Below are positions 1 to 64,000 of a stretch of 64,000 nucleotides of DNA, piece after piece; the stretch's first letter is position 1; every line of letters starts with the position of its first letter. The notes beneath the pieces are model-generated. The model was given only the letters and a program-made list of their open reading frames with translations, was not told where the DNA came from and did not search any database. The DNA lies in assembly GCF_000757845.1 (NCBI RefSeq), contig NZ_CP007753.1, positions 1-64,000 on the forward strand, given 5' to 3'. Source of the DNA: Prochlorococcus sp. MIT 0604 (GTDB lineage Bacteria > Cyanobacteriota > Cyanobacteriia > PCC-6307 > Cyanobiaceae). Position numbers and translations under genes: made by a program.

Positions 1-168
1 TGTATACAACGTATTTTATATAAGAATTCCACAGTTCCCACAATAACTACTACTACTAAATTTTTTATTTTATTAATTATTTTTATATTAGAAAAAAGTA
101 AAAAATTAATTTATTGAATTTAATTTACGAAAAAAGTATATTGTATTTGTAAAAAGTTCCAAATTAAG
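1..168. promoter_or_regulatory. Region upstream of dnaN with DnaA-box-like words, possible origin
   Basis: This AT-rich leader contains TTCCACA (27-33) and TTCCCACA (35-42), which resemble the right half of the DnaA box TTATCCACA. In some cyanobacteria the origin lies next to dnaN, which makes an origin edge plausible. Only two imperfect boxes are visible and the left part lies outside the window, so this is weak. The dnaN promoter should also lie here. Confidence 0.3.
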
Positions 169-1326
169 ATGGAAATTATTTGTAATCAAAATGAATTAAA
201 TAATGCTATACAACTAGTGAGTAAAGCAGTTGCTTCAAGACCAACGCATCCAATTCTTGCAAATATACTTTTAACAGCTGACGAAGGAACAAATAAAGTT
301 AGCATGACTGGATTTGACCTTAATTTAGGAATTCAAACTTCTTTCGATGGAACTGTTAAAAATAGTGGAGCTATTACTATACCCTCAAAACTTTTATCCG
401 AAATAGTAAACAAACTACCTAATGAAACTCCTGTCTCTTTAGTAGTTGATGAGAATTCAGATAATATTCTCATAAAGAGTGACAGAGGTTCTTTTAACCT
501 TAAAGGGATCCCCTCTGATGAATATCCTAATTTACCATTTGTTGAAAGTGGGACTTCTTTGAATATTGATCCTAGTTCTTTTTTAAAGGCTTTAAAATCC
601 ACCATTTTTGCTAGTAGTAATGATGATTCAAAGCAACTACTCACAGGTGTTAATTTTACCTTCAAAACAAATTATCTAGAGTCTGCTTCTACAGATGGCC
701 ATAGATTGGCTGTTGCTTTAATTGGTAATGAAGAACATATCGAAAATAAAGAAAACTTATCTTTAAAGGATGATAATTTTTCAGTAACTATCCCAACTAG
801 ATCATTAAGAGAAATTGAAAAACTAGTATCTTTGAGAAGCTCAGAAAATTCAATTAAGCTTTTCTATGATAAGGGTCAAGTAGTATTTATATCTTCCAAT
901 CAAATAATTACTACAAGGACCTTAGAAGGTACTTATCCTAATTATTCACAATTAATTCCTGATTCTTTTTCTAAAATTCTGAATTTTAATACGAAAAAAT
1001 TAATTGATGCATTAGAAAGGATTGCTGTTTTGGCTGATCAGCAAAGTAGTGTTGTAAAGATTAAATTAGATGATACAGATTTAGCTTCAATCAGCGCAGA
1101 TGCTCAAGATATTGGAAACGCAAATGAATCAATACCTGTTTCTTATTCTGGAGATAATTTTGATATTGCATTTAACGTAAGATATCTGTTAGAAGGTTTA
1201 AAAGTTATTGCTTCTGAAAATGTACTTTTAAAGTGCAATATTGCAACTACTCCAGCTGTTTTTGTGCCAGAAGATAATCTCAATTCTTTTACTTATTTAG
1301 TTATGCCTGTGCAGGTTCGTTCTTAA
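169..1326 (+). CDS. dnaN: DNA polymerase III beta subunit (sliding clamp)
   Basis: DnaN forms the ring-shaped clamp that tethers DNA polymerase III to DNA. The 385-residue protein has the usual family length and should fold as three repeated domains of about 125 residues. It starts MEIICNQNELNNAIQLVSKA and ends YLVMPVQVRS, close to the typical clamp C-terminus. The ATG is the first in frame. A TTG-started gene follows after one base, so co-transcription is likely. Recognition of the family is secure. Confidence 0.97.
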   Translation: MEIICNQNELNNAIQLVSKAVASRPTHPILANILLTADEGTNKVSMTGFDLNLGIQTSFDGTVKNSGAITIPSKLLSEIVNKLPNETPVSLVVDENSDNILIKSDRGSFNLKGIPSDEYPNLPFVESGTSLNIDPSSFLKALKSTIFASSNDDSKQLLTGVNFTFKTNYLESASTDGHRLAVALIGNEEHIENKENLSLKDDNFSVTIPTRSLREIEKLVSLRSSENSIKLFYDKGQVVFISSNQIITTRTLEGTYPNYSQLIPDSFSKILNFNTKKLIDALERIAVLADQQSSVVKIKLDDTDLASISADAQDIGNANESIPVSYSGDNFDIAFNVRYLLEGLKVIASENVLLKCNIATTPAVFVPEDNLNSFTYLVMPVQVRS

Positions 1327-1327
1327 T

Positions 1328-2035
1328 TTGAAATTACCTAGAGAAATTTTATTAAGTGAATTACTAAATTATAGTGTTAAGGGTAATATGGTCCTTAATT
1401 ATGGAAATGGTGAAAATGTTTGGATGCACCCTCCAGTTCACCGGATTCTAGGATGGTATTCTCGTCCTTCAAATTTTGATTTAAAAAGAAATGTTTGGCG
1501 ATTAAATCAAATTACTCAAATAATAGATAATGAAATTTATGTCAAAGGCGATCCAGCTATTTCGGATTTAGCAACTTTAAATAGGTTCCCAACTTTAGTA
1601 GAAGCTAATCTTATAAATATAAATGGATCAAAAATAGGAGTCATTGCAGATTTTTTATTTGAAATGAAAACGGGAAAAATTAAATATTACTTAGTTTCTA
1701 GATCTAGTCCTAAGATTCCAGGTTCTAGTAGATGGAAATTAACTATTGATAATATCAGTGATCAACAACCGGGATTGGTATTCTGTGAAATTAATTCTTT
1801 AGATGATTTATCTTTAATAAAATCAAGTATTAAAAATGAATTTATGCAAAAAGGGAAAAAAATTTTTGATAGATTTGATGATATGAAAAATATTGCTTCT
1901 AATAGATTAGAGGAATGGCTTGAAGAAGATGAAGATATTAGCCAAAACTTAGATTTTAAACAAAAAAGTTTTTATAATAATGACAGAACATCTATACCGT
2001 TTAGTGAAAAAAAAGAAGATGACCCTTGGATATAA
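1328..2035 (+). CDS. PRC-barrel-like conserved cyanobacterial protein
   Basis: This 235-residue protein contains a segment (about residues 55-150) that reads like a PRC-barrel: EIYVKGDP, a conserved I-G-V-I-A-D-F turn and a K-Y-Y-L-V strand. The C-terminus is acidic and low in complexity. PRC-barrels often occur in ribosome-processing and photosynthesis-related proteins, but the role of this family is unknown to me. The start is TTG, one base after the dnaN stop, and purL begins three bases downstream, suggesting a dnaN-purL-purF transcription unit. The PRC assignment is by pattern only. Confidence 0.8.
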   Translation: MKLPREILLSELLNYSVKGNMVLNYGNGENVWMHPPVHRILGWYSRPSNFDLKRNVWRLNQITQIIDNEIYVKGDPAISDLATLNRFPTLVEANLININGSKIGVIADFLFEMKTGKIKYYLVSRSSPKIPGSSRWKLTIDNISDQQPGLVFCEINSLDDLSLIKSSIKNEFMQKGKKIFDRFDDMKNIASNRLEEWLEEDEDISQNLDFKQKSFYNNDRTSIPFSEKKEDDPWI

Positions 2036-2038
2036 ATA

Positions 2039-4378
2039 ATGATAAATCAAGAAAATAATGATCTATATGATCTTAATGAAGCACTACAAGTTGAAAATTT
2101 AACACTTAATGATTACGAAGAAATTTGCAAAAGATTAAAGAGAAAGCCTAATAGAACTGAATTGGGCATGTTTGGCGTTATGTGGTCCGAACATTGTTGT
2201 TATAGAAATTCAAAACCTTTACTATCTAAGTTTCCCACTAAAGGTAAAAATGTTTTAGTTGGACCTGGAGAAAATGCTGGCGTTATTGATGTTGGAAATA
2301 ATCAAAAACTTGTTTTTAAAATAGAAAGTCATAATCATCCTTCAGCTATTGAACCTTTTCAAGGCGCAGCAACAGGTGTAGGAGGAATTTTAAGAGATAT
2401 ATTTACAATGGGTGCAAGGCCAATCGCAGTTTTGAATTCATTGAGATTCGGCAATCTTGATAAATCATCAAATATTGATTTACTACGAGGAGTTGTATCA
2501 GGTATCGCGCATTATGGAAATTGTGTAGGTGTGCCGACTGTTGGAGGTGAAATTGACTTCGATGATAGTTACTCTGGAAATCCTCTAGTGAATGTTATGG
2601 CTTTAGGACTTTTAGAGACTGACGAAATCGTTTGTTCTGGAGCTAAAAATGTAGGATCACCAGTGTTATATGTTGGTAATACTACTGGCAGAGATGGAGT
2701 TGGTGGTGCTAGTTTTGCTAGTTCAGAATTAACTACAACCTCACTAGATGATAGACCAGCAGTTCAGGTGGGTGATCCATTTATTGAGAAAAGTCTTATT
2801 GAAGCTTGTTTAGAGGCTTTTAAAACAGGAGATGTAATTGCAGCTCAAGATATGGGTGCTGCAGGTTTAACATGCAGTAGTGCAGAAATGGCTGCAAGTG
2901 GAAATTTAGGTATATCTATTGATTTAGATTTGGTTCCTTCTAGAGAAGATGATATGTCCTCATACCAATATTTATTATCTGAATCGCAAGAAAGAATGTT
3001 GTTTGTCGTTCAAGAAGAAAAAGTTAATGGACTTATCGAAAAGTTTAATAAATGGGGACTATATGCCAATGTAATTGGTCAAGTAATAGGAACTAATGAG
3101 GTAATTATTTCTCATAAAGGTGAAATTGTTGCGCAAATACCTACTTCTGCTTTATCTGATGATACCCCCGTAAATTTTCACAATGTGATGAAAAATCCAC
3201 CTGATTACCTTTTAAAGAAATGGGAATGGAAAGAAAATAATTTACCAGATATTCATGAGCAAAAAATATTTTCATTTAAGGAAAATAAGAATTTCTCTTA
3301 TTCAGAAATTATTTTAAAATTACTTTCTAATCCTTCAATAGCTTCTAAACGATGGATTTTTAAACAATATGACTCTCAAGTGCAGGCAAATACAGTTTTT
3401 AAACCTGGAAAATCAGATGCAGCTGTAATCAGACTAAGGGAACAAAATAAAAAAAATAAAAGTAAAGTATTTTCTGGTGTCGCTGCTTCAGTTGATTGCA
3501 ATAGTAGATGGGTTTCGCTTGATCCTTTTAGAGGAGCTATCGCTGCCGTTGCAGAGTCCGCTAGAAATGTGAGTTGTGTTGGTGCTGAACCAGTAGCAAT
3601 TACAAATAATTTAAATTTTTCTTCCCCTGAGAATGAAATAGGATATTGGCAACTTTCATCTTCATGTAATGGAATTGCTGAAGCCTGTAAAGCTTTAGAA
3701 ACTCCTGTAACAGGAGGTAATGTATCTTTATATAATGAATCCAAAAATAATGATAATCTAATTACTCCTATCAATCCTACTCCTGTTATTGGAATGGTTG
3801 GAAAGATAGATAATGTCGAAAAAGCTATAAGTAGTGAATGGAAAAATATTGAAGATCAAATCTGGTTAATTGGTTCTTCCAAATCAGAAATAACAATTGC
3901 AGCTAGTTCTTATCTGGAATATTTTCATGGAGAAATTACAGGTCGGCCTCCAAAAATAGATTTGTTGGATGAAAAGTTTTGCCAGAGTTTTTTAAGAAAT
4001 GCGATTTTAAACAGATTTGTAGTTTCTTCTCACGATATAAGTGACGGAGGTTTAGCTATAGCTTTAGCAGAGTCTTGTATCTTGTCTGCAAGGGGTGCCA
4101 CTATAGAATTAGAGGAAGATTTAAATAGAGTTGATAATTTATTGTTTGCAGAAGGAGGTTCTAGAATTATTTTTTCAATTAGTAAAATGAAACAAAATGA
4201 ATGGTTGAATTATTTAAAACAAAAGCAAATAAATTTCCCATCAAGTGTTTATGTAAAAAAAATAGGATACGTATCTAGTGACACGCTGAAGATAAAAATC
4301 AACGAAAAAAATATTTGCAAAATTAGGGTTGAGGAATTAACCGAAAAATTTAATAATAGTATTTCAGATTACTTTTAA
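2039..4378 (+). CDS. purL: Phosphoribosylformylglycinamidine synthase subunit PurL
   Basis: PurL converts FGAR to FGAM in purine biosynthesis, using ATP and ammonia from glutamine. At 779 residues this is the small form, which works with separate PurS and PurQ; neither is in the window. The active-site segment [20 protein letters not shown] is present, with histidines at 98 and 100. The glycine-rich ATP-binding motifs characteristic of the AIR-synthase fold follow. It lies just upstream of purF, so two purine enzymes are adjacent. Confidence 0.97.
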
Positions 4379-4425
4379 ATATGAAAAACATTTCTCAACT
4401 ATTAATTATTTTAAGATATTAAGTT

Positions 4426-5886
4426 ATGTGTGGAATAGTTGGAATCGTTTCTTCAAATGATGTAAATCAACAAATTTACGATAGTCTTTTGCTTTTGCAG
4501 CATAGAGGTCAAGACTCAACAGGTATAGCAACAATGGAAAATACTGTTTTTCATATACATAAGGTTAAAGGTCAGGTTAATACTGCTTATAGAACTAGAG
4601 ATATGAGGAATTTAATTGGCAAAATTGGATTGGGTCATGTTAGGTATGCAACAAAGGGATCAGCAGAAAGTGTAGAAGAAGCACAGCCTTTTTATGTTAA
4701 TGCTCCTTATGGAATTGTTTTGATACATAATGGAAATTTGACTAATACCAGAGATTTAGAAAAACAGTTATTTAATGTCGACAAACGGCATACAAATTCT
4801 TCAAGTGATACTGAAATGTTGTTAAATGTATTTGCGACAGAATTACAAGAACAAATTAATAATCAAGAATTAGAACCTGATATTATTTTTAATGCGGTCA
4901 AATCTTTACATAAAAGGATTCAGGGGTCATATGCTTCAATTGCGTTAATTTCAGGACATGGTTTATTAGCATTTAGAGATCCTTTTGGTATTAGGCCATT
5001 AGTCATAGGGAAAAGACTTTCATTAACCACAAAAAAAGAAGAATGGATGGTTGCAAGCGAATCTTTAGTACTTGAAAATAATGATTATGAAGTAGTGAGA
5101 GATGTAGATCCAGGAGAAGCTGTTTTTATAAATCTTGATGGGGAGTTTTTCTCGAAGCAATGTTCTGAAAATCCGATGTTATTTCCTTGTGCTTTTGAAT
5201 ATGTTTACTTAGCTAGGCCAGATTCAATTATGAATGGAATTTCAGTCTATAAAGCTCGTTTAAAGATGGGAGATTACTTAGCAGAAACAATAAAAGAAAC
5301 AATCAATTCTGGAGATATTGATGTAGTTATGCCTATTCCTGATTCTTCTCGACCCGCGGCAATGCAAGTTGCAAGACAGTTAGGGATAGAATATAGGGAA
5401 GGTTTTTTTAAAAATAGATATGTTGGCAGAACATTCATAATGCCTGGTCAGCAGAAACGTAAGAAATCTGTAAGGCAAAAATTAAATGCCATGAGTGCAG
5501 AGTTTAAAAATAAAAATGTATTAATTGTTGATGACTCGATAGTAAGAGGTACTACTTCAAAAGAAATTGTCCAGATGGCTAAAGATGCAGGAGCAAATAA
5601 AGTTTTTTTTACATCAGCAGCGCCTCCTGTTCGTTATCCTCACGTTTATGGAATTAATATGCCTAATAGAGATGAATTAATAGCTCATAATAGGACAATA
5701 AGTGAAATCGCCGATAAACTGGAAATTGATAACCTTGTTTATCAAAGTGTTGAAAGTTTGCGTAAATCTATAATTGGTGATTCTCCCATTAAAGGTTTAG
5801 AGATGAGTTGTTTTACTGGTGATTATGTAACTGGAACAGTAAATCAAGAATACTTAAATTGGGTTGAAAATGAATATAAATCTTAG
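4426..5886 (+). CDS. purF: Amidophosphoribosyltransferase
   Basis: PurF catalyses the first committed step of purine synthesis, from PRPP and glutamine to phosphoribosylamine. The protein begins MCGIVGIV, so Cys2 becomes the N-terminal nucleophile of the glutaminase domain with no propeptide visible. The PRPP-binding motif [14 protein letters not shown] sits near residues 365-378. Its length of 486 is normal. The last four bases overlap the convergent topoisomerase gene. The short gap after purL suggests the same operon. Confidence 0.97.
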
Positions 5887-8324
5887 TCAAGAAAGTTTTC
5901 AAGTCGGAAACAATTTTCAAGGTATTCATCATAATCTAATTTTAAAAAATCAATTAAAAAGTTTGATTTATTGGATTTGAAATTTAATTTATTTAGGTCT
6001 AATCTTGCAGATTTATTTTTATTAGTTTCAATATCAAGGTAATGGTTACTTGCCATTATTTTGAGGAAGTAATCGTTTTTAAGTTGGATTTTTTCATTCA
6101 AATATCCCAAACTGTATTCATTTGAGCAGTAAATTTCATTACTATTTATGCAAAAGATTTTTCCTTGTTTAGATATTAAAAAAATATTTTCTCCATCATT
6201 AAATGTACAACAAGAAACGATTTTTTCAGATGGTAAAAGTTTTGCAATTATTAATCCTTGGGATTGTTTTGAAGTTGGAGTTAAAAATTTATTTGATAAA
6301 TTAAATTTAAAAATTCTTCCTATCGAGGTTAATATTATTAAATCTTTGCTTTCATTAGAAATAAAAGAATCAATTGTTTTTAAATTATTTTTTAATTTTG
6401 TAATTGTGAAAGATCTATTGCTTTTAATCATATCTTCATCAAATAAAACTTTTTTAAATCTTCCATCTGAATTTAATATACATAAATAATTTCTAGTTTC
6501 TTTTTTAATTGAATGAAAATTTATTATTTCACTAGGATGAATATTTCCAAGGATTTTATTATCTAATTTATAGTCTTTATTAATATTTGATTCCCAATCA
6601 ATATTAAATACTTTTCCCGTATTCGTGATTCCAATTAATTTTATATTTTTTTCAATATTACATATAAATTTTTGAATATTTTTATTATCTATAATTTTAT
6701 TTACAACCTCAAACGATTTCTTGTAATTACCTAAAATCATCTTTTTTAAATAAAGTCTATTGTCTATGTATAATTTTGTTTTTTTATTTATAAGTTCTTC
6801 TAATATCTGATTATTAAGCGTTTCTAATTCTTCATTTTGATTTATATTTTTAATTATTTTTGTTTTACGTATAACATTGTATTTTTTCTTTAATATTAAT
6901 AATTCTTCTATAAGTAATTCAAGTAATAATTCTCTTTCGTTCAATAATTTTTGAAAATAATTCTTTTTTCCTTCTAAATTTTTTATATCGTTATCAATTT
7001 GATTTTTTTCTAGATTTGTTAATTTTTTTAGTGGCATATCCAAAACTGAATTTGCCTGTTTTTCACTTAAGAAAAAATTTTCTACTAATTTTGATCTAGC
7101 TTGCACAGAATTTTCTGATTCTTCAATAATTGCGATAACTTTTTTTATGTTTTTTGTAGCTTTAGATAAACCTTCTGATATTTCTAATTTATCAAGAGTG
7201 TTTCTTAGAAAATAAAAAGTTCTTTTTCTAATAGTTTCTTCTCTAAATTCAAGAAAATAGTTAAGATATTTTTTCAGATTTAGTTGTACAGGTTTGCCTT
7301 TAATTAAAGCTAAGAATATTGCGCCAAAGTTTGTTTGGAGAGTTGTTTTTTTATATAAATTAGAAATAACAAGTTCAGAATTAGAATCTTTTTTTAGTTC
7401 TATTACAATTCTCATACCATCTCTATCGCTTTCATCTCTAATATCTGAGATCCCATCAATTTTTCCTGTATTAACAAGTTCTGCGAGTTTTTCAATCCAA
7501 CCTGCTTTATTACTTTGGTAAGGAAGTTCAGTAATGATTAATGCATTTTTTTTATGTTTCCCTTTCCCTAAATTTACCTCTTCCGTATTTACAACTCCTC
7601 TCATCGTTATAGATCCTTTTCCAGTTTGATAAAGTTCTTCTATTGCTGGACTATAAATTAACTCTCCGCCTGTAGGAAAATCAGGACCTTTAATAATGGT
7701 AGAAAGTTTTTTATCACTAATATCATTATTTTTTACTAAAGCAATTAAACCATCTACAATTTCTCCTAGGTTGTGAGGAGGTATGTTTGTTGCCATTCCG
7801 ACAGCAATACCTGATGAGCCGTTCAATAATAAAAATGGAAGTTGGGCCGGAAGAACATCTGGTTCTTGTTGAGAACCGTCAAAGTTATTTGAAAAGCTTA
7901 CTGTTTCTGATCCAATTTCTTCAAGAAAACCTTTATGAGCTATCGGAGCTAATCTGGTTTCAGTATATCTCATTGCTGCTGGTGGATCATTATCTACAGA
8001 TCCAAAATTTCCATGGCCGTCAAGAGCAGGATATTTTGTAGAAAAATTTTGTACTAGCCTTACTAATGCATCATATACTGCTTGATCGCCATGAGGATGG
8101 TACTTTCCAAGTACATCTCCCACAACTCTCGCACACTTTCTAAATGGTTTATCAGGTGTTAATCCTAATTCGTACATCGCAAAAAGTATTCTTCTTTGCA
8201 CAGGCTTAAGACCGTCTCTTGCATCAGGTAGAGCACGTCCAACTATTACGCTCATTGCATACTCCAAATAAGAACGTTGCATTTCTTCTTGAAGTGAGAT
8301 GGAAGTGAAGTTTTTCTTATCCAT
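5883..8324 (-). CDS. Type II topoisomerase subunit A, ParC-like
   Basis: This is the DNA-cleaving subunit of a type II topoisomerase. The winged-helix catalytic segment [12 protein letters not shown] puts the DNA-linking tyrosine at residue 120. A coiled-coil region and a divergent lysine-rich C-terminal beta-pinwheel follow. The GyrA box (Q-R-R-G-G-x-G) that gives gyrase its wrapping activity is not recognisable. The corresponding place (about residues 683-690) reads SKQSQGLI, so topoisomerase IV-like decatenation is more likely than supercoiling. Databases often label this gene gyrA. It converges on purF with a four-base overlap. Confidence 0.9.
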
Positions 8325-8401
8325 TAGAGCGCAAAATTAAAAAATTATTGATTAACTAAATTAAGACTAATAGGTAAAACAATATTTACCAGTATTGAAA
8401 A

Positions 8402-9265
8402 TTAAGATGATTCAATTATTTTTGTTTTTGCCAGTATTACATCTTCTTTTAGTTTTTCATTTTGCAAAAGAATTTCTGTAGAGGTTTGTAATTTCTCTCC
8501 CCATAATTGTTCTTTTCTATAATCATAATTGACATATTTGGGATCTTTAGCCAAAGCTTTTTTTGCTAGCTTAATTGCTAACTCAGTATCATTAATTCTT
8601 ATACAAGAGGCAAGTCCTAGTAATGGTTCAGCATTTTCCTGAATTGAGATTGCACTCTTAAAAAGTTTGATGGATAGATTTATATTGTTTTTTTCGAAAT
8701 AAGCTAAACCTTGATTATTTATTGCTTGCCAGAAATTAGGTTTAATTTTTATTGATTTATCAAACAATTTGATAGCGCCCAAATAATTTTTTTCTATTAA
8801 TAAGATATTTCCCAATTGAAAAATAGCTTTATGGTTATTAGGCTCAATCTTTAATCCTTTTTCTAAAGCAATCTTTGCTTTTGTTGGTTGGGAAATTCTT
8901 AAGTAAATATTACTTTTAGCAAAATATATTTCGCTAGTATTTGAATTGATCTGTTCTGCTTTATTTAGAGAATTTAATGCGTTTTTGTATTGATCGTTAG
9001 CTATTTGTGCTTCAGCTAAAATTAACCATAATTTTTCATCTCTTCCATTAATTTTTATAGCTAATTTTGCTAAGTTAAGGCTGTTTTCATATTGCCCAAA
9101 ATAAAGCATTTGATATGCATTTTTTCCAATATATGAACTTTGCTTTTGTAAATTTTTTATTGTTGGGAAATAATAATAGGGTACTATTGCTTGAACTTTT
9201 TCTATTCGAAAAAAGTAAAAACCGATCAAGGAGATCCAGAGAATTTTTTTAAAAAACTGTTTCAT
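8402..9265 (-). CDS. TPR-repeat protein
   Basis: This 287-residue protein has an N-terminal hydrophobic segment (about residues 8-28, an uncleaved anchor or signal) followed by about six 34-residue TPR units with the usual A-x-x-x-G-x-x and N-x-x-A spacing. TPRs mediate protein-protein contacts. The start overlaps the queG stop by four bases (ATGA), so the two are probably translationally coupled. No enzymatic domain is visible and the partner is unknown. Confidence 0.85.
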   Translation of the reverse strand: MKQFFKKILWISLIGFYFFRIEKVQAIVPYYYFPTIKNLQKQSSYIGKNAYQMLYFGQYENSLNLAKLAIKINGRDEKLWLILAEAQIANDQYKNALNSLNKAEQINSNTSEIYFAKSNIYLRISQPTKAKIALEKGLKIEPNNHKAIFQLGNILLIEKNYLGAIKLFDKSIKIKPNFWQAINNQGLAYFEKNNINLSIKLFKSAISIQENAEPLLGLASCIRINDTELAIKLAKKALAKDPKYVNYDYRKEQLWGEKLQTSTEILLQNEKLKEDVILAKTKIIESS

Positions 9266-10218
9266 ATTTTAATTTTTTTATTCTTTAGATTTGCTTTTAT
9301 GTTTCTTTTCCACATCCATGGCTTAATTCTTTTTAATGTAGTTCCTTTGAGTTTTTCCCCCCAAGTTTTATCGTCCCAATTTAGCGATTCACTATTAAGA
9401 TTTTTAATCCATTCTTTCGGTGTCGTCTCATAATTATTGTTGTATGGCACTGATTTATTCCATGGGCATACATCCTGACAAATATCACATCCTGCTATCC
9501 ATCCATCTAAATTTTTTTCTATTTTCTTTGGAATAGTTTTATCTCTGTTTTCTATTGTGTGATACGCAATGCATAGATCTGATTGTATTACAAAGGGTTC
9601 TACTATCGCATTTGTTGGACAATGTTCAATACACTTATCACATTTTCCACAAAGTGATTCATGAGGTTTATCTGGGATTAAATCCTTTGTAAGAATCATA
9701 AAACCCAAAGTAAAAAAAGAACCATTTTTTTTGCTTATTAAATTACTATTTTTACCTATCCAGCCAATCCCTGCTTCTTCAGCCCATGCTTTTTCGAGAA
9801 GTGGAGAGGTATCAACACATATTTTCCATTTGCAATCAGGAATTTCTAGGTTGATCCATTTACCAATATTCTTTAATTTTTTGTGAATAACTTTATGATA
9901 ATCCTCCCCTTGGCCAAATTTAGCTACCTTGAGTAAACTATTGGTGTTGTTTTGTGAATTAATGTAAGCAAATCCAACGCTTAAAACACTTTTTGCATTT
10001 TCAAAAAGTAAACCTATATCTCTTCTTTTTTCTGCTTCCATCCATTTCATTTCAGCATGGTTATTATTTGATAACCATCTCTCTAAAGCATTAGTTCTTA
10101 ATTTTATACGCGAACTTCCTGGAATTGAAGCTATTCCAGCAATTGTAAAGCCTTCAAAAATAGCTCTTTCTTTTAACTTTTTACTTAATTCTTTTTTTTC
10201 TTGTACTGTATTAATCAT
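9262..10218 (-). CDS. queG: Epoxyqueuosine reductase
   Basis: QueG performs the last step of queuosine synthesis, reducing epoxyqueuosine in tRNA with a cobalamin and two 4Fe-4S clusters. Ferredoxin-type cysteine motifs are visible: C190, C193, C196, C200 (CGKCDKCIEHCP), and C216 with C244, C247, C251 (GCDICQDVCPW). The conserved CVDTSPLLEKAWAEEAGIGW segment contains the probable catalytic aspartate, D136. The length of 318 fits the short form without a HEAT repeat. The cofactor demand fits the cobalamin gene cbiD found later in the window. Confidence 0.95.
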   Translation of the reverse strand: MINTVQEKKELSKKLKERAIFEGFTIAGIASIPGSSRIKLRTNALERWLSNNNHAEMKWMEAEKRRDIGLLFENAKSVLSVGFAYINSQNNTNSLLKVAKFGQGEDYHKVIHKKLKNIGKWINLEIPDCKWKICVDTSPLLEKAWAEEAGIGWIGKNSNLISKKNGSFFTLGFMILTKDLIPDKPHESLCGKCDKCIEHCPTNAIVEPFVIQSDLCIAYHTIENRDKTIPKKIEKNLDGWIAGCDICQDVCPWNKSVPYNNNYETTPKEWIKNLNSESLNWDDKTWGEKLKGTTLKRIKPWMWKRNIKANLKNKKIKI

Positions 10219-10363
10219 TTCTCAAATTTTATAGTACTTCTTTTAAAAGTTATTTTGAAGAATAAACTTATAAATAAAAAAAGATATATTTAAAAAAAAT
10301 ATATCCTAACTCATTAAAAACAGTTAAATTATAAGTAAAGTTAATATAGTTAGAAACGTTATT

Positions 10364-11098
10364 TTGGTTGAATCTAATCAAAATCAAGATTCCAATTTAG
10401 GATCTAGGCTTCAACAAGATCTAAAAAATGATCTTATAGCTGGCTTGTTAGTTGTTATACCCTTAGCAACAACAATCTGGCTGTCATCTTTAGTAAGTAA
10501 ATTTGTTTTAACATTAGTTACTTCAGTTCCAAAGCAATTAAATCCCTTTATTACATTAAATCCTTTATTACAAGATTTAATAAATCTTACTTTAGGTTTA
10601 ACTGTTCCTTTATTAGCTATTTTGCTTATAGGCTTGATGGCGAGAAATTTTGTAGGAAGATGGTTATTAGAATTTGGAGAAGGCACTTTATCAAAAATTC
10701 CAGTAGCTGGAGCTGTTTATAAAACTCTTAAACAATTGTTAGAAACTTTCTTAAGCAATAAATCTAATAGATTTAGAAGAGTTGTTTTAGTTGAATATCC
10801 TCGTGAGGGACTATACAGTGTAGGCTTTGTAACTGGAGATGTAGGTCCTTCTCTGCAGCCAGAATTAGAAGAAAAGTTACTTAGTGTTTTTATACCTACA
10901 GCACCAAATCCAACTACTGGGTGGTATACACTCGTTCCTGAGTCTTCTGTCAAAGATTTGGATATTTCTGTTGAAGATGCTTTTAGAACAATAATTTCAG
11001 CTGGTATAGTTAATCCAGATGAAAAAAATAATACAACAAATCCAACATTTTCAAAATTGTTTTCTCAATTACGATCTTCCAGTAATACTTCTTCTTAA
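10364..11098 (+). CDS. DUF502 family membrane protein
   Basis: This 244-residue protein has two hydrophobic helices (about residues 25-50 and 72-95), followed by the P-V-A-G-A-V-Y-K-T-L-K-Q segment and the G-F-V-T-G motif typical of DUF502 proteins. The family is widespread in cyanobacteria and plants, with no firm function known to me. It uses a TTG start. nusB begins directly after its stop, so the two form an operon with ftsY further on. Confidence 0.88.
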   Translation: MVESNQNQDSNLGSRLQQDLKNDLIAGLLVVIPLATTIWLSSLVSKFVLTLVTSVPKQLNPFITLNPLLQDLINLTLGLTVPLLAILLIGLMARNFVGRWLLEFGEGTLSKIPVAGAVYKTLKQLLETFLSNKSNRFRRVVLVEYPREGLYSVGFVTGDVGPSLQPELEEKLLSVFIPTAPNPTTGWYTLVPESSVKDLDISVEDAFRTIISAGIVNPDEKNNTTNPTFSKLFSQLRSSSNTSS

Positions 11099-11101
11099 TT
11101 G

Positions 11102-11719
11102 ATGCATAATAGATCCCTTTCTCGAGAATTATCTTTAATTTCTCTTGGCCTTATAAAAGATAAAGGTGATTTGCAATTAAATAAATTTCAGATAGAAGAA
11201 ATTTTTGAATCTGCTTTGGATACTCTAATAAATCATTGCAGAGACGAATTAGATAATTGCGAGTCTGAGTTAGAAAATGCTTCACAAAATATATTAGATA
11301 GTGAATTGCAAGAAGGTTTTGATTTCTCTTATTCAAATGTGCGAGATGAGTTAAAAAACTCTCTGACAAAAATTGAAACTGTAATGAATACCCTCTCAGT
11401 TACTTTAGATTTTCCAAAATTAATTGTTTCTAGCGGCCAAATTGATATTAGAGAGGATGTTAATCAAAGGATTTGTAATATAATTAACAATCTTAAAAGT
11501 ATTGATTCAGATATCGACGAAGTAATGGATGGATGGAGATTAAAAAGATTACCAAGAATTGATAGGGATATTCTGCGATTGGCCTACGTGGATATCAATT
11601 TTTTGAACACACCTGTAGCTGTCGCTTGTGATGAGGCAGTCAATCTAGCTAATAAATATAGTGATTTGCAAGGAAGAAAATTTATTAATGGAGTTTTAAG
11701 GAGATTACAAACAATTTAA
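11102..11719 (+). CDS. nusB: Transcription antitermination protein NusB
   Basis: NusB binds boxA RNA with NusE and promotes antitermination in rRNA operons. The C-terminal half carries the hallmark segment RLPRIDRDILRLAYVDI, then P-V-A-V-A-C-D-E-A-V-N-L-A and G-R-K-F-I-N-G-V-L. The protein is longer than E. coli NusB because of an N-terminal and mid-protein insertion common in cyanobacteria. A TTG codon three bases upstream abuts the DUF502 stop; I prefer the ATG at 11102. Confidence 0.93.
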   Translation: MHNRSLSRELSLISLGLIKDKGDLQLNKFQIEEIFESALDTLINHCRDELDNCESELENASQNILDSELQEGFDFSYSNVRDELKNSLTKIETVMNTLSVTLDFPKLIVSSGQIDIREDVNQRICNIINNLKSIDSDIDEVMDGWRLKRLPRIDRDILRLAYVDINFLNTPVAVACDEAVNLANKYSDLQGRKFINGVLRRLQTI

Positions 11720-11785
11720 TTGTTATTATTATTTGATATAAATAAATAGTATTTTAAAAATTTTAATTTCGAATTACAAATAATA

Positions 11786-13039
11786 ATGACCGATACTGAT
11801 TCCGATAATTCTCGCGAGTGGGCTGCACAAGCATATGCACTTTTAAAAAAGCGTCAGGAAGAGCAAAAGCAAGAATTAGAAAAACAGGAAGAGCAAAAGC
11901 AAGAATTAGAAAAACAGGAAGAGCAAAAGCAAGAATTAGAAAAACAGGAAGAGCAAAAGCTTATTAATATTGCTAGTAAAAAAAATATTCTTCGAAAGTC
12001 TAAAACTATTTCTGAGCCTGAATTAGGAGAGTTTGATGATAATTTTACTTGGTCTGCAATGGTATTGGCTGCTCAAGGAAAAAAAATAAATCAAATATCG
12101 ATTGATGAAATTGATTGGTTAACCAAATTGCGAAGAGGATTAGAAGAAACTCGAAAAGGATTTGTTACTGAATTATTGGATAGATTGGGAGATGATCCTC
12201 TTACTCCTGAATCTCTTGATGATTTAGAGACGCTTTTAATTAGAGCTGATGTAGGGATTGATTCGACCGATAAAGTAATAGATTCTCTCAGAAAAAAATT
12301 AAATGAGGAAGTCGTTGGTGGAGAAGAAGGAATAAAATTCTTGAAGAAGGAATTAAAATTAATTCTTGATAAACCAATAAAAAATTCGGGTAGAGATATT
12401 TTAGTTCCCCAAAAAGGGAAGTTAAATGTCTGGTTATTAGTAGGAGTTAATGGTGTTGGTAAAACTACTACGTTAGGAAAATTAGCATATTTGTCATCTA
12501 GAAGTAATTATAAAACATTGATAGCTGCTGCTGATACCTTTAGAGCGGCTGCAGTAGAACAACTCAAAGTATGGGGAGATAGAAGTAATGTTGACGTTAT
12601 ATCTAATCAATCAAAAAATGCTGATCCAGCTGCTGTAGTTTTTGACGCAATTAATTCTGCAAAAAAAAGAAATGTTGATTTATTACTTGTTGATACAGCG
12701 GGCAGACTGCAAACTAAAAATAATTTGATGGATGAATTAGCAAAAATAAAAAAAATTATTGATAAAAAGGTTCCAGATTCAATCGTTGAATCATTATTAG
12801 TTTTAGACGCAAGTCAGGGTCAAAATGGTTTAAAGCAAGCAAAAAGTTTCGCTAAATCAGCAGATTTGAGTGGTGCAATTATTACTAAATTAGATGGGAC
12901 TTCTAGAGGAGGAGTATCTCTAGCCGTATCTGAAGAAGTAAATTTGCCTATAAGGTTTATTGGAGCTGGAGAAGGTATAAAAGATTTAAGACCATTCAAT
13001 AGTTATGAATTTATAGAGGCTATGCTTGCAGATAAATAA
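11786..13039 (+). CDS. ftsY: Signal recognition particle receptor FtsY
   Basis: FtsY is the SRP receptor GTPase that docks ribosome-nascent-chain complexes at the membrane. The P-loop GVNGVGKTTTLGKLA starts near residue 220, and D-T-A-G-R-L-Q and T-K-L-D-G motifs follow. The N-terminal A domain is acidic and charged and includes a perfect decapeptide repeat, EEQKQELEKQ, encoded by an exact 30-bp tandem repeat. The length of 417 is normal. It follows nusB by about 65 bases. Confidence 0.96.
   Translation: MTDTDSDNSREWAAQAYALLKKRQEEQKQELEKQEEQKQELEKQEEQKQELEKQEEQKLINIASKKNILRKSKTISEPELGEFDDNFTWSAMVLAAQGKKINQISIDEIDWLTKLRRGLEETRKGFVTELLDRLGDDPLTPESLDDLETLLIRADVGIDSTDKVIDSLRKKLNEEVVGGEEGIKFLKKELKLILDKPIKNSGRDILVPQKGKLNVWLLVGVNGVGKTTTLGKLAYLSSRSNYKTLIAAADTFRAAAVEQLKVWGDRSNVDVISNQSKNADPAAVVFDAINSAKKRNVDLLLVDTAGRLQTKNNLMDELAKIKKIIDKKVPDSIVESLLVLDASQGQNGLKQAKSFAKSADLSGAIITKLDGTSRGGVSLAVSEEVNLPIRFIGAGEGIKDLRPFNSYEFIEAMLADK
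11854..11960 (+). repeat. 30-bp tandem repeat inside ftsY
   Basis: About three and a half copies of a 30-bp unit beginning CAGGAAGAGCAAAAGCAAGA occur head to tail with no base differences. They encode a charged helical decapeptide repeat in the N-terminal domain of FtsY. Exact identity and an in-frame period of 30 suggest recent slippage expansion. Confidence 0.9.
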
Positions 13040-13106
13040 AAATTAAATAATTTTTTTTTAAAAATTAAAATTTAATGTTAAAACATACTTATCTATTAAA
13101 TTTGTT

Positions 13107-14450
13107 TTGACAAATAATCAAAGAGAAAAAATATTTTCGAACAAATTTATTAAAAATTTTTTAGAAAATCAATCTACAGTAACTTTAAAAAATAAATATA
13201 AATTTGCTGAAATTGCCTCTTCATTAGCATATTACTTAAAATCATTTTCCAACATAAATAAATTACTCGATTATGTATGCTTAATTTTTAAACATATTTT
13301 TTCAGAGAATATAATTTTAATTATTCCTTTAAATTATGAGGGCGGAATATGGCATGAAAATATAAAAATTTCTGCTAAAGAAGAATATTTAATAATACAA
13401 GAAGAAATTAATAGTTTTTTGAATAAATTTCAATTTTCAAAAAATTTTAAAATAAAAGAAATTCTAACCTTTGAAAATGCTTTAAAAAATGATTTTCAAG
13501 AATATAAAATTGAAACAAAAAAAATATTAACTAGAGGAAAATGTAGAGGATTTATTTACATTTTAAGTAAAGACATAACTAAGCAGTCGATTACTGAAGA
13601 TAGTAATTTTAATTTTATTGCAAATTGTCTTGCTGTTGGATTAGAGAATTACTACTTATTAAAAACAAAGAAAAAGCATGAAAAAGTAGATAGAGAGATT
13701 TCGACTGGTGCCGAAATTCAATCTCAATTACTCCCTGATTATTGTCCAATTATTCATGGTATAGATCTAGCTGCACACTGTAGACCTGCTCTTCAGCTTG
13801 GAGGGGATTACTATGATTTTATTTGCTTAAAGACGAATATCTCTGAAAAACGAAAAGAAAAATCAAGATGGGCCTTTGTAATAGGTGATGTTATGGGTAA
13901 AGGGCTTCCAGCCGGTCTTTTAATGACTATGTTAAGAGGAATGTTACGAGCAGAAGTTCTTACAGGCCTGCCTCCAGATAGAATTTTGCATGATTTGAAC
14001 CAACTAGCAATAAATGATTTAGATCAATCTCATAGATTTGTGACATTGTTTTATTCGGATTATGACCCTAGAACCAGAAAATTGAGATTCGCTAATGCAG
14101 CTCATAATCCTCCTCTGCTTTGGAAAAGTTTAGATCAGAAAATTATAAAATTAGATGCCGAAGGATTTGTTCTTGGACTACAAAAAGATGCTGAATATCA
14201 TTGTGGTGAAATTAAGCTTAATGAGAATGATTTAGTTCTTTATTACACAGACGGAGTAATTGACACTTCTAACTCTCTAGGGCAAAGATTTGATGAGGAA
14301 AGGTTAATTAAAACTCTCACAAAATTATGCAAGCAATCTTATACATCCCAAGAAATTTTAAATAAAATATATAAAAAGTTAGACGATTTTACAGGGCAAA
14401 ATAGACATCTGGAAGATGATGCATCGATGATTATTTTTCAATTGACATAG
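13107..14450 (+). CDS. RsbU-like PP2C protein phosphatase
   Basis: The C-terminal half (about residues 200-447) is a SpoIIE/RsbU-type phosphatase with metal-binding motifs L-G-G-D-Y-Y-D-F, G-D-V-M-G-K-G-L-P-A and the closing D-D-A-S-M-I-I-F. The N-terminal half is lysine- and asparagine-rich and may be a degenerate GAF-like sensor. Such enzymes dephosphorylate anti-sigma-antagonists in partner-switching cascades; the partner genes are not seen here. The start is TTG. About 60 bases separate it from argH. Confidence 0.9.
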   Translation: MTNNQREKIFSNKFIKNFLENQSTVTLKNKYKFAEIASSLAYYLKSFSNINKLLDYVCLIFKHIFSENIILIIPLNYEGGIWHENIKISAKEEYLIIQEEINSFLNKFQFSKNFKIKEILTFENALKNDFQEYKIETKKILTRGKCRGFIYILSKDITKQSITEDSNFNFIANCLAVGLENYYLLKTKKKHEKVDREISTGAEIQSQLLPDYCPIIHGIDLAAHCRPALQLGGDYYDFICLKTNISEKRKEKSRWAFVIGDVMGKGLPAGLLMTMLRGMLRAEVLTGLPPDRILHDLNQLAINDLDQSHRFVTLFYSDYDPRTRKLRFANAAHNPPLLWKSLDQKIIKLDAEGFVLGLQKDAEYHCGEIKLNENDLVLYYTDGVIDTSNSLGQRFDEERLIKTLTKLCKQSYTSQEILNKIYKKLDDFTGQNRHLEDDASMIIFQLT

Positions 14451-14512
14451 ATATTTTTTGTCACTTATATAAAAAAATGCTTTATTAGAGATACTTAAAG
14501 CTAATAATTAAT

Positions 14513-15892
14513 ATGGCAAAAGTTTGGAGTAAAAGGTTTGATAATGCACTTGACCCTTTTATTGAAAAGTTTAATGCCTCTATTGGTTTTGATAGAAAGC
14601 TTATTTTAGAAGATTTAGATTGCTCTATTGCTCATGCGAAAATGCTTGGCAAAACGCAAGTTTTATCCTCTTCTGAAGCTTCGGAAATTGTTAATGGTCT
14701 AGAGTCAATAAAAGTTGATTATTTGGAGGGTAAGTTTTCTCCTAGTCCACCCTCTGAAGATATTCACTATTGTATAGAAGAAAAATTGATAGGTTTAATT
14801 GGCGAAACTGGAAAGAAATTACATACAGGCAGAAGTAGAAATGATCAAGTTGGTACAGATATAAGATTGTGGCTAAGAAAAGAGATTGATAATATAGAAA
14901 TTTTAATAACCGATTTACAAAAATCCTTTTTAAATCTTGCGAAATCTAATATTTATACATTAATACCTGGATATACCCATATGCAGAGAGCTCAGCCACT
15001 ATCTTTGGCTCATCATTTATTGGCTTACATAGAAATGCTCCAAAGAGACCGTGAGAGGTTTAAAGAAGTACGTTCAAGAGTTAATATTTCTCCTTTAGGA
15101 GCTGCAGCATTAGCAGGAACAAAAATAAAAATAGATAGGCATTTTACAGCTGCAGAATTGGGTTTTGAAAAGATTTATAAAAATAGTATTGATGCAGTTA
15201 GCGATAGAGATTTTTGTATAGAATTTGTTTCTGCTTCTGCCTTGTCAATGTCACATTTAAGTAAAATTTCAGAGGAAATAATTTTATGGGTAACTGATGA
15301 ATTTTCTTTTGCAAAATTAACAGATAAATGTGCTACGGGAAGTAGTTTAATGCCTCAGAAAAAAAATCCTGATGTTCCAGAATTGATAAGAGGTAAGACA
15401 GGAAGAGTGTATGGACATCTTCAGGCATTGTTAACTATGGTCAAAGGGGTACCACTTTCATACAATAAGGATTTTCAAGAGGATAAAGAGCCAATATTTG
15501 ATACTGTAGAAACAATATCTTCTTGTATGAAAGCAATGACTATTTTAATTAATGATGGCATTGAATTTAATATTAAAAATTTATCTGATTCTGTAGAAAA
15601 TGACTTTTCTAACGCTACCGATTTGGCAGATTACTTAGTTGGTAAAGATGTTCCTTTTAGGACTGCTTATCAAGTTGTTGGTGAAATTGTTAAATATTGC
15701 CTGGAGAGAGAAATATTATTTAAAAATCTCAAAGTTGATGAATTTAAAAAATTTCATCCAGAATTTGATGAGGATGTTTTTTCAGATCTTAAACCTCTTA
15801 ATGTCGTTAAATCAAGAAATAGCGAAGGCGGTACAGGTTTTGTTCAGGTAGAAAAAGAGCTAAATAATTGGCAAAAGAAATTGTTAATTTGA
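14513..15892 (+). CDS. argH: Argininosuccinate lyase
   Basis: ArgH splits argininosuccinate into arginine and fumarate, the last step of arginine synthesis. The fumarase/ASL superfamily signature [12 protein letters not shown] begins near residue 276, and T-G-R-S-R-N-D-Q lies in the N-terminal active-site region. The length of 459 is typical. A hairpin with a T-run follows the gene. speA, which uses arginine, lies at the far end of the window. Confidence 0.97.
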
Positions 15893-15956
15893 ATCTCAAT
15901 TATTTTCCTACAACATGGGTATGCTTTGAAGTAGAATGGTAAGGCAATATTATGGG

Positions 15957-15977
15957 ACTACAAATTGTAGTTTTTTT
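15957..15977 (+). terminator. Intrinsic terminator after argH
   Basis: ACTACAAATTGTAGT is self-complementary (ACTAC/GTAGT with a five-base loop) and is followed by seven T residues. It sits 65 bases after the argH stop and about 30 bases before the RNA-binding protein gene, so it could also act as a leader hairpin for that gene. Confidence 0.55.
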
Positions 15978-16005
15978 AAGGTAAATTTTCTTTGTTGAGT
16001 TTAAA

Positions 16006-16635
16006 GTGAGTATTTTTGTTGGCAATTTGCCGTTCCGCGCAGAGCGTGAAGATGTGATACAGTTATTCGCACCTTTTGGTGAAGTTCTAAATTGCTCTCT
16101 TCCCTTGGAGAGAGATACTGGAAGGAAAAGAGGATTTGCATTTATTGAAATGGCAGATGAGGCGATTGAGTCTACCGCTATTGATGGTTTGCAAGGCACG
16201 GAACTTATGGGTAGGCCTTTAAGAATTAATAAAGCCGAACCAAGAGGTTCTGGCGGATCTCGTAGGGGAGGAAGAGGCGGCTACGGCGGCGGTGGTAATA
16301 ATGGTGGTGGCTATGGTGGCGGTGGCTATGGCGGTGGTGGTAATAATGGCGGTGGCTACGGCGGTGGTAATAATGGCGGTCGCTACGGCGGTGGTGGCTA
16401 TGGCGGTGGTGGTAATAATGGCGGTGGCTATGGCGGTGGTGGTAATAATGGCGGTGGCTATGGCGGCGGTAGTTTCGAATCTAATAGCTCTTACACTAAT
16501 AAATCTTCTGGAGCAGAAGGTTGGGAAGATAGAAGTTATGGAAATTCTTCTGAAAACTCTGAATATGAAAGTGGCAGGAGCAGGAGAAAAAGGGGAATGT
16601 CCAATGAGAGCAATGCTTCAAACGAGACAAGTTAG
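16006..16635 (+). CDS. Glycine-rich RRM RNA-binding protein
   Basis: A single N-terminal RNA-recognition motif carries RNP2 (IFVGNLPF, residues 3-10) and RNP1 (KRGFAFIE, residues 41-48). A long glycine/asparagine/tyrosine tail of GGGNNGGGYGGG units (about residues 84-157) and a serine- and arginine-rich end follow. This is the cyanobacterial Rbp class, often cold-responsive and involved in RNA handling. The start is GTG. The tail is coded by a near-perfect GGY-rich DNA repeat of markedly higher GC than its surroundings. The stop overlaps dusA by four bases, convergently. Confidence 0.93.
   Translation: MSIFVGNLPFRAEREDVIQLFAPFGEVLNCSLPLERDTGRKRGFAFIEMADEAIESTAIDGLQGTELMGRPLRINKAEPRGSGGSRRGGRGGYGGGGNNGGGYGGGGYGGGGNNGGGYGGGNNGGRYGGGGYGGGGNNGGGYGGGGNNGGGYGGGSFESNSSYTNKSSGAEGWEDRSYGNSSENSEYESGRSRRKRGMSNESNASNETS
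16276..16470 (+). repeat. Low-complexity GGY repeat encoding a glycine tail
   Basis: Units of GGCGGTGGTAATAATGGC and GGCTATGGC recur irregularly through the 3' half of the RNA-binding protein gene. They code for glycine, tyrosine and asparagine. The stretch stands out as GC-rich in an AT-rich chromosome and is likely prone to length change. Confidence 0.85.
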
Positions 16636-17636
16636 AAACCCATTTCTTCAAGCTCTGTTGTTAATTTAAATAAGTATTCAATATTTAATTCTTTTCTTAT
16701 AGATTTATTTGAAATTTGATTCCTCCAAATTTTAGCCTTTGGTATACCTTCAACTAAATTTATAAGATGTTTACAAATATCCCAAGATTTTCCTCCGTTA
16801 CTTAAATGCGATTCTATGTATGGAATTAAGGAGAATATAACACCTGAAGCATTTTTAGGTTTTGTATTGATTCCATAAATTTTTTGATCAATTTCAGACC
16901 ATCTTAAGGGATGTTTATATACTGACCTTCCTATCATGACTCCATCAAAATCATTTAGGGCTTCTAATGATTCGTCGATATTTGTTAAACCCCCATTAAT
17001 TTCTATTAATAATTCTGGATTTGATTTTTTCAATTTTTTTACTATGTTGTAATTTAGTGGAGGTATCGTCCTGTTTTGTTTTGGATTTAGACCTTTTAAT
17101 ATTGCTTTTCTTGCATGAACTGTAAATCGGTCTGCGCCGGCATTTGCGATAATTCTTACGAAATTATTTAAATTAACGAAACTATCCTCGTTATCGACAC
17201 CGATTCTGTGTTTGATAGTAACAGGTAAATGAGAATTATTTTTTAGTGATTCTATACATTTTGCTACTTTCTCAGGATCTTTCATAAGTGAAGCTCCAAA
17301 ATTTCCAGAACAGACCCTTGGACTCGGACAGCCAACATTAAAGTTTATTTCGTCATAACCCCAATCTTGAGCCATTAGGGCAGCCTCTTTAAGGATTTCA
17401 GGGTCATCGCCACCTAATTGAATGGATATTGGGTGTTCTTCATCATTGAAATCCAGAAAATTTTCTTTTTTATTTGTATGAGCTAAAGTCTGGGCCACAA
17501 TCATTTCTGTATATAAGAGAGCTTTAGAACTTATTTTTCTCATTATCATTCTGAAATGTTTATCAGTACAATCCATCATTGGAGCAATACTTAATTTATG
17601 AATATTTTTAATAGAATCAGAATGTATGGAACTCAT
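16632..17636 (-). CDS. dusA: tRNA-dihydrouridine synthase, DusA type
   Basis: Dus enzymes reduce uridines in the tRNA D-loop with FMN and NADPH. This 334-residue protein begins its domain with APMMDCTDKHFRMIMR and carries the E-I-N-F-N-V-G-C-P-S motif with the catalytic cysteine, in the segment GCPSPRVCSGNFGASLM. The TDKHFR start and LLYTEM segment fit DusA, which modifies positions 20/20a, better than DusB. It converges on the RNA-binding protein gene. Its start overlaps the longest possible msrB reading frame, supporting a shorter msrB start. Confidence 0.92.
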   Translation of the reverse strand: MSSIHSDSIKNIHKLSIAPMMDCTDKHFRMIMRKISSKALLYTEMIVAQTLAHTNKKENFLDFNDEEHPISIQLGGDDPEILKEAALMAQDWGYDEINFNVGCPSPRVCSGNFGASLMKDPEKVAKCIESLKNNSHLPVTIKHRIGVDNEDSFVNLNNFVRIIANAGADRFTVHARKAILKGLNPKQNRTIPPLNYNIVKKLKKSNPELLIEINGGLTNIDESLEALNDFDGVMIGRSVYKHPLRWSEIDQKIYGINTKPKNASGVIFSLIPYIESHLSNGGKSWDICKHLINLVEGIPKAKIWRNQISNKSIRKELNIEYLFKLTTELEEMGF

Positions 17637-17658
17637 TTCTTTTTATGTGAGTAAATAT

Positions 17659-18153
17659 ATGAATCAATTTTTATCAAGAAGAACTTTTATTCTAATTCCT
17701 ACTATGTCAATACTAAAAACATTTTTTAAGCCTATGCAAGTTTTAGCTTCTTCGCTTGCTTCTAAAGAGGAGTGGAATTTATCAAAAGAAGAATGGAAAT
17801 CCAGGCTAAGCCCAGAATCCTATTATATTTTGAGGGAGGAGGGAACTGAAAGAGCTTTCAGTAGCGAATTAAATAATGAAAAAAGAAAAGGGATTTTTCA
17901 TTGCGCAGGATGTGATTTACCACTTTTTCTCTCAGATAAAAAATTTGATAGCGGCACTGGATGGCCAAGTTTTTGGGATCCAATCCAAGGATCAGTTGCA
18001 ACAAAGGTTGATTTTAAGTTGATTGTCCCAAGAACCGAATATCACTGCTCTAGATGCGGAGGTCACCAAGGACACGTTTTTAATGATGGGCCACTTCCTA
18101 CAGGCAAAAGATACTGTAATAACGGATTAGCATTAAGATTTGTTCCTGAGTAA
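17659..18153 (+). CDS. msrB: Peptide-methionine (R)-S-oxide reductase
   Basis: MsrB reduces methionine-R-sulfoxide in oxidised proteins. Zinc-site cysteines occur as CAGCDLPLF and CSRCGGHQGHVF, and the catalytic segment ends RYCNNGLALRF. The ATG at 17659 gives 164 residues, with an N-terminus containing SRRTFI before a hydrophobic stretch, which resembles a twin-arginine export signal. An upstream ATG at 17626 would overlap the divergent dusA start, so I prefer the downstream one. Export to the thylakoid lumen or periplasm is inferred, not shown. Confidence 0.9.
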   Translation: MNQFLSRRTFILIPTMSILKTFFKPMQVLASSLASKEEWNLSKEEWKSRLSPESYYILREEGTERAFSSELNNEKRKGIFHCAGCDLPLFLSDKKFDSGTGWPSFWDPIQGSVATKVDFKLIVPRTEYHCSRCGGHQGHVFNDGPLPTGKRYCNNGLALRFVPE

Positions 18154-18160
18154 AAATTTG

Positions 18161-18185
18161 TGCGGCCTTCCGCAACTTGTTTTGT
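18161..18185 (+). terminator. Possible terminator after msrB
   Basis: TGCGG-CCTT-CCGCA forms a compact GC-rich hairpin 8 bases after the msrB stop and is followed by the T-rich ACTTGTTTTGT. The T-run is interrupted, so efficiency is uncertain. Confidence 0.4.
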
Positions 18186-18228
18186 GCATCACTTTATTGG
18201 AGAATAGTTTTATTAAATTTTTATAAAA

Positions 18229-18948
18229 ATGATTGAAAATCAATCAGACAATATTGATATTAAAGAAGATGATGTTTCTAATCAGCATAATGTCCCTGAG
18301 GATACTTCATCTGCTGAAGATAAAATAATCGAAAATGATGAATTATCTTCAGAAAAAATAGAAAAATTAAATACCGAAGAATTAAAAAATACTATTTCCA
18401 ATAATGATGCAAGGTTAGAACAGTTAGAAAAAGAGCACGAAACATTAAAAAATCAATATATAAGAATTTCAGCAGATTTTGATAATTTTAGAAAAAGGCA
18501 GTCTAGAGATCAGGATGATTTAAAAGTCCAACTTGTTTCTAAAACTTTAACTTCAATACTCCCAATTGTTGATAATTTTGAAAGAGCAAGACAACAACTA
18601 AAACCAGAAAGTGAAGAAGCTCAAGCTTTGCATAGAAGTTATCAAGGATTGTATAAACAATTGGTAGAAGTTCTAAAACAACAGGGGGTGTCACCTATGA
18701 GAGTTGTTGGTCAGCAATTTGATCCAAGCTTGCATGAAGCTGTATTAAGAGAGCCTAGTGAACAGTTTAATGAAGATTTCATTATTGAAGAATTGCAGCG
18801 AGGATATCATCTTGAAGGTAAGATTTTGAGACATGCTTTGGTTAAGGTTTCTATGGGACCTGGTAAACAAAATTCACAACAGGAAGTAGAAAAGGATACA
18901 GTTGAAGAGGGAACTGATTCAGAGGTAAATACATCTGAAGATGTATAA
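18229..18948 (+). CDS. grpE: Nucleotide exchange factor GrpE
   Basis: GrpE releases ADP from DnaK. The 239-residue protein has an acidic disordered N-terminus, a long coiled coil (about residues 55-110), the FDNFRKR segment, and the C-terminal beta domain ending in L-R-H-A-L-V-K-V-S. It lies 29 bases upstream of dnaJ, and the pair is likely one heat-shock unit; no CIRCE operator was recognised in the short upstream gap. Confidence 0.95.
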
Positions 18949-18977
18949 ATTCCAAATTCTTATTTGAGCATTATCTA

Positions 18978-20102
18978 ATGACTGATTTCTATCAAATACT
19001 TGGAGTTTCAAGAGATGCTGATGCGGATACCTTAAAAAAGGCTTACAGAAAATTAGCAAGGCAATATCATCCTGATGTCAATAAAGAACCTGGTGCTGAA
19101 GATAAATTTAAAGAAATTGGCAAGGCTTATGAAGCACTAGCTGATCCTGAAACTAGAGCTAGATATGATCAGTTTGGAGAGGCTGGCCTCGGAGGTGCGG
19201 CTGGCATGCCTGATATGGGGGATATGGGAGGTTTTGCAGATTTATTTGAAACCTTTTTTAATGGCTTTGGTGGACAAAATCCTCAGGGAGGAAGAACTCA
19301 AAGAAGAGGTCCTCAACAAGGAGATGATTTGCGGTATGACCTTAATGTTGACTTTAAAGATGCAATATTTGGTCAACAAAGAGAAATTAAAATTCCTCAT
19401 CTGGAGACATGTGAAGTTTGTAGGGGAACAGGCTCCAAACCAGGAACCGGGCCAAAAACTTGTTCAACATGTGGAGGAAGTGGACAAGTTAGAAGAGCTA
19501 CGAGAACACCTTTTGGTAATTTCACACAAGTAGCTGAATGTCCTTCATGTAATGGGGCTGGTCAGATAATTGCAGATCCATGTGTAAGTTGTGGAGGAAA
19601 TGGAGTAAAGCAAGTCAGAAAAAAATTAAGAATTAATATTCCAGCAGGAGTCGACACTGGTACTAAGTTAAGAGTTTCGGGAGAGGGAAATGTTGGTTTA
19701 AAAGGAGGTCCACCTGGAGACCTTTATGTTTTTATCAAGGTTAAGAGTGATTCAAAACTTAAAAGAGATGGTGTGACTATTTACTCAGAAATAGCTGTAA
19801 GTTATTTACAAGCTATTTTAGGAGATACTGTTAAAATCACCACAGTTGATGGAAGCGTTGACTTAAAAATTCCTAGTGGTACCCAGCCAAATACAACTCT
19901 CTCACTTGAGAATAAAGGGGTTCCTAGACTTGGCAATCCAGTTGCTAGAGGAAATCATGAAGTCTTAGTTAAGGTAAAATTACCAACTCGTGTAACTGAT
20001 GAAGAGCGACAGCTTTTAGAGGGTTTAGCTTCTCAATATTCAGATAAAAATATTAATTCTACTAGTGGACTTTTTAGCAAATTATTTGGAAATGAATCCT
20101 AA
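18978..20102 (+). CDS. dnaJ: Chaperone protein DnaJ
   Basis: DnaJ is the Hsp40 co-chaperone that stimulates DnaK. The J domain occupies residues 1-70, with HPD at 31-33. A glycine/methionine-rich linker follows, then four CxxCxGxG zinc motifs ([32 protein letters not shown]) and the substrate-binding C-terminal domains. At 374 residues it is a complete type I DnaJ. Its stop overlaps the next start by one base. Confidence 0.97.
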
Positions 20103-20332
20103 TGACTTCTCTAAAGCATTTGGATCTTAAATCTGTTCCATGTCCTTTAAATGTCGTCAAAATCAAATTGGCTTTAGAGAAGTTGTCCAAAAATGAACAA
20201 CTTATAGTTGAACTAGATAAAGGTGAACCAGAAGAAATGGTATTAAACAATTTAAAAGAGATGGGATGCTTGTTTCAACAAATTAAAGAAAATGAAAAAT
20301 TTATAAAAATAAAAGTATTGAATGAAAACTAA
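20102..20332 (+). CDS. TusA/SirA-like sulfur-carrier family protein
   Basis: This 76-residue protein has the family hallmark C-P-x-P-like motif SVPCPLN, with C14 as the probable persulfide-carrying cysteine. Its beta-alpha-beta-alpha layout fits TusA. TusA proteins relay sulfur for tRNA thiolation and cofactor synthesis; here the second proline of the motif is replaced by leucine-asparagine, so function is tentative. It overlaps dnaJ by one base and rsgA by eleven. Confidence 0.85.
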   Translation: MTSLKHLDLKSVPCPLNVVKIKLALEKLSKNEQLIVELDKGEPEEMVLNNLKEMGCLFQQIKENEKFIKIKVLNEN

Positions 20333-21239
20333 TAGTAAACATTTAGGATTAGTTACAAAAAAATTTAATGATTTTTTTTTAGTCGACTTAAAAGATCAAG
20401 AAAATCTAGGAAATAGTGAGAAATTCTTATGTAAGGTGAGGAAGTCTATAAATTTTAAGGATCAATTAATTTATGTTGGAGACGAAGTAGTAATTGATAA
20501 TATTGATTTAAAAAGCAAACGCGCAGTAATAGCAAGTCTAAAAAAAAGAAAAAATTTACTTGTTAGACCCTCCGTTGCAAACATTTCTAACATATATATT
20601 ACTTTTTCTGTTGAAGAGCCAGAGTTGAATTTATCTCAAGTTAATAGGTTTTTGATATCAGCAGAATCGATGGGAGTTGAAGTGTCATTAGTTTTGACAA
20701 AATGTGATTTAATCTCAGATACTAGAAGATCTTTTTTACTTGATAAATTTGGGAAATGGGGTTATCAAGCAATAACTTTAAATTTAGATAAATCTGATTA
20801 CTTTAATAATTTACTAGCTGAGTTAAAGCAAAAAGAGTGTTCAATTTTCATGGGCCCATCTGGTGTTGGCAAAACTACTTTGCTTAATATGGTAATTCCA
20901 GGTCTTCAAAATAGTACTGCTCCAGTTTCCAATAAAATTAAGAGAGGGAAAAACACTACTCGAAATGTTGAGTTATTTTCTTTATCAAATCAAAGTTATA
21001 TTGTGGACACTCCTGGTTTTAATATGCAACCTCTAGAGGTTGATATTGGGTTGTTGCCAAATCTTTATTCGGAAATATATAAACAAGTAATCTATAAAGA
21101 AATTAAATGTAAATATCGTAACTGCTTACATCTAAACGATGAAGGCTGTAATTTAGATAAATCCTTCGAAAGATATCCTTTTTATAAAGAAATGATCGAG
21201 TCTTCTAAGAGTCACTATTCTCAAAACCTGGAAGATTAA
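20322..21239 (+). CDS. rsgA: Small ribosomal subunit biogenesis GTPase RsgA
   Basis: RsgA is a circularly permuted GTPase that checks late 30S maturation. An OB-fold is followed by the permuted G motifs: TKCDL (G4) comes before the P-loop [11 protein letters not shown] (from residue 178) and DTPGF (G3). The C-terminal zinc site reads [14 protein letters not shown]. The length of 305 fits. It is coupled to the TusA-like gene by overlap and converges on the YbaB gene with a 35-base overlap. Confidence 0.95.
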
Positions 21240-21555
21240 GGTTTAATCCACCAGTCAAATCATTCATTCTCTCTTTCATAGTTGTAGTAGATAATTCATG
21301 AGCTTTTTGAATAGCTTGTAAAATATTTTGCTCAATCTTTTCTTTATCTGCATTTAAAATATTTTCTTGTACTTCTACCTTTAAAGGAAGTTGGTTTCCA
21401 CTTATCCAGACTTTGATCATTTCATCGTCACTTTTTCCTTCAATTTCCATATTTTCAAGCTCATCTTGTAATTTTTGAGCATCTTGCTGAATTTGTTTAG
21501 CTTTTTTAAAAGCTTCTGTAAGTTGTCCAAAGTTAGGAAGTCCAAAACCCGCCAT
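21205..21555 (-). CDS. YbaB/EbfC nucleoid-associated protein
   Basis: This 116-residue protein begins [20 protein letters not shown] and continues with the K[13 protein letters not shown] helix and a central beta sheet, as in the YbaB/EbfC family of DNA-binding dimers. A role in nucleoid organisation is known for the family. It follows murB-murC on the same strand by 17 bases. Its 3' end overlaps rsgA antisense. Confidence 0.92.
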
Positions 21556-21572
21556 TTTGTAAAAAAGTTTCT

Positions 21573-22499
21573 TTAGTTAGGATAGTCAAAACCAATCATT
21601 CTTACTTCCGGTTGCAAAAAAATTCCTTTGTTTTGTAGTACTTTTTGTTGAATCACTGTTATTAATTCATAAATATCTTTTGAACTTGCTGAAGAAGTAT
21701 TAATAATAAAATTTGAATGCATTTTAGAAATTTCTGCACCGCCAATTTTAAATCCCTTTAAGCCCACATCATCAATTAATTTTGCTGCATAATTATTTTC
21801 AGGATTTTTAAAAACACTACCAAAACTTGGTTGATCATATGGCTGTGTTTCTGTTTTTAATTTAAGGTTATTTTTGGTTGTTTTAATTAATTGTTCGAGA
21901 TTTCCATTTGGTTCAAAATGTAGTCTTGCACTAATAATTGTAAAATCATTTCTTTGAAAAGAACTAAATCTATACTCAAACTTGATATCTTTTTTTTCAA
22001 TTTCAAGTTTTTCATGAGTTTTATTATTTATAACTTTTACGGAAATCAGATTTTTTGCTAACGATAAATTAGCTGTGCCAGCATTCATATAAATTGCTCC
22101 TCCCAATGTTCCTGGAATTCCAACAGCCCATTCACCTCCTTGCAATCCATTTTTAGCAAGAGAATTAGATAATGTTGGAAGCATGACACCTGCTTCCGCT
22201 TCAACAATTCCAGAATATGGCTCTATCGATAGTGATTTCATTTTTTTTGTACATATAACTAAACCTTTTATGAAAATATTATTTATTAAAAGATTGGAAC
22301 CTGCGCCAATTATTTGGCATCTTTGTTTGTTTAAACTTGCCCATTTTACTAAATATGAAAATTCGTTTAAATTGCTTGGCTCAGCGAAATATTCAGCTGC
22401 TCCTCCCACTTTTATAGTTGTATAACTACTTAGATTATAGTTTTTAGAAAAAATCTTTTTATTCATAAATAAGTTATTTATTTTAATTGTTTTTTCCAT
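21573..22499 (-). CDS. murB: UDP-N-acetylenolpyruvoylglucosamine reductase
   Basis: MurB reduces enolpyruvyl-UDP-GlcNAc to UDP-MurNAc with FAD and NADPH. The FAD-binding N-domain shows [17 protein letters not shown] and GAGSNLLI, and the C-domain shows [10 protein letters not shown] with the catalytic serine. Length is 308. The start overlaps the murC stop by 17 bases, an arrangement frequent in bacteria where murC and murB act in sequence. An alternative internal ATG ([10 protein letters not shown]) would remove the overlap. Confidence 0.95.
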
Positions 22500-23892
22500 T
22501 TAGAATTGACCAAAAATTATGACAATCTCCAGCCCCCATATTTAAAATTAAATCTCCTTTTTGAGTTAATTCGTAAAAGTTCTTTGTAATTTCATGATAA
22601 TTATTTATATAACTAACATTTTTGTTTTGTTTATAAATCAGATCAGTGATAATTTTCGAAGTAATTCTATCTTCGTTCTCTTCTCCTGCTCCATAAATAC
22701 TGGTTACGTAAATAACATCTGCTTTTGATAATTCTTTAGCGAATTCTTTAGAAAATTGTTTTACTCGAGAGTATCTATGAGGTTGGAATATAGCTATTAA
22801 TCTACTCCTTTTACATTCATTATTATGTTTTTGCTTAATAAATAATCTTCCTAATTTAATAGTTTCTTTTATTTCATTTGGGTGATGTGCATAGTCATCA
22901 TATAAACTTCTTTCTTCTATTTGGCCTCTGAATTCAAATCTTTTTCTTGGTAGTTTAAGATATTTTATATTTTTCTTAATTTCTATAAAATCTATACCTA
23001 TCAATCTTGAAGCTGCTATTGCTGCGGTGATATTAGATAGATTGTGTAATCCTGGAATTGGAATATTTAAACTACTAATAAAATTTCCATTTTCATAATA
23101 TTTTCCAATCGTATATTTTGAGTTCATTTGAGTAGGGATTATTGCATAAGCTACGTTTTTAGTTGTAGTGTTTGACCACTTACTATTAGATATAAAATTA
23201 TTTCTTGTGGTTTCACAATCAAAATTTAATAATAATTTTTGTGAGTTTGTAGCAAAACTTTTAAAAGAAGATATGACTTCACTTAAATTAGAAAAGTGAT
23301 CGCAATGATCAAAATCAATGTTATTGATTATTCCAATGTCAGCTTTATATTTATTAATTGTTCCATCAGATTCATCAACTTCAGCGACTAAGTATTTTGT
23401 ATTTTCTAAATGACAATTAGAGTTGTAAATAGGAATTATTCCTCCAGTTATTGAAGAAGAATCATGTGTACATAACTCAAGTATTGTAGAAAGAAAAGTA
23501 CTGGTTGATGTTTTTCCATGGCTGCCTGCTACTGCCAATACAGTGTAAGTACGCATTAGCATGGCAAGTATTTCTGAACGATGTTTTATTGATAAATTTT
23601 TTTCTCTGCAGTATGAAAATTCTTCATTTTCAGGCTTGATCGCAGAGCTTACAACAAAATTAATCAATTTGTTGGTAAATTTTGAAATTACAAATTCAAT
23701 ATTTTTTCGAACTTGAGAAGTAAAGATCACTGCACCTAATTGTTCTAATTTATTAGTTTCATTGTTTTTAACTAAATCAGATCCTGAAACTGAACAACCT
23801 TTTTTAAGCAAACCTATTGCTAATGCTGACATTCCAATACCTCCTATCCCAATAAAATGAAAATGACTTTTTAAGAGTAATTCTTTTTCCAA
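22483..23892 (-). CDS. murC: UDP-N-acetylmuramate--L-alanine ligase
   Basis: MurC adds L-alanine to UDP-MurNAc, using ATP. The dinucleotide-binding start FHFIGIGGIGMSALA and the ATP loop AGSHGKTSTS (near 122-131) are intact. D-D-Y-A-H-H-P-N-E-I, typical of Mur ligases, appears in the C-terminal half. The length of 469 is normal. It heads a murC-murB-ybaB unit on the minus strand, divergent from gap2. Confidence 0.96.
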   Translation of the reverse strand: MEKELLLKSHFHFIGIGGIGMSALAIGLLKKGCSVSGSDLVKNNETNKLEQLGAVIFTSQVRKNIEFVISKFTNKLINFVVSSAIKPENEEFSYCREKNLSIKHRSEILAMLMRTYTVLAVAGSHGKTSTSTFLSTILELCTHDSSSITGGIIPIYNSNCHLENTKYLVAEVDESDGTINKYKADIGIINNIDFDHCDHFSNLSEVISSFKSFATNSQKLLLNFDCETTRNNFISNSKWSNTTTKNVAYAIIPTQMNSKYTIGKYYENGNFISSLNIPIPGLHNLSNITAAIAASRLIGIDFIEIKKNIKYLKLPRKRFEFRGQIEERSLYDDYAHHPNEIKETIKLGRLFIKQKHNNECKRSRLIAIFQPHRYSRVKQFSKEFAKELSKADVIYVTSIYGAGEENEDRITSKIITDLIYKQNKNVSYINNYHEITKNFYELTQKGDLILNMGAGDCHNFWSILNGKNN

Positions 23893-24020
23893 TGTTTATC
23901 TTTTACTTAAATTAAAATAACTTCTCGGTAAAATTTTGCTAATTTTTCTTAAAAAAAAAGTTTTTTCCCCCTTGAATTAATACAAAACTAGACTTATTTG
24001 CTTAATAAATCAAAAAAACC

Positions 24021-24049
24021 TTACGTTATTGCACAAAATTCAGTATGAT
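24021..24049 (+). promoter_or_regulatory. Candidate gap2 promoter
   Basis: TTACGT (24021-24026) and TATGAT (24044-24049) are spaced by 17 bases and end about 36 bases before the gap2 ATG. The -10 is close to consensus and the -35 is weak. The divergent gap (23893-24085) is the only long upstream region for this highly expressed gene. Confidence 0.35.
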
Positions 24050-24085
24050 CAGCAACTTAGGTTAATCATTTAGAAATTATTTGTT

Positions 24086-25108
24086 ATGACTTTGCGTGTT
24101 GCAATTAACGGCTTTGGCAGAATTGGTCGAAACTTTATGCGTTGTTGGCTTAGTAGAGGGGCTTACACCAATATTGAAGTGGTTGGAATTAACGTTACCT
24201 CTGATCCCAAGACTAATGCTCATCTATTAAAATACGACTCAGTCCTTGGTCAACTTGATGGTGTTGATATTCAGTATACCGATGATACTTTTGTAATTAA
24301 TAACAAAACAATTAAGTGTTTCTCTGATAGAAATCCATTGAATCTCCCATGGAAGGACTGGGGTGTTGATTTGGTTATTGAATCTACTGGAGTTTTTAAT
24401 ACTGATGTAGGTGCGAGTAAGCACTTAGAGGTAGGAGCAAAAAAAGTTATCTTAACTGCTCCTGGTAAAGGCGATGGAGTTGGTACTTATGTGGTAGGAG
24501 TTAATGCCGATACATATACACACAAAGATTATGATATTTTAAGTAATGCCAGCTGTACAACCAACTGTCTAGCGCCAGTAGTTAAAGTTTTAGACCAAAC
24601 TTTTGGTATTAACAAAGGTTTGATGACTACAATTCATAGTTATACAGGGGATCAAAGGATTTTAGATAATAGTCATAGAGATTTAAGAAGAGCTAGAGCC
24701 GCTGCTACAAATATTGTTCCTACTTCTACAGGTGCTGCAAAAGCAGTAGCACTAGTATACCCAGAAATGAAAGGCAAATTAACAGGAATTGCAATGAGAG
24801 TTCCAACTCCTAACGTTTCAGCAGTAGATTTCGTTTTTGAATCTTCTAAATCTGTCACAACCGAAGAAGTTAACAATGCTCTGAAGGAAGCATCTTTAGG
24901 CTCAATGAAAGGCATTATTAAGTATGGAGATGAACCATTAGTGTCTAGCGATTATGCAGGTACTAATGAATCATCAATCGTAGATAGTGACCTAACTATG
25001 TGTATTGGTGATAACCTTGTTAAGGTTCTTGCTTGGTATGATAACGAGTGGGGTTATAGCCAAAGGGTTGTAGATTTAGCAGAGATTGTTGCTAAAAATT
25101 GGGAATAA
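24086..25108 (+). CDS. gap2: Glyceraldehyde-3-phosphate dehydrogenase, Gap2 type
   Basis: Gap2 is the cyanobacterial Calvin-cycle enzyme that uses NADPH or NADH. The Rossmann start [17 protein letters not shown] and the catalytic segment [11 protein letters not shown] with C157 are intact. [20 protein letters not shown] and the ending [11 protein letters not shown] are typical. At 340 residues it is complete and without the C-terminal CP12-like extension of plant GapB. It ends one base before the convergent thiL stop. Assignment to gap2 rather than glycolytic gap1 is from sequence memory. Confidence 0.95.
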
Positions 25109-26095
25109 TTAAAAGTGCTTGAAAGGTGTGTTCATCAATAATTGATTTTTATTTTTATCTTTAAAATCTATTGATGCTTCACCAGTAGTGAAATAACCGA
25201 TCTCGTAAATATTTTTATCAAGTTTAGATAAATTTTCTGCCCATTTTTTGGGCAATGAGAAAACTAATTCATAATCTTCTCCTCCAAAAAAATAGTATTC
25301 GTCCCATTTATCTCCCTTAGGCCAATCCTTATCTTTAGGTATTTTTTCATAGTTTATGATCGCTTTGCAGTTGCTAGCTATTGCTAAATCTTGTAAGGCT
25401 TGAAATAGGCCATCACTGCTATCAGTACATCCTATTCTCCTTATATTTTTATTGGAGCGAGTTTTGAGGAGATTATTTAGAAAATTAGGGTAAACTCTAG
25501 GGCGACAAAAATGTTCAATAGACTTAATGATTAATCTTTCATTAAGAGAAAATTCATTATCGAAATTAATTTTATTTTGTATCAAAAATCCCAGCTTGCT
25601 AAGACCATGAATTCCTGTAGTTAAGATTATATCTCCTGGGTTACATGCGTTTCTTCTTAATTCAAGCTCACCTTGAATTCCAAAGGCCGTAATTGAAATG
25701 ATTTTTTCGTTCCCCTTTGAGCAATCTCCTCCTAGAATCAATCCGCCATATTCTTTTAATGCTTTATTTATTCCTTTGTATACTTCTTCAACCCAAATCC
25801 ACTCAGTTTTAACAGGTAGAACTAGGCTTATTGTAATACCAATAGTTTTCTTGCTTCCACTAGATAATAAGTCAGAGATGTTGCTTACAACTGCTTTCCA
25901 CCCAAGGTCTTGAGGACAAATACTAGTGTCATTGAAATGAACATTTTCCACTAAAGAATCAGTATTAACAAGTAAATTTTCATTTTTAGTTTTGATTAAA
26001 GCGCAATCATCTGAAACTTGATTTTTAGGCATAAATTTTCCTAGCCTATTTATCAATTCTTTTTCTCCTATATCTTCTAATATTTCTTTATGCAT
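25109..26095 (-). CDS. thiL: Thiamine-monophosphate kinase
   Basis: ThiL phosphorylates thiamine monophosphate to thiamine diphosphate. The N-terminal metal site reads DDCALIKTKNENLLVNTDSLVENVHF, the glycine-rich loop LILGGDCSKG and the G-C-T-D-S-S-D-G-L motif follow, and G-G-E-D-Y-E-L-V-F is near the end. Length is 328. Its start overlaps the cyclophilin stop by eight bases, so the two are co-transcribed. Confidence 0.94.
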   Translation of the reverse strand: MHKEILEDIGEKELINRLGKFMPKNQVSDDCALIKTKNENLLVNTDSLVENVHFNDTSICPQDLGWKAVVSNISDLLSSGSKKTIGITISLVLPVKTEWIWVEEVYKGINKALKEYGGLILGGDCSKGNEKIISITAFGIQGELELRRNACNPGDIILTTGIHGLSKLGFLIQNKINFDNEFSLNERLIIKSIEHFCRPRVYPNFLNNLLKTRSNKNIRRIGCTDSSDGLFQALQDLAIASNCKAIINYEKIPKDKDWPKGDKWDEYYFFGGEDYELVFSLPKKWAENLSKLDKNIYEIGYFTTGEASIDFKDKNKNQLLMNTPFKHF

Positions 26096-27179
26096 TTATT
26101 TTGAGGTTTTCAATCCCTTCTAAAACATCAATCGAAATTATTGTGTCATCTTTAGTAAGCTCTTCTAATACATCAAATCCATCTACAACGTAACCAAAGG
26201 CAGCATTCCTCCCGTCAATTAAATTGCGACCCGCTGGATTTAATTCTGCTTCATATAAAAAGAAGAAAAATTGCGATGACCCATCATCAACTGCGGCATT
26301 CGAATGGGACCATCCTAAAGTTCCAAGTGTTGCAAAAGGTAATGTTGGCGTCTCTGTGTAAAGACCTAAATCTTCAAAAGTTTGATTGTAAAAAGTATCT
26401 TGTTCATCAGGAATTCTTATTTCTAAGGGAACGTGACGTTCTTCGTTTGTTTCAGGATCTATGTAACCAATATCATCACCAATTGGATCACCTGTTTGCA
26501 GTACAAAAAATTCTTCTGCTCTGTTAATGGGTAAATCTTTGTAGAAGTTTTTTGAAGATAAATCTATAAATGCTCCTGCTGTAAGAGGAGCGTTAAATCC
26601 ATCAACAATTGCTTGCATATCTCCTTTGGAGGTTTTTATATTGACTTTTGCTCTGCCCAGTAATCTTGGTAAATTATCAAATTCATGGGGAATAGAGTAT
26701 GGAAATTCTTTTGGTAGAAAATATTCTTCTAATCCACCTATTTTATCTAAAGCATTTCTTCGAGTAGCTATAAACGAGTATTTATCCTTTGATTTAGAGT
26801 AATCTTGAAGGCTATCAAAATTTTCTTTGAGTTCTAAAAATGTTTTTTCAGCAATCTTCTTTTTATCTTTTGGTAATTCTTGAATAATTTTACTTTGGTA
26901 TTTTTTTAGCAAAGATTGACATTTTGTAACAGTTTTCGTAAGAGCGGGCCATCTTCCTCCTCTTACAAAGTCACTAGTTTCTTCCAATTTGTGTTGAATT
27001 TCTTGTAACTCAACTTGCTTTATAGGGAGTGCGTTTCTGAGGATTGCATTAGGGTCTTTTACTGCATTTCCAGTAGGTAAATCAGCTAATACTTGAATAG
27101 GTTTTAAAAGAAAAACCTGTAAAATTACAATCGATAGAATTAAGAAAAGTTTGTTCTGATTTGATAAGAATTTTTGCAT
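26088..27179 (-). CDS. Lumenal cyclophilin, CYP38/TLP40-like
   Basis: The N-terminus has an export signal (hydrophobic residues about 10-32, ending VLA). A helical bundle domain (about 40-165) is followed by a divergent cyclophilin-type isomerase domain with D-G-S-S-Q-F-F-F and N-L-I-D-G-R-N-A-A-F-G-Y-V. This two-domain layout is that of plant CYP38/TLP40 and its cyanobacterial homologues, which assist photosystem II assembly in the thylakoid lumen. Catalytic residues of the isomerase are altered in that family, so it may be a chaperone more than an enzyme. The efp gene lies divergently. Confidence 0.9.
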   Translation of the reverse strand: MQKFLSNQNKLFLILSIVILQVFLLKPIQVLADLPTGNAVKDPNAILRNALPIKQVELQEIQHKLEETSDFVRGGRWPALTKTVTKCQSLLKKYQSKIIQELPKDKKKIAEKTFLELKENFDSLQDYSKSKDKYSFIATRRNALDKIGGLEEYFLPKEFPYSIPHEFDNLPRLLGRAKVNIKTSKGDMQAIVDGFNAPLTAGAFIDLSSKNFYKDLPINRAEEFFVLQTGDPIGDDIGYIDPETNEERHVPLEIRIPDEQDTFYNQTFEDLGLYTETPTLPFATLGTLGWSHSNAAVDDGSSQFFFFLYEAELNPAGRNLIDGRNAAFGYVVDGFDVLEELTKDDTIISIDVLEGIENLKINA

Positions 27180-27223
27180 AGAACTCTTGCAGGTTTATGA
27201 TCCTGGGGGGATGTAATACAGGA

Positions 27224-27784
27224 ATGATTTCCAGTAACGATTTTCGCACAGGTACTACCATCGAATTGGATGGACAAGTTTGGCGTGTTGTAGAATTTCT
27301 ACATGTTAAGCCTGGTAAGGGTTCTGCTTTCGTACGAACAAAATTAAAATCAGTTCAAAGCGGCAACGTTGTTGAAAAAACTTTTCGAGCCGGAGAATCA
27401 GTACAGCAGGCTATCCTTGAGAAGTCTAACCTGCAGCATACTTATGTGGAGTCTGGTGATTATGTTTTTATGGATATGACAAGTTTTGAAGAGACAAGAC
27501 TCACCTCTGAACAAATCGGTAAAGGCGCAAAGTATTTGAAAGAGGGAATGGAGGTTAATGTAATTTTCCATAATGGTAAAGTTTTAGAAGTAGAACTTCC
27601 AATATCTATTACTTTGAAAGTTACAGAGACTGATCCAGGAGTTAAAGGTGACACTGCTAGTGGGGGCACGAAACCAGCTATTCTAGAAACAGGTGCTCAA
27701 GTTATGGTTCCTTTATTTATTTCTGTGGGAGAAATGATTAAAGTTGATACTCGAAATGACACTTATCTTGGACGTGAAAATTAA
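27224..27784 (+). CDS. efp: Elongation factor P
   Basis: EF-P relieves ribosome stalling at polyproline stretches. The 186-residue product from ATG 27224 starts [18 protein letters not shown] and holds the conserved tip loop [12 protein letters not shown], whose lysine is the modification site in many bacteria. The frame remains open nine codons upstream, but the ATG at 27224 fits the family N-terminus. The stop overlaps the accB start (TAATG), a common efp-accB coupling. Confidence 0.96.
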
Positions 27785-28290
27785 TGGCTATGAAATTAGA
27801 TCATGATGACTTAGATCGCTTAATAGAGAAAATCTCTAAAAGTGATATACAAGAGTTCTCGCTAGAGGGAGAAGATTTTAAGCTCGAAATAAAAAGGAAT
27901 GTATTTGATCAGAATCAAGTTATTAATAATTTAGTTTCTAATACTTCATTTGATAAGCAGACAATTGCTAATCAAAAAACTATTAATGATAATATCCCAG
28001 TTGTTAATGAGCCTGAAGCGCCTCAGGTGGCACCCCCAGGACGTTCTGACCTAACTGAAATTACTTCTCCTATGGTTGGTACATTTTATAGGGCTGCAGC
28101 GCCTGGTGAGGAGCCATTTGTTGAAGTAGGGAATAACGTTAAGGTTGGTCAAACTATTTGTATTTTGGAAGCAATGAAGTTAATGAATGAAATTGAATCT
28201 GAATTTAACGCTGAAATAGTAGAGATTCTCGTTGAAAATGGGACACCAGTTGAATTTGGTCAAGTTTTAATGCGTGTTAAGCAATCTTGA
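27784..28290 (+). CDS. accB: Biotin carboxyl carrier protein of acetyl-CoA carboxylase
   Basis: AccB carries the biotin that shuttles carboxyl groups in fatty-acid synthesis. The biotinyl domain has EAMKLMNEIES with the biotin-accepting lysine at 132. It is preceded by the proline-rich linker EAPQVAPPGRSD and the thumb region S-P-M-V-G-T-F-Y-R-A-A-A-P-G. Length is 168. It is translationally coupled to efp and overlaps the convergent pdxA end by 24 bases. Confidence 0.96.
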   Translation: MAMKLDHDDLDRLIEKISKSDIQEFSLEGEDFKLEIKRNVFDQNQVINNLVSNTSFDKQTIANQKTINDNIPVVNEPEAPQVAPPGRSDLTEITSPMVGTFYRAAAPGEEPFVEVGNNVKVGQTICILEAMKLMNEIESEFNAEIVEILVENGTPVEFGQVLMRVKQS

Positions 28291-29301
28291 ATTGTTAGTC
28301 ATTTCTATAGCAGCTTTTATAGCTTCAATCATGCTTTGAGATTGAGCAATGCCTTTGCCAGCAATATCAAATCCCGTTCCATGATCCGGAGATGTTCTTA
28401 TAAAAGGTAAACCGATTGTTGTATTAACAGAGTAATTAAGAGCTATCACTTTCATTGGTATTAAACCTTGATCATGATACATAGCAAGAATGCCATCGTG
28501 CTGATCAGCATCTTTTTCATTCCATGCTTTTACGGAAGAATTCCAGCAACTATCTGGTGACAAAGGTCCTAATAATTTAATATCTCTATTCTTTTCATTC
28601 CATGCAATCAATGCATCATTGAGCCAATCTTTTTCTTCACTACCCAAAATCCCCTCCTCGCCAGCATGAGGGTTTAATCCCGCTATTTTTAACTTGGGTT
28701 TATCAATATAGCTACTACAAAAATCTTTGAAAAGGTCTAATTTAGAATGGATCAAATTTGTAGTTAATTGCTTGGGAACCTCACAAAGAGGTATGTGAGT
28801 TGTAGCGAGAAGGGTATTGAATCTCCAACCTGTGATTGGTGATTTTGCTGTGAATAACATTCCAACATTTTTAATTCCACACGATTTTGCTAAAACTTCA
28901 GTTTGTCCAGAGAAGTGATGACCTGCTATTGACCATGATTTCTTGCAGATTGGTCCAGTTACAAGTGCTGAATTACGATTTTGTTTTACAATTTCAATAG
29001 CTTTTGTTAAGTAATAGAAACTTGAATCACCGTAACTTGATTTAGGGTTATTATTTGATGAAGCAATTTCGAGATCATAAATTTTTAGAGAATTTGGATT
29101 AGCTAGTTTTTCTAAACCAAGAGACTTGAGGTGATTATATGTATTTAATAGATTTTTTTTAGAACCTACCAATGTAAAGTCAATATTGTTAGGTATTTCA
29201 TTAGAACAAAGTGCTTTTAAGATTATTTCGGGTCCAATACCTGACTCATCTCCGACGCTTATGACGACCTTCAATTCTTTATTTGTATTCTGAAAGTTCA
29301 T
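28267..29301 (-). CDS. pdxA: 4-hydroxythreonine-4-phosphate dehydrogenase
   Basis: PdxA oxidises 4-phosphohydroxy-threonine in the DXP-dependent pyridoxal phosphate route. The protein opens with VVISVGDESGIGPEIILKAL, contains T-G-P-I-C-K-K and A-G-L-N-P-H-A-G-E-G-G-like metal-site residues (here HAGEEGILG), and ends with the Y-H-D-Q-G-L-I-P-M-K, R-T-S-P-D-H-G-T-G-F-D-I-A-G-K motifs. Length is 344. It is downstream of the epimerase-like gene by 25 bases. Confidence 0.95.
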   Translation of the reverse strand: MNFQNTNKELKVVISVGDESGIGPEIILKALCSNEIPNNIDFTLVGSKKNLLNTYNHLKSLGLEKLANPNSLKIYDLEIASSNNNPKSSYGDSSFYYLTKAIEIVKQNRNSALVTGPICKKSWSIAGHHFSGQTEVLAKSCGIKNVGMLFTAKSPITGWRFNTLLATTHIPLCEVPKQLTTNLIHSKLDLFKDFCSSYIDKPKLKIAGLNPHAGEEGILGSEEKDWLNDALIAWNEKNRDIKLLGPLSPDSCWNSSVKAWNEKDADQHDGILAMYHDQGLIPMKVIALNYSVNTTIGLPFIRTSPDHGTGFDIAGKGIAQSQSMIEAIKAAIEMTNNSRLLNTH

Positions 29302-29326
29302 AAAGAGTTTTTGATTTTATTTTTTT

Positions 29327-30205
29327 TTAACTATTTAAATAGCAATTTTTTAAGCCTATTTTATAGTTTTTATAAATTAGTTTATATCCAAGTGTTTCGC
29401 ATAAAAGTTTATTCGAAACTCTTCTATTTTCCATCCAAAAAGATTGAGCGATAGGTGATAATTCCTCTTTTGCATCCTCAAATAAAATTGGCTTTGGCAT
29501 TGTTAAACCAATTAAATCGTAGCAATACTGCATAACTTCTATTTGAGAACAGGGTTCATCATCTGCAATATTAATAATTTGGTAAAACTTTAAAGAATTT
29601 TTATTTTGTAAAAGATAGATAATTGCATTTGTTATGTCAGCAACATGGACTCTTGAGAATACCTGATTTTTTTTCGATATAACACGAATTTTTTTATTTT
29701 TTATTGCTTCAAAAGTGGATCTTCCGGGTCCATAAATACCAGGTAACCTAAAAATTTGTACAGGTAATCCAGATTCAATCCATTTTTTTTCACAATTTAA
29801 TCTATTATGACTTCTTTTTTGAATAGGTTCAGGCTGATCTATCTCAGAAACCCAACCACCTTTTGTGTTCCCATATACTCCTGTGGTAGATAAATATCCA
29901 ATCCATTCAAGGGGTAAATCTTGTAGTTTACTTTGAAGGCTTTCTAATACAGGATCCTTACCATTTTTGTCAGGAGGTATGCAACTAAGTATATGAGTGA
30001 CTCCATCAAAAATTTTTGCATCAGGAACTACACAGGTTTCACTATTGAAAACAAAACTATTAGGATCTCTGCTTGTAGATCTTGAGCTTGTTAAAACAGT
30101 GCAACCGAGTTTTTTAATAGTTTTTGCAAAAAAACTACCGCTAAAACCACATCCTAAGATTAAAAATTTATTTTTATTTCCAAGTAAACTTGCAGGCTTC
30201 TTCAT
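29327..30205 (-). CDS. NAD(P)-dependent epimerase/dehydratase family protein
   Basis: The N-terminus KFLILGCGFSGSFFAKTIKKLG is a Rossmann dinucleotide-binding loop. STTGVYG followed by V-S-E-I-D and F-R-L-P-G-I-Y-G-P-G fit the extended SDR family, in the YeeZ-like subgroup. The catalytic tyrosine would be that of GVYG. The substrate is unknown. It shares a strand with pdxA and probably its transcript. Confidence 0.85.
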   Translation of the reverse strand: MKKPASLLGNKNKFLILGCGFSGSFFAKTIKKLGCTVLTSSRSTSRDPNSFVFNSETCVVPDAKIFDGVTHILSCIPPDKNGKDPVLESLQSKLQDLPLEWIGYLSTTGVYGNTKGGWVSEIDQPEPIQKRSHNRLNCEKKWIESGLPVQIFRLPGIYGPGRSTFEAIKNKKIRVISKKNQVFSRVHVADITNAIIYLLQNKNSLKFYQIINIADDEPCSQIEVMQYCYDLIGLTMPKPILFEDAKEELSPIAQSFWMENRRVSNKLLCETLGYKLIYKNYKIGLKNCYLNS

Positions 30206-30237
30206 GCTGGGTTAAGGTAGTACATATGTATTAATTG

Positions 30238-30468
30238 ATGATGAAGACAGCTTTTAAGCCAAATTTAAAAACAAAAACATTCTTTGTTAGCAAAAGTTAT
30301 CCCCGTCTTAAAGAAAAAGAAGTTAGTTTAGTTAGTTTTAAATTCTACCAAAAATTATTTGTCTTTCTAATTGCTTTTTCGACAATTTTAATATTCCCAG
30401 AATCCCCAAAAGAATTGGAAAATATATGTGAGAGTTATAATACTAGAACAATATGTAATGTTTGGTAG
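30238..30468 (+). CDS. Small conserved picocyanobacterial protein
   Basis: This protein of about 76 residues has one hydrophobic segment (about residues 40-57) and a conserved-looking end, ENICESYNTRTICNVW, with two cysteines. The in-frame TTG at 30235 is followed by two ATGs; the first ATG is used here. I recall similar short proteins in Prochlorococcus, but no function. It ends exactly where the convergent HNH gene ends. Confidence 0.65.
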   Translation: MMKTAFKPNLKTKTFFVSKSYPRLKEKEVSLVSFKFYQKLFVFLIAFSTILIFPESPKELENICESYNTRTICNVW

Positions 30469-30870
30469 TCAAGCTGCTTTATATTCTGATTCGTCTTTTT
30501 TGTAATTATTATTTTTTAGCTTAAAATTAGGATTAGCCCATTGCAGTAATCTAATAGCTAATCTTAAATCTCCTTCTAACCAAGCTCTTATAGCCATCGC
30601 TCTACGAGGGTCATAAAATTTTTGCCTTCTATACCAATACAAAGCATTTTCATCTGATTTATCCCCATTACAGGAAAGACATGCAGGCACGCAGTTTTCT
30701 GTTGTACTTAGGCCTCCTTGGCATCGTGGTATTACATGGTCAATAGATTCAGATGGTTTTCCGCAATATATGCAACTTTTTCCTGTAAACCTATGAATAG
30801 ATTTTCGCCATTGTCTAAATCTGAACTTAGGACATAAGTCCTCTAAAAACACCGCATCATTAATATGCAT
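30469..30870 (-). CDS. HNH endonuclease family protein
   Basis: The HNH fold is complete: zinc cysteines at C33 and C36 (CIYCGKP), catalytic D44-H45 (IDHVIPRCQGG), N59, and the second cysteine pair C64 and C67 (ACLSCNGDKS). A helical extension rich in tryptophan and arginine follows. The 133-residue protein is of a type widespread as a single-copy gene in cyanobacteria, so it is probably a resident gene with a DNA-processing role and not a homing enzyme. Nothing mobile surrounds it. Confidence 0.88.
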   Translation of the reverse strand: MHINDAVFLEDLCPKFRFRQWRKSIHRFTGKSCIYCGKPSESIDHVIPRCQGGLSTTENCVPACLSCNGDKSDENALYWYRRQKFYDPRRAMAIRAWLEGDLRLAIRLLQWANPNFKLKNNNYKKDESEYKAA

Positions 30871-31033
30871 TCAGAATATTTAGTTAAATAAATAATGGCT
30901 TGAATATATTAAAAGTCAATAATTATTGATGCTTTTTAGCCTAAATTTGCCATTAAAAATATTTTTTCGTGTGTTTAGATACAAAATAGTATTTAGTAAA
31001 TTTCGAAAAATTATTATCTTTCAAAAAACTTGA

Positions 31034-31498
31034 TTAATAACTATATCTATCAAGTGTTTCATCAGTAAATTCTTCAGAAATTTCTTTATTAGTTTCTTCT
31101 AATTCTTTTTCTAATTTTTTTCTTTTGTCTTCTCTATTCTTTGCTTCTGTTGCTTTTCTTTTTTCTTCTTTTTCTAAATCTCGTATTAGTTTTCTATTTG
31201 GATGAAGATTATCTAAATATTCAACGCAATAACTAAATTTTTCTCTTTCTCTTATAACTGTTTCCGTAATTTGCGCTGCTGCATTTTTAGGTGAAACTTT
31301 GAATAATCCTCCCTTTTGTTTTTTTATATATGTATAAGCTGCATCCCAGCTACTTTCATGGTCATTTCCGGCATCTCTCATAGCACAAAAAATTTCTGCC
31401 CCAAATGAACTTGCATTTACTTTTGGAGTAATAAGGGTTAGAGAAGTGAAAATTCCCAACGCTAAAAATATTAATTTTTTATTCTTAAATCTTTGCAT
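31034..31498 (-). CDS. Secreted conserved hypothetical protein
   Basis: The N-terminus is a signal peptide (residues about 1-29, ending VNA). The mature part starts SSFGAEIFCAMRDAGNDHESSW, with two cysteines (C38 and one near 91), and ends in a highly charged coiled-coil-like tail. I recognise the CAMR-x-x-G-x-x-H-E-x-S-W pattern as recurrent in marine picocyanobacteria but know no function. It stands alone, on the same strand as the HNH gene. Confidence 0.75.
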   Translation of the reverse strand: MQRFKNKKLIFLALGIFTSLTLITPKVNASSFGAEIFCAMRDAGNDHESSWDAAYTYIKKQKGGLFKVSPKNAAAQITETVIREREKFSYCVEYLDNLHPNRKLIRDLEKEEKRKATEAKNREDKRKKLEKELEETNKEISEEFTDETLDRYSY

Positions 31499-31554
31499 AA
31501 GCCATTAATCTTCTATTTTAAAATATCTTTTTTTGTGAATATGTCTATAGAAAT

Positions 31555-32067
31555 TTAAGATTTAATTACTCCAAATATATTCAAGCATTTCACAACTAAA
31601 GGAAGAATTAAAAGAACTGTAATCAATCTAACTGCGTGTAGAGTAGCTACTGCGGCCCCCACGCCGTATTCAGACCCCACAAGACTCATTCCGCTAATTC
31701 CTCCTGGTGCAGCGCCTAGAATTGTTGTTATCACATCTATATTAAGTAATCTGCTAGTCCATAATCCAATTGCTAAGCCTGTAAAAACTAAAGTAAAAGT
31801 TATTAATATTGCTGGTCTCCATAAATTTTGAATCTCAACCAATGCATCTTTAGTTAATGATGTTCCAATGACTGTTCCAATTCCGATTTCCAAAATTGTT
31901 CTTGTGCCAATTGGCCACTCTGCTATGTCGACTTTGCCACTGATGCTAAGTATGCTTGCGCCTATTAAAGCACCTGCAAGAGGAGCAGCAGGAATTCCGG
32001 TTTTTAAAGCTAAAGCTCCAAAAATACAACCAGCAATTAGGTAATAAATTAAATTTATGTTAATCAT
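31555..32067 (-). CDS. AbrB-family membrane protein (half length)
   Basis: The protein has about five hydrophobic helices and the glycine-rich motifs G-I-P-A-A-P-L-A-G-A-L-I-G-A and L-G-A-A-P-G-G-I-S-G-M of the AbrB/ammonia-monooxygenase-like membrane family. Family members usually carry two such halves (about 350 residues); this 170-residue form holds one and may dimerise. It is not the AbrB transcription factor. Substrate unknown. Confidence 0.82.
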   Translation of the reverse strand: MININLIYYLIAGCIFGALALKTGIPAAPLAGALIGASILSISGKVDIAEWPIGTRTILEIGIGTVIGTSLTKDALVEIQNLWRPAILITFTLVFTGLAIGLWTSRLLNIDVITTILGAAPGGISGMSLVGSEYGVGAAVATLHAVRLITVLLILPLVVKCLNIFGVIKS

Positions 32068-32201
32068 AAATTTTAAGGATGTTTGATCATAATATTAGAA
32101 AAAATTTTTTTTGTTTAAGTTTATAGTCAAATAATATTTTTGCTTTCTTCTCGTAATGTCCCCCTTTTGTTGGCATAATATTAACTAAAGCATGAATTTT
32201 T

Positions 32202-32390
32202 ATGTCTTCACAAATTTCATATAAAAAACGTATAAAGAAAAAATTATCTTTTTTTGAGGGTGGCCACCAGCTTGAAAAATTAGAGTTTGCTCTTGCAATA
32301 GCTCAAACTAATGGTGATGAAAAAAAATCAATCGTTCTTAGGAAAAAGATTGTTGAGCTAGGCGGAAATGTTGAAGAGCCAGGCACTTAA
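32202..32390 (+). CDS. Small conserved hypothetical protein
   Basis: A 62-residue basic protein with two predicted helices (around KKRIKKKLSFFEGGHQLEKL and KSIVLRKKIVELGG). It ends two bases before the convergent aminotransferase stop. The composition and coding look are convincing, and I recall similar short genes in picocyanobacteria, but there is no known role. Confidence 0.65.
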   Translation: MSSQISYKKRIKKKLSFFEGGHQLEKLEFALAIAQTNGDEKKSIVLRKKIVELGGNVEEPGT

Positions 32391-32391
32391 C

Positions 32392-33555
32392 TTAATTTCC
32401 CTCAAGATATTTGGACACCACAACTAATGCCTCACCAGCTTGTTGTGCTGTAATTTTACCGAGTTCGAGAAGCGTATTACTTATAGCAGAAACTACCGTA
32501 ATAATATCTCTGTCATTTACATAACCTAAATGTCCGACTCTAAATATTTTTCCCTTCAAATGGTCTTGTCCACCAGCAAGTAAAATATCAAAATTATTCT
32601 TTATTGTTTTTCGAAATTCTTCAGCATCCATTCCCTCTGTTTTTATTGCAGTAATTGAAGGGCTTAAATATTTTTCATCAGCAAATAATTTTAGATTTAA
32701 AGCCTTTGCAGCATGGCTCATTGCTAATTTATGTTTATTGTGTCTCAGGAAAATATTATCTAGGCCTTCTTCTCTCATCATTTTTAAAGCTTCATCTAAA
32801 GCAAAAACCAAATTAACTGCTGGAGTATATGGATTACTGTTACTTAAAAGACTTTTTCTGTAGGATTGCAAATCTAAATAAAATTTTGGTAAGTTAGATT
32901 TTTCTGCAGCTCCCCATGCTTTTTGGCTCATTGCTATAAAACTAAGCCCCGGAGGGATCATATATCCCTTTTGTGAGCCTGAAGCAACGATATCTAATTC
33001 CCATTCATCTACTGGTACATTGCAAGCTCCAAGACTTGTAACGCAGTCAACAATCGATAAAGCTGTGTTGTGTTTGCGAATATATGAACTGATGGTTTCT
33101 AGATCATTAATTACACCTGTTGATGTTTCAGAATGAGTCAAAATAACCGCTTTTATTTCTTTTTGTTTATCTTCTTCTAATACCTTTTTGAATTCTTCAG
33201 GATTAAGTGGAGTACCCCATTCGGAATCAATTTTTATTACTTCTAGACCAAATTCTTTAGCAACTTTGACCCATCTTTCTCCAAATTTTCCATTTTCTCC
33301 ACAAATTACTTTATCTCCTTTACTTAAGGTATTAATTATTCCAGCCTCCATTGCGGCAGTTCCACTACCAGTAATTGTTAGAACATCATTTTCAGTTTGA
33401 TGCAGCCACTGTAAATTTTTAGTAGTACTTTCTACAAGATCTTGGAACTCTTTACTGCGATGACCTATTGGATGCTTACTTAATGCTTGTAAAACTTTTT
33501 CTGGAACTGGTGTGGGTCCAGGAATCATCAATGATAATTTTTTTTGTATGGCCAC
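32392..33555 (-). CDS. Class V aminotransferase (alanine/serine-glyoxylate type)
   Basis: This PLP enzyme of 387 residues carries M-I-P-G-P-T-P-V-P at its start, the active-site region S-G-S-Q-K-G-Y-M-I-P-P-G-L-S with the PLP lysine (K in SQKG), and a C-terminal G-H-L-G-Y-V-N. This is the alanine/serine-glyoxylate aminotransferase group, which would serve photorespiratory glyoxylate removal. Older picocyanobacterial annotations call it a soluble hydrogenase small subunit; nothing here supports a hydrogenase. Confidence 0.92.
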   Translation of the reverse strand: MAIQKKLSLMIPGPTPVPEKVLQALSKHPIGHRSKEFQDLVESTTKNLQWLHQTENDVLTITGSGTAAMEAGIINTLSKGDKVICGENGKFGERWVKVAKEFGLEVIKIDSEWGTPLNPEEFKKVLEEDKQKEIKAVILTHSETSTGVINDLETISSYIRKHNTALSIVDCVTSLGACNVPVDEWELDIVASGSQKGYMIPPGLSFIAMSQKAWGAAEKSNLPKFYLDLQSYRKSLLSNSNPYTPAVNLVFALDEALKMMREEGLDNIFLRHNKHKLAMSHAAKALNLKLFADEKYLSPSITAIKTEGMDAEEFRKTIKNNFDILLAGGQDHLKGKIFRVGHLGYVNDRDIITVVSAISNTLLELGKITAQQAGEALVVVSKYLEGN

Positions 33556-33615
33556 TTTTTGTTAAATAGGTCATTCTTAGATTAGTTCTCATTATATATT
33601 TTTCAATTACTTGAT

Positions 33616-34728
33616 TTGAAAAAAGGATTTTCTTTACCTTTGTGGGTTGCTGGAGCTGCTAGGTCAGCATTAAAAAAACTAGTAGGGTTGCCATACGAGA
33701 ATTATGAACTAATAAAAATTCCTAATGAAAAAAAAGAAATAAAAATTGAGATTCATTCTGTTGGTTTACTTAAAGATGACTCGCATGCATTAGGAATTTC
33801 CTTTGCAAAGTCTGGCTTAGATCTTGACATTACGCAAAATTTAGAAATATGGACAATAGTCTCTTTAGAAAAAATTTCTTTTAATGACCGTGTTCAAAGA
33901 ATTCCAATAAATATTATTGCCGGATATGGTGTAGGAATAAAAGAGGATACATCAGAGATATGTATTTCTGATTTTGCAAAAGAGGTTTTATATGAAAATT
34001 TATTAGATTGTATTCCTGAGAGCTTTAATTTGAAATTAGAAATTATTTTTCCAAACGGGAAATTTTTAGCTGAAAGAACTAGTAATGAGTCATTTGGTAT
34101 CGTTAATGGATTGTCTATTATTGGTACTTCTGCTGAGACTTATTCGAGTGCTTCACCTGATCAATTAGAAGAGGCTAAAACTAAGCTAGCCAACTTAATT
34201 CAAAATGGTTTTAAAGGAAAAGTTGTTTTCGTTATTGGAGAAAATGGTTTTAATTTGGCAAAAACTCATAATGTTAATTTGCCAATTATCAAAATTGGAA
34301 ATTGGATAGGACCATTATTAGTTGATGCTGCAATAAAAAAAGTTAAAACTGTAATTCTTTTTGGTTATCACGGAAAGTTAATCAAATTAGCAGGTGGTAT
34401 TTTTCATACACATAATCATTTAGCTGATTCAAGAATTGAGATTCTTGTTTATTTAGCCGTTCAAGAAAAGGTACCAACTGAAATAATAGAAGAATTATCT
34501 CAGTTAAATAATCTTGAGGATGCATTATTAATTCTTGAAAAATTTAATCAATCTTTAGCTGAAAGATTATTCAAGAATTTATCAAATAAGATTGAAAAGC
34601 GTTCTTTTGCTTATGTAAATAGGTATGTAAAAACTAATATGGAAATCGCATCAATCATTTTTGATAGAAAAAGGAAAATAAGGTGGTCTGGAATTCACGG
34701 TAATAAGTATATTTCTTATTTTCAATGA
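33616..34728 (+). CDS. cbiD: Cobalt-precorrin-5B C(1)-methyltransferase
   Basis: CbiD methylates C-1 during anaerobic-type cobalamin synthesis; Prochlorococcus makes pseudocobalamin. The protein has S-L-P-L-W-V-A-G-A-A-R-S-A at its start, the P-I-N-I-I-A-G-Y-G-V-G segment, N-G-L-S-I-I-G-T-S-A and the G-Y-H-G-K-L-I-K-L-A-G-G-I-F-H-T-H motif. Length is 370 with a TTG start. It precedes guaA by 54 bases on the same strand. Confidence 0.94.
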   Translation: MKKGFSLPLWVAGAARSALKKLVGLPYENYELIKIPNEKKEIKIEIHSVGLLKDDSHALGISFAKSGLDLDITQNLEIWTIVSLEKISFNDRVQRIPINIIAGYGVGIKEDTSEICISDFAKEVLYENLLDCIPESFNLKLEIIFPNGKFLAERTSNESFGIVNGLSIIGTSAETYSSASPDQLEEAKTKLANLIQNGFKGKVVFVIGENGFNLAKTHNVNLPIIKIGNWIGPLLVDAAIKKVKTVILFGYHGKLIKLAGGIFHTHNHLADSRIEILVYLAVQEKVPTEIIEELSQLNNLEDALLILEKFNQSLAERLFKNLSNKIEKRSFAYVNRYVKTNMEIASIIFDRKRKIRWSGIHGNKYISYFQ

Positions 34729-34782
34729 GATGAATTTGTAATTCATTATGCTTTTCTAAATAAATTGAGCTAATTTTTATAC

Positions 34783-36369
34783 ATGAGTCAAACATCTTTA
34801 AAAAAAGAACGAGATCCTTCAATTTTAATTTTAGATTTCGGATCTCAATATTCTGAATTGATTGCAAGAAGAATTAGAGAAACTAATGTTTTTTCTCTTG
34901 TAGTGAGCAATTGCATTTCAATTGAGGAAATAAATAATATTAATCCTAAAGGGATCATTTTGAGTGGAGGTCCAAATTCTGTATATGAACAAAATGCTCC
35001 AAAGTGTGATGAAAAAATTTTTAATTTAGGAATTCCTATTCTTGGCATATGCTATGGAATGCAATTAATGGTAAAGGAACTCGGAGGATCTGTTATTTCA
35101 GCAACTAAAAAAGCTGAATATGGTAGAGCACCAATAATTATAGATCAAGAATCTGAACTCCTTTTTGATGTAGAAGATAAATCAATTATGTGGATGAGTC
35201 ATGGCGATTCTATTAATTCTCTGCCTGATGGATTTAGTAAAATTGCTCATACTGAGAATACTCTCCATGCAGCAATTTCAAATGATGTAAAGAAATTATT
35301 CGGTGTACAATTTCATCCTGAAGTTATTCATTCTGAGTTTGGGATTACTGTAATTAAAAATTTTGTTTATAAAATTTCTTGTTGTCCAGCTGATTGGACA
35401 ACAGAAACCTATATAGAGGAAACTATTCCCAGAATAAGAGAGCAAGTTGGCAATAAAAAAGTTTTGCTCGCCTTATCTGGAGGAGTTGATTCTTCAACTC
35501 TTGCTTTTCTTCTAAATAAAGCAATTGGAAATCAGCTTACATGCATGTTTATAGACCAAGGTTTTATGAGAAAAGGTGAACCAGAATTTTTAATGAATTT
35601 TTTTGATAAGAAATTTCAAATAAAAGTTGAGTATATTAATGCAAGGAAAAGGTTTATTGCCAAATTAAAAGGGATTACTGATCCAGAACAAAAAAGGAAA
35701 ATTATAGGTGAAGAATTTATTAGAGTATTCGAAGAAGAAAGTAATAGATTGGGACCATTTCAGTATTTAGCCCAAGGTACTCTCTATCCTGATGTTATTG
35801 AAAGTGCTGGTACTAATATTGATCCTAAGACTGGTGAAAGAATAGCTGTAAAAATAAAGAGTCATCATAACGTGGGTGGATTGCCAAAAGATTTACAATT
35901 TAAATTAGTCGAGCCTTTGAGAAAACTTTTTAAGGATGAAGTCCGAAAAGTGGGCGCTGCTTTAGGTTTGCCGGATCAAATCATAAAAAGGCATCCATTT
36001 CCAGGCCCTGGATTGGCTATAAGAATTTTGGGAGAAGTAAATAATGAAAAACTTGATTGTTTAAGGGATGCAGATTGGATAGTAAGAGACGAAATTAAAA
36101 AAGCTGGTCTTTACAATGATATTTGGCAAGCTTTTGCAGTATTGTTGCCTGTAAAGACTGTAGGCGTTATGGGCGATAAAAGGACTTATGCATGGCCAAT
36201 AGTTTTACGTTGTGTATCTAGTGAAGATGGTATGACAGCCGATTGGTCAAAAATTCCTTTTCAGATTTTAGAGAGGATTGCAAATAGAATCGTAAATGAA
36301 GTAATTTCAGTTAATAGAGTTGTTTATGATATTACAAGTAAACCTCCTGGAACTATTGAGTGGGAATAG
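34783..36369 (+). CDS. guaA: GMP synthase (glutamine-hydrolysing)
   Basis: GuaA aminates XMP to GMP. The glutamine amidotransferase triad is C90 (GICYGMQLM), H178 and E180 (FHPEV). The ATP pyrophosphatase P-loop LSGGVDSS lies at 231-238, and the dimerisation domain ends in KPPGTIEWE. All 528 residues are intact even though the last codons form the repeated core of the downstream cassettes. The 3' end of guaA is an established integration site for genomic islands in other bacteria, which fits the block that follows. Confidence 0.97.
36352..36367 (+). other. Attachment-like core at the guaA 3' end
   Basis: ACTATTGAGTGGGAAT codes for the last residues of GuaA. It recurs with one or two changes at 42160 and 47001, outside any gene, in the same orientation. 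Repeats of a gene end at the far side of an inserted segment are the usual mark of site-specific integration. This copy would be attL of cassette A. Confidence 0.75.
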
Positions 36370-36611
36370 TAAATAGGGTTAAAGTCCAGTTATAGACACA
36401 AAAAAGAGGTTTCCCTCAGGTTTCCCTCAGAAATAGTGTATCCTGTTCGCAATGGTTTTCAGCATAGAGGTTTCCCTCAGGTTTCCCTCAGAAATAGTGT
36501 ATCCTGTTCGCAATGGTTTTCAGCATAGAGGTTTCCCTCAGGTTTCCCTCAGACTAAAAATCTTGTCTCTATAGAGAAATCGTAGAGTTTTAAATTTCTC
36601 TACACCTAAAA
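36370..36611 (+). repeat. Left module of cassette A with 11-bp tandem dimers at 61-bp period
   Basis: This non-coding stretch holds CAGTTATAG, then GAGGTTTCCCTCAGGTTTCCCTCAG-type blocks at 36406-36430, 36467-36491 and 36528-36552. Each block is a head-to-tail dimer of GGTTTCCCTCA. The 36-bp spacers between blocks are identical and contain CCTGTTCGCAATGGTTTTCA. The last dimer is followed at +21 by the 31-bp inverted repeat. Repeat-spacer form is CRISPR-like at first glance, but the spacers are the same, which excludes an array of acquired spacers. Confidence 0.9.
36572..36602. repeat. 31-bp inverted repeat next to cassette A cargo
   Basis: TAGAGAAAT and ATTTCTCTA are perfect 9-bp inverted arms around a 13-bp centre, preceded by the palindrome TCTCTATAGAGA. 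The same structure occurs at 42320 and 47169, and in decayed form at 48325, each time starting 21 bases after the end of the last 11-bp dimer. It could be a recombinase core, an operator or a promoter element. It shares CTATAGAG with the guaA-type core. Confidence 0.8.
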
Positions 36612-36812
36612 GGATGTAAATACTGGATAAAAAGAAGAGAACTTTGTGAAGGTTGTTGTCTTAAAGTTGCATAAAAATATGGATGGAGAGAATTACAAAA
36701 AGATCAATTTAGTTCTTTTGTTAAAAGTAAAGATATCGCCATGGGGAATGGTTTTTATGAAGAAAAAATTGAAGTATGGATAGATAAGAATGAAGTGATT
36801 GATAAAATTTAA
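36612..36812 (+). pseudogene. Remnant of a small cysteine-containing protein gene
   Basis: One frame reads GCKYWIKRRELCEGCCLKVA, stops at TAA (36672-36674), and continues KYGWRELQKDQFSSFVKSKD through DKNEVIDKI to a TAA at 36810. Amino-acid composition on both sides of the stop looks coding, and the cysteines resemble a zinc ribbon. It overlaps the methylase TTG start by 14 bases. A nonsense mutation in a former cassette gene is the simplest reading. The family is not recognised. Confidence 0.5.
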
Positions 36813-39800
36813 TCTCAAAGTTAATGCATACTTTTCTCTGGAATTTTTAATCGCTAAGATAAAAAAAAATCCTTATTTTGTGAAAAGTGAAATAGATAAT
36901 CAAATTCTTATTGCTTTTTACAATAAGAGAGTTTCTAGAGCAACAAATGAAGAGCAGGTCATCCAACTATGTAATGCATTGCTTGAAAAATTATTTAGTG
37001 ATAGAGGATTTGATTCTTTTGAGCATGCAGTCTCTGCTGAAAGATCTGTTTTAAGAAAAAAAATTTCAGGTATCATTTCAAAAGGAAATGCTGACTGTTT
37101 GGGAGATAATCTTATTATTGAATATAAATATGATTTAAATAATAATAAACAAAAAGAAATAGCAGAAGAACAACTTTTAGAAAATATCGAATTTTTGAAA
37201 AGAGAAGGAGATAATGCTAAATACCTTTTAATAGCAACTGACGGTTTAAGGTGGATTAATTATGCTTATTTAAAAGATGAAAAAATAAAATTGAGAAAAG
37301 TTGAGGAAGTTGAATTTAATGGAAAAAATATTGATGATTTTATTTTTTATTTAAAAGGAATTGCCTTTCGAAGAAAAAATAAAGTTGTACCTACAAAAAA
37401 AAGAGTCGCTGCTGATTTAGGTTTAAAATCTCTTACATATTTGCATTCTTTAAATCTTTTAGAGAAATCATTTGAAAAAGGTAAAAATGAAAAAAAAGTT
37501 ATCCAAACAAAATTTGATCTGTGGAAAAAACAAATTAGTATCGCATATGGGAGTGATCAAAGCGATAATAATTTATTTCTAAGGCACACTTACTTAACAC
37601 TAGTTTCATATATATTTTCTGCAATCGTAATTGAATCAACCTATTCAATAAAAGATAATTTATTTGAAATACTTACTGGGGAATGGTTTAGAAAACATTA
37701 CGTTAGAAATCTAGTTGAATCTGATTACTTTACATGGATTATAGATCTCTATTCAGAGAGAAACATAAAGGAAATCCTCTCAGAAATCACAAATATTTTG
37801 GAGACTTACGATACTGAAAATGTACCTGAAGATTTCCTTAAAGAACTTTATCAACAACTTGTAGATCCTCAAACAAGACATGATCTTGGAGAATTTTATA
37901 CTCCGGAATGGTTAGCAGATGCAATTACAGAAAACTGTTTAAAAGAAGTCAATTTTGAGAATGAACTTCCCAAAATACTTGATCCTTCATGCGGTAGTGG
38001 AACATTCTTAAGATCTTCTGCTAAGTACATATTAGAAAAAGCAAATAAAAGGAAATATTCAATTCCAAAATTAATTGATTCAGTAGTGGGTATAGATATC
38101 CATCCCCTTGCAGTAATAACTGCTAAAACAAATCTTTTCATAACATGGAGAAAAAAGATAAAGGAATATGCTCAACCTATAAGTCTTCCAGTTTATTTAG
38201 CAAACACCCTTACTCATACCGTAAGTAATGCAGAGGATGCTCCTTTGATCAGAATGATGGAAGGAGATAGCAATAGATGGGAAATTGAATTGTTAGGAAA
38301 TAATTTCTCATTTTCTGAAACATTGTTAGCAAGGCAGGGTTTTTTTAATAAAGTAATTGATGAAATAGAAGAAATATGTAACGAATTAGTCAAGAAATAC
38401 AGTACTGAGAATAAAAATAACTTATCTAATGATGTAAAAAGTGTACTTAGTAATTACAAAGAAATTGAAAGAAAAGATAATGAGGAACTTCTTAAATATT
38501 CAAATTTTCTTCTTGAACAAAAATTTAAAAAGAATGACTCAGTTTACAGTTTTGTTTTAAGGAACCAAAGCATGCCAAAGGTTTTAGAAAATGAATTTGA
38601 TTTTCTAATTGGTAATCCTCCTTGGTTAACAATAAAGGATATAAATAATTTGAAATATAAGGAACAAATTTTAAATCTCAATGAAAAATATGATTGTATG
38701 TCAAGGAATAGAGGCGAACAGTCAAGCACTGAAATTGCTGCTTTATTTATCCCTCTTGCAGCGAGATATTTTTTAAAAAATAAAAAATTTAGTGATAATA
38801 AATCTTACAAAAATATTGGATTTGTTTTACCAAGATCATTCATGACAGCAAAACAACATTCTCAACTCAGAAACGCGAATTATCATCCACATTTTTATTG
38901 TGCTGAAATATGGGATCTAAACGATGTTGATAATCTTTTTAATGTTCCTTCATGTGTGCTTTTTTTTAATCCACTTAACCCTTTAAAAGTAAACAATAAA
39001 TTTATTACTTCTCCAGAAGCATTAAAAGCAGAAATTAATGGGAGAGTGTTTTCTGGAGATGGAGGAAATTTAATAATGTCAAAAAATGCAGAAGAAAAAA
39101 TTGATTTCAAAGATTCAGTTTTTCATTATTTGAATATAAAAGACAAGATTTCTGCATATGTTGACATCAAAAATATTTCACAAGATTTTAAAAATTACCT
39201 AAAAAAAATAAATTATTTCAAAAAACAATTATCTGATGATTTTCAACAAGGTGGAATTTTCTATCCTCAACCATTGATGATTGTAGATATAGTTGAAAAA
39301 TTAAGGCATCCCATAACAAGAATAAGAACAAATACAGATGCAAGAAAAAAAACAAAAAAAGAAAGTCTAAGGAATTTTAATTTAGATCAATTAGTGGATA
39401 CTAAATCATTATTTTTAACTGCTGCAGGTGAACATATATACCCTTTTAGTTTAAAAGAAGATTCTCTGTGGCATGTTGTGCTCCCAGTGATACAACTACC
39501 TTCTGGAAATCTTTCTTTAAAATCATCGCAAGACTTAAGGAAAGAAGGATTGACTGAAACAGCAAAATACTGGTCTAAAGTTGAAGATGAATGGAATAAG
39601 TTAAAAAATAATAATGAGGAAGAACTTTTTAAAAGAATAGACTTTAATTCTAACTTAACTAATCAAAATCTACAGAAAAGATATCTCCTATTAGCAAATG
39701 CTAGTGGTTCTAGGCAATATGTTTCTTTTACTGATACTGAAACTTTACCTTTACCATTTATCGCAAGAGATAAAACATATCAATGGCGGACAAATGATAA

Positions 39801-40143
39801 AAATGAAGCGGGATATTATTTGGGAATTTTAAATTCGGACTTTATCAACTCTATAGTAGATCCATTTATTAATTTAGGATTGCTTGGTAAGCGTGATATA
39901 GGAACAAGAATGTTTTCTCTTCCTATTCCACCATATGATCAATCTCAAGTTCTTCAAACAGAAATCAGTACAAAGGCATTAAATCTATATTCCAAATCAA
40001 ACAAATTGATTAGGGAATGTAATGACCAAAAAAGTTTAATTGCAAAAGATGTTGGAATTTTGCGCCGACAAATTAGAAATGCATTGCATAGAGAATCTGA
40101 TGAATTAAATAATTTGATTATTCTGTACTTTAATTCTCATTGA
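36799..40143 (+). CDS. Type IIG-like restriction-modification enzyme
   Basis: One long protein (1114 residues) combines an N-terminal nuclease-like region and an adenine methylase. The nuclease signature is D99 with E108-x-K110 (ADCLGDNLIIEYK), the PD-(D/E)XK pattern. The methylase has motif I DPSCGSGTFL from residue 395 and motif IV NPPW at 606. The C-terminal third fits a target-recognition region (PLPFIARDKTYQWR). Eco57I/MmeI-class enzymes cut and methylate with a single chain, and PglX-like methylases look similar, so cutting is inferred. A TTG start is used. It is the main cargo of cassette A. Confidence 0.85.
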   Translation: MIKFNLKVNAYFSLEFLIAKIKKNPYFVKSEIDNQILIAFYNKRVSRATNEEQVIQLCNALLEKLFSDRGFDSFEHAVSAERSVLRKKISGIISKGNADCLGDNLIIEYKYDLNNNKQKEIAEEQLLENIEFLKREGDNAKYLLIATDGLRWINYAYLKDEKIKLRKVEEVEFNGKNIDDFIFYLKGIAFRRKNKVVPTKKRVAADLGLKSLTYLHSLNLLEKSFEKGKNEKKVIQTKFDLWKKQISIAYGSDQSDNNLFLRHTYLTLVSYIFSAIVIESTYSIKDNLFEILTGEWFRKHYVRNLVESDYFTWIIDLYSERNIKEILSEITNILETYDTENVPEDFLKELYQQLVDPQTRHDLGEFYTPEWLADAITENCLKEVNFENELPKILDPSCGSGTFLRSSAKYILEKANKRKYSIPKLIDSVVGIDIHPLAVITAKTNLFITWRKKIKEYAQPISLPVYLANTLTHTVSNAEDAPLIRMMEGDSNRWEIELLGNNFSFSETLLARQGFFNKVIDEIEEICNELVKKYSTENKNNLSNDVKSVLSNYKEIERKDNEELLKYSNFLLEQKFKKNDSVYSFVLRNQSMPKVLENEFDFLIGNPPWLTIKDINNLKYKEQILNLNEKYDCMSRNRGEQSSTEIAALFIPLAARYFLKNKKFSDNKSYKNIGFVLPRSFMTAKQHSQLRNANYHPHFYCAEIWDLNDVDNLFNVPSCVLFFNPLNPLKVNNKFITSPEALKAEINGRVFSGDGGNLIMSKNAEEKIDFKDSVFHYLNIKDKISAYVDIKNISQDFKNYLKKINYFKKQLSDDFQQGGIFYPQPLMIVDIVEKLRHPITRIRTNTDARKKTKKESLRNFNLDQLVDTKSLFLTAAGEHIYPFSLKEDSLWHVVLPVIQLPSGNLSLKSSQDLRKEGLTETAKYWSKVEDEWNKLKNNNEEELFKRIDFNSNLTNQNLQKRYLLLANASGSRQYVSFTDTETLPLPFIARDKTYQWRTNDKNEAGYYLGILNSDFINSIVDPFINLGLLGKRDIGTRMFSLPIPPYDQSQVLQTEISTKALNLYSKSNKLIRECNDQKSLIAKDVGILRRQIRNALHRESDELNNLIILYFNSH

Positions 40144-40264
40144 TGAAAATGTTTTTGGGATAATTTACGAACTTTTAAAATCATTTTTCTTGTATCTCAA
40201 TGAGGTAACCATGCCTCATCAATCTTAAATTAGCATGCAATTTATTTTTTTGATTATTTCATCT

Positions 40265-40657
40265 TCAAAGAGTCTTATCTAACCACTCTAATCTACTTTT
40301 TTTAAGCATCATTTCACAATACTCATAATGAGGACCATATTTATTCCAAGTGCATTCGGTTTGATAATAAGTCTTAAACGCAGTTTGACTTCTCTTTAAT
40401 TGGCAAGCATGTGATTCAAATCCTTCTTTATCGCAATCACCTCTAGAGGATATCTGCTTTTGAATTAAAGAATCAATTTTTTTTGATGCTTTTGTTGAGC
40501 ATTCCCATACTAATGCATTATTCATTTTTTTAGGCAAAGCATCATCTAAACATTTTGAATAGAAATCATATTTGCCATATTCTTTTTTATCCTTTGTTTC
40601 AGAATTAACGGGACATAAAAAACTTAAAAATAAGATACCAAATAAAAGTTTTTTCAT
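40265..40657 (-). CDS. Secreted LprI-like protein
   Basis: The ATG at 40657 gives 130 residues starting MKKLLFGILFLSFLCPVNS, a clear signal peptide. The mature part has spaced cysteines and the pattern LKRSQTAFKTYYQTEC, close to the LprI/DUF1311 lysozyme-inhibitor-like fold, where a central W/F-x-x-Y-x-x-x-x-C is conserved. The start overlaps the upstream stop as TAATG, so translation is coupled. An upstream in-frame start would add MQKILSLWMGL and lose the signal. Last of three secreted genes in cassette A. Confidence 0.75.
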   Translation of the reverse strand: MKKLLFGILFLSFLCPVNSETKDKKEYGKYDFYSKCLDDALPKKMNNALVWECSTKASKKIDSLIQKQISSRGDCDKEGFESHACQLKRSQTAFKTYYQTECTWNKYGPHYEYCEMMLKKSRLEWLDKTL

Positions 40658-41208
40658 TAATCCCATCCATAAGGAAAGAATTTTCTGCACCCACCTGAAT
40701 TAACAAAAAATCCTTCTGTCGCATCAATAATAGTTTTCATCTCTTTTGATAATTGCTGTCTTCCATACTGACCTTGCTCAGTAAAAGGAATCGAATAATA
40801 ATAACCTTGGGCAAGTGATGGCATTAATGCTCTTAATTTGCCAGACTTCCTATCCTCTTTTGAAGTTGCTCTTCCTAATTGATTGCCTACAAAATTAATA
40901 AAAGGTCCTGTTCTTATCTCCTTTGTATTTTTTGTTCTTTCCTGATAGGTTTTTTCTTCCTTTAATAATTCAGGCGAATATGATCTTGCGGTGTAATACT
41001 GACCACCATATCCATTCCAAATACCTACATAGAAACCTAAAGAAGGTTGATTTTTATAATTTAGAGTTCCTATACCGCCACCTGAACCAGTATATTTCAA
41101 AGTTATCGTCACATCTGGTTCTACTTCACTTGTAAGAGTGCAAAGTGAATCTGCCTTAACTGATGAAATAAAACCGAATGAAAAGAATAAAAATAAAAAG
41201 TGTTTCAT
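40657..41208 (-). CDS. Secreted hypothetical protein
   Basis: A 183-residue product with a signal peptide (MKHFLFLFFSFGFISSVKA) and a mature domain rich in glycine, tyrosine and serine, with two cysteines, one near the start and one in NSGGCRKFF. It is the middle gene of a three-gene unit with overlapping starts and stops on both sides. I do not recognise a family. Confidence 0.72.
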   Translation of the reverse strand: MKHFLFLFFSFGFISSVKADSLCTLTSEVEPDVTITLKYTGSGGGIGTLNYKNQPSLGFYVGIWNGYGGQYYTARSYSPELLKEEKTYQERTKNTKEIRTGPFINFVGNQLGRATSKEDRKSGKLRALMPSLAQGYYYSIPFTEQGQYGRQQLSKEMKTIIDATEGFFVNSGGCRKFFPYGWD

Positions 41209-41561
41209 CTATATCTACCGTCACGATATTTTAATTTGGTAGTCTCTTCGCAAATATCAACATCTATCCATTCCATATTTGCAGTATGAGTTGGCATGTC
41301 TTCTTTTGCGGCAACTGTATATTTACATTCTCCTTTTTCCTTATAAACCCAATACCAAGGATACTTATAAAATTTATTGTCCTTAATTTTATCGGACAGT
41401 ATCTTCCAATATTTGTCATTAACTAATTTAATTGCTGCTCTTTCTCCTTCAGTACATTCACCTTGCGATTCTGGGCAGGTATATTTGTGCCTTTTATATT
41501 GTTCTGAATTAGCAGAAGTATTAAAACCAAATATTAATAATAAAAGAATTAATTTTTTCAA
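41205..41561 (-). CDS. Secreted small hypothetical protein
   Basis: A 118-residue protein with signal peptide MKKLILLLLIFGFNTSANS and a cysteine-bearing mature part (YTCPESQGECTEGE, GECKY, DICEE). The stop overlaps the next start as ATGA. First of three coupled secreted genes. Not recognised; the three together could act at the cell surface. Confidence 0.7.
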   Translation of the reverse strand: MKKLILLLLIFGFNTSANSEQYKRHKYTCPESQGECTEGERAAIKLVNDKYWKILSDKIKDNKFYKYPWYWVYKEKGECKYTVAAKEDMPTHTANMEWIDVDICEETTKLKYRDGRYR

Positions 41562-41574
41562 CGAATTTTTATTG

Positions 41575-41757
41575 TTAAATCAATTTTAAGGAATCTGTCA
41601 ATTCGTTTCTAAAATGCTTTAAAAATAAAATAAGAGGGCATTTGTTTGCCCTCTTCGAGTCGTATGCACCTCGCTGTCCACAAAGTCGATGAAGTGCTTT
41701 TGACTCCTGAATTATTTCTACTCCTACTGAACCGAAAAAGATAGTCGTGACAACCAC
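41575..41757 (-). CDS. Possible small protein with RGAYDS-Cys motif
   Basis: A GTG-started 60-residue frame reads ...HRLCGQRGAYDSKRANKCPL..., which looks protein-like and resembles short picocyanobacterial proteins from memory. The DNA for RANKCPL forms a hairpin (GAGGGCA-aacaaa-TGCCCTC) followed by a T-rich run on this strand, so the end of the frame may instead be a terminator after a shorter gene. Coding status is undecided. Confidence 0.4.
   Translation of the reverse strand: MVVTTIFFGSVGVEIIQESKALHRLCGQRGAYDSKRANKCPLILFLKHFRNELTDSLKLI
41628..41650 (-). terminator. Strong hairpin with T-rich tail
   Basis: GAGGGCA and TGCCCTC pair around a six-base loop. On the minus strand the stem is followed by TTATTTTATTTTT. 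It lies inside the reading frame 41575-41757 and could end a transcript coming from the right. Confidence 0.45.
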
Positions 41758-41839
41758 AAAGCACTTTTACTCGGGTAATAATACTCTATGAATTTCAGGT
41801 TAATAGGAGGACAATATAGATATAGATCTAGGAGGTCTT

Positions 41840-42022
41840 ATGAAACTATTCAATCAATTTAACATTCTTCCAAGATACTTAACTGCGTTTAATTATGCAG
41901 GTTTAAATCTTAACGATACGCCAAAAGAACTTGAGAAATGTGCCCCTGAGTTTCAAAACTTTTGGGATAAAGAATGTAGGGAACATCCAACAAATCAAAA
42001 TTGTCTAATTTACTGTGACTGA
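41840..42022 (+). CDS. Small conserved cyanobacterial protein
   Basis: This 60-residue frame reads MKLFNQFNILPRYLTAFNYA and ends KECREHPTNQNCLIYCD, with a D-T-P-x-E-L-x-x-C-A-P-E-F centre. I recall near relatives scattered through picocyanobacterial islands. The start is preceded by AGGAGG seven bases upstream, an unusually good Shine-Dalgarno for this AT-rich genome, and another AGGAGG lies 23 bases further up. Function unknown. It is the last gene of cassette A. Confidence 0.7.
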   Translation: MKLFNQFNILPRYLTAFNYAGLNLNDTPKELEKCAPEFQNFWDKECREHPTNQNCLIYCD

Positions 42023-42065
42023 GTAATAATTTTTAAGTTTTTATTCAATAAACTCTTCTTAAAAA

Positions 42066-42133
42066 GAGGTTTCCCTCAGGTTTCCCTCAGGAAAATGTGT
42101 GTTATTATGGGTTCAAACATGTTGGTATCACTA
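42066..42133 (+). repeat. Right module of cassette A: dimer plus 12-mer
   Basis: The GGTTTCCCTCA dimer of cassette A recurs once at 42066-42090, and TTGGTATCACTA follows at 42122-42133. The guaA-type core starts 71 bases after the dimer end, the same distance as at the right end of cassette B. The 12-mer recurs exactly at both ends of the flv3 insert. Confidence 0.85.
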
Positions 42134-42159
42134 CGTTTATGACTGCCCTTTTTCTCGGT

Positions 42160-42175
42160 ACTATAGAGTGGGAGT
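42160..42175 (+). other. Attachment-like core between cassettes A and B
   Basis: ACTATAGAGTGGGAGT matches the guaA 3' end at 14 of 16 positions. A following GATAGGGTATAAACCCAGTTATAG parallels AATAGGGTTAAAGTCCAGTTATAG after guaA. It would be the right end of A and left end of B. Confidence 0.75.
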
Positions 42176-42360
42176 GATCGATAGGGTATAAACCCAGTTA
42201 TAGTCTAAAAAAGTTGGTTACACGTGGGTTACACGTGAGAATTCTGTTAACCTATTTGCAATGGATCTCAACAGCGAGGTTACACGTGGGTTACACGTGA
42301 GGGTAAAATCTCATCTCTATAGAGAAATCGTATAAAAATAAATTTCTCTACACTTTCCAC
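42176..42360 (+). repeat. Left module of cassette B
   Basis: Dimers of GGTTACACGTG occur at 42216-42237 and 42278-42299, 62 bases apart. Between them lies CCTATTTGCAATGGATCTCA (42251-42270), matching the A spacer at 15 or more of 20 positions. The 31-bp inverted repeat (42320-42350; arms TAGAGAAAT/ATTTCTCTA) starts 21 bases after the last dimer. No gene is seen in 42023-42386. Confidence 0.88.
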
Positions 42361-42386
42361 ATTTTTATGGTTTTATTTTCTGAGTA

Positions 42387-42911
42387 ATGGCAAAAGAAAT
42401 TCCTCAAATTACACGCTATTACGACACTGTACCTCCTTATTGCCATGTGTTTAAAATTTCGGAAAGGAAATATGAAAGCGATACCGACAAGGATCATGAT
42501 ATTTCATATTCGAATGACCATTTTGAGTTAGAGAGTTCTAACCCTGCCGATACTGTTAAAGTGGCAACTTTTTTGAGAGAGAAGCAATACAAACCAAATG
42601 AAAATATTAAAAAAGATTTTTACTACGTTTGTGAATTTACATGGCAACCATATAGAAAGATTAAAGAATATAAGAATAGTGAAGATATTACATATGAAGG
42701 TGATGAGACTAAAGAAACAAGTCATTTGCTTTTCTGGATTTTTTGGGATGACGATTTTAGTTGTTGGCAGAGATCTCCCGCATTTGCTTGTAGGTATGCA
42801 TCTTCACATCATGAGGCAGGAGATTGGATGATGAAAGAAATAACTGCTGCAGGGAGTGAAGCACATGATTCTGATTACTTCAAAAATGGAAAACTAGAAA
42901 TATTAATTTGA
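42387..42911 (+). CDS. Hypothetical protein, paralogue of the next gene
   Basis: A 174-residue acidic protein, rich in aromatic residues and histidine. It shares with the following gene the blocks LESSNPADTVKVATF, FYVCEF, H-x-E-A-x-x-W-M-x-K-E and the ending FKNGKLEILI. No signal peptide or membrane helix. No family is recognised. Its place beside a nuclease-helicase suggests a regulator, partner or immunity role, which is inference only. It carries an insertion of about 25 residues relative to its paralogue. Confidence 0.75.
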   Translation: MAKEIPQITRYYDTVPPYCHVFKISERKYESDTDKDHDISYSNDHFELESSNPADTVKVATFLREKQYKPNENIKKDFYYVCEFTWQPYRKIKEYKNSEDITYEGDETKETSHLLFWIFWDDDFSCWQRSPAFACRYASSHHEAGDWMMKEITAAGSEAHDSDYFKNGKLEILI

Positions 42912-43019
42912 ATATTTCTCACCTACTTCAACTTTTCTTTTAAGTATTTTTTTTATTTGATATCAGAACTAAAATAAGAGTCATGAAACATTCTTTTTTT
43001 TTAGTTTAATTTTTGATTA

Positions 43020-43475
43020 ATGGGAAAAGAAACTTATCTAATAGAAGAATATTGGCATGACGAGGTAACTGCTTTTGGTACGGCGTTCGGCATTTTAGGC
43101 GAGAGAGAAACACCAAAAGATGATTTCTGTGAATCAACTGACTTTAATAATCTAGAGAGTTCCTTACCTCCAGATACCATTAAAGTTGCAACTTTTGTGT
43201 ACAAAGAATACTCCACAAAAAAAATAAATTTTTATGTTTGCTCATTCCCGGAACCACATCCACATTATTCATATTCTCTCTTCTCAATAATGTGGAGTAG
43301 AGATAATCTCTGGGAATTAAATCCTTGGTACTGTTGTTCTGTAAAATCTGATCAACCTCAACCATCTTTACATAAAGAAGCAGCAAATTGGATGTTAAAA
43401 GAAATGACTACTAAAGGTTGTGCTATTGCTCCGTTAGACGTCTTCAAAAAAGGAAAATTAGAGATATTGATTTAA
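43020..43475 (+). CDS. Hypothetical protein, paralogue of the preceding gene
   Basis: A 151-residue protein with LESSLPPDTIKVATF, FYVCSF, LHKEAANWMLKEM and FKKGKLEILI, aligning end to end with the gene at 42387. The overall similarity is moderate while the ends are strongly conserved, so the duplication is old or the centre evolves fast. About 110 bases separate the pair. It converges on the nuclease-helicase with only 17 bases between stops. Confidence 0.75.
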   Translation: MGKETYLIEEYWHDEVTAFGTAFGILGERETPKDDFCESTDFNNLESSLPPDTIKVATFVYKEYSTKKINFYVCSFPEPHPHYSYSLFSIMWSRDNLWELNPWYCCSVKSDQPQPSLHKEAANWMLKEMTTKGCAIAPLDVFKKGKLEILI

Positions 43476-43492
43476 GCATCTTTTATTAATTA

Positions 43493-46400
43493 TTAATTTT
43501 TATATGACCATATCCACCCTTTAAGACTCTCGAGCATTTCAATTCTTTTTTTAGAAATTTTTTTATTTTTATATGCTGTTCGCTGGTTTTGGGACCATCT
43601 TCCAAGAGATGAATTCTTTGGAGGTTTTTTATCTCCATTTTTATTTTTATATTCTTTGAACTCATCAAATTTACTTTGCCATTGTTCCTCTAATCGATCC
43701 CAACTAAAACCAATACTTTCAAGTAAATCAGACTTTTCTTTAGACATTTTATTTTTGCTAAAAGATAGTCTTTGTGTACTAACCCAACTTCCTAATGGAC
43801 CACTATTTGCAGAAGGATTTACATGTCCATTTTTTTTCTTATATTCCTTTAACTCATCAAATTTACTTTGCCATTCTTCCTCATAAGGATTCCATACGAA
43901 ACCAATACCATCTAATAAATCTTTTCTATCTTTTGAAATTGATTTTTCTCTTCTTTGATTTAGAACCCAAACTCCTAAAGCACCAAAACTTTTTGGAGGA
44001 TTTACATGTCCATTTTTTTTCTTATATTCCTTTAACTCTTCAAATTTTCTTTGCCATTCTTCTTCTTTTATATCCCAGATAAAACCAATACTATTTAATA
44101 ACTTCACTCTATCTTTGGGCATAGATTTCTCTTTAAATATTCTTCTTTGCGTAGTAACCCAACCTCCAAGAGAACCAAATCTTACTGGAGGATTTAAATG
44201 TCCATTTTTTTTCTTATATTCCTTTAACTCCTCAAATTTACTTTGCCATTCTTCTTCTTTTATATCCCAGATAAAACCAATACTTTCAAGTAATTGTATT
44301 CTTGGATAAGACAGTTCTTTTTGTTGAAATGTATATCTTTGGGTTCCGACCCAACTTCCTAAAGCACCTGTTCTTCTAGGAGGATTTACATGTCCATTTT
44401 TTTTCTTATATTCCTTTAACTCTTCAAATTTTCTTTGCCATTCTTCTTCTTTTATATCCCAGATAAAACCAATACTATTTAATAAGTTTTCCCTATCTTT
44501 ATTTAAGATACCTTGATTTAAATTGGTTCTTTGTGTCTTTGCCCATTTAATCAAAGAGGGATATTCCTTTTTAGGAGGATTTAAATGTCCATTGTTTTTC
44601 TTGTATTCCTTTAACTCTTCAAATTTACTGCGCCATGCTTCTTCGTAAGGGTCCCATACAAAACCAATACTATTTAATAAATTTATCCTTTCTCTTTTTA
44701 GTTGATGCCTTTTAAATTCCACTTTTTGTGTGCTTGTCCATTGACCCAGTGAAGAGTGATATGTGGGAGGATCCATATTATTATTTTGTTCTTTATAATT
44801 TTTTAGTTCACCAAATTTTTCTAACCAATCATCAGACGTATTTTGAATCAATATCGTTTGCAATTTGTTTATAAAATGTACAGAAACTTTTTTAGGTAAA
44901 TCAATAATTATTTTTCTAATACCTTTGCTAATGGTTCCTCTAGTTGCTGCTTTTCCTAAATTGATACGAAGAGAATCAATCTCTTCCATTAGAGAATCAT
45001 CTTGAGATTTCAAAGCAAGAATTATCTTCCATACGCTTGAGAACTTACTTGCAAGAACTTGGTCATTTATATTTTCATAAATCTGAGAAAGATAAACAGG
45101 AATCACGATTGTTCCAAAGGTTTTATTTTCACTTTTACGAATTGCTCTTCCTACTGCCTGAATAATATCTATCTGACTTTGTTTTGGATCAATAAAAGCA
45201 ATCCCATCAAGATTAGGAACATCAACTCCTTCAGACAGACATCTTGCATTAGTCAGTATTATTCTTTCACCTTTGCTTAGATTTTTTAATCGATTGATCC
45301 TTTTATTTCTTTCTGAACTACTCATTTCACCTGAAACGTGTTCAGAACAAATTACTTGCGTAGATTGTCCTGCACTATGCATCCATTTATTTACTTTTTT
45401 ATGGTCTTCAGCAAAGTATTTTGCACCTTTAACTAATCCATGAAAAGTAATTACTCTTTGCAGGTTATATTCATTAGTTGCTTTTGCAAGAGCAATATGA
45501 GAAGCAAGAGTTTCAGCATCTGTCTTTAATTCATTATTACCAATTTCTACAAGATCTCTATTCTCAATCTGATCTCTAATCATTTGATCATCTACACCGA
45601 CAACCACGACCTGATAGTCAGAAAGTAAATCCTTTTTAATTGCTTCTGAAAATTTAATTTGATAAAGAACCTCTCCAAATACTGAATGGTCATCCATTGA
45701 TGCCACTTCAATTTCTTTTTTGGATGCACTTTTCTTTAATTGTTTTGAGAGAACTCTTGGAGTAGCAGTCAAGAAGAGTCTTTTCTGGGATTTAATTTTG
45801 TTTTCATCAAGGACACATCCAAAAGCATCAGAAACTTTCCCTGCACATCTGTGTGCTTCATCGGCAATAACTAAGTCAAAAGGACTGGTATCGTGATGTT
45901 CCTGTGCTTCAACAATTAATGGTGCAGATTGATAAGTAGAAAAAACAACTTTTGAACCACTCTCATCTAAGAAATTTTTAATTTCTAAAGTTTCACTTGT
46001 AACTGGCACTCCAATTTCAGAAGTATTTGAGATCCATTCATCTTCAGATTTATCTTTTGCAACTGACTGATCGGAGCAAACACATATCCATTTGAAAGAT
46101 TCATTTGCTTCTGCATTCCACTCTTTCAGAATTTGAGACAGAAGACTTAAAGATGGAACTAAAACTAAAACTTGTTCTGCATTTATTTTTTCTTTTATCC
46201 ATAACGATGTAAGAGTTTTACCAGTTCCACATGCCATAAGAACTTGACCACGATCTGCCGTTTTTATTCCTTCAGATACTTTTTCGATTGCTTCGATTTG
46301 ATGTGGTCTTGGTTTTTTCTTTTCTTTTCTTTTGCCTTGATTTAGATCATCCATCGAAGATGGAAATTCAATTTCAGATTGTCTGAACTGTTCTAGTAAA

Positions 46401-46792
46401 AAACAGACAACTTGCTTCTCCTGACGATTAATTACTTGTTGAGCATTCTTTCCAATTCCATCAGTACTTGCAATTAATAATCTCCCATCAATTTTTGAGT
46501 CACTCGATTCACTTAAAAAACTATCTATTTCTGATTTTTTAATATCATTATTTGGTGCAACACATTTAGATTGAACTGCCCAAGTCTTTCCGTTCTTATG
46601 AGTAAAAACTAAATCGATTCCGCAATCGGCACCCCATCTCCTTGGATAATCGTTCCACAACCAAACTTCATCAATCTGACTTGACCATGTTGGATCAGTC
46701 TTTAGAAACCACTTAATAAATTTTTCAAACTGCTTTCCTCTAACCCCGACATCAGGATCCAAAGAAGCATAAAATTCATCAAAGGTTGCCAA
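43493..46792 (-). CDS. Nuclease-helicase with seven helicase-associated repeats
   Basis: The 1099-residue protein has three parts. Residues 1-140 hold an Mrr-like PD-(D/E)XK nuclease (G-x-x-F-E-K near 19-24, D60, Q74-x-K76 in GIDLV...AVQSK). Residues about 160-600 are an SF2 helicase with Walker A ACGTGKT (187-193), DEAH (311-314), FLTATPR and QAVGRAIRK. From about 655 to the end come seven copies of a 62-67-residue helicase-associated (HA) repeat of pattern W-x-x-K-F-x-E-L-K-E-Y-K...GFIWD. Restriction or phage defence is the likely role. It is the largest gene of cassette B. Confidence 0.88.
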   Translation of the reverse strand: MATFDEFYASLDPDVGVRGKQFEKFIKWFLKTDPTWSSQIDEVWLWNDYPRRWGADCGIDLVFTHKNGKTWAVQSKCVAPNNDIKKSEIDSFLSESSDSKIDGRLLIASTDGIGKNAQQVINRQEKQVVCFLLEQFRQSEIEFPSSMDDLNQGKRKEKKKPRPHQIEAIEKVSEGIKTADRGQVLMACGTGKTLTSLWIKEKINAEQVLVLVPSLSLLSQILKEWNAEANESFKWICVCSDQSVAKDKSEDEWISNTSEIGVPVTSETLEIKNFLDESGSKVVFSTYQSAPLIVEAQEHHDTSPFDLVIADEAHRCAGKVSDAFGCVLDENKIKSQKRLFLTATPRVLSKQLKKSASKKEIEVASMDDHSVFGEVLYQIKFSEAIKKDLLSDYQVVVVGVDDQMIRDQIENRDLVEIGNNELKTDAETLASHIALAKATNEYNLQRVITFHGLVKGAKYFAEDHKKVNKWMHSAGQSTQVICSEHVSGEMSSSERNKRINRLKNLSKGERIILTNARCLSEGVDVPNLDGIAFIDPKQSQIDIIQAVGRAIRKSENKTFGTIVIPVYLSQIYENINDQVLASKFSSVWKIILALKSQDDSLMEEIDSLRINLGKAATRGTISKGIRKIIIDLPKKVSVHFINKLQTILIQNTSDDWLEKFGELKNYKEQNNNMDPPTYHSSLGQWTSTQKVEFKRHQLKRERINLLNSIGFVWDPYEEAWRSKFEELKEYKKNNGHLNPPKKEYPSLIKWAKTQRTNLNQGILNKDRENLLNSIGFIWDIKEEEWQRKFEELKEYKKKNGHVNPPRRTGALGSWVGTQRYTFQQKELSYPRIQLLESIGFIWDIKEEEWQSKFEELKEYKKKNGHLNPPVRFGSLGGWVTTQRRIFKEKSMPKDRVKLLNSIGFIWDIKEEEWQRKFEELKEYKKKNGHVNPPKSFGALGVWVLNQRREKSISKDRKDLLDGIGFVWNPYEEEWQSKFDELKEYKKKNGHVNPSANSGPLGSWVSTQRLSFSKNKMSKEKSDLLESIGFSWDRLEEQWQSKFDEFKEYKNKNGDKKPPKNSSLGRWSQNQRTAYKNKKISKKRIEMLESLKGWIWSYKN
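43496..44830 (-). repeat. Seven HA-domain repeats coded in tandem
   Basis: Units of roughly 186-200 bp repeat head to tail in the 3' end of the nuclease-helicase gene. Middle units are nearly identical in DNA over stretches such as TTCTTATATTCCTTTAACTC, while the outer units are more diverged. Recent duplication or gene conversion within the array is likely. HA domains bind DNA in known members. Confidence 0.85.
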
Positions 46793-47000
46793 GATGTTTT
46801 AAGAGGAATTATCTTTCTGTCAATTTTAAATACCCTGTCAATTAATGATGATTTCTCTACAAAAATGTATTAAACTGCCAATATCCTCCAGATTGCCTGC
46901 TATGACTGGGTTACACGTGGGTTACACGTGAAGAAATCTGTCTTATTCTTCCCTCAAATCAACTGATATGACTATGTTTCTGGCAGTACAATTTCCTCGT
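46793..47000 (+). repeat. Right module of cassette B
   Basis: A GGTTACACGTG dimer lies at 46909-46930, then CTGATATGACTATGTTT (46963-46979), which parallels TTGGTATCACTACGTTT of cassette A. In both, this motif starts 38 bases before the core. The core at 47001 begins 71 bases after the dimer end, as in cassette A. No gene is seen. Confidence 0.85.
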
Positions 47001-47016
47001 ACTATAGAGTGGGAAT
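47001..47016 (+). other. Attachment-like core between cassettes B and C
   Basis: ACTATAGAGTGGGAAT differs from the guaA 3' end at one position of 16 and from the A/B core at one. It is preceded by CTCGT, as the A/B copy is preceded by CTCGGT. Confidence 0.75.
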
Positions 47017-47205
47017 AAACGGATTTTAAGAACTCAGCTATAACTTGAATTTATCGGTTTTACGTGAGAATTAGTCAAGATGATGGTTATTTCATGGCAG
47101 TGCTTTTGGGCGATAAAATATAGGGCGGTTTTACGTGGGTTTTACGTTGCTTTTATTCTCCGTCTCTTAAGAGAAATCATAGAGTTTTAAATTTCTCTAC
47201 ACCTT
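47017..47205 (+). repeat. Left module of cassette C
   Basis: GGTTTTACGTG occurs singly at 47056-47066 and as a dimer at 47127-47148, the second unit ending in T. The partner of the single copy has decayed. The inverted repeat (47169-47199, arms AAGAGAAAT/ATTTCTCTA) starts 21 bases after the dimer end. CAGCTATAACTTGAATTTAT (47034-47053) closely matches a stretch at 58761 in the flv3 insert. No gene is seen in 46793-47220. Confidence 0.85.
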
Positions 47206-47220
47206 GTATTCAAGATTTTA

Positions 47221-48117
47221 TTAAGCAGCAAGATTTCTATACCTTGTAAATTGCGGTTCAAATAATAATTTAACTGTTCCTAAAGGACCATTTCTGTGCT
47301 TACAAGTAATTATTTCAGCAATTCCTCTATCTTCAGTTTCTGGATTGTAATATTCATCTCTATAGATCATGGTAATAATATCTGAATACACTTCAAGAGG
47401 TTCAAAGTCTCTGATATCACTAAGTATTGGTCTTTTATTTCTTCTTTTCTCTACATCCTTACTAAGTTGAGAAATAACAATGACAGGAACATTTAGTTCC
47501 TCTGCCATCTTCTTAAGACTCTTTGCTAATTTCAATAAATACTCTTGCCTATTAGAAACATCTGATAAAGGCAAGTAATCAAGTAATTGGACATAATCAA
47601 GAATTACAAGTCCCAAACTTTTTTTTGTCGATTCCTCTTTAATTTTTTGGCAGATTGATTGCATCTCTTGAATGGAACTTATTGGTTTATCGGTGATATG
47701 CAAAGGTAATTTACTCAAATAATTAATTCCTTCATCCAATGCAAACCATTCATCTTGTTGTAATCTGCCTGTTCTTAATCGCCCAGATTCAATTCCTAAT
47801 TCCATTGACAAAAGTCGATTAGATATTTGTTCCTTACTAATTTCTAAATGAAAAAGGCAAATAGGAAGATTTTGAGTCTTAGCGACATTCAACGCGATAT
47901 TTAAAGAAAATGATGTCTTGCCCATTGCAGGTCTTCCACCAAGAACGATCAGCCCCCCTCGGGGAAGTCCTTGAGTCATTGCATCGTAATCATTAAAAGA
48001 TACTGGAATTCCAGAGTCACAAGTATTACCAAGAGCGAGATTTTTAATTTCTTCAAATTTGGTACTTAAAATATCTCCAATAACTTTTGTTCGATCATTA
48101 ATGCTTTCTTCACTCAT
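47221..48117 (-). CDS. Stand-alone DnaB-type helicase domain (RecA-fold ATPase)
   Basis: The 298 residues correspond to the C-terminal ATPase half of DnaB. Walker A GRPAMGKTS (61-69), VILDYVQLL (Walker B), ISQLSKDVEKR and the final CKHRNGPLG are present. The N-terminal collar domain of replicative DnaB is missing, and the usual R-E-S-G-S-I-E-Q-D-A-D stretch reads RDFEPLEVYSD. It is unlikely to be the chromosomal replicative helicase. A role in element replication, phage interference or accessory ATPase function is open. It is the cargo of cassette C. Confidence 0.85.
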   Translation of the reverse strand: MSEESINDRTKVIGDILSTKFEEIKNLALGNTCDSGIPVSFNDYDAMTQGLPRGGLIVLGGRPAMGKTSFSLNIALNVAKTQNLPICLFHLEISKEQISNRLLSMELGIESGRLRTGRLQQDEWFALDEGINYLSKLPLHITDKPISSIQEMQSICQKIKEESTKKSLGLVILDYVQLLDYLPLSDVSNRQEYLLKLAKSLKKMAEELNVPVIVISQLSKDVEKRRNKRPILSDIRDFEPLEVYSDIITMIYRDEYYNPETEDRGIAEIITCKHRNGPLGTVKLLFEPQFTRYRNLAA

Positions 48118-48282
48118 TCTTATTTTTTTAGGGAAACTTATATAAGCGAACTTAGAAGAAAATGCAAATTAAGTTTCTTAAAGAAATTTGATTTACTTTT
48201 AAATAAAACTTGTTATGGTCGTGTTTTAATTGTTTGTCGCAAATTTATCTTGGATAATAAAATAACTATGTTTGTTAAAGGT

Positions 48283-48355
48283 AGTTTGTTGTCAGTTTGT
48301 TTTGGCAATTATTTACTCTCTCTATAGAGAATTCGTAATCTGAATTTAAAAATTA
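48283..48355 (+). repeat. Diverged fourth module: 11-bp dimer and weak inverted repeat
   Basis: AGTTTGTTGTC (48283-48293) and AGTTTGTTTTG (48294-48304) form a dimer of the same period. TCTCTATAGAGAATTCGT follows, with TAGAGAATT starting at 48325, again 21 bases after the dimer end. The right arm of the inverted repeat is eroded. ATAACTATGTTT (48262-48273) just upstream resembles the right-module motif of A and B. No guaA-type core separates it from cassette C. Confidence 0.65.
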
Positions 48356-48361
48356 TTGCTT

Positions 48362-49840
48362 TTAGAGAATATCTTTGTATCTCTCATTTATTTTTAAAAT
48401 TTTTATAGCAGGTGTAAGCATATCTTTGTAGTTCTGCCATCCTCCAATAGATTTAGAATTAATTGGTGAACGAATTTCAACATTACTTGCTGTTAGAACC
48501 GATCTTTTATTTAATTGAGGCGATAAGTAAGTTTCTTGCCATTCCCATTTTAACCAAGCGATCATATTTTTAATTATCTTTTTTGGATTAATTACTAATA
48601 AATCGTAATTCAAATCATAAATATTTGAACTAAACCTTTTTTTATATTCTTGCATTGTTAGTTCTTGGTCTAAATAAACTTTTGCGCAATCTTTTAATGA
48701 TGAAGAATATGAGTTGCCTCTAGCAAAATTTGCTCTTGTAATAGAGAGAATATTATCTAGGGGATGTCTAAAACAATGAATAATTTTAGCGTTAGGCATA
48801 TTATTCAAAATAACTCCCAAATATTGATAGTTATACAACCATTTATTAGTAGTAATTTTAAAATTCCCTTTAAGATTTTTTATTTCTTGAAAATATATTT
48901 CACTTAAAGATTTATTTTGATCTTTTTTTTTGTTGATAAGAAATGCTTTTTCGAGTAGGTTGATTTCTCCAAGATCTGTTACTTTATTATTCATACTCAA
49001 GATTGATTCAACTAATGTTGATCCGCACCTAGGCATACCTACTATGAAAATGCTTTCTGGACTTTTCACCTCTTGATTTTGTATTAATTTTTCTCTTTCA
49101 GATTCAATAAGCAAATTTTTAGATTTTGTGATTAAATATTCTGCGTTTGATTTATAAGTCTCAAGCTTTAAGTTATTCGCTAATTTAAGATTTTGAGTGC
49201 TTTTTTTGTAATTTTTTTCTCTATGTAATATGTTCGCTCTTGCGAAATAAATATCGATTTTTTCAATATTGTTTAACTTTTTTAAAATATTTTTTGAAAA
49301 AAGATTTTTTTTCCAATTTAAGTCTTTTTTTGAATATTTTAATGAAGAAAGAGAAAAATATGCTCTTGCAAAATTAGATTTTAGTTCAATTGCTTTTAGA
49401 AATGATAATTCTGCATCTTTCAGTTTTCCTAAGTCTTTTAGAATGCTGCCAAGATTAAAATGTAATTCGGCAAAATCAGGTTTTAGATCAATTGCCTTGC
49501 GATATGATAATTCTGTATCTTTCAGTTTTCCTAGATCTCTTAAAATAGTTCCATAGTTGGAGTGGAATTCCGCTACTTCAGGTTTGAGTTTTATTGCTTT
49601 TTGGTATGCCAATTCTGCATTTTTTAGTTTTCCTAAACCTTTTAATATATCCCCGTAATTTGCAAATAATTGTGGATCATTAAAACCGTTATTTAAAAGA
49701 AAATTGTAGTTTTTGATTGCATCAGAAATCTTTCCTGCAGAATGTAATTTTAATGCTTCATTAAAAACTGCCTTAAAAGACTGCATTGAATTTTTACTGT
49801 TACTTTTTTTTGATTTATCTTTATCTCCAAAACTATTCAT
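48362..49840 (-). CDS. TPR-sulfotransferase
   Basis: The N-terminal 160 residues carry TPR units in nearly identical copies (KLKDAELSYRKAIDLKPDFAEL type). The C-terminal part is a PAPS-dependent sulfotransferase with the 5'-phosphosulfate loop IVGMPRCGSTLVES near 265-275 and the 3'-phosphate region C-F-R-H-P-L-D-N. Such fusions are common in Prochlorococcus islands and probably decorate surface polysaccharide or lipid. The acceptor is unknown. Length 492. Confidence 0.88.
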   Translation of the reverse strand: MNSFGDKDKSKKSNSKNSMQSFKAVFNEALKLHSAGKISDAIKNYNFLLNNGFNDPQLFANYGDILKGLGKLKNAELAYQKAIKLKPEVAEFHSNYGTILRDLGKLKDTELSYRKAIDLKPDFAELHFNLGSILKDLGKLKDAELSFLKAIELKSNFARAYFSLSSLKYSKKDLNWKKNLFSKNILKKLNNIEKIDIYFARANILHREKNYKKSTQNLKLANNLKLETYKSNAEYLITKSKNLLIESEREKLIQNQEVKSPESIFIVGMPRCGSTLVESILSMNNKVTDLGEINLLEKAFLINKKKDQNKSLSEIYFQEIKNLKGNFKITTNKWLYNYQYLGVILNNMPNAKIIHCFRHPLDNILSITRANFARGNSYSSSLKDCAKVYLDQELTMQEYKKRFSSNIYDLNYDLLVINPKKIIKNMIAWLKWEWQETYLSPQLNKRSVLTASNVEIRSPINSKSIGGWQNYKDMLTPAIKILKINERYKDIL

Positions 49841-49929
49841 TTTAAATATTGAGTTTATTATTTTTTATACTAGTATCATTAAAAATATAAATAAAATAAT
49901 TTCATCAATATATCAAATTTATCAATGAG

Positions 49930-49946
49930 ACTACTGAGTGAAAGTA
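49930..49946 (+). other. Decayed guaA-type core at the right edge of the island
   Basis: ACTACTGAGTGAAAGTA matches ACTATTGAGTGGGAATA at 13 of 17 positions. It lies in the gap between the sulfotransferase and the Cas4-like gene. AGTTTATTATT (49852-49862) is near the expected distance for a right-side 11-mer. Both are weak; this is a tentative right boundary. Confidence 0.35.
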
Positions 49947-50021
49947 AGTTAAAAAATTTTCAAAAAGATTTAAGACTTTTATTTTATGTAAGTAATATTT
50001 TTAAATGAGATATTAATCATA

Positions 50022-50735
50022 ATGAGCAATATTATTAAATTAAGTAGATCTACTGTTGAGAAATATCTTAGTTGTCCGAGATGTTGTGTGCTCGACAAAA
50101 AATATCAAATAAAACCACCATCGCTTCCATTTACTTTAAATATAGCTGTTGATAATTTATGTAAAAATGAATTTGATTACTATAGAAAAATTCAAGAAGC
50201 GCATCCTTTATTTATTAAACATGGTATTAATGCTGTTCCTTTTAAACATAAAGACTTAGAACGTTGGAGAAGTAATTTTCAAGGGTTAAGATATCAGTCA
50301 ATTGAACATAATTATGATTTTGGTGGAGCTGTGGATGATATTTGGCAGAAAAAAAATGGTGATCTTATTGTAGTTGATGTAAAAGCAACATCTAAGAATA
50401 ATTTTGATTGGTCTGAGACTTTTAATAAATACGAATATGCAAAAGCTTATAAGAGACAATTAGAAATGTATCAGTGGTTATTAAAAAAAAACGGTTTTCA
50501 AGTAGCTAAAGAAGCTTATCTTTTATATTTCAATGGAAAGAAAAATGAGGAGTTATTTAATAATCAACTAAATTTTGATGTACATCTAATTAAATTAGAT
50601 TGTTCTACTTCTTGGGTAGAAAATAAGATAATTGATACTGTCAATTTATTACGTTCGGATAATTTCCCCAAGCCTTCCTTAAATTGTGAATACTGTAATT
50701 ATTTAAAGAAGCGTTGGCGGTTATCTAGAACTTAA
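50022..50735 (+). CDS. Cas4/RecB-like PD-(D/E)XK nuclease
   Basis: The nuclease core shows D105-D106, then D119-V-K121 (GGAVDDIW...LIVVDVKAT) followed by a Q-L-x-x-Y helix (KRQLEMYQWLL), as in RecB-type exonucleases. Cysteines flank the domain: C18, C21, C22 near the start (SCPRCC) and C222, C225 near the end (CEYC). This layout resembles the iron-sulfur staple of Cas4 and AddB. No cas genes or CRISPR array are present, so it acts in repair or DNA end processing. Probably a resident gene beyond the island edge. Confidence 0.8.
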   Translation: MSNIIKLSRSTVEKYLSCPRCCVLDKKYQIKPPSLPFTLNIAVDNLCKNEFDYYRKIQEAHPLFIKHGINAVPFKHKDLERWRSNFQGLRYQSIEHNYDFGGAVDDIWQKKNGDLIVVDVKATSKNNFDWSETFNKYEYAKAYKRQLEMYQWLLKKNGFQVAKEAYLLYFNGKKNEELFNNQLNFDVHLIKLDCSTSWVENKIIDTVNLLRSDNFPKPSLNCEYCNYLKKRWRLSRT

Positions 50736-50815
50736 TATTCATAAGATAATTTTTTATATATCTGGAAAAATAGTCAATAAAAGATAATCTTTAATTAGAT
50801 TATTAATTAAGGGCT

Positions 50816-51424
50816 TTGATAAAATCGAAAAATTCTGAAAGTAAGATAACTAATCATCTTCAACAAGATGTAGTAAAAGTATCTGGCAAAACAATTTTTA
50901 TAAATCCTTTTTTATATTGGCGGAGATTTGACGAAAATACTAATAGATGGCTTAGAGAACCTGGTCAAATGTCAGAAGACCAAATTTCACCTAACAGGAA
51001 ACGTTTTTTTCCAGAAATAGAGTGGGCTGATTTAAGTCATGAGCAAAAGCTGATAAAAGATGCAACTGTTGAGATGTTTTTAAAAACTCTTGAATTGATA
51101 AGTACATTTCATCCTTATCTAAGTGCAGGACAATTATTAGAAGTGGAGAGAAAAATGGCCATTACAAAAAAGATTCCTTTCGAAAAGTGGGTAACAAAAG
51201 CCTTCGCTAAAAAAACTAGATTATTAGAAAATGAAAAAAGAAAATTTCAAAGAGAGCGATTTATTAGTGGCTGGAGGGAATGGTTTAATCTTGTAAATAC
51301 TCAACAAGCCATTTTGCCGCTAATAGTCACAATATTTATTTCTTCATTTATTGGATGGTCTTTAGGGATATCAAAGAATAGTTGTAATCCTTATTTTGAA
51401 CAAAATATAGATCAATCAAATTAA
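50816..51424 (+). CDS. Conserved cyanobacterial protein with C-terminal membrane helix
   Basis: A 202-residue protein with a TTG start, a soluble aromatic-rich domain (FINPFLYWRRFDENTNRWLREPGQM) and one hydrophobic helix at about 167-190 (ILPLIVTIFISSFIGWSLGI). No family with a known role is recognised. It sits between the Cas4-like gene and PBP2 on the same strand. Confidence 0.75.
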   Translation: MIKSKNSESKITNHLQQDVVKVSGKTIFINPFLYWRRFDENTNRWLREPGQMSEDQISPNRKRFFPEIEWADLSHEQKLIKDATVEMFLKTLELISTFHPYLSAGQLLEVERKMAITKKIPFEKWVTKAFAKKTRLLENEKRKFQRERFISGWREWFNLVNTQQAILPLIVTIFISSFIGWSLGISKNSCNPYFEQNIDQSN

Positions 51425-51531
51425 TTTTTTTGATATTTTTTTAGTATCTAAGTTAATATAATTTTGAAAAAATAAATTTCTTATCTAATATTATATTAGA
51501 TGGAATAATTGCTTAAAAAAGTATAAGTTTT

Positions 51532-51675
51532 ATGGGTGAAAATTTGAATTCAAAAAATATTGAAAATGATGAGTTTAATCTGAAAACTAACGATAATGAT
51601 TATCAAGATTTAATTACTAGACTTAAAGAGATAAAATTAACCATTGCTCTATTGGAAAAAACAAAATTTAAATAA
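51532..51675 (+). CDS. Very small protein upstream of PBP2
   Basis: An ATG-started frame of 47 residues begins MGENLNSKNIENDEFN and ends in an amphipathic helix, LITRLKEIKLTIALLEKTKF. The composition is plausible for a real protein, and the PBP2 start follows the stop by 11 bases, so it may be translated from the same message. No known family. Confidence 0.5.
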   Translation: MGENLNSKNIENDEFNLKTNDNDYQDLITRLKEIKLTIALLEKTKFK

Positions 51676-51686
51676 TTTTTATATTT

Positions 51687-53477
51687 TTGATAAAAGCAAG
51701 TCTTAGTAAAAAAAATATTTCATTAAAAAGACAACCACTCGTCTTACTTATTTTTTCTTCTATTTCCTTTTTATTGATTCTATTTAGGTTAATTTTTTTA
51801 CAACTTTTAAATAATGAATCTTTTAAAAAGATGTCAGATGAGAATAGGATTAGACTTATTGCTTCACAGCCAATACGCGGAAGAATACTAGATAAAAATG
51901 GTTATGTTTTAGCAGATAGTAGAGTTAAATATTCTTTAATAACAAAGCCCCAATCTGTTAACAAAAGTAATTGGGAAAAACATAAATCAAGCATTTCTAA
52001 TTTGTTAAATATTGATAGTAATGTAATTCAAGAAAAATATGCTGATGGTCTAGAAAATCAAAAACTCTCAGTAACTATTCTTGATGATTTAAATGTAGGT
52101 CAATTAATAAAATTCAAGGAAAATGAAGGTAATTTAATTAGTTTTGAAATAGCAACCAAATTAATTAGAAATTATCCTTATAAATCCCTTGCTGCGCATG
52201 TAATTGGTTATACTCAGCCCATTACTGAATCAGAATATAAATTCTTATCTAAGAAGGGTTATAAATTAAATGATTTAATAGGAAGAACAGGAATTGAATA
52301 TGTTTATGAAGATTTTATAAGAGGTGAATGGGGTGGAGAAATAGTTGAAGTCAATTCATTAGGAAAATTTCAAAGATCATTGGGTACAAGACCTCCAGCA
52401 CAAGGTAAAGATATTGAACTAACAATCGATCTAAATCTGCAACTAGTTGCTGAGGAAGTTCTTAAAGACAAAAAAGCTGGAGCGATAATCGTTATGGATC
52501 CTAGAGATGGTGCAATAAGAGCAATGGTAAGTAGACCTAATTTTGATTTGAATTTTTTTTCAAAGGATTTTAAGCCTGAGAAAGAATACAATAATATATT
52601 TAATTCTGCTGAAAAACCTCTTTTTAATAGAGCATTAAATGCTTATGATCCAGGAAGTGTTTGGAAAATCGTAACTGCTTTAGCGGGGTTGGAAAGTGGG
52701 AAATTTCCTAGAGGTACCATGTTAGAGACGAAACCATGTATAACTTATGGGAGTCAATGTTTTAGAGAGCATAATGATTTAGGCTTTGGAGTAATAGGTT
52801 ACGAAGATGCTTTAAGAGTTTCTAGTAATACATTTTTTTATCAAGTAGGTTATGGAGTAGGAGTTGATGAAATTCATAAGGTCTCTCGAAAACTTGGTTT
52901 TAATTCTTTATCTGGAATTGAAATTTCTGAACAAGAAAATATAGGATTAGTAGCTAGTAGTGAATGGGCTAAAGAAGGTCGAGGGTGGGGGCAACCGGGA
53001 AGAACACCTTGGGTTCCAGAAGATATTGCGAGTATGTCTATTGGACAATTTGTTGTACAAGTAACTCCAATTCAAATAGCTAGAGCATATGCAGCTATTG
53101 CTAATGGAGGTTACCTAGTTACTCCACATTTGACTAAAAAAAATGTAGAAAGTCGATTAGATAAAAAACGTATTTCAATTGAGATTGATCCACAAAATAT
53201 TCAATTGATAAAAAATGGTCTCAGGAAAGTAGTAGAGTCTGGTACAGGAGTATCAATTAATTATGGAGTTTCAAATTTACCTCCAGTATCAGGTAAAACA
53301 GGAACTGCTGAAGATGGTGAAGGTGGCTCAGATCATGCTTGGTTCGTTTGCTTTGCCCCTTCGGAAAAGAGTGAGTTGCTTATAGTCGCTTTTGCACAAA
53401 ATACTCCTGGTGGAGGTTCAGTTCATGCACTTCCTATGGCGAAAGAAATTCTAAAAGTTTGGAATAAAAATAATTGA
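51687..53477 (+). CDS. Penicillin-binding protein 2 (class B transpeptidase)
   Basis: This 596-residue class B PBP has a single N-terminal membrane helix (about 18-40), a pedestal domain with RGRILDKNGYVLAD, and the transpeptidase domain with SxxK at S324-V-W-K327, S-S-N further on and K537-T-G-T540. The catalytic set is intact. It is of the MrdA/FtsI type and would cross-link peptidoglycan for elongation or division; sequence alone does not settle which. The start is TTG. Confidence 0.93.
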   Translation: MIKASLSKKNISLKRQPLVLLIFSSISFLLILFRLIFLQLLNNESFKKMSDENRIRLIASQPIRGRILDKNGYVLADSRVKYSLITKPQSVNKSNWEKHKSSISNLLNIDSNVIQEKYADGLENQKLSVTILDDLNVGQLIKFKENEGNLISFEIATKLIRNYPYKSLAAHVIGYTQPITESEYKFLSKKGYKLNDLIGRTGIEYVYEDFIRGEWGGEIVEVNSLGKFQRSLGTRPPAQGKDIELTIDLNLQLVAEEVLKDKKAGAIIVMDPRDGAIRAMVSRPNFDLNFFSKDFKPEKEYNNIFNSAEKPLFNRALNAYDPGSVWKIVTALAGLESGKFPRGTMLETKPCITYGSQCFREHNDLGFGVIGYEDALRVSSNTFFYQVGYGVGVDEIHKVSRKLGFNSLSGIEISEQENIGLVASSEWAKEGRGWGQPGRTPWVPEDIASMSIGQFVVQVTPIQIARAYAAIANGGYLVTPHLTKKNVESRLDKKRISIEIDPQNIQLIKNGLRKVVESGTGVSINYGVSNLPPVSGKTGTAEDGEGGSDHAWFVCFAPSEKSELLIVAFAQNTPGGGSVHALPMAKEILKVWNKNN

Positions 53478-53517
53478 TAAGAAGTTTTAATTACAAATTC
53501 TTATGTTTTTATTTTTT
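53477..53517. terminator. Possible bidirectional terminator between PBP2 and the FMN reductase
   Basis: ATAAGAA and TTCTTAT pair across a 14-base loop, and GTTTTTATTTTTTT follows on the plus strand. The hairpin overlaps the FMN reductase stop region. The loop is long, so strength is uncertain. Confidence 0.4.
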
Positions 53518-54025
53518 TCATTTGCAGAAGTCTTTGAATAATATCTTGAATAGTTTTTGTATCTATAGGTTTGCTATATGAGGACAAAAGTTGTCTTCCT
53601 AATACTTGACTTCCTAAATGCACTAATTGAATGCGTAATGAGGTCAGCAGTTCTAACCCTATGCCTCCAGAAAATGTTGCAATTGCAATCGGTTGACCAT
53701 TAAATAAATTCCTAAAGTCATCTCCCGAAATAGAAAGCCATGCTATAAAGTTGGAGAGAATGGGTGGTATTGATCCATTATATTCAGGTGCACAAATCAC
53801 CCATCTTTCAATCTTGAAAAGCTTTTTTTTTAATTCTTTTATTTCATTTGGAATATTTTCTTTGCCGTGAATTCTTGGATTAAATAATGGAATATCAAGA
53901 GTGGTAAGATCTAAAATTTCAGCACTTATTTTAAGTTCATTACTTTTTTCAAGAAAATTTTCAGAAAGTTCTAGATTTTTACCACAACTAGCTGTAATGA
54001 TTATAAGATCTTTTGTTTCAGTCAT
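53501..54025 (-). CDS. NADPH-dependent FMN reductase family protein
   Basis: A 174-residue flavodoxin-fold protein with an S/T-rich phosphate loop (TASCGKNLELSE) and the hallmark CAPEYNGSIPPILSNFIAWLS, which binds the flavin ring. Members reduce FMN, quinones or chromate with NAD(P)H. It follows flv1 by 18 bases, so it may belong to the flavodiiron unit and help supply reduced flavin; that link is inference. Confidence 0.88.
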   Translation of the reverse strand: MTETKDLIIITASCGKNLELSENFLEKSNELKISAEILDLTTLDIPLFNPRIHGKENIPNEIKELKKKLFKIERWVICAPEYNGSIPPILSNFIAWLSISGDDFRNLFNGQPIAIATFSGGIGLELLTSLRIQLVHLGSQVLGRQLLSSYSKPIDTKTIQDIIQRLLQMKKIKT

Positions 54026-54043
54026 AAATTAGAAAAAATAAAT

Positions 54044-55846
54044 TTAATAGTTAGCGCCTGTTTTGCGGTGATGAACTGCTGTTAGACTATCGGATTTTAG
54101 TATATTACCGTGTAGTACTTCGGCGTAAATTAGCCAATGATCTCCGCATTCCATTCTGTCTTTTACAGAAGCATCTAGCCATGCGAGTGACTCAGGAATG
54201 ATTATCTGTTGATTAGGAGTTAATTCAATACTTATTCCTTCAAATCTATCTTCTCCAGGTGCAAAGGGCTTTGTAAATCTTTTTAAAGGTTCTTTAAAAT
54301 CTTTTTCGCTAAGAATATTTAATGCAAATGAATCTCCTATTTGCAGAAGAGACTCTACCGATCTATCTTTGGCTACCGCAATACTCAGCCCGGGCGGAGA
54401 AAAACTTGCTTGACTAACCCAAGATGCAAGCATAGCTCCTTTAATATTATTCTCATCTTTGCCTTTAGAGGCTGTTAGGACACAAAGTGAACCAATTACT
54501 CTTCCAAGAGCTTGTAGCTTTGGATCCGTTTTGCTTGTAATCATTCCAGTATCAGATTGTCTGGGTTTTTTCTTTGCTTTTTTTATTATTTTTCTTCCAA
54601 AATGAGTTCCTATTTCTTCTAGCTCTTTAATTTTTGGTTTATTTGGGCTGAATTTAATCCTTATAGGGTCAAAACTAAACTTAAAACCACCGTCTTTTAA
54701 TTTTGATTCAAGTAAATCTATAGCTTCGCCGCTCCAGCCAAAACTACCAAAAATTCCGACTGGCTTATCTCTATTACCTTCTGCTAACAATGTTCCTAGA
54801 GCACTAACTATTGGAGTTGGGGCGTGACCACCCAATGTGGGTGAGCCTATTAGATATCCATCAGCATTTTGTATAGATTTTACAAGTACATCATTTGGTG
54901 TAAATTCACAATTAATACTTTCAACTTCTACGGAGGTTCTATTAATCCCTTTAGCCAATGCATCTCCTATTGAGGCTGTGTTTCCATATGCACTTGCATA
55001 TATCAGAGCGATCTTAGGATTATTTGTTGTGAGATTCTCTCCCCACCTAATATAGTCATTTAAAAAGCTTTTAAAGCTATATTCGATCGCGGGACCATGT
55101 AATGGTGCAATAGTTTTAATGTCATAGTCTGCAATTTTTTCAGTTATTGATACTACTTGGTTAGACATTGGTGCCATCAAGCAATCATAAAAATGTTTCC
55201 TATCAATTTCTGTACTAACTCGATTTGTTTCAGACCAATCAGCAGAAGCAATGTGAGCGGAGAAAATTTTTTCGCTAAGCAATATTTCTTGATTTCGTTC
55301 ATAAATTATCAGGCCACCAGGCCAACGTGCTGTTGGAATAGGAATTAACTCTAGTGAAATGTTATCTAATTCTAAATTAAGTTCTTTTTTGATTATGTTG
55401 ATTTCAGGTAATTGAATTTCAATAAAGTTTTCTAAGGTAGGATTTCTTTGATTCCAAAGTTCGCTAATAAGTTTATAACCTGGATTAGAGCAAGTGATAG
55501 TTGTATTGTGAAATTGGGTACTTATATTTTTTATAGTTTCAATAATTTGGGGATTAATATGACCAGAAATGAAGTTGATTTTATCTAATGTATATTGATC
55601 GCGAAACCTAGAAATTACTTTATTAAATGAATTTAAATATTGTTTCTCAGGTGGATGAATAATAAAAAGTTCCTCATGACTTCTAATGAAAAAAGTATTA
55701 AAAGAGGTTCCTCTTTCCAAGTTAAATTCAAGTTCAAATCTTTCTTTATTTTGGTCTAAGAATCTCACACAAGAAAAATTTCCGGTAATTTTAAATTCTG
55801 ATAAGTTTTGATTTTCTGCAAGTAATCTTATATTAATATCTGACAT
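54044..55846 (-). CDS. flv1: Flavodiiron protein, Flv1 type
   Basis: The 600-residue protein has the cyanobacterial three-domain layout: a beta-lactamase-like domain (1-250), flavodoxin domain (about 277-420) and flavin-reductase domain (about 450-600). The diiron ligand motif is lost: H96-x-N98-x-Q100-I101 stands where H-x-E-x-D-H occurs in Flv3. This fits Flv1, which works with Flv3 in light-driven oxygen reduction at photosystem I. It is separated from flv3 by a 3-kb insert, but remains on the same strand. Confidence 0.92.
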   Translation of the reverse strand: MSDINIRLLAENQNLSEFKITGNFSCVRFLDQNKERFELEFNLERGTSFNTFFIRSHEELFIIHPPEKQYLNSFNKVISRFRDQYTLDKINFISGHINPQIIETIKNISTQFHNTTITCSNPGYKLISELWNQRNPTLENFIEIQLPEINIIKKELNLELDNISLELIPIPTARWPGGLIIYERNQEILLSEKIFSAHIASADWSETNRVSTEIDRKHFYDCLMAPMSNQVVSITEKIADYDIKTIAPLHGPAIEYSFKSFLNDYIRWGENLTTNNPKIALIYASAYGNTASIGDALAKGINRTSVEVESINCEFTPNDVLVKSIQNADGYLIGSPTLGGHAPTPIVSALGTLLAEGNRDKPVGIFGSFGWSGEAIDLLESKLKDGGFKFSFDPIRIKFSPNKPKIKELEEIGTHFGRKIIKKAKKKPRQSDTGMITSKTDPKLQALGRVIGSLCVLTASKGKDENNIKGAMLASWVSQASFSPPGLSIAVAKDRSVESLLQIGDSFALNILSEKDFKEPLKRFTKPFAPGEDRFEGISIELTPNQQIIIPESLAWLDASVKDRMECGDHWLIYAEVLHGNILKSDSLTAVHHRKTGANY

Positions 55847-56093
55847 TTTAAAGAATTATTTTCTAATAGTGGTTAGTGACTTTCTAGTGATACCAAGGGG
55901 TGATATGCACTTTCAACGGATTTTCAACTATCGACCAGAACATTTAATTCTTGGAAAACCGTTTTGTATCAGTTGATTATACCTAGTAATAAAGAATTAT
56001 GGATAATTATATTTTTGCTCTATGGAATTTGTAGAAATTTGTTTATTTAAAATTAAATAGTGATTTAGATTACTAAATAATGATTTAAGTAGA
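55847..56093 (-). repeat. flv1-side end of the flv3 insert
   Basis: From flv1 outward: TTCTAATAGTGGTTAGTGAC... (55861-55891), a second copy of the flv3 3' end; the 12-mer TAGTGATACCAA (55885-55896); and the dimer CACTTTCAACG/GATTTTCAACT (55908-55929), which on the minus strand reads AGTTGAAAATC-CGTTGAAAGTG. GCTCTATGGAATTTGTAGA (56018-56036) loosely resembles the inverted-repeat region of the guaA cassettes. No gene is seen. Confidence 0.8.
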
Positions 56094-58286
56094 TTAGTAA
56101 CTTAATTTGATTCTTTTTTTTGGACGAGATTGATATTCATAGATTGGCAAAATTCTAGTATTTGTAATCCACTCAATTGTTTTTAATCTTTTTCTTGATA
56201 CTTTGTACCTCGAAATAGTTTCATCTCGATTTTTTGCTAACTCAATAACAAAATAAGGAACTGATTCATAGGTCCACGCTTCTAATTCATGGAGGAATTC
56301 TGTGTCAGATAATTCCTTATAATTTTCGTTAATTAATTCTACTAGAGAGTCTTCAATCTCAATTCCAAAGGGTATTCCATCTTTCTGCAAGTAATGAATA
56401 ATTTCATGTGTTAAAGAAATACACATCGAATCAATATCATAAAAGTAATCTCCATTGATAATTATGTAATTATTTTTTTCGTTGTATTGAGCAACATATT
56501 TTTCAGACTCTGTTGTGTTTTTAATGATAAATAAGTCTATTTTCTTATCTATTATTAATTGCATTAATGCGCATAATTCTTCGAAAGTTCTATTGTTAGA
56601 AAATCTGGTAGTTTTTTTTAAATTTTCTAGAAGTTCAAAAAAATCCTGTAAATCTTTAATATGCCAATTTACCTTATCTTTAAATTTATTTAATTTGGTT
56701 TTTGACGAAAAATATCTACCACAAGATTGACTAAAAATATTTTCTAAATGATTAATTTGACTTCGTAATCCATATTCATCACTAATAAAATCTACTTTTT
56801 TAAAGTTAATAATCGCAGTCTTCTCAAAATCTTCAAATTTAAATTGACTAAACTTTTTTTCTAATAAAAATAAACGATTAATGTTTTGGTCGATAAATGG
56901 AAAGTTTGCGTTAGTTTTTTTTATTTTTTTAAAAATCCTAATGGCATCTTTAAACTGTTTTTTTGTTGTAAGAATCTCCCCTTGTAAAAATAAAAACTTT
57001 TCATCTTTATTTTTAATTTTTAAGGTTTTTTCAATTAGGTAATCGTATTCTTCTTGTTTCCCAAGGTAAGTTGCTAGATTTATTTGAATTTTAAAATATT
57101 CCGCATCTTCTGAAAAAATAAGAACTCCGATCATATATTTAAATGCTTCACTTAGTTGACCTTGGATTATTTTTAACTTTGCCAGATTAAAACAGATTTT
57201 CTCGTACTCTTTGTCATAGTATTCTGGATCCTGAATAAGATCCTTAAATTTAGTCCAGTATTGAATGGCAGATTTATAATCACCTACTTTTTCATATACT
57301 TTTGCTTGCAATTCAAGAATATCAAATTTTTTTTCTATAGATTCCTCTTTATCCCCTAAATTTAATCGGTTGAATTTATCTTCTAATTTTATTGAGAATG
57401 AAAGATCTTTAAGTGCATCATTACAATGGTTTAAATGATATTTGCATAGACCTCTGTAATAAAAAATACTAGAAAAATATTCAATACTTTCATCTTCATA
57501 TTTCATATTTCGAGTTATTTTTTCGTATATTTCTAATGCTTTTTGATAATTTTTTTCTTCAATAAAAGCAAATCCTTGTTCTGATATTTCTAAAACTTTT
57601 TTAACCTGCGCAAAAGATCTGATCTTTAGTGAAGCACAAGTTTCTAAGTTTATTTGTTGCAATTTTTCTTGTTCTTCTATCCTTTTTTGCTTTACCTTTT
57701 CATATTCTTTTTGTTTGAAATTTTCAAATGCCTCTTTTGCATCTACAAAATCATAATAATAATAAATTGTTTTTTCATCGAAGTCTAATTCCATTGCTTT
57801 GCAAAGATCTTCATTCGCTTTATGTAAATTTCCAAGTTTTTCATGAATTCTTCCTCTTAACGCTAAATATTTACCGTTATTAGGATTCAAATTAATTGCT
57901 TGATTTATATTTTGAAAGCGTTCTTCTGCACTTAATTTCCAATACTTATCAAACTTTATTTCTGTTAATGAACACCAGTAATATAAAAAATCATTTCGAG
58001 GAAAAAATTTATTTTCAGTATTTAATTTAATTGCAGAATTAAAGTCTTGATATGCATCTCTGTAGTAATCATCTGCCCATTCTGGACTAACAGGACCTTT
58101 ACTTTTTGTTTGAGTGACATGAAAAAAATTAGATAATCCTCGATAATAATGAGTCTTAAATTCAGAGGGATATAATTTCAGAGATTTTTCAAAGGAATTC
58201 ATTGCTTCCCAAAATGACCCACTTTCAAATTCTTTCAAACCTTGCTCAAAGAAAAAGTCGTTTTCATTTTTAGATTTATTTACCAT
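56094..58286 (-). CDS. TPR protein with C-terminal HExxH metallopeptidase-like domain
   Basis: The 730-residue protein has many TPR-like helical repeats (about residues 8-450) and a C-terminal domain with THEIIHYLQ, giving H627-E628-x-x-H631, the zinc-peptidase signature. A downstream ELEAWTYES could supply the third ligand. No signal peptide is visible, so it should be cytoplasmic. Similar TPR-peptidase fusions occur in stress or defence contexts, but I cannot name a family. It is the chief cargo of the flv3 insert and is very AT-rich. Confidence 0.78.
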   Translation of the reverse strand: MVNKSKNENDFFFEQGLKEFESGSFWEAMNSFEKSLKLYPSEFKTHYYRGLSNFFHVTQTKSKGPVSPEWADDYYRDAYQDFNSAIKLNTENKFFPRNDFLYYWCSLTEIKFDKYWKLSAEERFQNINQAINLNPNNGKYLALRGRIHEKLGNLHKANEDLCKAMELDFDEKTIYYYYDFVDAKEAFENFKQKEYEKVKQKRIEEQEKLQQINLETCASLKIRSFAQVKKVLEISEQGFAFIEEKNYQKALEIYEKITRNMKYEDESIEYFSSIFYYRGLCKYHLNHCNDALKDLSFSIKLEDKFNRLNLGDKEESIEKKFDILELQAKVYEKVGDYKSAIQYWTKFKDLIQDPEYYDKEYEKICFNLAKLKIIQGQLSEAFKYMIGVLIFSEDAEYFKIQINLATYLGKQEEYDYLIEKTLKIKNKDEKFLFLQGEILTTKKQFKDAIRIFKKIKKTNANFPFIDQNINRLFLLEKKFSQFKFEDFEKTAIINFKKVDFISDEYGLRSQINHLENIFSQSCGRYFSSKTKLNKFKDKVNWHIKDLQDFFELLENLKKTTRFSNNRTFEELCALMQLIIDKKIDLFIIKNTTESEKYVAQYNEKNNYIIINGDYFYDIDSMCISLTHEIIHYLQKDGIPFGIEIEDSLVELINENYKELSDTEFLHELEAWTYESVPYFVIELAKNRDETISRYKVSRKRLKTIEWITNTRILPIYEYQSRPKKRIKLSY

Positions 58287-58412
58287 TCTTTTAAATTAAA
58301 ATTTCGGAAATTTTGAAATTTATTAATCCCTTTTATTAAGTAAATTTGTTTTTATTAGTAGAAATTATAAAGAATTTTCCATTTCTTAGATATTTTAAAA
58401 TCATAAAAGATT

Positions 58413-58637
58413 TTATTTAAAAAGTATCGGAATTATAAGTATTCCTAAACCGGCAACAAGAAAACCTAGAGGAGGAAAAATTGCAATAAGAAGACCGCAA
58501 AAAAGACAGAAAATCCAAAGTAGAATATTTCCAAACTTTTCTAATTTAGTAGATTCGTGTATGTGAATACTGGGTGGTTGAGGTTTTACGAATAAGTGAT
58601 CTCTGTTAAAAGTTTTTTCATTTGAATTCCTAGACAT
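58413..58637 (-). CDS. Small membrane protein in the flv3 insert
   Basis: A 74-residue protein with a hydrophilic N-terminus (about 30 residues, containing HLFVKPQPPSIHIHES) and two hydrophobic helices (LLWIFCLFCGLLIAIF and LGFLVAGLGILIIPIL) split by a PPLG turn. It is the first cargo gene after the flv3-side end. Function unknown. Confidence 0.68.
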   Translation of the reverse strand: MSRNSNEKTFNRDHLFVKPQPPSIHIHESTKLEKFGNILLWIFCLFCGLLIAIFPPLGFLVAGLGILIIPILFK

Positions 58638-58867
58638 TTAATTATCTATAAGTTAATAAACATTTTTTGAATTATAAGAAGTAAAAAATAAATGGCATTA
58701 TTACATATCCATGTTGAGATCAATTTTCAACGGATTTTCAACTATAAATCAAAAAAAACTTAGTTATAACTTGAATCTATATTTTTTTCAACTGAATTTA
58801 AAAGTATAATTTTTTTATTTGAACTTAGTGATACCAATGGATTTTAAGTCTTTAGATGCTAAATCAT
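58638..58867 (-). repeat. flv3-side end of the flv3 insert
   Basis: The dimer AATTTTCAACG/GATTTTCAACT lies at 58722-58743, TAGTTATAACTTGAATCTAT at 58761-58780 (compare 47034-47053), a single TTTTTTCAACT at 58783-58793, and the 12-mer TAGTGATACCAA at 58826-58837. The flv3 gene end follows at 58868. No gene is seen here. Confidence 0.8.
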
Positions 58868-58869
58868 TT

Positions 58870-60645
58870 CTAATAGTGATTAGCAACTTTTCTGTGATGA
58901 ACTGCTGTCTTGCATGTTAAGTCAGAAACATTACCATTTTCAACAATTCCGTAAATTATCCAATGGTCTGGAGTTTCCAGTCTTGAACTGACTTTACAAT
59001 CTAAAAAGGCGAGTGAATCTGAGAGGACTGGTCCTCCTTCAGCGATATTGCTAATTACATCTACATCTGCAAATCTATCAGCTCCAGGGGCAAATCTTTT
59101 TAAAAAATGTCTGAACATTTTTTGATAGTTATCTTCTCTCAAGATATTCACAACAAAACCTTTCCCAACTTGCATATATGATTCAATAGCTCTATCTTTT
59201 GCTACTGCAACTGTAATACCTGGCGGAGAAAAGCTTGCTTGACTAACCCAACTTGCGACCATTGCACTTTGTCTAAATGTCGAACCTTCCCCTTGGCTCG
59301 CTGTTACGACATACAATCCTCCACTTAATCTACCTAACGCTTTATCTAAATTAGAATCAAGGCTCTTCATAGAGGCAATATTTTTCTTTTTATTGATCAA
59401 TTGACCTAAGTCAGTTCCAGCTTCTTCGAATTGTTGATAAACAATGGGATCTGGAATATTTTTGACTCTTAAGGGGGAGAAAGCTTCTTTTTGGCCAAGT
59501 TCTCTTAATTTATTTGCTAAGGAATCTATTGGTTCATCATTTCCACCAAATGCATCATAGACTGCTGTAAATTGTTTTGGTTTAAGTGCTGCAAATAAAG
59601 TACCGAGAGATTCTTTTAATTCATTATCTGAATCCACTGGCCATGTGGGAATTACTACTGCTTTTGATTCGGAAATTAAACTTGTTAATTCTTGCGGGTC
59701 AGAAGATCTTAAATCAATTAATTGAACCTGTGCATCTGCTTTACTTATTCCATGTGATATCGCTTGACTTAGTCGATCACAATAACCATAGTCGCTTATA
59801 TAGCAGACTGATACAAAATCATTACCTTTGCTTTTATTGCTACTCCATTCTAGATATTTCCCTTTCCAAAAATTGACTTGATTATGTAACAAAGGCCCAT
59901 GTCCAACAGCAATTGTTTTTAACTCAGGTAGTTTATCTATTCTTTTAATTGCCTGCATAACGCTTCTAGCGTTTGGACCCATAAGGCAATCGTAATAAAA
60001 CCGGAAATCATCGTATATTTCTTTTTGATCGGTGTCAAAAAATTCTTCAGAACAATAATGGAGTCCAAATGCATCGCATGTGTAGAGAACATGTGTTCCG
60101 TGATCATATGAAAATATGGTATCTGGCCAATGTAAATTTGGTGCACTTATGAATTCAATATTATGTTCTAAACCACTATTAGGATTAGTTCCAAGATTTA
60201 AAAACTCTCCACTTTTAACCTCTAGACGCTTAAAGGGAATATGTATTTGGTCTTCAATAAATTTAAGGGCTAATTTTGATCCAACTACTGTGATATTTTC
60301 GTTTAATTCTAAAAGATTACCTATTAAACCAGAATGATCAGGTTCTGTATGGCTTGTAATTAAATAATCAACTTCTTGTGGATTTACCTTTTTCAGTAAT
60401 TCTTCAAACCATAATTCTTCGAACTTTGCATGACTAGTATCAATTATTGCTAGTTTCTCGCCTTTAATAATAAAACTATTGTAAGTAGTTCCGTTTCTTA
60501 AACCAAATTCAATATCAAATCTACTGCGATCCCAATCCAAAGATCTTATGGCACAAGAATCATCGGAAAAGTTTTGAGATTGAACCGTCAACTTGTTTTT
60601 AGTTTGTGCCAATTTAGAATTACTTGTCTGGGCAGAGGCTATCAT
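58870..60645 (-). CDS. flv3: Flavodiiron protein, Flv3 type
   Basis: A 591-residue three-domain flavodiiron protein with the full diiron motif: H99-x-E101-x-D103-H104 (TSHTEPDHSG). Flavodoxin and flavin-reductase domains follow, the latter with VASWVSQASFSPPG shared with Flv1. Flv3 with Flv1 reduces oxygen to water and protects photosystem I under changing light. Its last codons (KVANHY) lie in the sequence duplicated at 55861, yet the protein is intact. Confidence 0.94.
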   Translation of the reverse strand: MIASAQTSNSKLAQTKNKLTVQSQNFSDDSCAIRSLDWDRSRFDIEFGLRNGTTYNSFIIKGEKLAIIDTSHAKFEELWFEELLKKVNPQEVDYLITSHTEPDHSGLIGNLLELNENITVVGSKLALKFIEDQIHIPFKRLEVKSGEFLNLGTNPNSGLEHNIEFISAPNLHWPDTIFSYDHGTHVLYTCDAFGLHYCSEEFFDTDQKEIYDDFRFYYDCLMGPNARSVMQAIKRIDKLPELKTIAVGHGPLLHNQVNFWKGKYLEWSSNKSKGNDFVSVCYISDYGYCDRLSQAISHGISKADAQVQLIDLRSSDPQELTSLISESKAVVIPTWPVDSDNELKESLGTLFAALKPKQFTAVYDAFGGNDEPIDSLANKLRELGQKEAFSPLRVKNIPDPIVYQQFEEAGTDLGQLINKKKNIASMKSLDSNLDKALGRLSGGLYVVTASQGEGSTFRQSAMVASWVSQASFSPPGITVAVAKDRAIESYMQVGKGFVVNILREDNYQKMFRHFLKRFAPGADRFADVDVISNIAEGGPVLSDSLAFLDCKVSSRLETPDHWIIYGIVENGNVSDLTCKTAVHHRKVANHY

Positions 60646-60764
60646 AGAATAATTAGCTTTATAAATTAACTTTAGTTATATAGAATATAAATTCGCGTGA
60701 TTATTTTTGCGAAATAACCGAAATTACGCTTTTCTTTAATTTTTAATCTTCTTATTCTGGATAA

Positions 60765-63425
60765 ATGACATCTCAACTAATTAAAAAAATAGTTACTGGA
60801 GATGAGATAAGAAATGCTTTTTTGCAATTTTACAGTCAAAAATTACATAAAATCATCCCAAGTGCATCTTTGATTCCAGATGACCCTACGGTTATGCTCA
60901 CAATTGCAGGAATGCTACCTTTTAAACCAGTTTTTTTAGGTTTAAAAGAAAGACCATCAAAAAGGGCTACATCTAGCCAAAAGTGCATCAGAACAAACGA
61001 TATAGAAAACGTTGGAGTTACAGCTAGACACCACACTTTTTTTGAAATGCTTGGTAATTTCTCTTTTGGAGATTATTTTAAACATGAGGCTATTAAATGG
61101 GCTTGGGAGTTAGTTACTAATATCTATCAACTTTCTGTTGAAAATATAATTGTGAGTGTTTTCCACGAAGACGAAGAGTCTGCAAAAATTTGGAGAGATG
61201 AAATTGGTATTCATCCAGATAGGATAGTGAAACTAGGTGATGAAGATAATTTTTGGTCATCTGGCAAAACAGGTCCATGTGGACCTTGTTCAGAACTTTA
61301 TTATGATTTTCATCCTGAAAAGGGTCTGCACAATATTGATTTAGAAGATGGAGATCGTTTTATTGAATTTTATAATCTTGTTTTTATGCAATATAATCGT
61401 GATTCTAATGGAAAATTGACAGATTTAAAATTTAAAAATATTGATACAGGGATGGGTCTTGAAAGGATGGCTCAAATATTACAAAAAAAGCAAAATAATT
61501 ATGAGACAGATTTAATTTTTCCTATTATTCAAAAAATTTGCGAGATTGCAAATATTGATTATTTTTCTTCAGATGATAAAAACAAAATTTCTTTAAAAAT
61601 CATTGGTGATCATACAAGAGCTGTTATTCATTTAATTTCTGATGGCGTAGCAGCAAGTAATCTCGGCAGGGGATATATTTTAAGAAGGCTCATTAGAAGA
61701 ATGGTCAGACATGGCAGATTATTAGGTATAACAAATGAATTTTTACCTAATATTGCTACTGTCGGAATCAATTTAATGCAAAATAATTATCCTGAGTTAA
61801 AAAATAATAATGATTTAATTTTGAATGAGATAAAAATTGAAGAAATAAGATTTAGGGAAACTCTTGAAAGAGGAGAGAAATTGCTAGATGAGTTAATTTC
61901 TTCAGGGCAGAAATTAATTTCTGGTTTTAAAGCTTTTGAACTTTATGATACTTACGGATTTCCTTTAGAACTTACTGTAGAAATTGCTGAAGAAAATAGT
62001 ATCAGTGTTGATGTAAAGGGTTTTGAAGAAGAAATGAATGCACAAAAAGAGAGAGCTAAAGCTGCTTCAACTAACATTGATTTGACATTAGAGGGATCAT
62101 TAGAGCGAGAAATAGATCTTTTTAACAAAACTGTTTTTAATGGTTATAATTCACTCCTTTCGGAAGCTGAAATCAAGGGTATATTCCTGGATTCAACATT
62201 AGTTAAGCAAGCAAGTGAAGGTCAGAAAGTTTTAATTGTTCTTGATCAGACAACTTTTTATGGAGAATCTGGCGGGCAAGTTGGTGATATTGGAACGATA
62301 TTTTCAAAAGATGTAGAGGTTTTGGTTGATAATGTTATTCGAAAGAAAAATGTTTTTTTACATTATGGAACGATCAAAAAAGGAATATTAACTATTGGAC
62401 AAAAAGTTAAGACTAATGTTAGCTCCTCTAACAGAGCTAAGGCTGCTGCAAATCATACAGCTACTCATTTATTACAATCTGCACTTAAATCAGTTGTTAA
62501 TGAAAGTGTTGGACAAAAAGGTTCATTGGTAGCCTTTAATAAATTACGATTTGACTTTAATTCCTCTAATCCTATTTCTAAAGATCAAATTTCTAAGATT
62601 GAGACTTTAGTTAACTCTTGGATTATGGAAAATCATGCCCTAGAAATAAAAAATATGACTAAGAGTAAGGCTCTTGAAAAGGGCGCAGTCGCCATGTTTG
62701 GAGAAAAATATGATGATGTAGTCCGCGTTGTTAATGTACCTGGAGTTTCAATGGAACTTTGTGGTGGCACACATGTTAAAACTACATCTGAATTAGGTTC
62801 TTTCAAAATAATTAGTGAGGAAGGAATCTCAGCTGGAGTCAGAAGAATCGAAGCATTATCAGGTCAATCAGCATTAGACTATTTCAGTGATAGAAATGCT
62901 TTAGTAAATCAACTAAGTGATTTGTTAAAAGCAAATCCTAATCAACTTTTTGAAAGGGTTAATAATTTGCAAGCAGAGCTTATTAATAAGAATAAAGAGA
63001 TACAAAAAATGAAAGATGAAATTGCATATTTTAAATACTCTTCTATAAAATCATCCGCAGAAATAGTAAATTCTTTTTCAATTTTGGTAAATCAGATTGA
63101 TGGCTTAGATGGGAATTCTTTGCAATCTGCAGCACTTAATTTAACTTCTCATTTAGGAAATAAAGCAATAGTGATTCTTGGGGGAATACCAAATCCAGAA
63201 AATAGAAAGTTGTTATTTGTAGTTTCTTTAGGTGATGATGTAGTAAAAATAGGATTACATGCAGGTAAATTAATTAATGAGATTGCAAGAATTTGTTCGG
63301 GAGGTGGAGGAGGAAAGCCTAACTTTGCTCAAGCAGGTGCTAAAGATATTGATAAGTTAGGTGATGCTCTAGATTATGCTAAAAATTATTTGCAAAAAAC
63401 ATTAGATAGTTATTCTGATAAATAA
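60765..63425 (+). CDS. alaS: Alanyl-tRNA synthetase
   Basis: AlaRS charges tRNA-Ala. The 886-residue protein has the class II catalytic core ([19 protein letters not shown]), the GMGLERMA motif 3 region, the editing domain with HTATHLLQ and CGGTHV zinc-site histidines and cysteine, and the C-Ala domain ending in [13 protein letters not shown]. Complete. It converges on speA with a 16-base overlap. Confidence 0.97.
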
Positions 63426-64000
63426 CTACTTTTTCTGAGACTAATTTCGATTTGATCCATTAATTTCCTTGCTTCTTCAATAGTTAATTTTTTTTGATCA
63501 ATTGCTGATTCAGTATTAATTCTTATAGATTCAACCAAAGAAGCTGAGCTATAATCTAACAATTGTAAAATTTCAGATTTACTGTCCTCTTTAATAATAT
63601 TTTTGACCTTGTATGAATCATCTTGATTTATGTCTATATAAACAACGTTTGTACTGCCAAATAAATTGTGCAAGTTTCCTAATGCTTCTTGATAGGCTCC
63701 AGTCATAAAAATTCCAACTAGATAATCTTTATCTTTCTCTGGCTTATGTAAATTTAGTAATGATTTAATTTTTCCATCATCAATAAAATTATTTAGTTTC
63801 CCATCTGAATCACAAGTTAAATCTGCAAAGTTGCCTTTGCAGAACGGCTCCTCTAAGTGCCTGTGTATTGGTACTATTGGAAAAATCTGATTTATTGCCC
63901 AGCTATCGGGAATAGATTTAAAGATAGATAAATTTGCATAATAAGTTGATGCAAGAGTTTCTGTAATTTCAGATAAATCAGGGTGATTGATTTCATCATT
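63410..64000 (-). CDS. speA: Biosynthetic arginine decarboxylase, C-terminal part
   Basis: The gene runs off the right edge of the window. The visible 196 residues include [20 protein letters not shown], the G[19 protein letters not shown] motif and the helical C-terminus of SpeA. SpeA makes agmatine from arginine for polyamine synthesis with PLP. The N-terminal PLP lysine is outside the window. The frame has no stop up to position 64000. Confidence 0.92.

What the first reader, a model, noticed from the sequence alone, without database searches (positions are those of the whole stretch)
36408..48304. Each guaA cassette has its own private 11-bp tandem word
Seen: GGTTTCCCTCA in A, GGTTACACGTG in B, GGTTTTACGTG in C, AGTTTGTTGTC in the fourth module; (A/C)GTTGAAAATC in the flv3 insert. 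All are 11 bp, in head-to-tail dimers, with GTT fixed at positions 2-4 and the rest variable. In A, B and the flv3 insert the same word is at both ends. Inference: these are arm-type sites of related recombinases (or another DNA-binding factor) with diverged specificities, one per cassette.
Basis: partly seen in the sequence, partly recalled or inferred. Interest (0 to 1): 0.85.

Follow-up and report, generated by a model that had tools for sequence, protein, structure and literature searches.

The report
Integrase arm-site words label guaA cassettes
In the ocean cyanobacterium Prochlorococcus, gene cassettes stacked at the end of the guaA gene carry matching 11-letter DNA words at both ends, which are most likely docking sites for the arm-binding domains of different but related integrases, so that most cassettes can move only with a helper element carrying the right integrase.

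Summary
Words A and B are exact 11-bp dimers, the same word at both ends of each cassette; C, the fourth module and the flv3 insert have imperfect dimers. Seven exact 11-bp tandem loci stand against 0.05 expected. Words sit at fixed distances (+56, +117; -92 or -84) from copies of the guaA 3' end: an attL/attR anatomy. Of 78 Prochlorococcus guaA loci, 21 are empty and at least 41 occupied. Left and right words agree in class in 38 of 46 cassettes (shuffle mean 5.5, maximum 17). Seven elements at guaA carry a lambda-like tyrosine integrase inside the left words. The window's cassettes have none; 1 of 78 fetched stretches does. Best reading: the words are integrase arm-type sites and the cassettes are helper-dependent, CIME-like elements. 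Corrections: words form about ten shared classes, not one per cassette; GTT is not universal; binding is untested. The kind is known; the many arm classes on one core and the restriction cargo are, to me, new.

The parts
34783..36369 (+). guaA (GMP synthase), target gene
   Evidence: ORF; empty sites in relatives have guaA followed directly by the PD-(D/E)XK-like gene
36352..36370 (+). core of cassette A left end: ACTATT-GAGTGGG-AATAGT, end of guaA
   Evidence: GAGTGGGA is the published GIsul2 integration site
36408..36429 (+). word A dimer L1 (core +56)
36469..36490 (+). word A dimer L2 (core +117)
36530..36551 (+). word A dimer L3, extra copy from a 61-bp duplication
36566..36605 (+). conserved left-end motif, 36 bp after the start of the last dimer
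36799..40143 (+). cassette A cargo: type IIG-like restriction-modification enzyme
   Evidence: Pfam Eco57I/N6_Mtase, PADLOC REase_MTase_IIG
41840..42022 (+). 60-aa ORF just inside the right word; recurs in 11 other guaA-downstream stretches
42068..42089 (+). word A dimer, right end (next core -92)
42122..42131 (+). right-end accessory motif TTGGTATCAC, next core -38
42160..42178 (+). second core copy, A right / B left
42216..42237 (+). word B dimer L1
42278..42299 (+). word B dimer L2
42314..42353 (+). left-end motif of B
43493..46792 (-). cassette B cargo: Mrr-like nuclease, type III-like helicase, 7 HA repeats
46909..46930 (+). word B dimer, right end (next core -92)
47001..47019 (+). third core copy, B right / C left
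47056..47066 (+). word C monomer
47127..47148 (+). word C dimer, 10 of 11 positions equal
47163..47202 (+). left-end motif of C
47221..48117 (-). cassette C cargo: DnaB C-terminal-like helicase
   Evidence: Pfam DnaB_C
48283..48304 (+). fourth module, imperfect dimer AGTTTGTTGTC/AGTTTGTTTTG
48319..48337 (+). left-end motif of the fourth module, again 36 bp after the dimer start
48362..49840 (-). fourth module cargo: TPR-sulfotransferase
49930..49946 (+). decayed core copy (4 of 17 changed), right border of the array
58867..58878 (-). flv3 3'-end core, left end of the flv3 insert
58722..58743 (-). flv3 insert, left dimer
55908..55929 (-). flv3 insert, right dimer
55860..55871 (-). flv3 core copy, right end of the flv3 insert

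Best explanation
The 11-bp tandem words are arm-type binding sites for the N-terminal domain of lambda-like tyrosine integrases. The guaA elements share one core, the last codons of guaA (arms ACTATT and AATAGT around GAGTGGG). Each element class has its own arm word, typically one or two dimers on the left arm and one on the right. On integration the core is copied, so elements stack in tandem at guaA with a guaA 3' end at each junction. Some elements encode the integrase inside the left words. Most units, including all in the window, keep only the att sites and cargo, so they depend on a helper integrase of the matching word. In a stack where all cores are alike, the words would mark which left end belongs to which right end. 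Shown: anatomy, matching ends, empty sites, integrase-bearing elements with their own words, lack of an integrase in the window's cassettes. Inferred: that integrases bind the words, that word mismatch blocks recombination, and that cassettes move in trans.
For: Fixed spacing to core copies in many genomes. Left-right match: 32 unique pairs, identity 0.862 against permuted mean 0.632, maximum 0.722, 0 of 5000; class agreement 38 of 46, shuffle mean 5.5, maximum 17 in 10,000 shuffles. Empty sites in 21 of 78 loci. Seven integrase-bearing elements at guaA: the integrase starts 208-239 bp after the core in six and 1030 bp after it in L113; matching right words in L112, L074, L113 and L120 and by eye in L114. 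Pfam Phage_integrase over cut-off in both guaA integrases scanned. The predicted model aligns over residues 1-418 with full-length lambda integrase 1z1g, Z 16.3, 317 residues, rmsd 15.4. The N-terminal 97 residues alone rank an arm-type binding domain (3ju0) first, Z 5.1, rmsd 3.5, 69 residues. Pairs of 11-bp arm sites flanking a core, and different arm words among phages that share a core, are published for mycobacteriophages (passages).
Against: No binding or recombination data. Eight of 46 cassettes have different classes at their two ends. Similarity of integrase N-termini does not track word similarity significantly (rho 0.27, p 0.23, 21 non-independent pairs; the catalytic part does better, rho 0.49, p 0.024). 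No cognate integrase was found for the window's own words A, B and C. The N-terminal fold match is weak and tied with unrelated folds (actin capping protein, Z 5.0), and Foldseek alone found nothing at E <= 0.001. No matching right word was recognised for L115, and L121 is cut by its contig end.
Confidence: 0.87

Rival explanations
1. The words are sites for a recombination directionality factor (Xis) or another accessory protein rather than for the integrase.
For: Xis-type proteins can bind head-to-tail repeats (recalled); other conserved accessory motifs exist in the ends, the left motif and TTGGTATCAC/GATACCAA, so the ends probably bind more than one protein.
Against: The same word is on both arms flanking the core and varies by class together with the integrase-bearing element, as arm sites do; the other conserved motifs are one-sided.
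Confidence: 0.07
2. The words are operators of a regulator or replication initiator carried by each element (iteron-like), unrelated to recombination.
For: In six of seven integrase-bearing elements the left words lie just before the integrase gene; several of these elements carry a Rep-like or a primase-helicase-like gene.
Against: Words persist at both ends of cassettes in which these genes were not found, and in gene-free 140-148-bp units between two cores, at unchanged distances from the core.
Confidence: 0.04
3. The dimers are slippage products or selfish repeats without function, shared by end-to-end duplication.
For: Word A has a 61-bp duplication that added a third left dimer.
Against: The same positions hold different dimers in many species, with matching far ends often several kb away; chance and slippage do not give this.
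Confidence: 0.02

Closest known systems
Arm-type sites of tyrosine integrases (lambda; mycobacteriophages L5, Giles, Cluster K)
   Same: Short words in pairs on both sides of a core; Cluster K phages have pairs of 11-bp arm repeats, and phages with related integrases that use the same site (Pixie, Tweety) do not share arm words (PMC3203893, passages).
   Different: Here about ten word classes share one core in one genus and occur side by side in tandem arrays, mostly without an integrase gene.
CIMEs and microCIMEs (cis-mobilizable elements, Streptococcus)
   Same: att sites kept, recombination genes lost, cargo genes, tandem accretion at a gene 3' end; microCIMEs of 130-220 bp without genes (PMC7563491, passages) match the 140-148-bp units here.
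   Different: No conjugation family was matched among the ten proteins scanned; integrase-bearing elements carry Rep-like, primase-helicase-like and resolvase genes instead; arm words usually differ between neighbours.
GIsul2 and other guaA-targeting islands
   Same: Same target and core GAGTGGGA (PMC9376610, passages).
   Different: Different hosts and gene content; the paper's text has no hit for 'arm-type' or 'direct repeat'.
Tycheposons of Prochlorococcus
   Same: Cargo-carrying tyrosine-recombinase elements in the same genus.
   Different: Described as lying at tRNA genes (seen only second hand in PMC10872708, passages; original paper not held). The window has no tRNA gene; the target here is guaA.
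KplE1-type prophages with attL overlapping the integrase promoter
   Same: Integrase gene starts just inside the left arm sites in six of seven elements, so self-repression is plausible (PMC2951348, passages).
   Different: Regulation was not tested here.

Membership tests
Tyrosine-integrase attachment sites with arm-type sites | Core shared by element and target, duplicated on integration, with empty sites known | tested here: met
   Core copies at junctions and 21 of 78 empty sites
Tyrosine-integrase attachment sites with arm-type sites | Same short word on both arms at set distances from the core | tested here: met
   38 of 46 cassettes concordant, 8 not; offsets +56/+117 and -92/-84
Tyrosine-integrase attachment sites with arm-type sites | Elements of the family encode a tyrosine integrase | tested here: met
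   Seven elements; Pfam on two; model like lambda Int
Tyrosine-integrase attachment sites with arm-type sites | N-terminal arm-binding domain in that integrase | tested here: inconclusive
   Whole model aligns with full-length lambda Int from residue 1; domain alone ranks 3ju0 first but at Z 5.1, tied with unrelated folds, and no Pfam arm domain was matched
Tyrosine-integrase attachment sites with arm-type sites | Integrase binds the words | not testable with these tools
   Needs binding or footprinting
CIME / microCIME | att sites retained, integrase absent | tested here: met
   For the window: no integrase hit in the window's stretch. In 78 fetched guaA stretches only L074 has one between guaA and the next host gene; ten of the 78 do not reach that gene
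CIME / microCIME | Derived from ICEs or IMEs and moved by conjugation after accretion | tested here: inconclusive
   One weak Rep match (REP_ORF2-G2P, E 3e-4, below cut-off, L074 only) and no conjugation family among ten proteins scanned; transfer untested
Tycheposon | Insertion at a tRNA gene | tested here: not met
   No tRNA in the window; target is guaA (feature second hand)
GIsul2-type guaA island | Integration at GAGTGGGA at the guaA 3' end | tested here: met
   Core sequence
GIsul2-type guaA island | Integrase related to that of GIsul2 | not tested
   GIsul2 integrase was not fetched
Integron gene cassettes | attC sites and an integron integrase | not tested
   Considered only because cassettes are stacked; each cassette instead carries a guaA core copy and paired words

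The most novel reading that the evidence does not exclude
The words are orthogonal addresses: one shared chromosomal core is divided into ten or more mobilisation channels by arm word alone. A helper integrase can excise only cassettes bearing its word, even inside a stack where all cores are alike, and cargo is traded between channels. Picocyanobacteria would then carry a large pool of integrase-less cassettes, some with restriction genes, served by rare helper elements (5 of 266 genus genomes).
Probability: 0.45. Interest if true: 0.78.

Novelty: new variant of a known kind. Interest (0 to 1): 0.62.

Why it matters
It turns a puzzling repeat into a readable system: the words let one find the ends of mobile cassettes in genomes where no integrase is present, suggest how restriction genes accumulate behind guaA in an abundant ocean phototroph, and give a natural series of related integrases with different arm words on one core, which makes the recognition code of arm-binding domains and the helper dependence of cassettes directly testable.

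Tried and rejected
Word-A and GGTTTGTCACG dimers in viral contigs: none. The L074 integrase in viral contigs: no relative; with alignment A1 six distant matches, 23% identity over residues 172-432. In phage records: three distant partial matches, none covering 80%. In the viral structure library the integrase model matches phage integrases broadly (best E 5e-11, TM 0.34). So no phage carrier was found.

Link of integrase N-terminus to word: not significant with seven integrases. Avoidance of equal neighbours: 3 of 33 adjacent left words are alike, about what random assortment of classes gives (5.5 of 46, roughly 12%, so about 4 of 33; my arithmetic), so strict privacy is rejected. 'Own right end is the best match of all' holds for only 14 of 29, because classes are shared between cassettes. 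An RNA-structure reading of the left motif was set aside by eye: word-B and Synechococcus copies break the would-be pairs; no folding was run. Foldseek of the N-terminal model against PDB: nothing at E <= 0.001.

Rows dropped before counts: of 89 core-to-core units, one search uses 46 (longer than 230 bp, both ends called) and one search's test uses 37 (both dimers at least 8 of 11). 3 of 81 guaA loci were not fetched (guaA near a contig end); 10 of 78 could not be classed. Relatedness between cassettes is only partly removed by de-duplication. Two loci counted as empty (L091, L092) have a further core-like match about 8 kb away, taken as chance. Three word-A dimer sets could not be placed: L011 (contig start), the left dimers of L101 (contig end) and L134:1066 (no core recognised). 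Papers: passages only of PMC10872708, PMC7563491, PMC9376610, PMC2951348 and PMC3203893; all others search listings only. The original tycheposon paper was not found in the library. Statements that something is new rest on those searches of an open-access library.
Full report
What is there. The window is the first 64 kb of a 1.78-Mb single-contig genome; genomes of the same genus that could be named are Prochlorococcus. Behind guaA lie three modules and a decayed fourth. Copies of the guaA 3' end stand at 36352, 42160 and 47001, and a decayed one at the right border, 49930; the fourth module's own left core was not recognised. Word A occurs as exact dimers at 36408, 36469, 36530 and 42068, word B at 42216, 42278 and 46909; C has a monomer and a 10/11 dimer, the fourth module a 9/11 dimer. 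Seven exact 11-bp tandem loci occur in 64 kb, all words A or B; Markov sequences give 0.05 on average, at most 1 in 60.

Core and anatomy. The end of guaA reads ACTATT-GAGTGGG-AATAGT: two 6-bp inverted arms around 7 bp, the form of a tyrosine-recombinase core (sequence). GAGTGGGA is the published integration site of GIsul2 in guaA of other bacteria (PMC9376610, passages). In the window the first left word starts 55-56 bp after the core start in A, B and C, the right dimers of A and B 92 bp before the next core, and a conserved motif (TCTCTATAGAGAAATCGTAGAG...TTTCTCTACAC) starts 36 bp after the start of the last left dimer in all four modules (36566, 42314, 47163, 48319).

Comparison across the genus. 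guaA was found in 81 of 87 genomes at least 90% complete; downstream stretches of 78, the window included, were read. By distance from guaA to the next host gene (PD-(D/E)XK-like), 21 loci are empty, 6 hold a short insert, 41 are occupied and 10 are unresolved. Many occupied loci repeat the window's plan with other words. Of 89 core-to-core units (which also includes six integrase-bearing loci), 37 have both dimers intact and a mean left-right identity of 0.876; mismatched pairings average 0.64, and 0 of 2000 permutations reach the observed mean. After de-duplication 32 pairs give 0.862 against 0.632, maximum 0.722, 0 of 5000. With class calls, 46 units have both ends called and 38 agree; shuffles give 5.5 on average, 17 at most. 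Eight disagree; some may be composites with a lost inner core, which I did not test. Neighbours in a stack differ in 30 of 33 cases, no more than random assortment would give.

Do the words occur elsewhere? Word-A dimers (up to 2 mismatches) are in 17 of 200 genus genomes, with no hit for the reversed pattern. All 17 were opened. The dimers lie beside guaA, or 56 bp after or 92 bp before a core copy, save three sets that cannot be placed: two at contig ends (L011, L101 left) and one without a recognisable core (L134:1066). Three of these genomes (L133, L137, L139) hold a 148-bp core-dimer-core unit with word A at guaA. Word-B dimers are in 5 of 87 genomes, near guaA in four; in the fifth, about 71 kb from guaA, the dimer lies 56 bp after and 92 bp before two imperfect core copies (4 and 2 changes), a 148-bp unit.

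Integrase-bearing elements. PF00589 hits occur in 86 of 87 genomes, mostly a conserved protein of about 389 aa elsewhere in the chromosome; one genome has an integrase inside the guaA stack (L074). A search with it finds 5 of 266 genus genomes, and a scan of GTDB contigs gives seven loci with names: Prochlorococcus AH-716-K03, AG-347-G20, AG-402-M15, AG-409-O23, AG-355-P18, AG-321-E21 and Synechococcus AG-679-A04. All seven lie at the guaA core. The integrase starts 208-239 bp after the core start in six; in L113 it starts 1030 bp after it, behind two small ORFs. Left words: GGTTTCCCGTG (L112), AGTCTCACCCA (L113), GGTTTGTTGCG (L074), AGTTTCACACG (L120), AGATCACACAC (L114), TGATCACACAT (L115), TGACTACCCCG (L121); L114 and L115 are close to each other. 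Matching right words are called in L112, L074, L113 and L120 and seen by eye in L114; L115 shows none and L121 is cut by its contig end. So GTT at 2-4 is frequent, not fixed. Integrase identity to the first is 37-63%. Of the other genes: a 208-266 aa protein and a 314-327 aa protein in six elements, a 631-665 aa protein in three (L074, L113, L120), a 186-228 aa protein at the right side in five, which is a serine resolvase in the three scanned. The first is weakly like Rep in L074 (REP_ORF2-G2P, 3e-4, below cut-off) but not in the L113 copy; the large one is near DUF5906 (1.2e-5, just below cut-off). L115 has none of these, only a 694-aa ORF.

The integrase. AlphaFold2 model of the AH-716-K03 protein, mean pLDDT 76.7, pTM 0.49: a small sheet with a helix, a helical domain and the catalytic domain. 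VIA-align matches full-length lambda integrase (1z1g, Z 16.3, 317 residues, rmsd 15.4, model 1-418) and the Tn1549 integrase (6en2, Z 17.2, rmsd 12.9, 270 residues); I read the high rmsd as different domain placement. The first 97 residues alone (pLDDT 73.9) match best an arm-type binding domain of a known integrase (3ju0, Z 5.1, rmsd 3.5, 69 residues), but unrelated folds are tied and Foldseek finds nothing at E <= 0.001. I take this as consistent, not as proof.

Cassettes without integrase. A profile of the seven integrases, run on the ORFs of the 78 stretches, finds a member between guaA and the next host gene only in L074; three other stretches have weaker hits beyond that gene, two of them at flv3 and one (L058) not placed. 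Ten stretches do not reach the next host gene, so the count is for what was fetched. The window genome's own six PF00589 proteins are only remotely similar (best blastp E 1e-7 over 42 residues), and it has no match at E <= 1e-10. So the window's cassettes are integrase-less. Classes served by one of the seven integrases make up 18 of the 46 cassettes by left word, five of these being integrase-bearing elements themselves; words A, B and C have no known cognate. Units under 230 bp occur 13 times among the 89. They resemble microCIMEs of 130-220 bp (PMC7563491, passages).

Cargo. Cassette A carries a type IIG-like restriction-modification enzyme, B an Mrr-like nuclease with helicase and HA repeats, C a DnaB-like helicase domain, the fourth a TPR-sulfotransferase. 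Cargo is not tied to a word: the C helicase recurs at 94-96% identity in three other loci (L041, L059, L099) whose cassettes carry CCCTCA-, GTCACG- and CCCGTR-class words.

Second site. The flv3 insert (55860-58878) has a similar plan at another core, and related genomes have integrase-like genes there beside GTTGAAA-type words (L044, L103, L104). The L044 protein is a distant relative of the guaA integrases (about 21% identity, E 1e-13); its own Pfam integrase score is below cut-off.

How it most likely works. A helper integrase binds its word dimers with the N-terminal domain and the core with the rest, as lambda integrase does, and inserts the circle into the guaA 3' end, restoring guaA. 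Because cores are alike in a stack, matched words at the two ends could tell the recombinase which ends belong together. The first half rests on anatomy and homology; the second is inference. Pairs of 11-bp arm sites, and different arm words among phages using one site, are known from mycobacteriophages (PMC3203893, passages), so the kind is known; the number of classes on one core, the helper dependence and the restriction cargo in picocyanobacteria are what is new to me. A search of the held library for Prochlorococcus with guaA and genomic islands found one paper, on a Rheinheimera element (listing).

Noticed in passing
window 36566-36605, 42314-42353, 47163-47202, 48319-48337: A conserved motif follows the last left dimer by 36 bp; its two halves keep a 22-bp spacing in 50 of 158 segments behind core copies (empty sites included), against 4 and 11 hits of the halves in 380 random windows. 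In several integrase-bearing elements it lies just before the integrase start. Role unknown, perhaps a directionality-factor site or integrase operator.
   Followed up: partly
window 42122-42131 and right ends of relatives: TTGGTATCAC at core -38 (14 of 89 right ends) or GATACCAA, the reverse complement of its first 8 bases, at -36 (24 of 89); random windows 8 and 14 of 380. They seem to go with the -92 and -84 dimer positions, which I did not count.
   Followed up: partly
window 41840-42022: A 60-aa ORF lies 46 bp inside the right word of cassette A and recurs at 82-97% identity in 11 other guaA-downstream stretches, in several of them about 48 bp inside right words of two classes. Could be an end-linked passenger or a recombination helper.
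   Followed up: no
L033, L035, L036, L039, L056 (+45..185); L133, L137, L139: Similar 140-bp core-dimer-core units without a gene recur in several genomes, and 148-bp ones with word A in three more, like MITEs or microCIMEs.
   Followed up: partly
window 55860-58878; L044, L103, L104: A second target, the flv3 3' end, has a similar element plan with its own integrase type and GTTGAAA-type words.
   Followed up: partly
window 48362-49840: TPR-sulfotransferase cargo has relatives at 29-60% identity in 19 other guaA-downstream stretches, three of them with two copies.
   Followed up: no
window 42387-43475: Two small proteins (174 and 151 aa) without a Pfam or PADLOC match sit beside the Mrr-helicase in cassette B and seem to be paralogues; relatives of the 151-aa protein lie in L081, L096 and L099.
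   Followed up: no
L073 (oriented 2762-2887): A 42-residue, 60% match to the Rep-like protein of L113 in a guaA stretch without an integrase: probably the remains of a fuller element.
   Followed up: no
G000:C1:1090800 and 1290988 (L004, L005): The genome holds two copies of the same 433-aa integrase about 200 kb apart.
   Followed up: no
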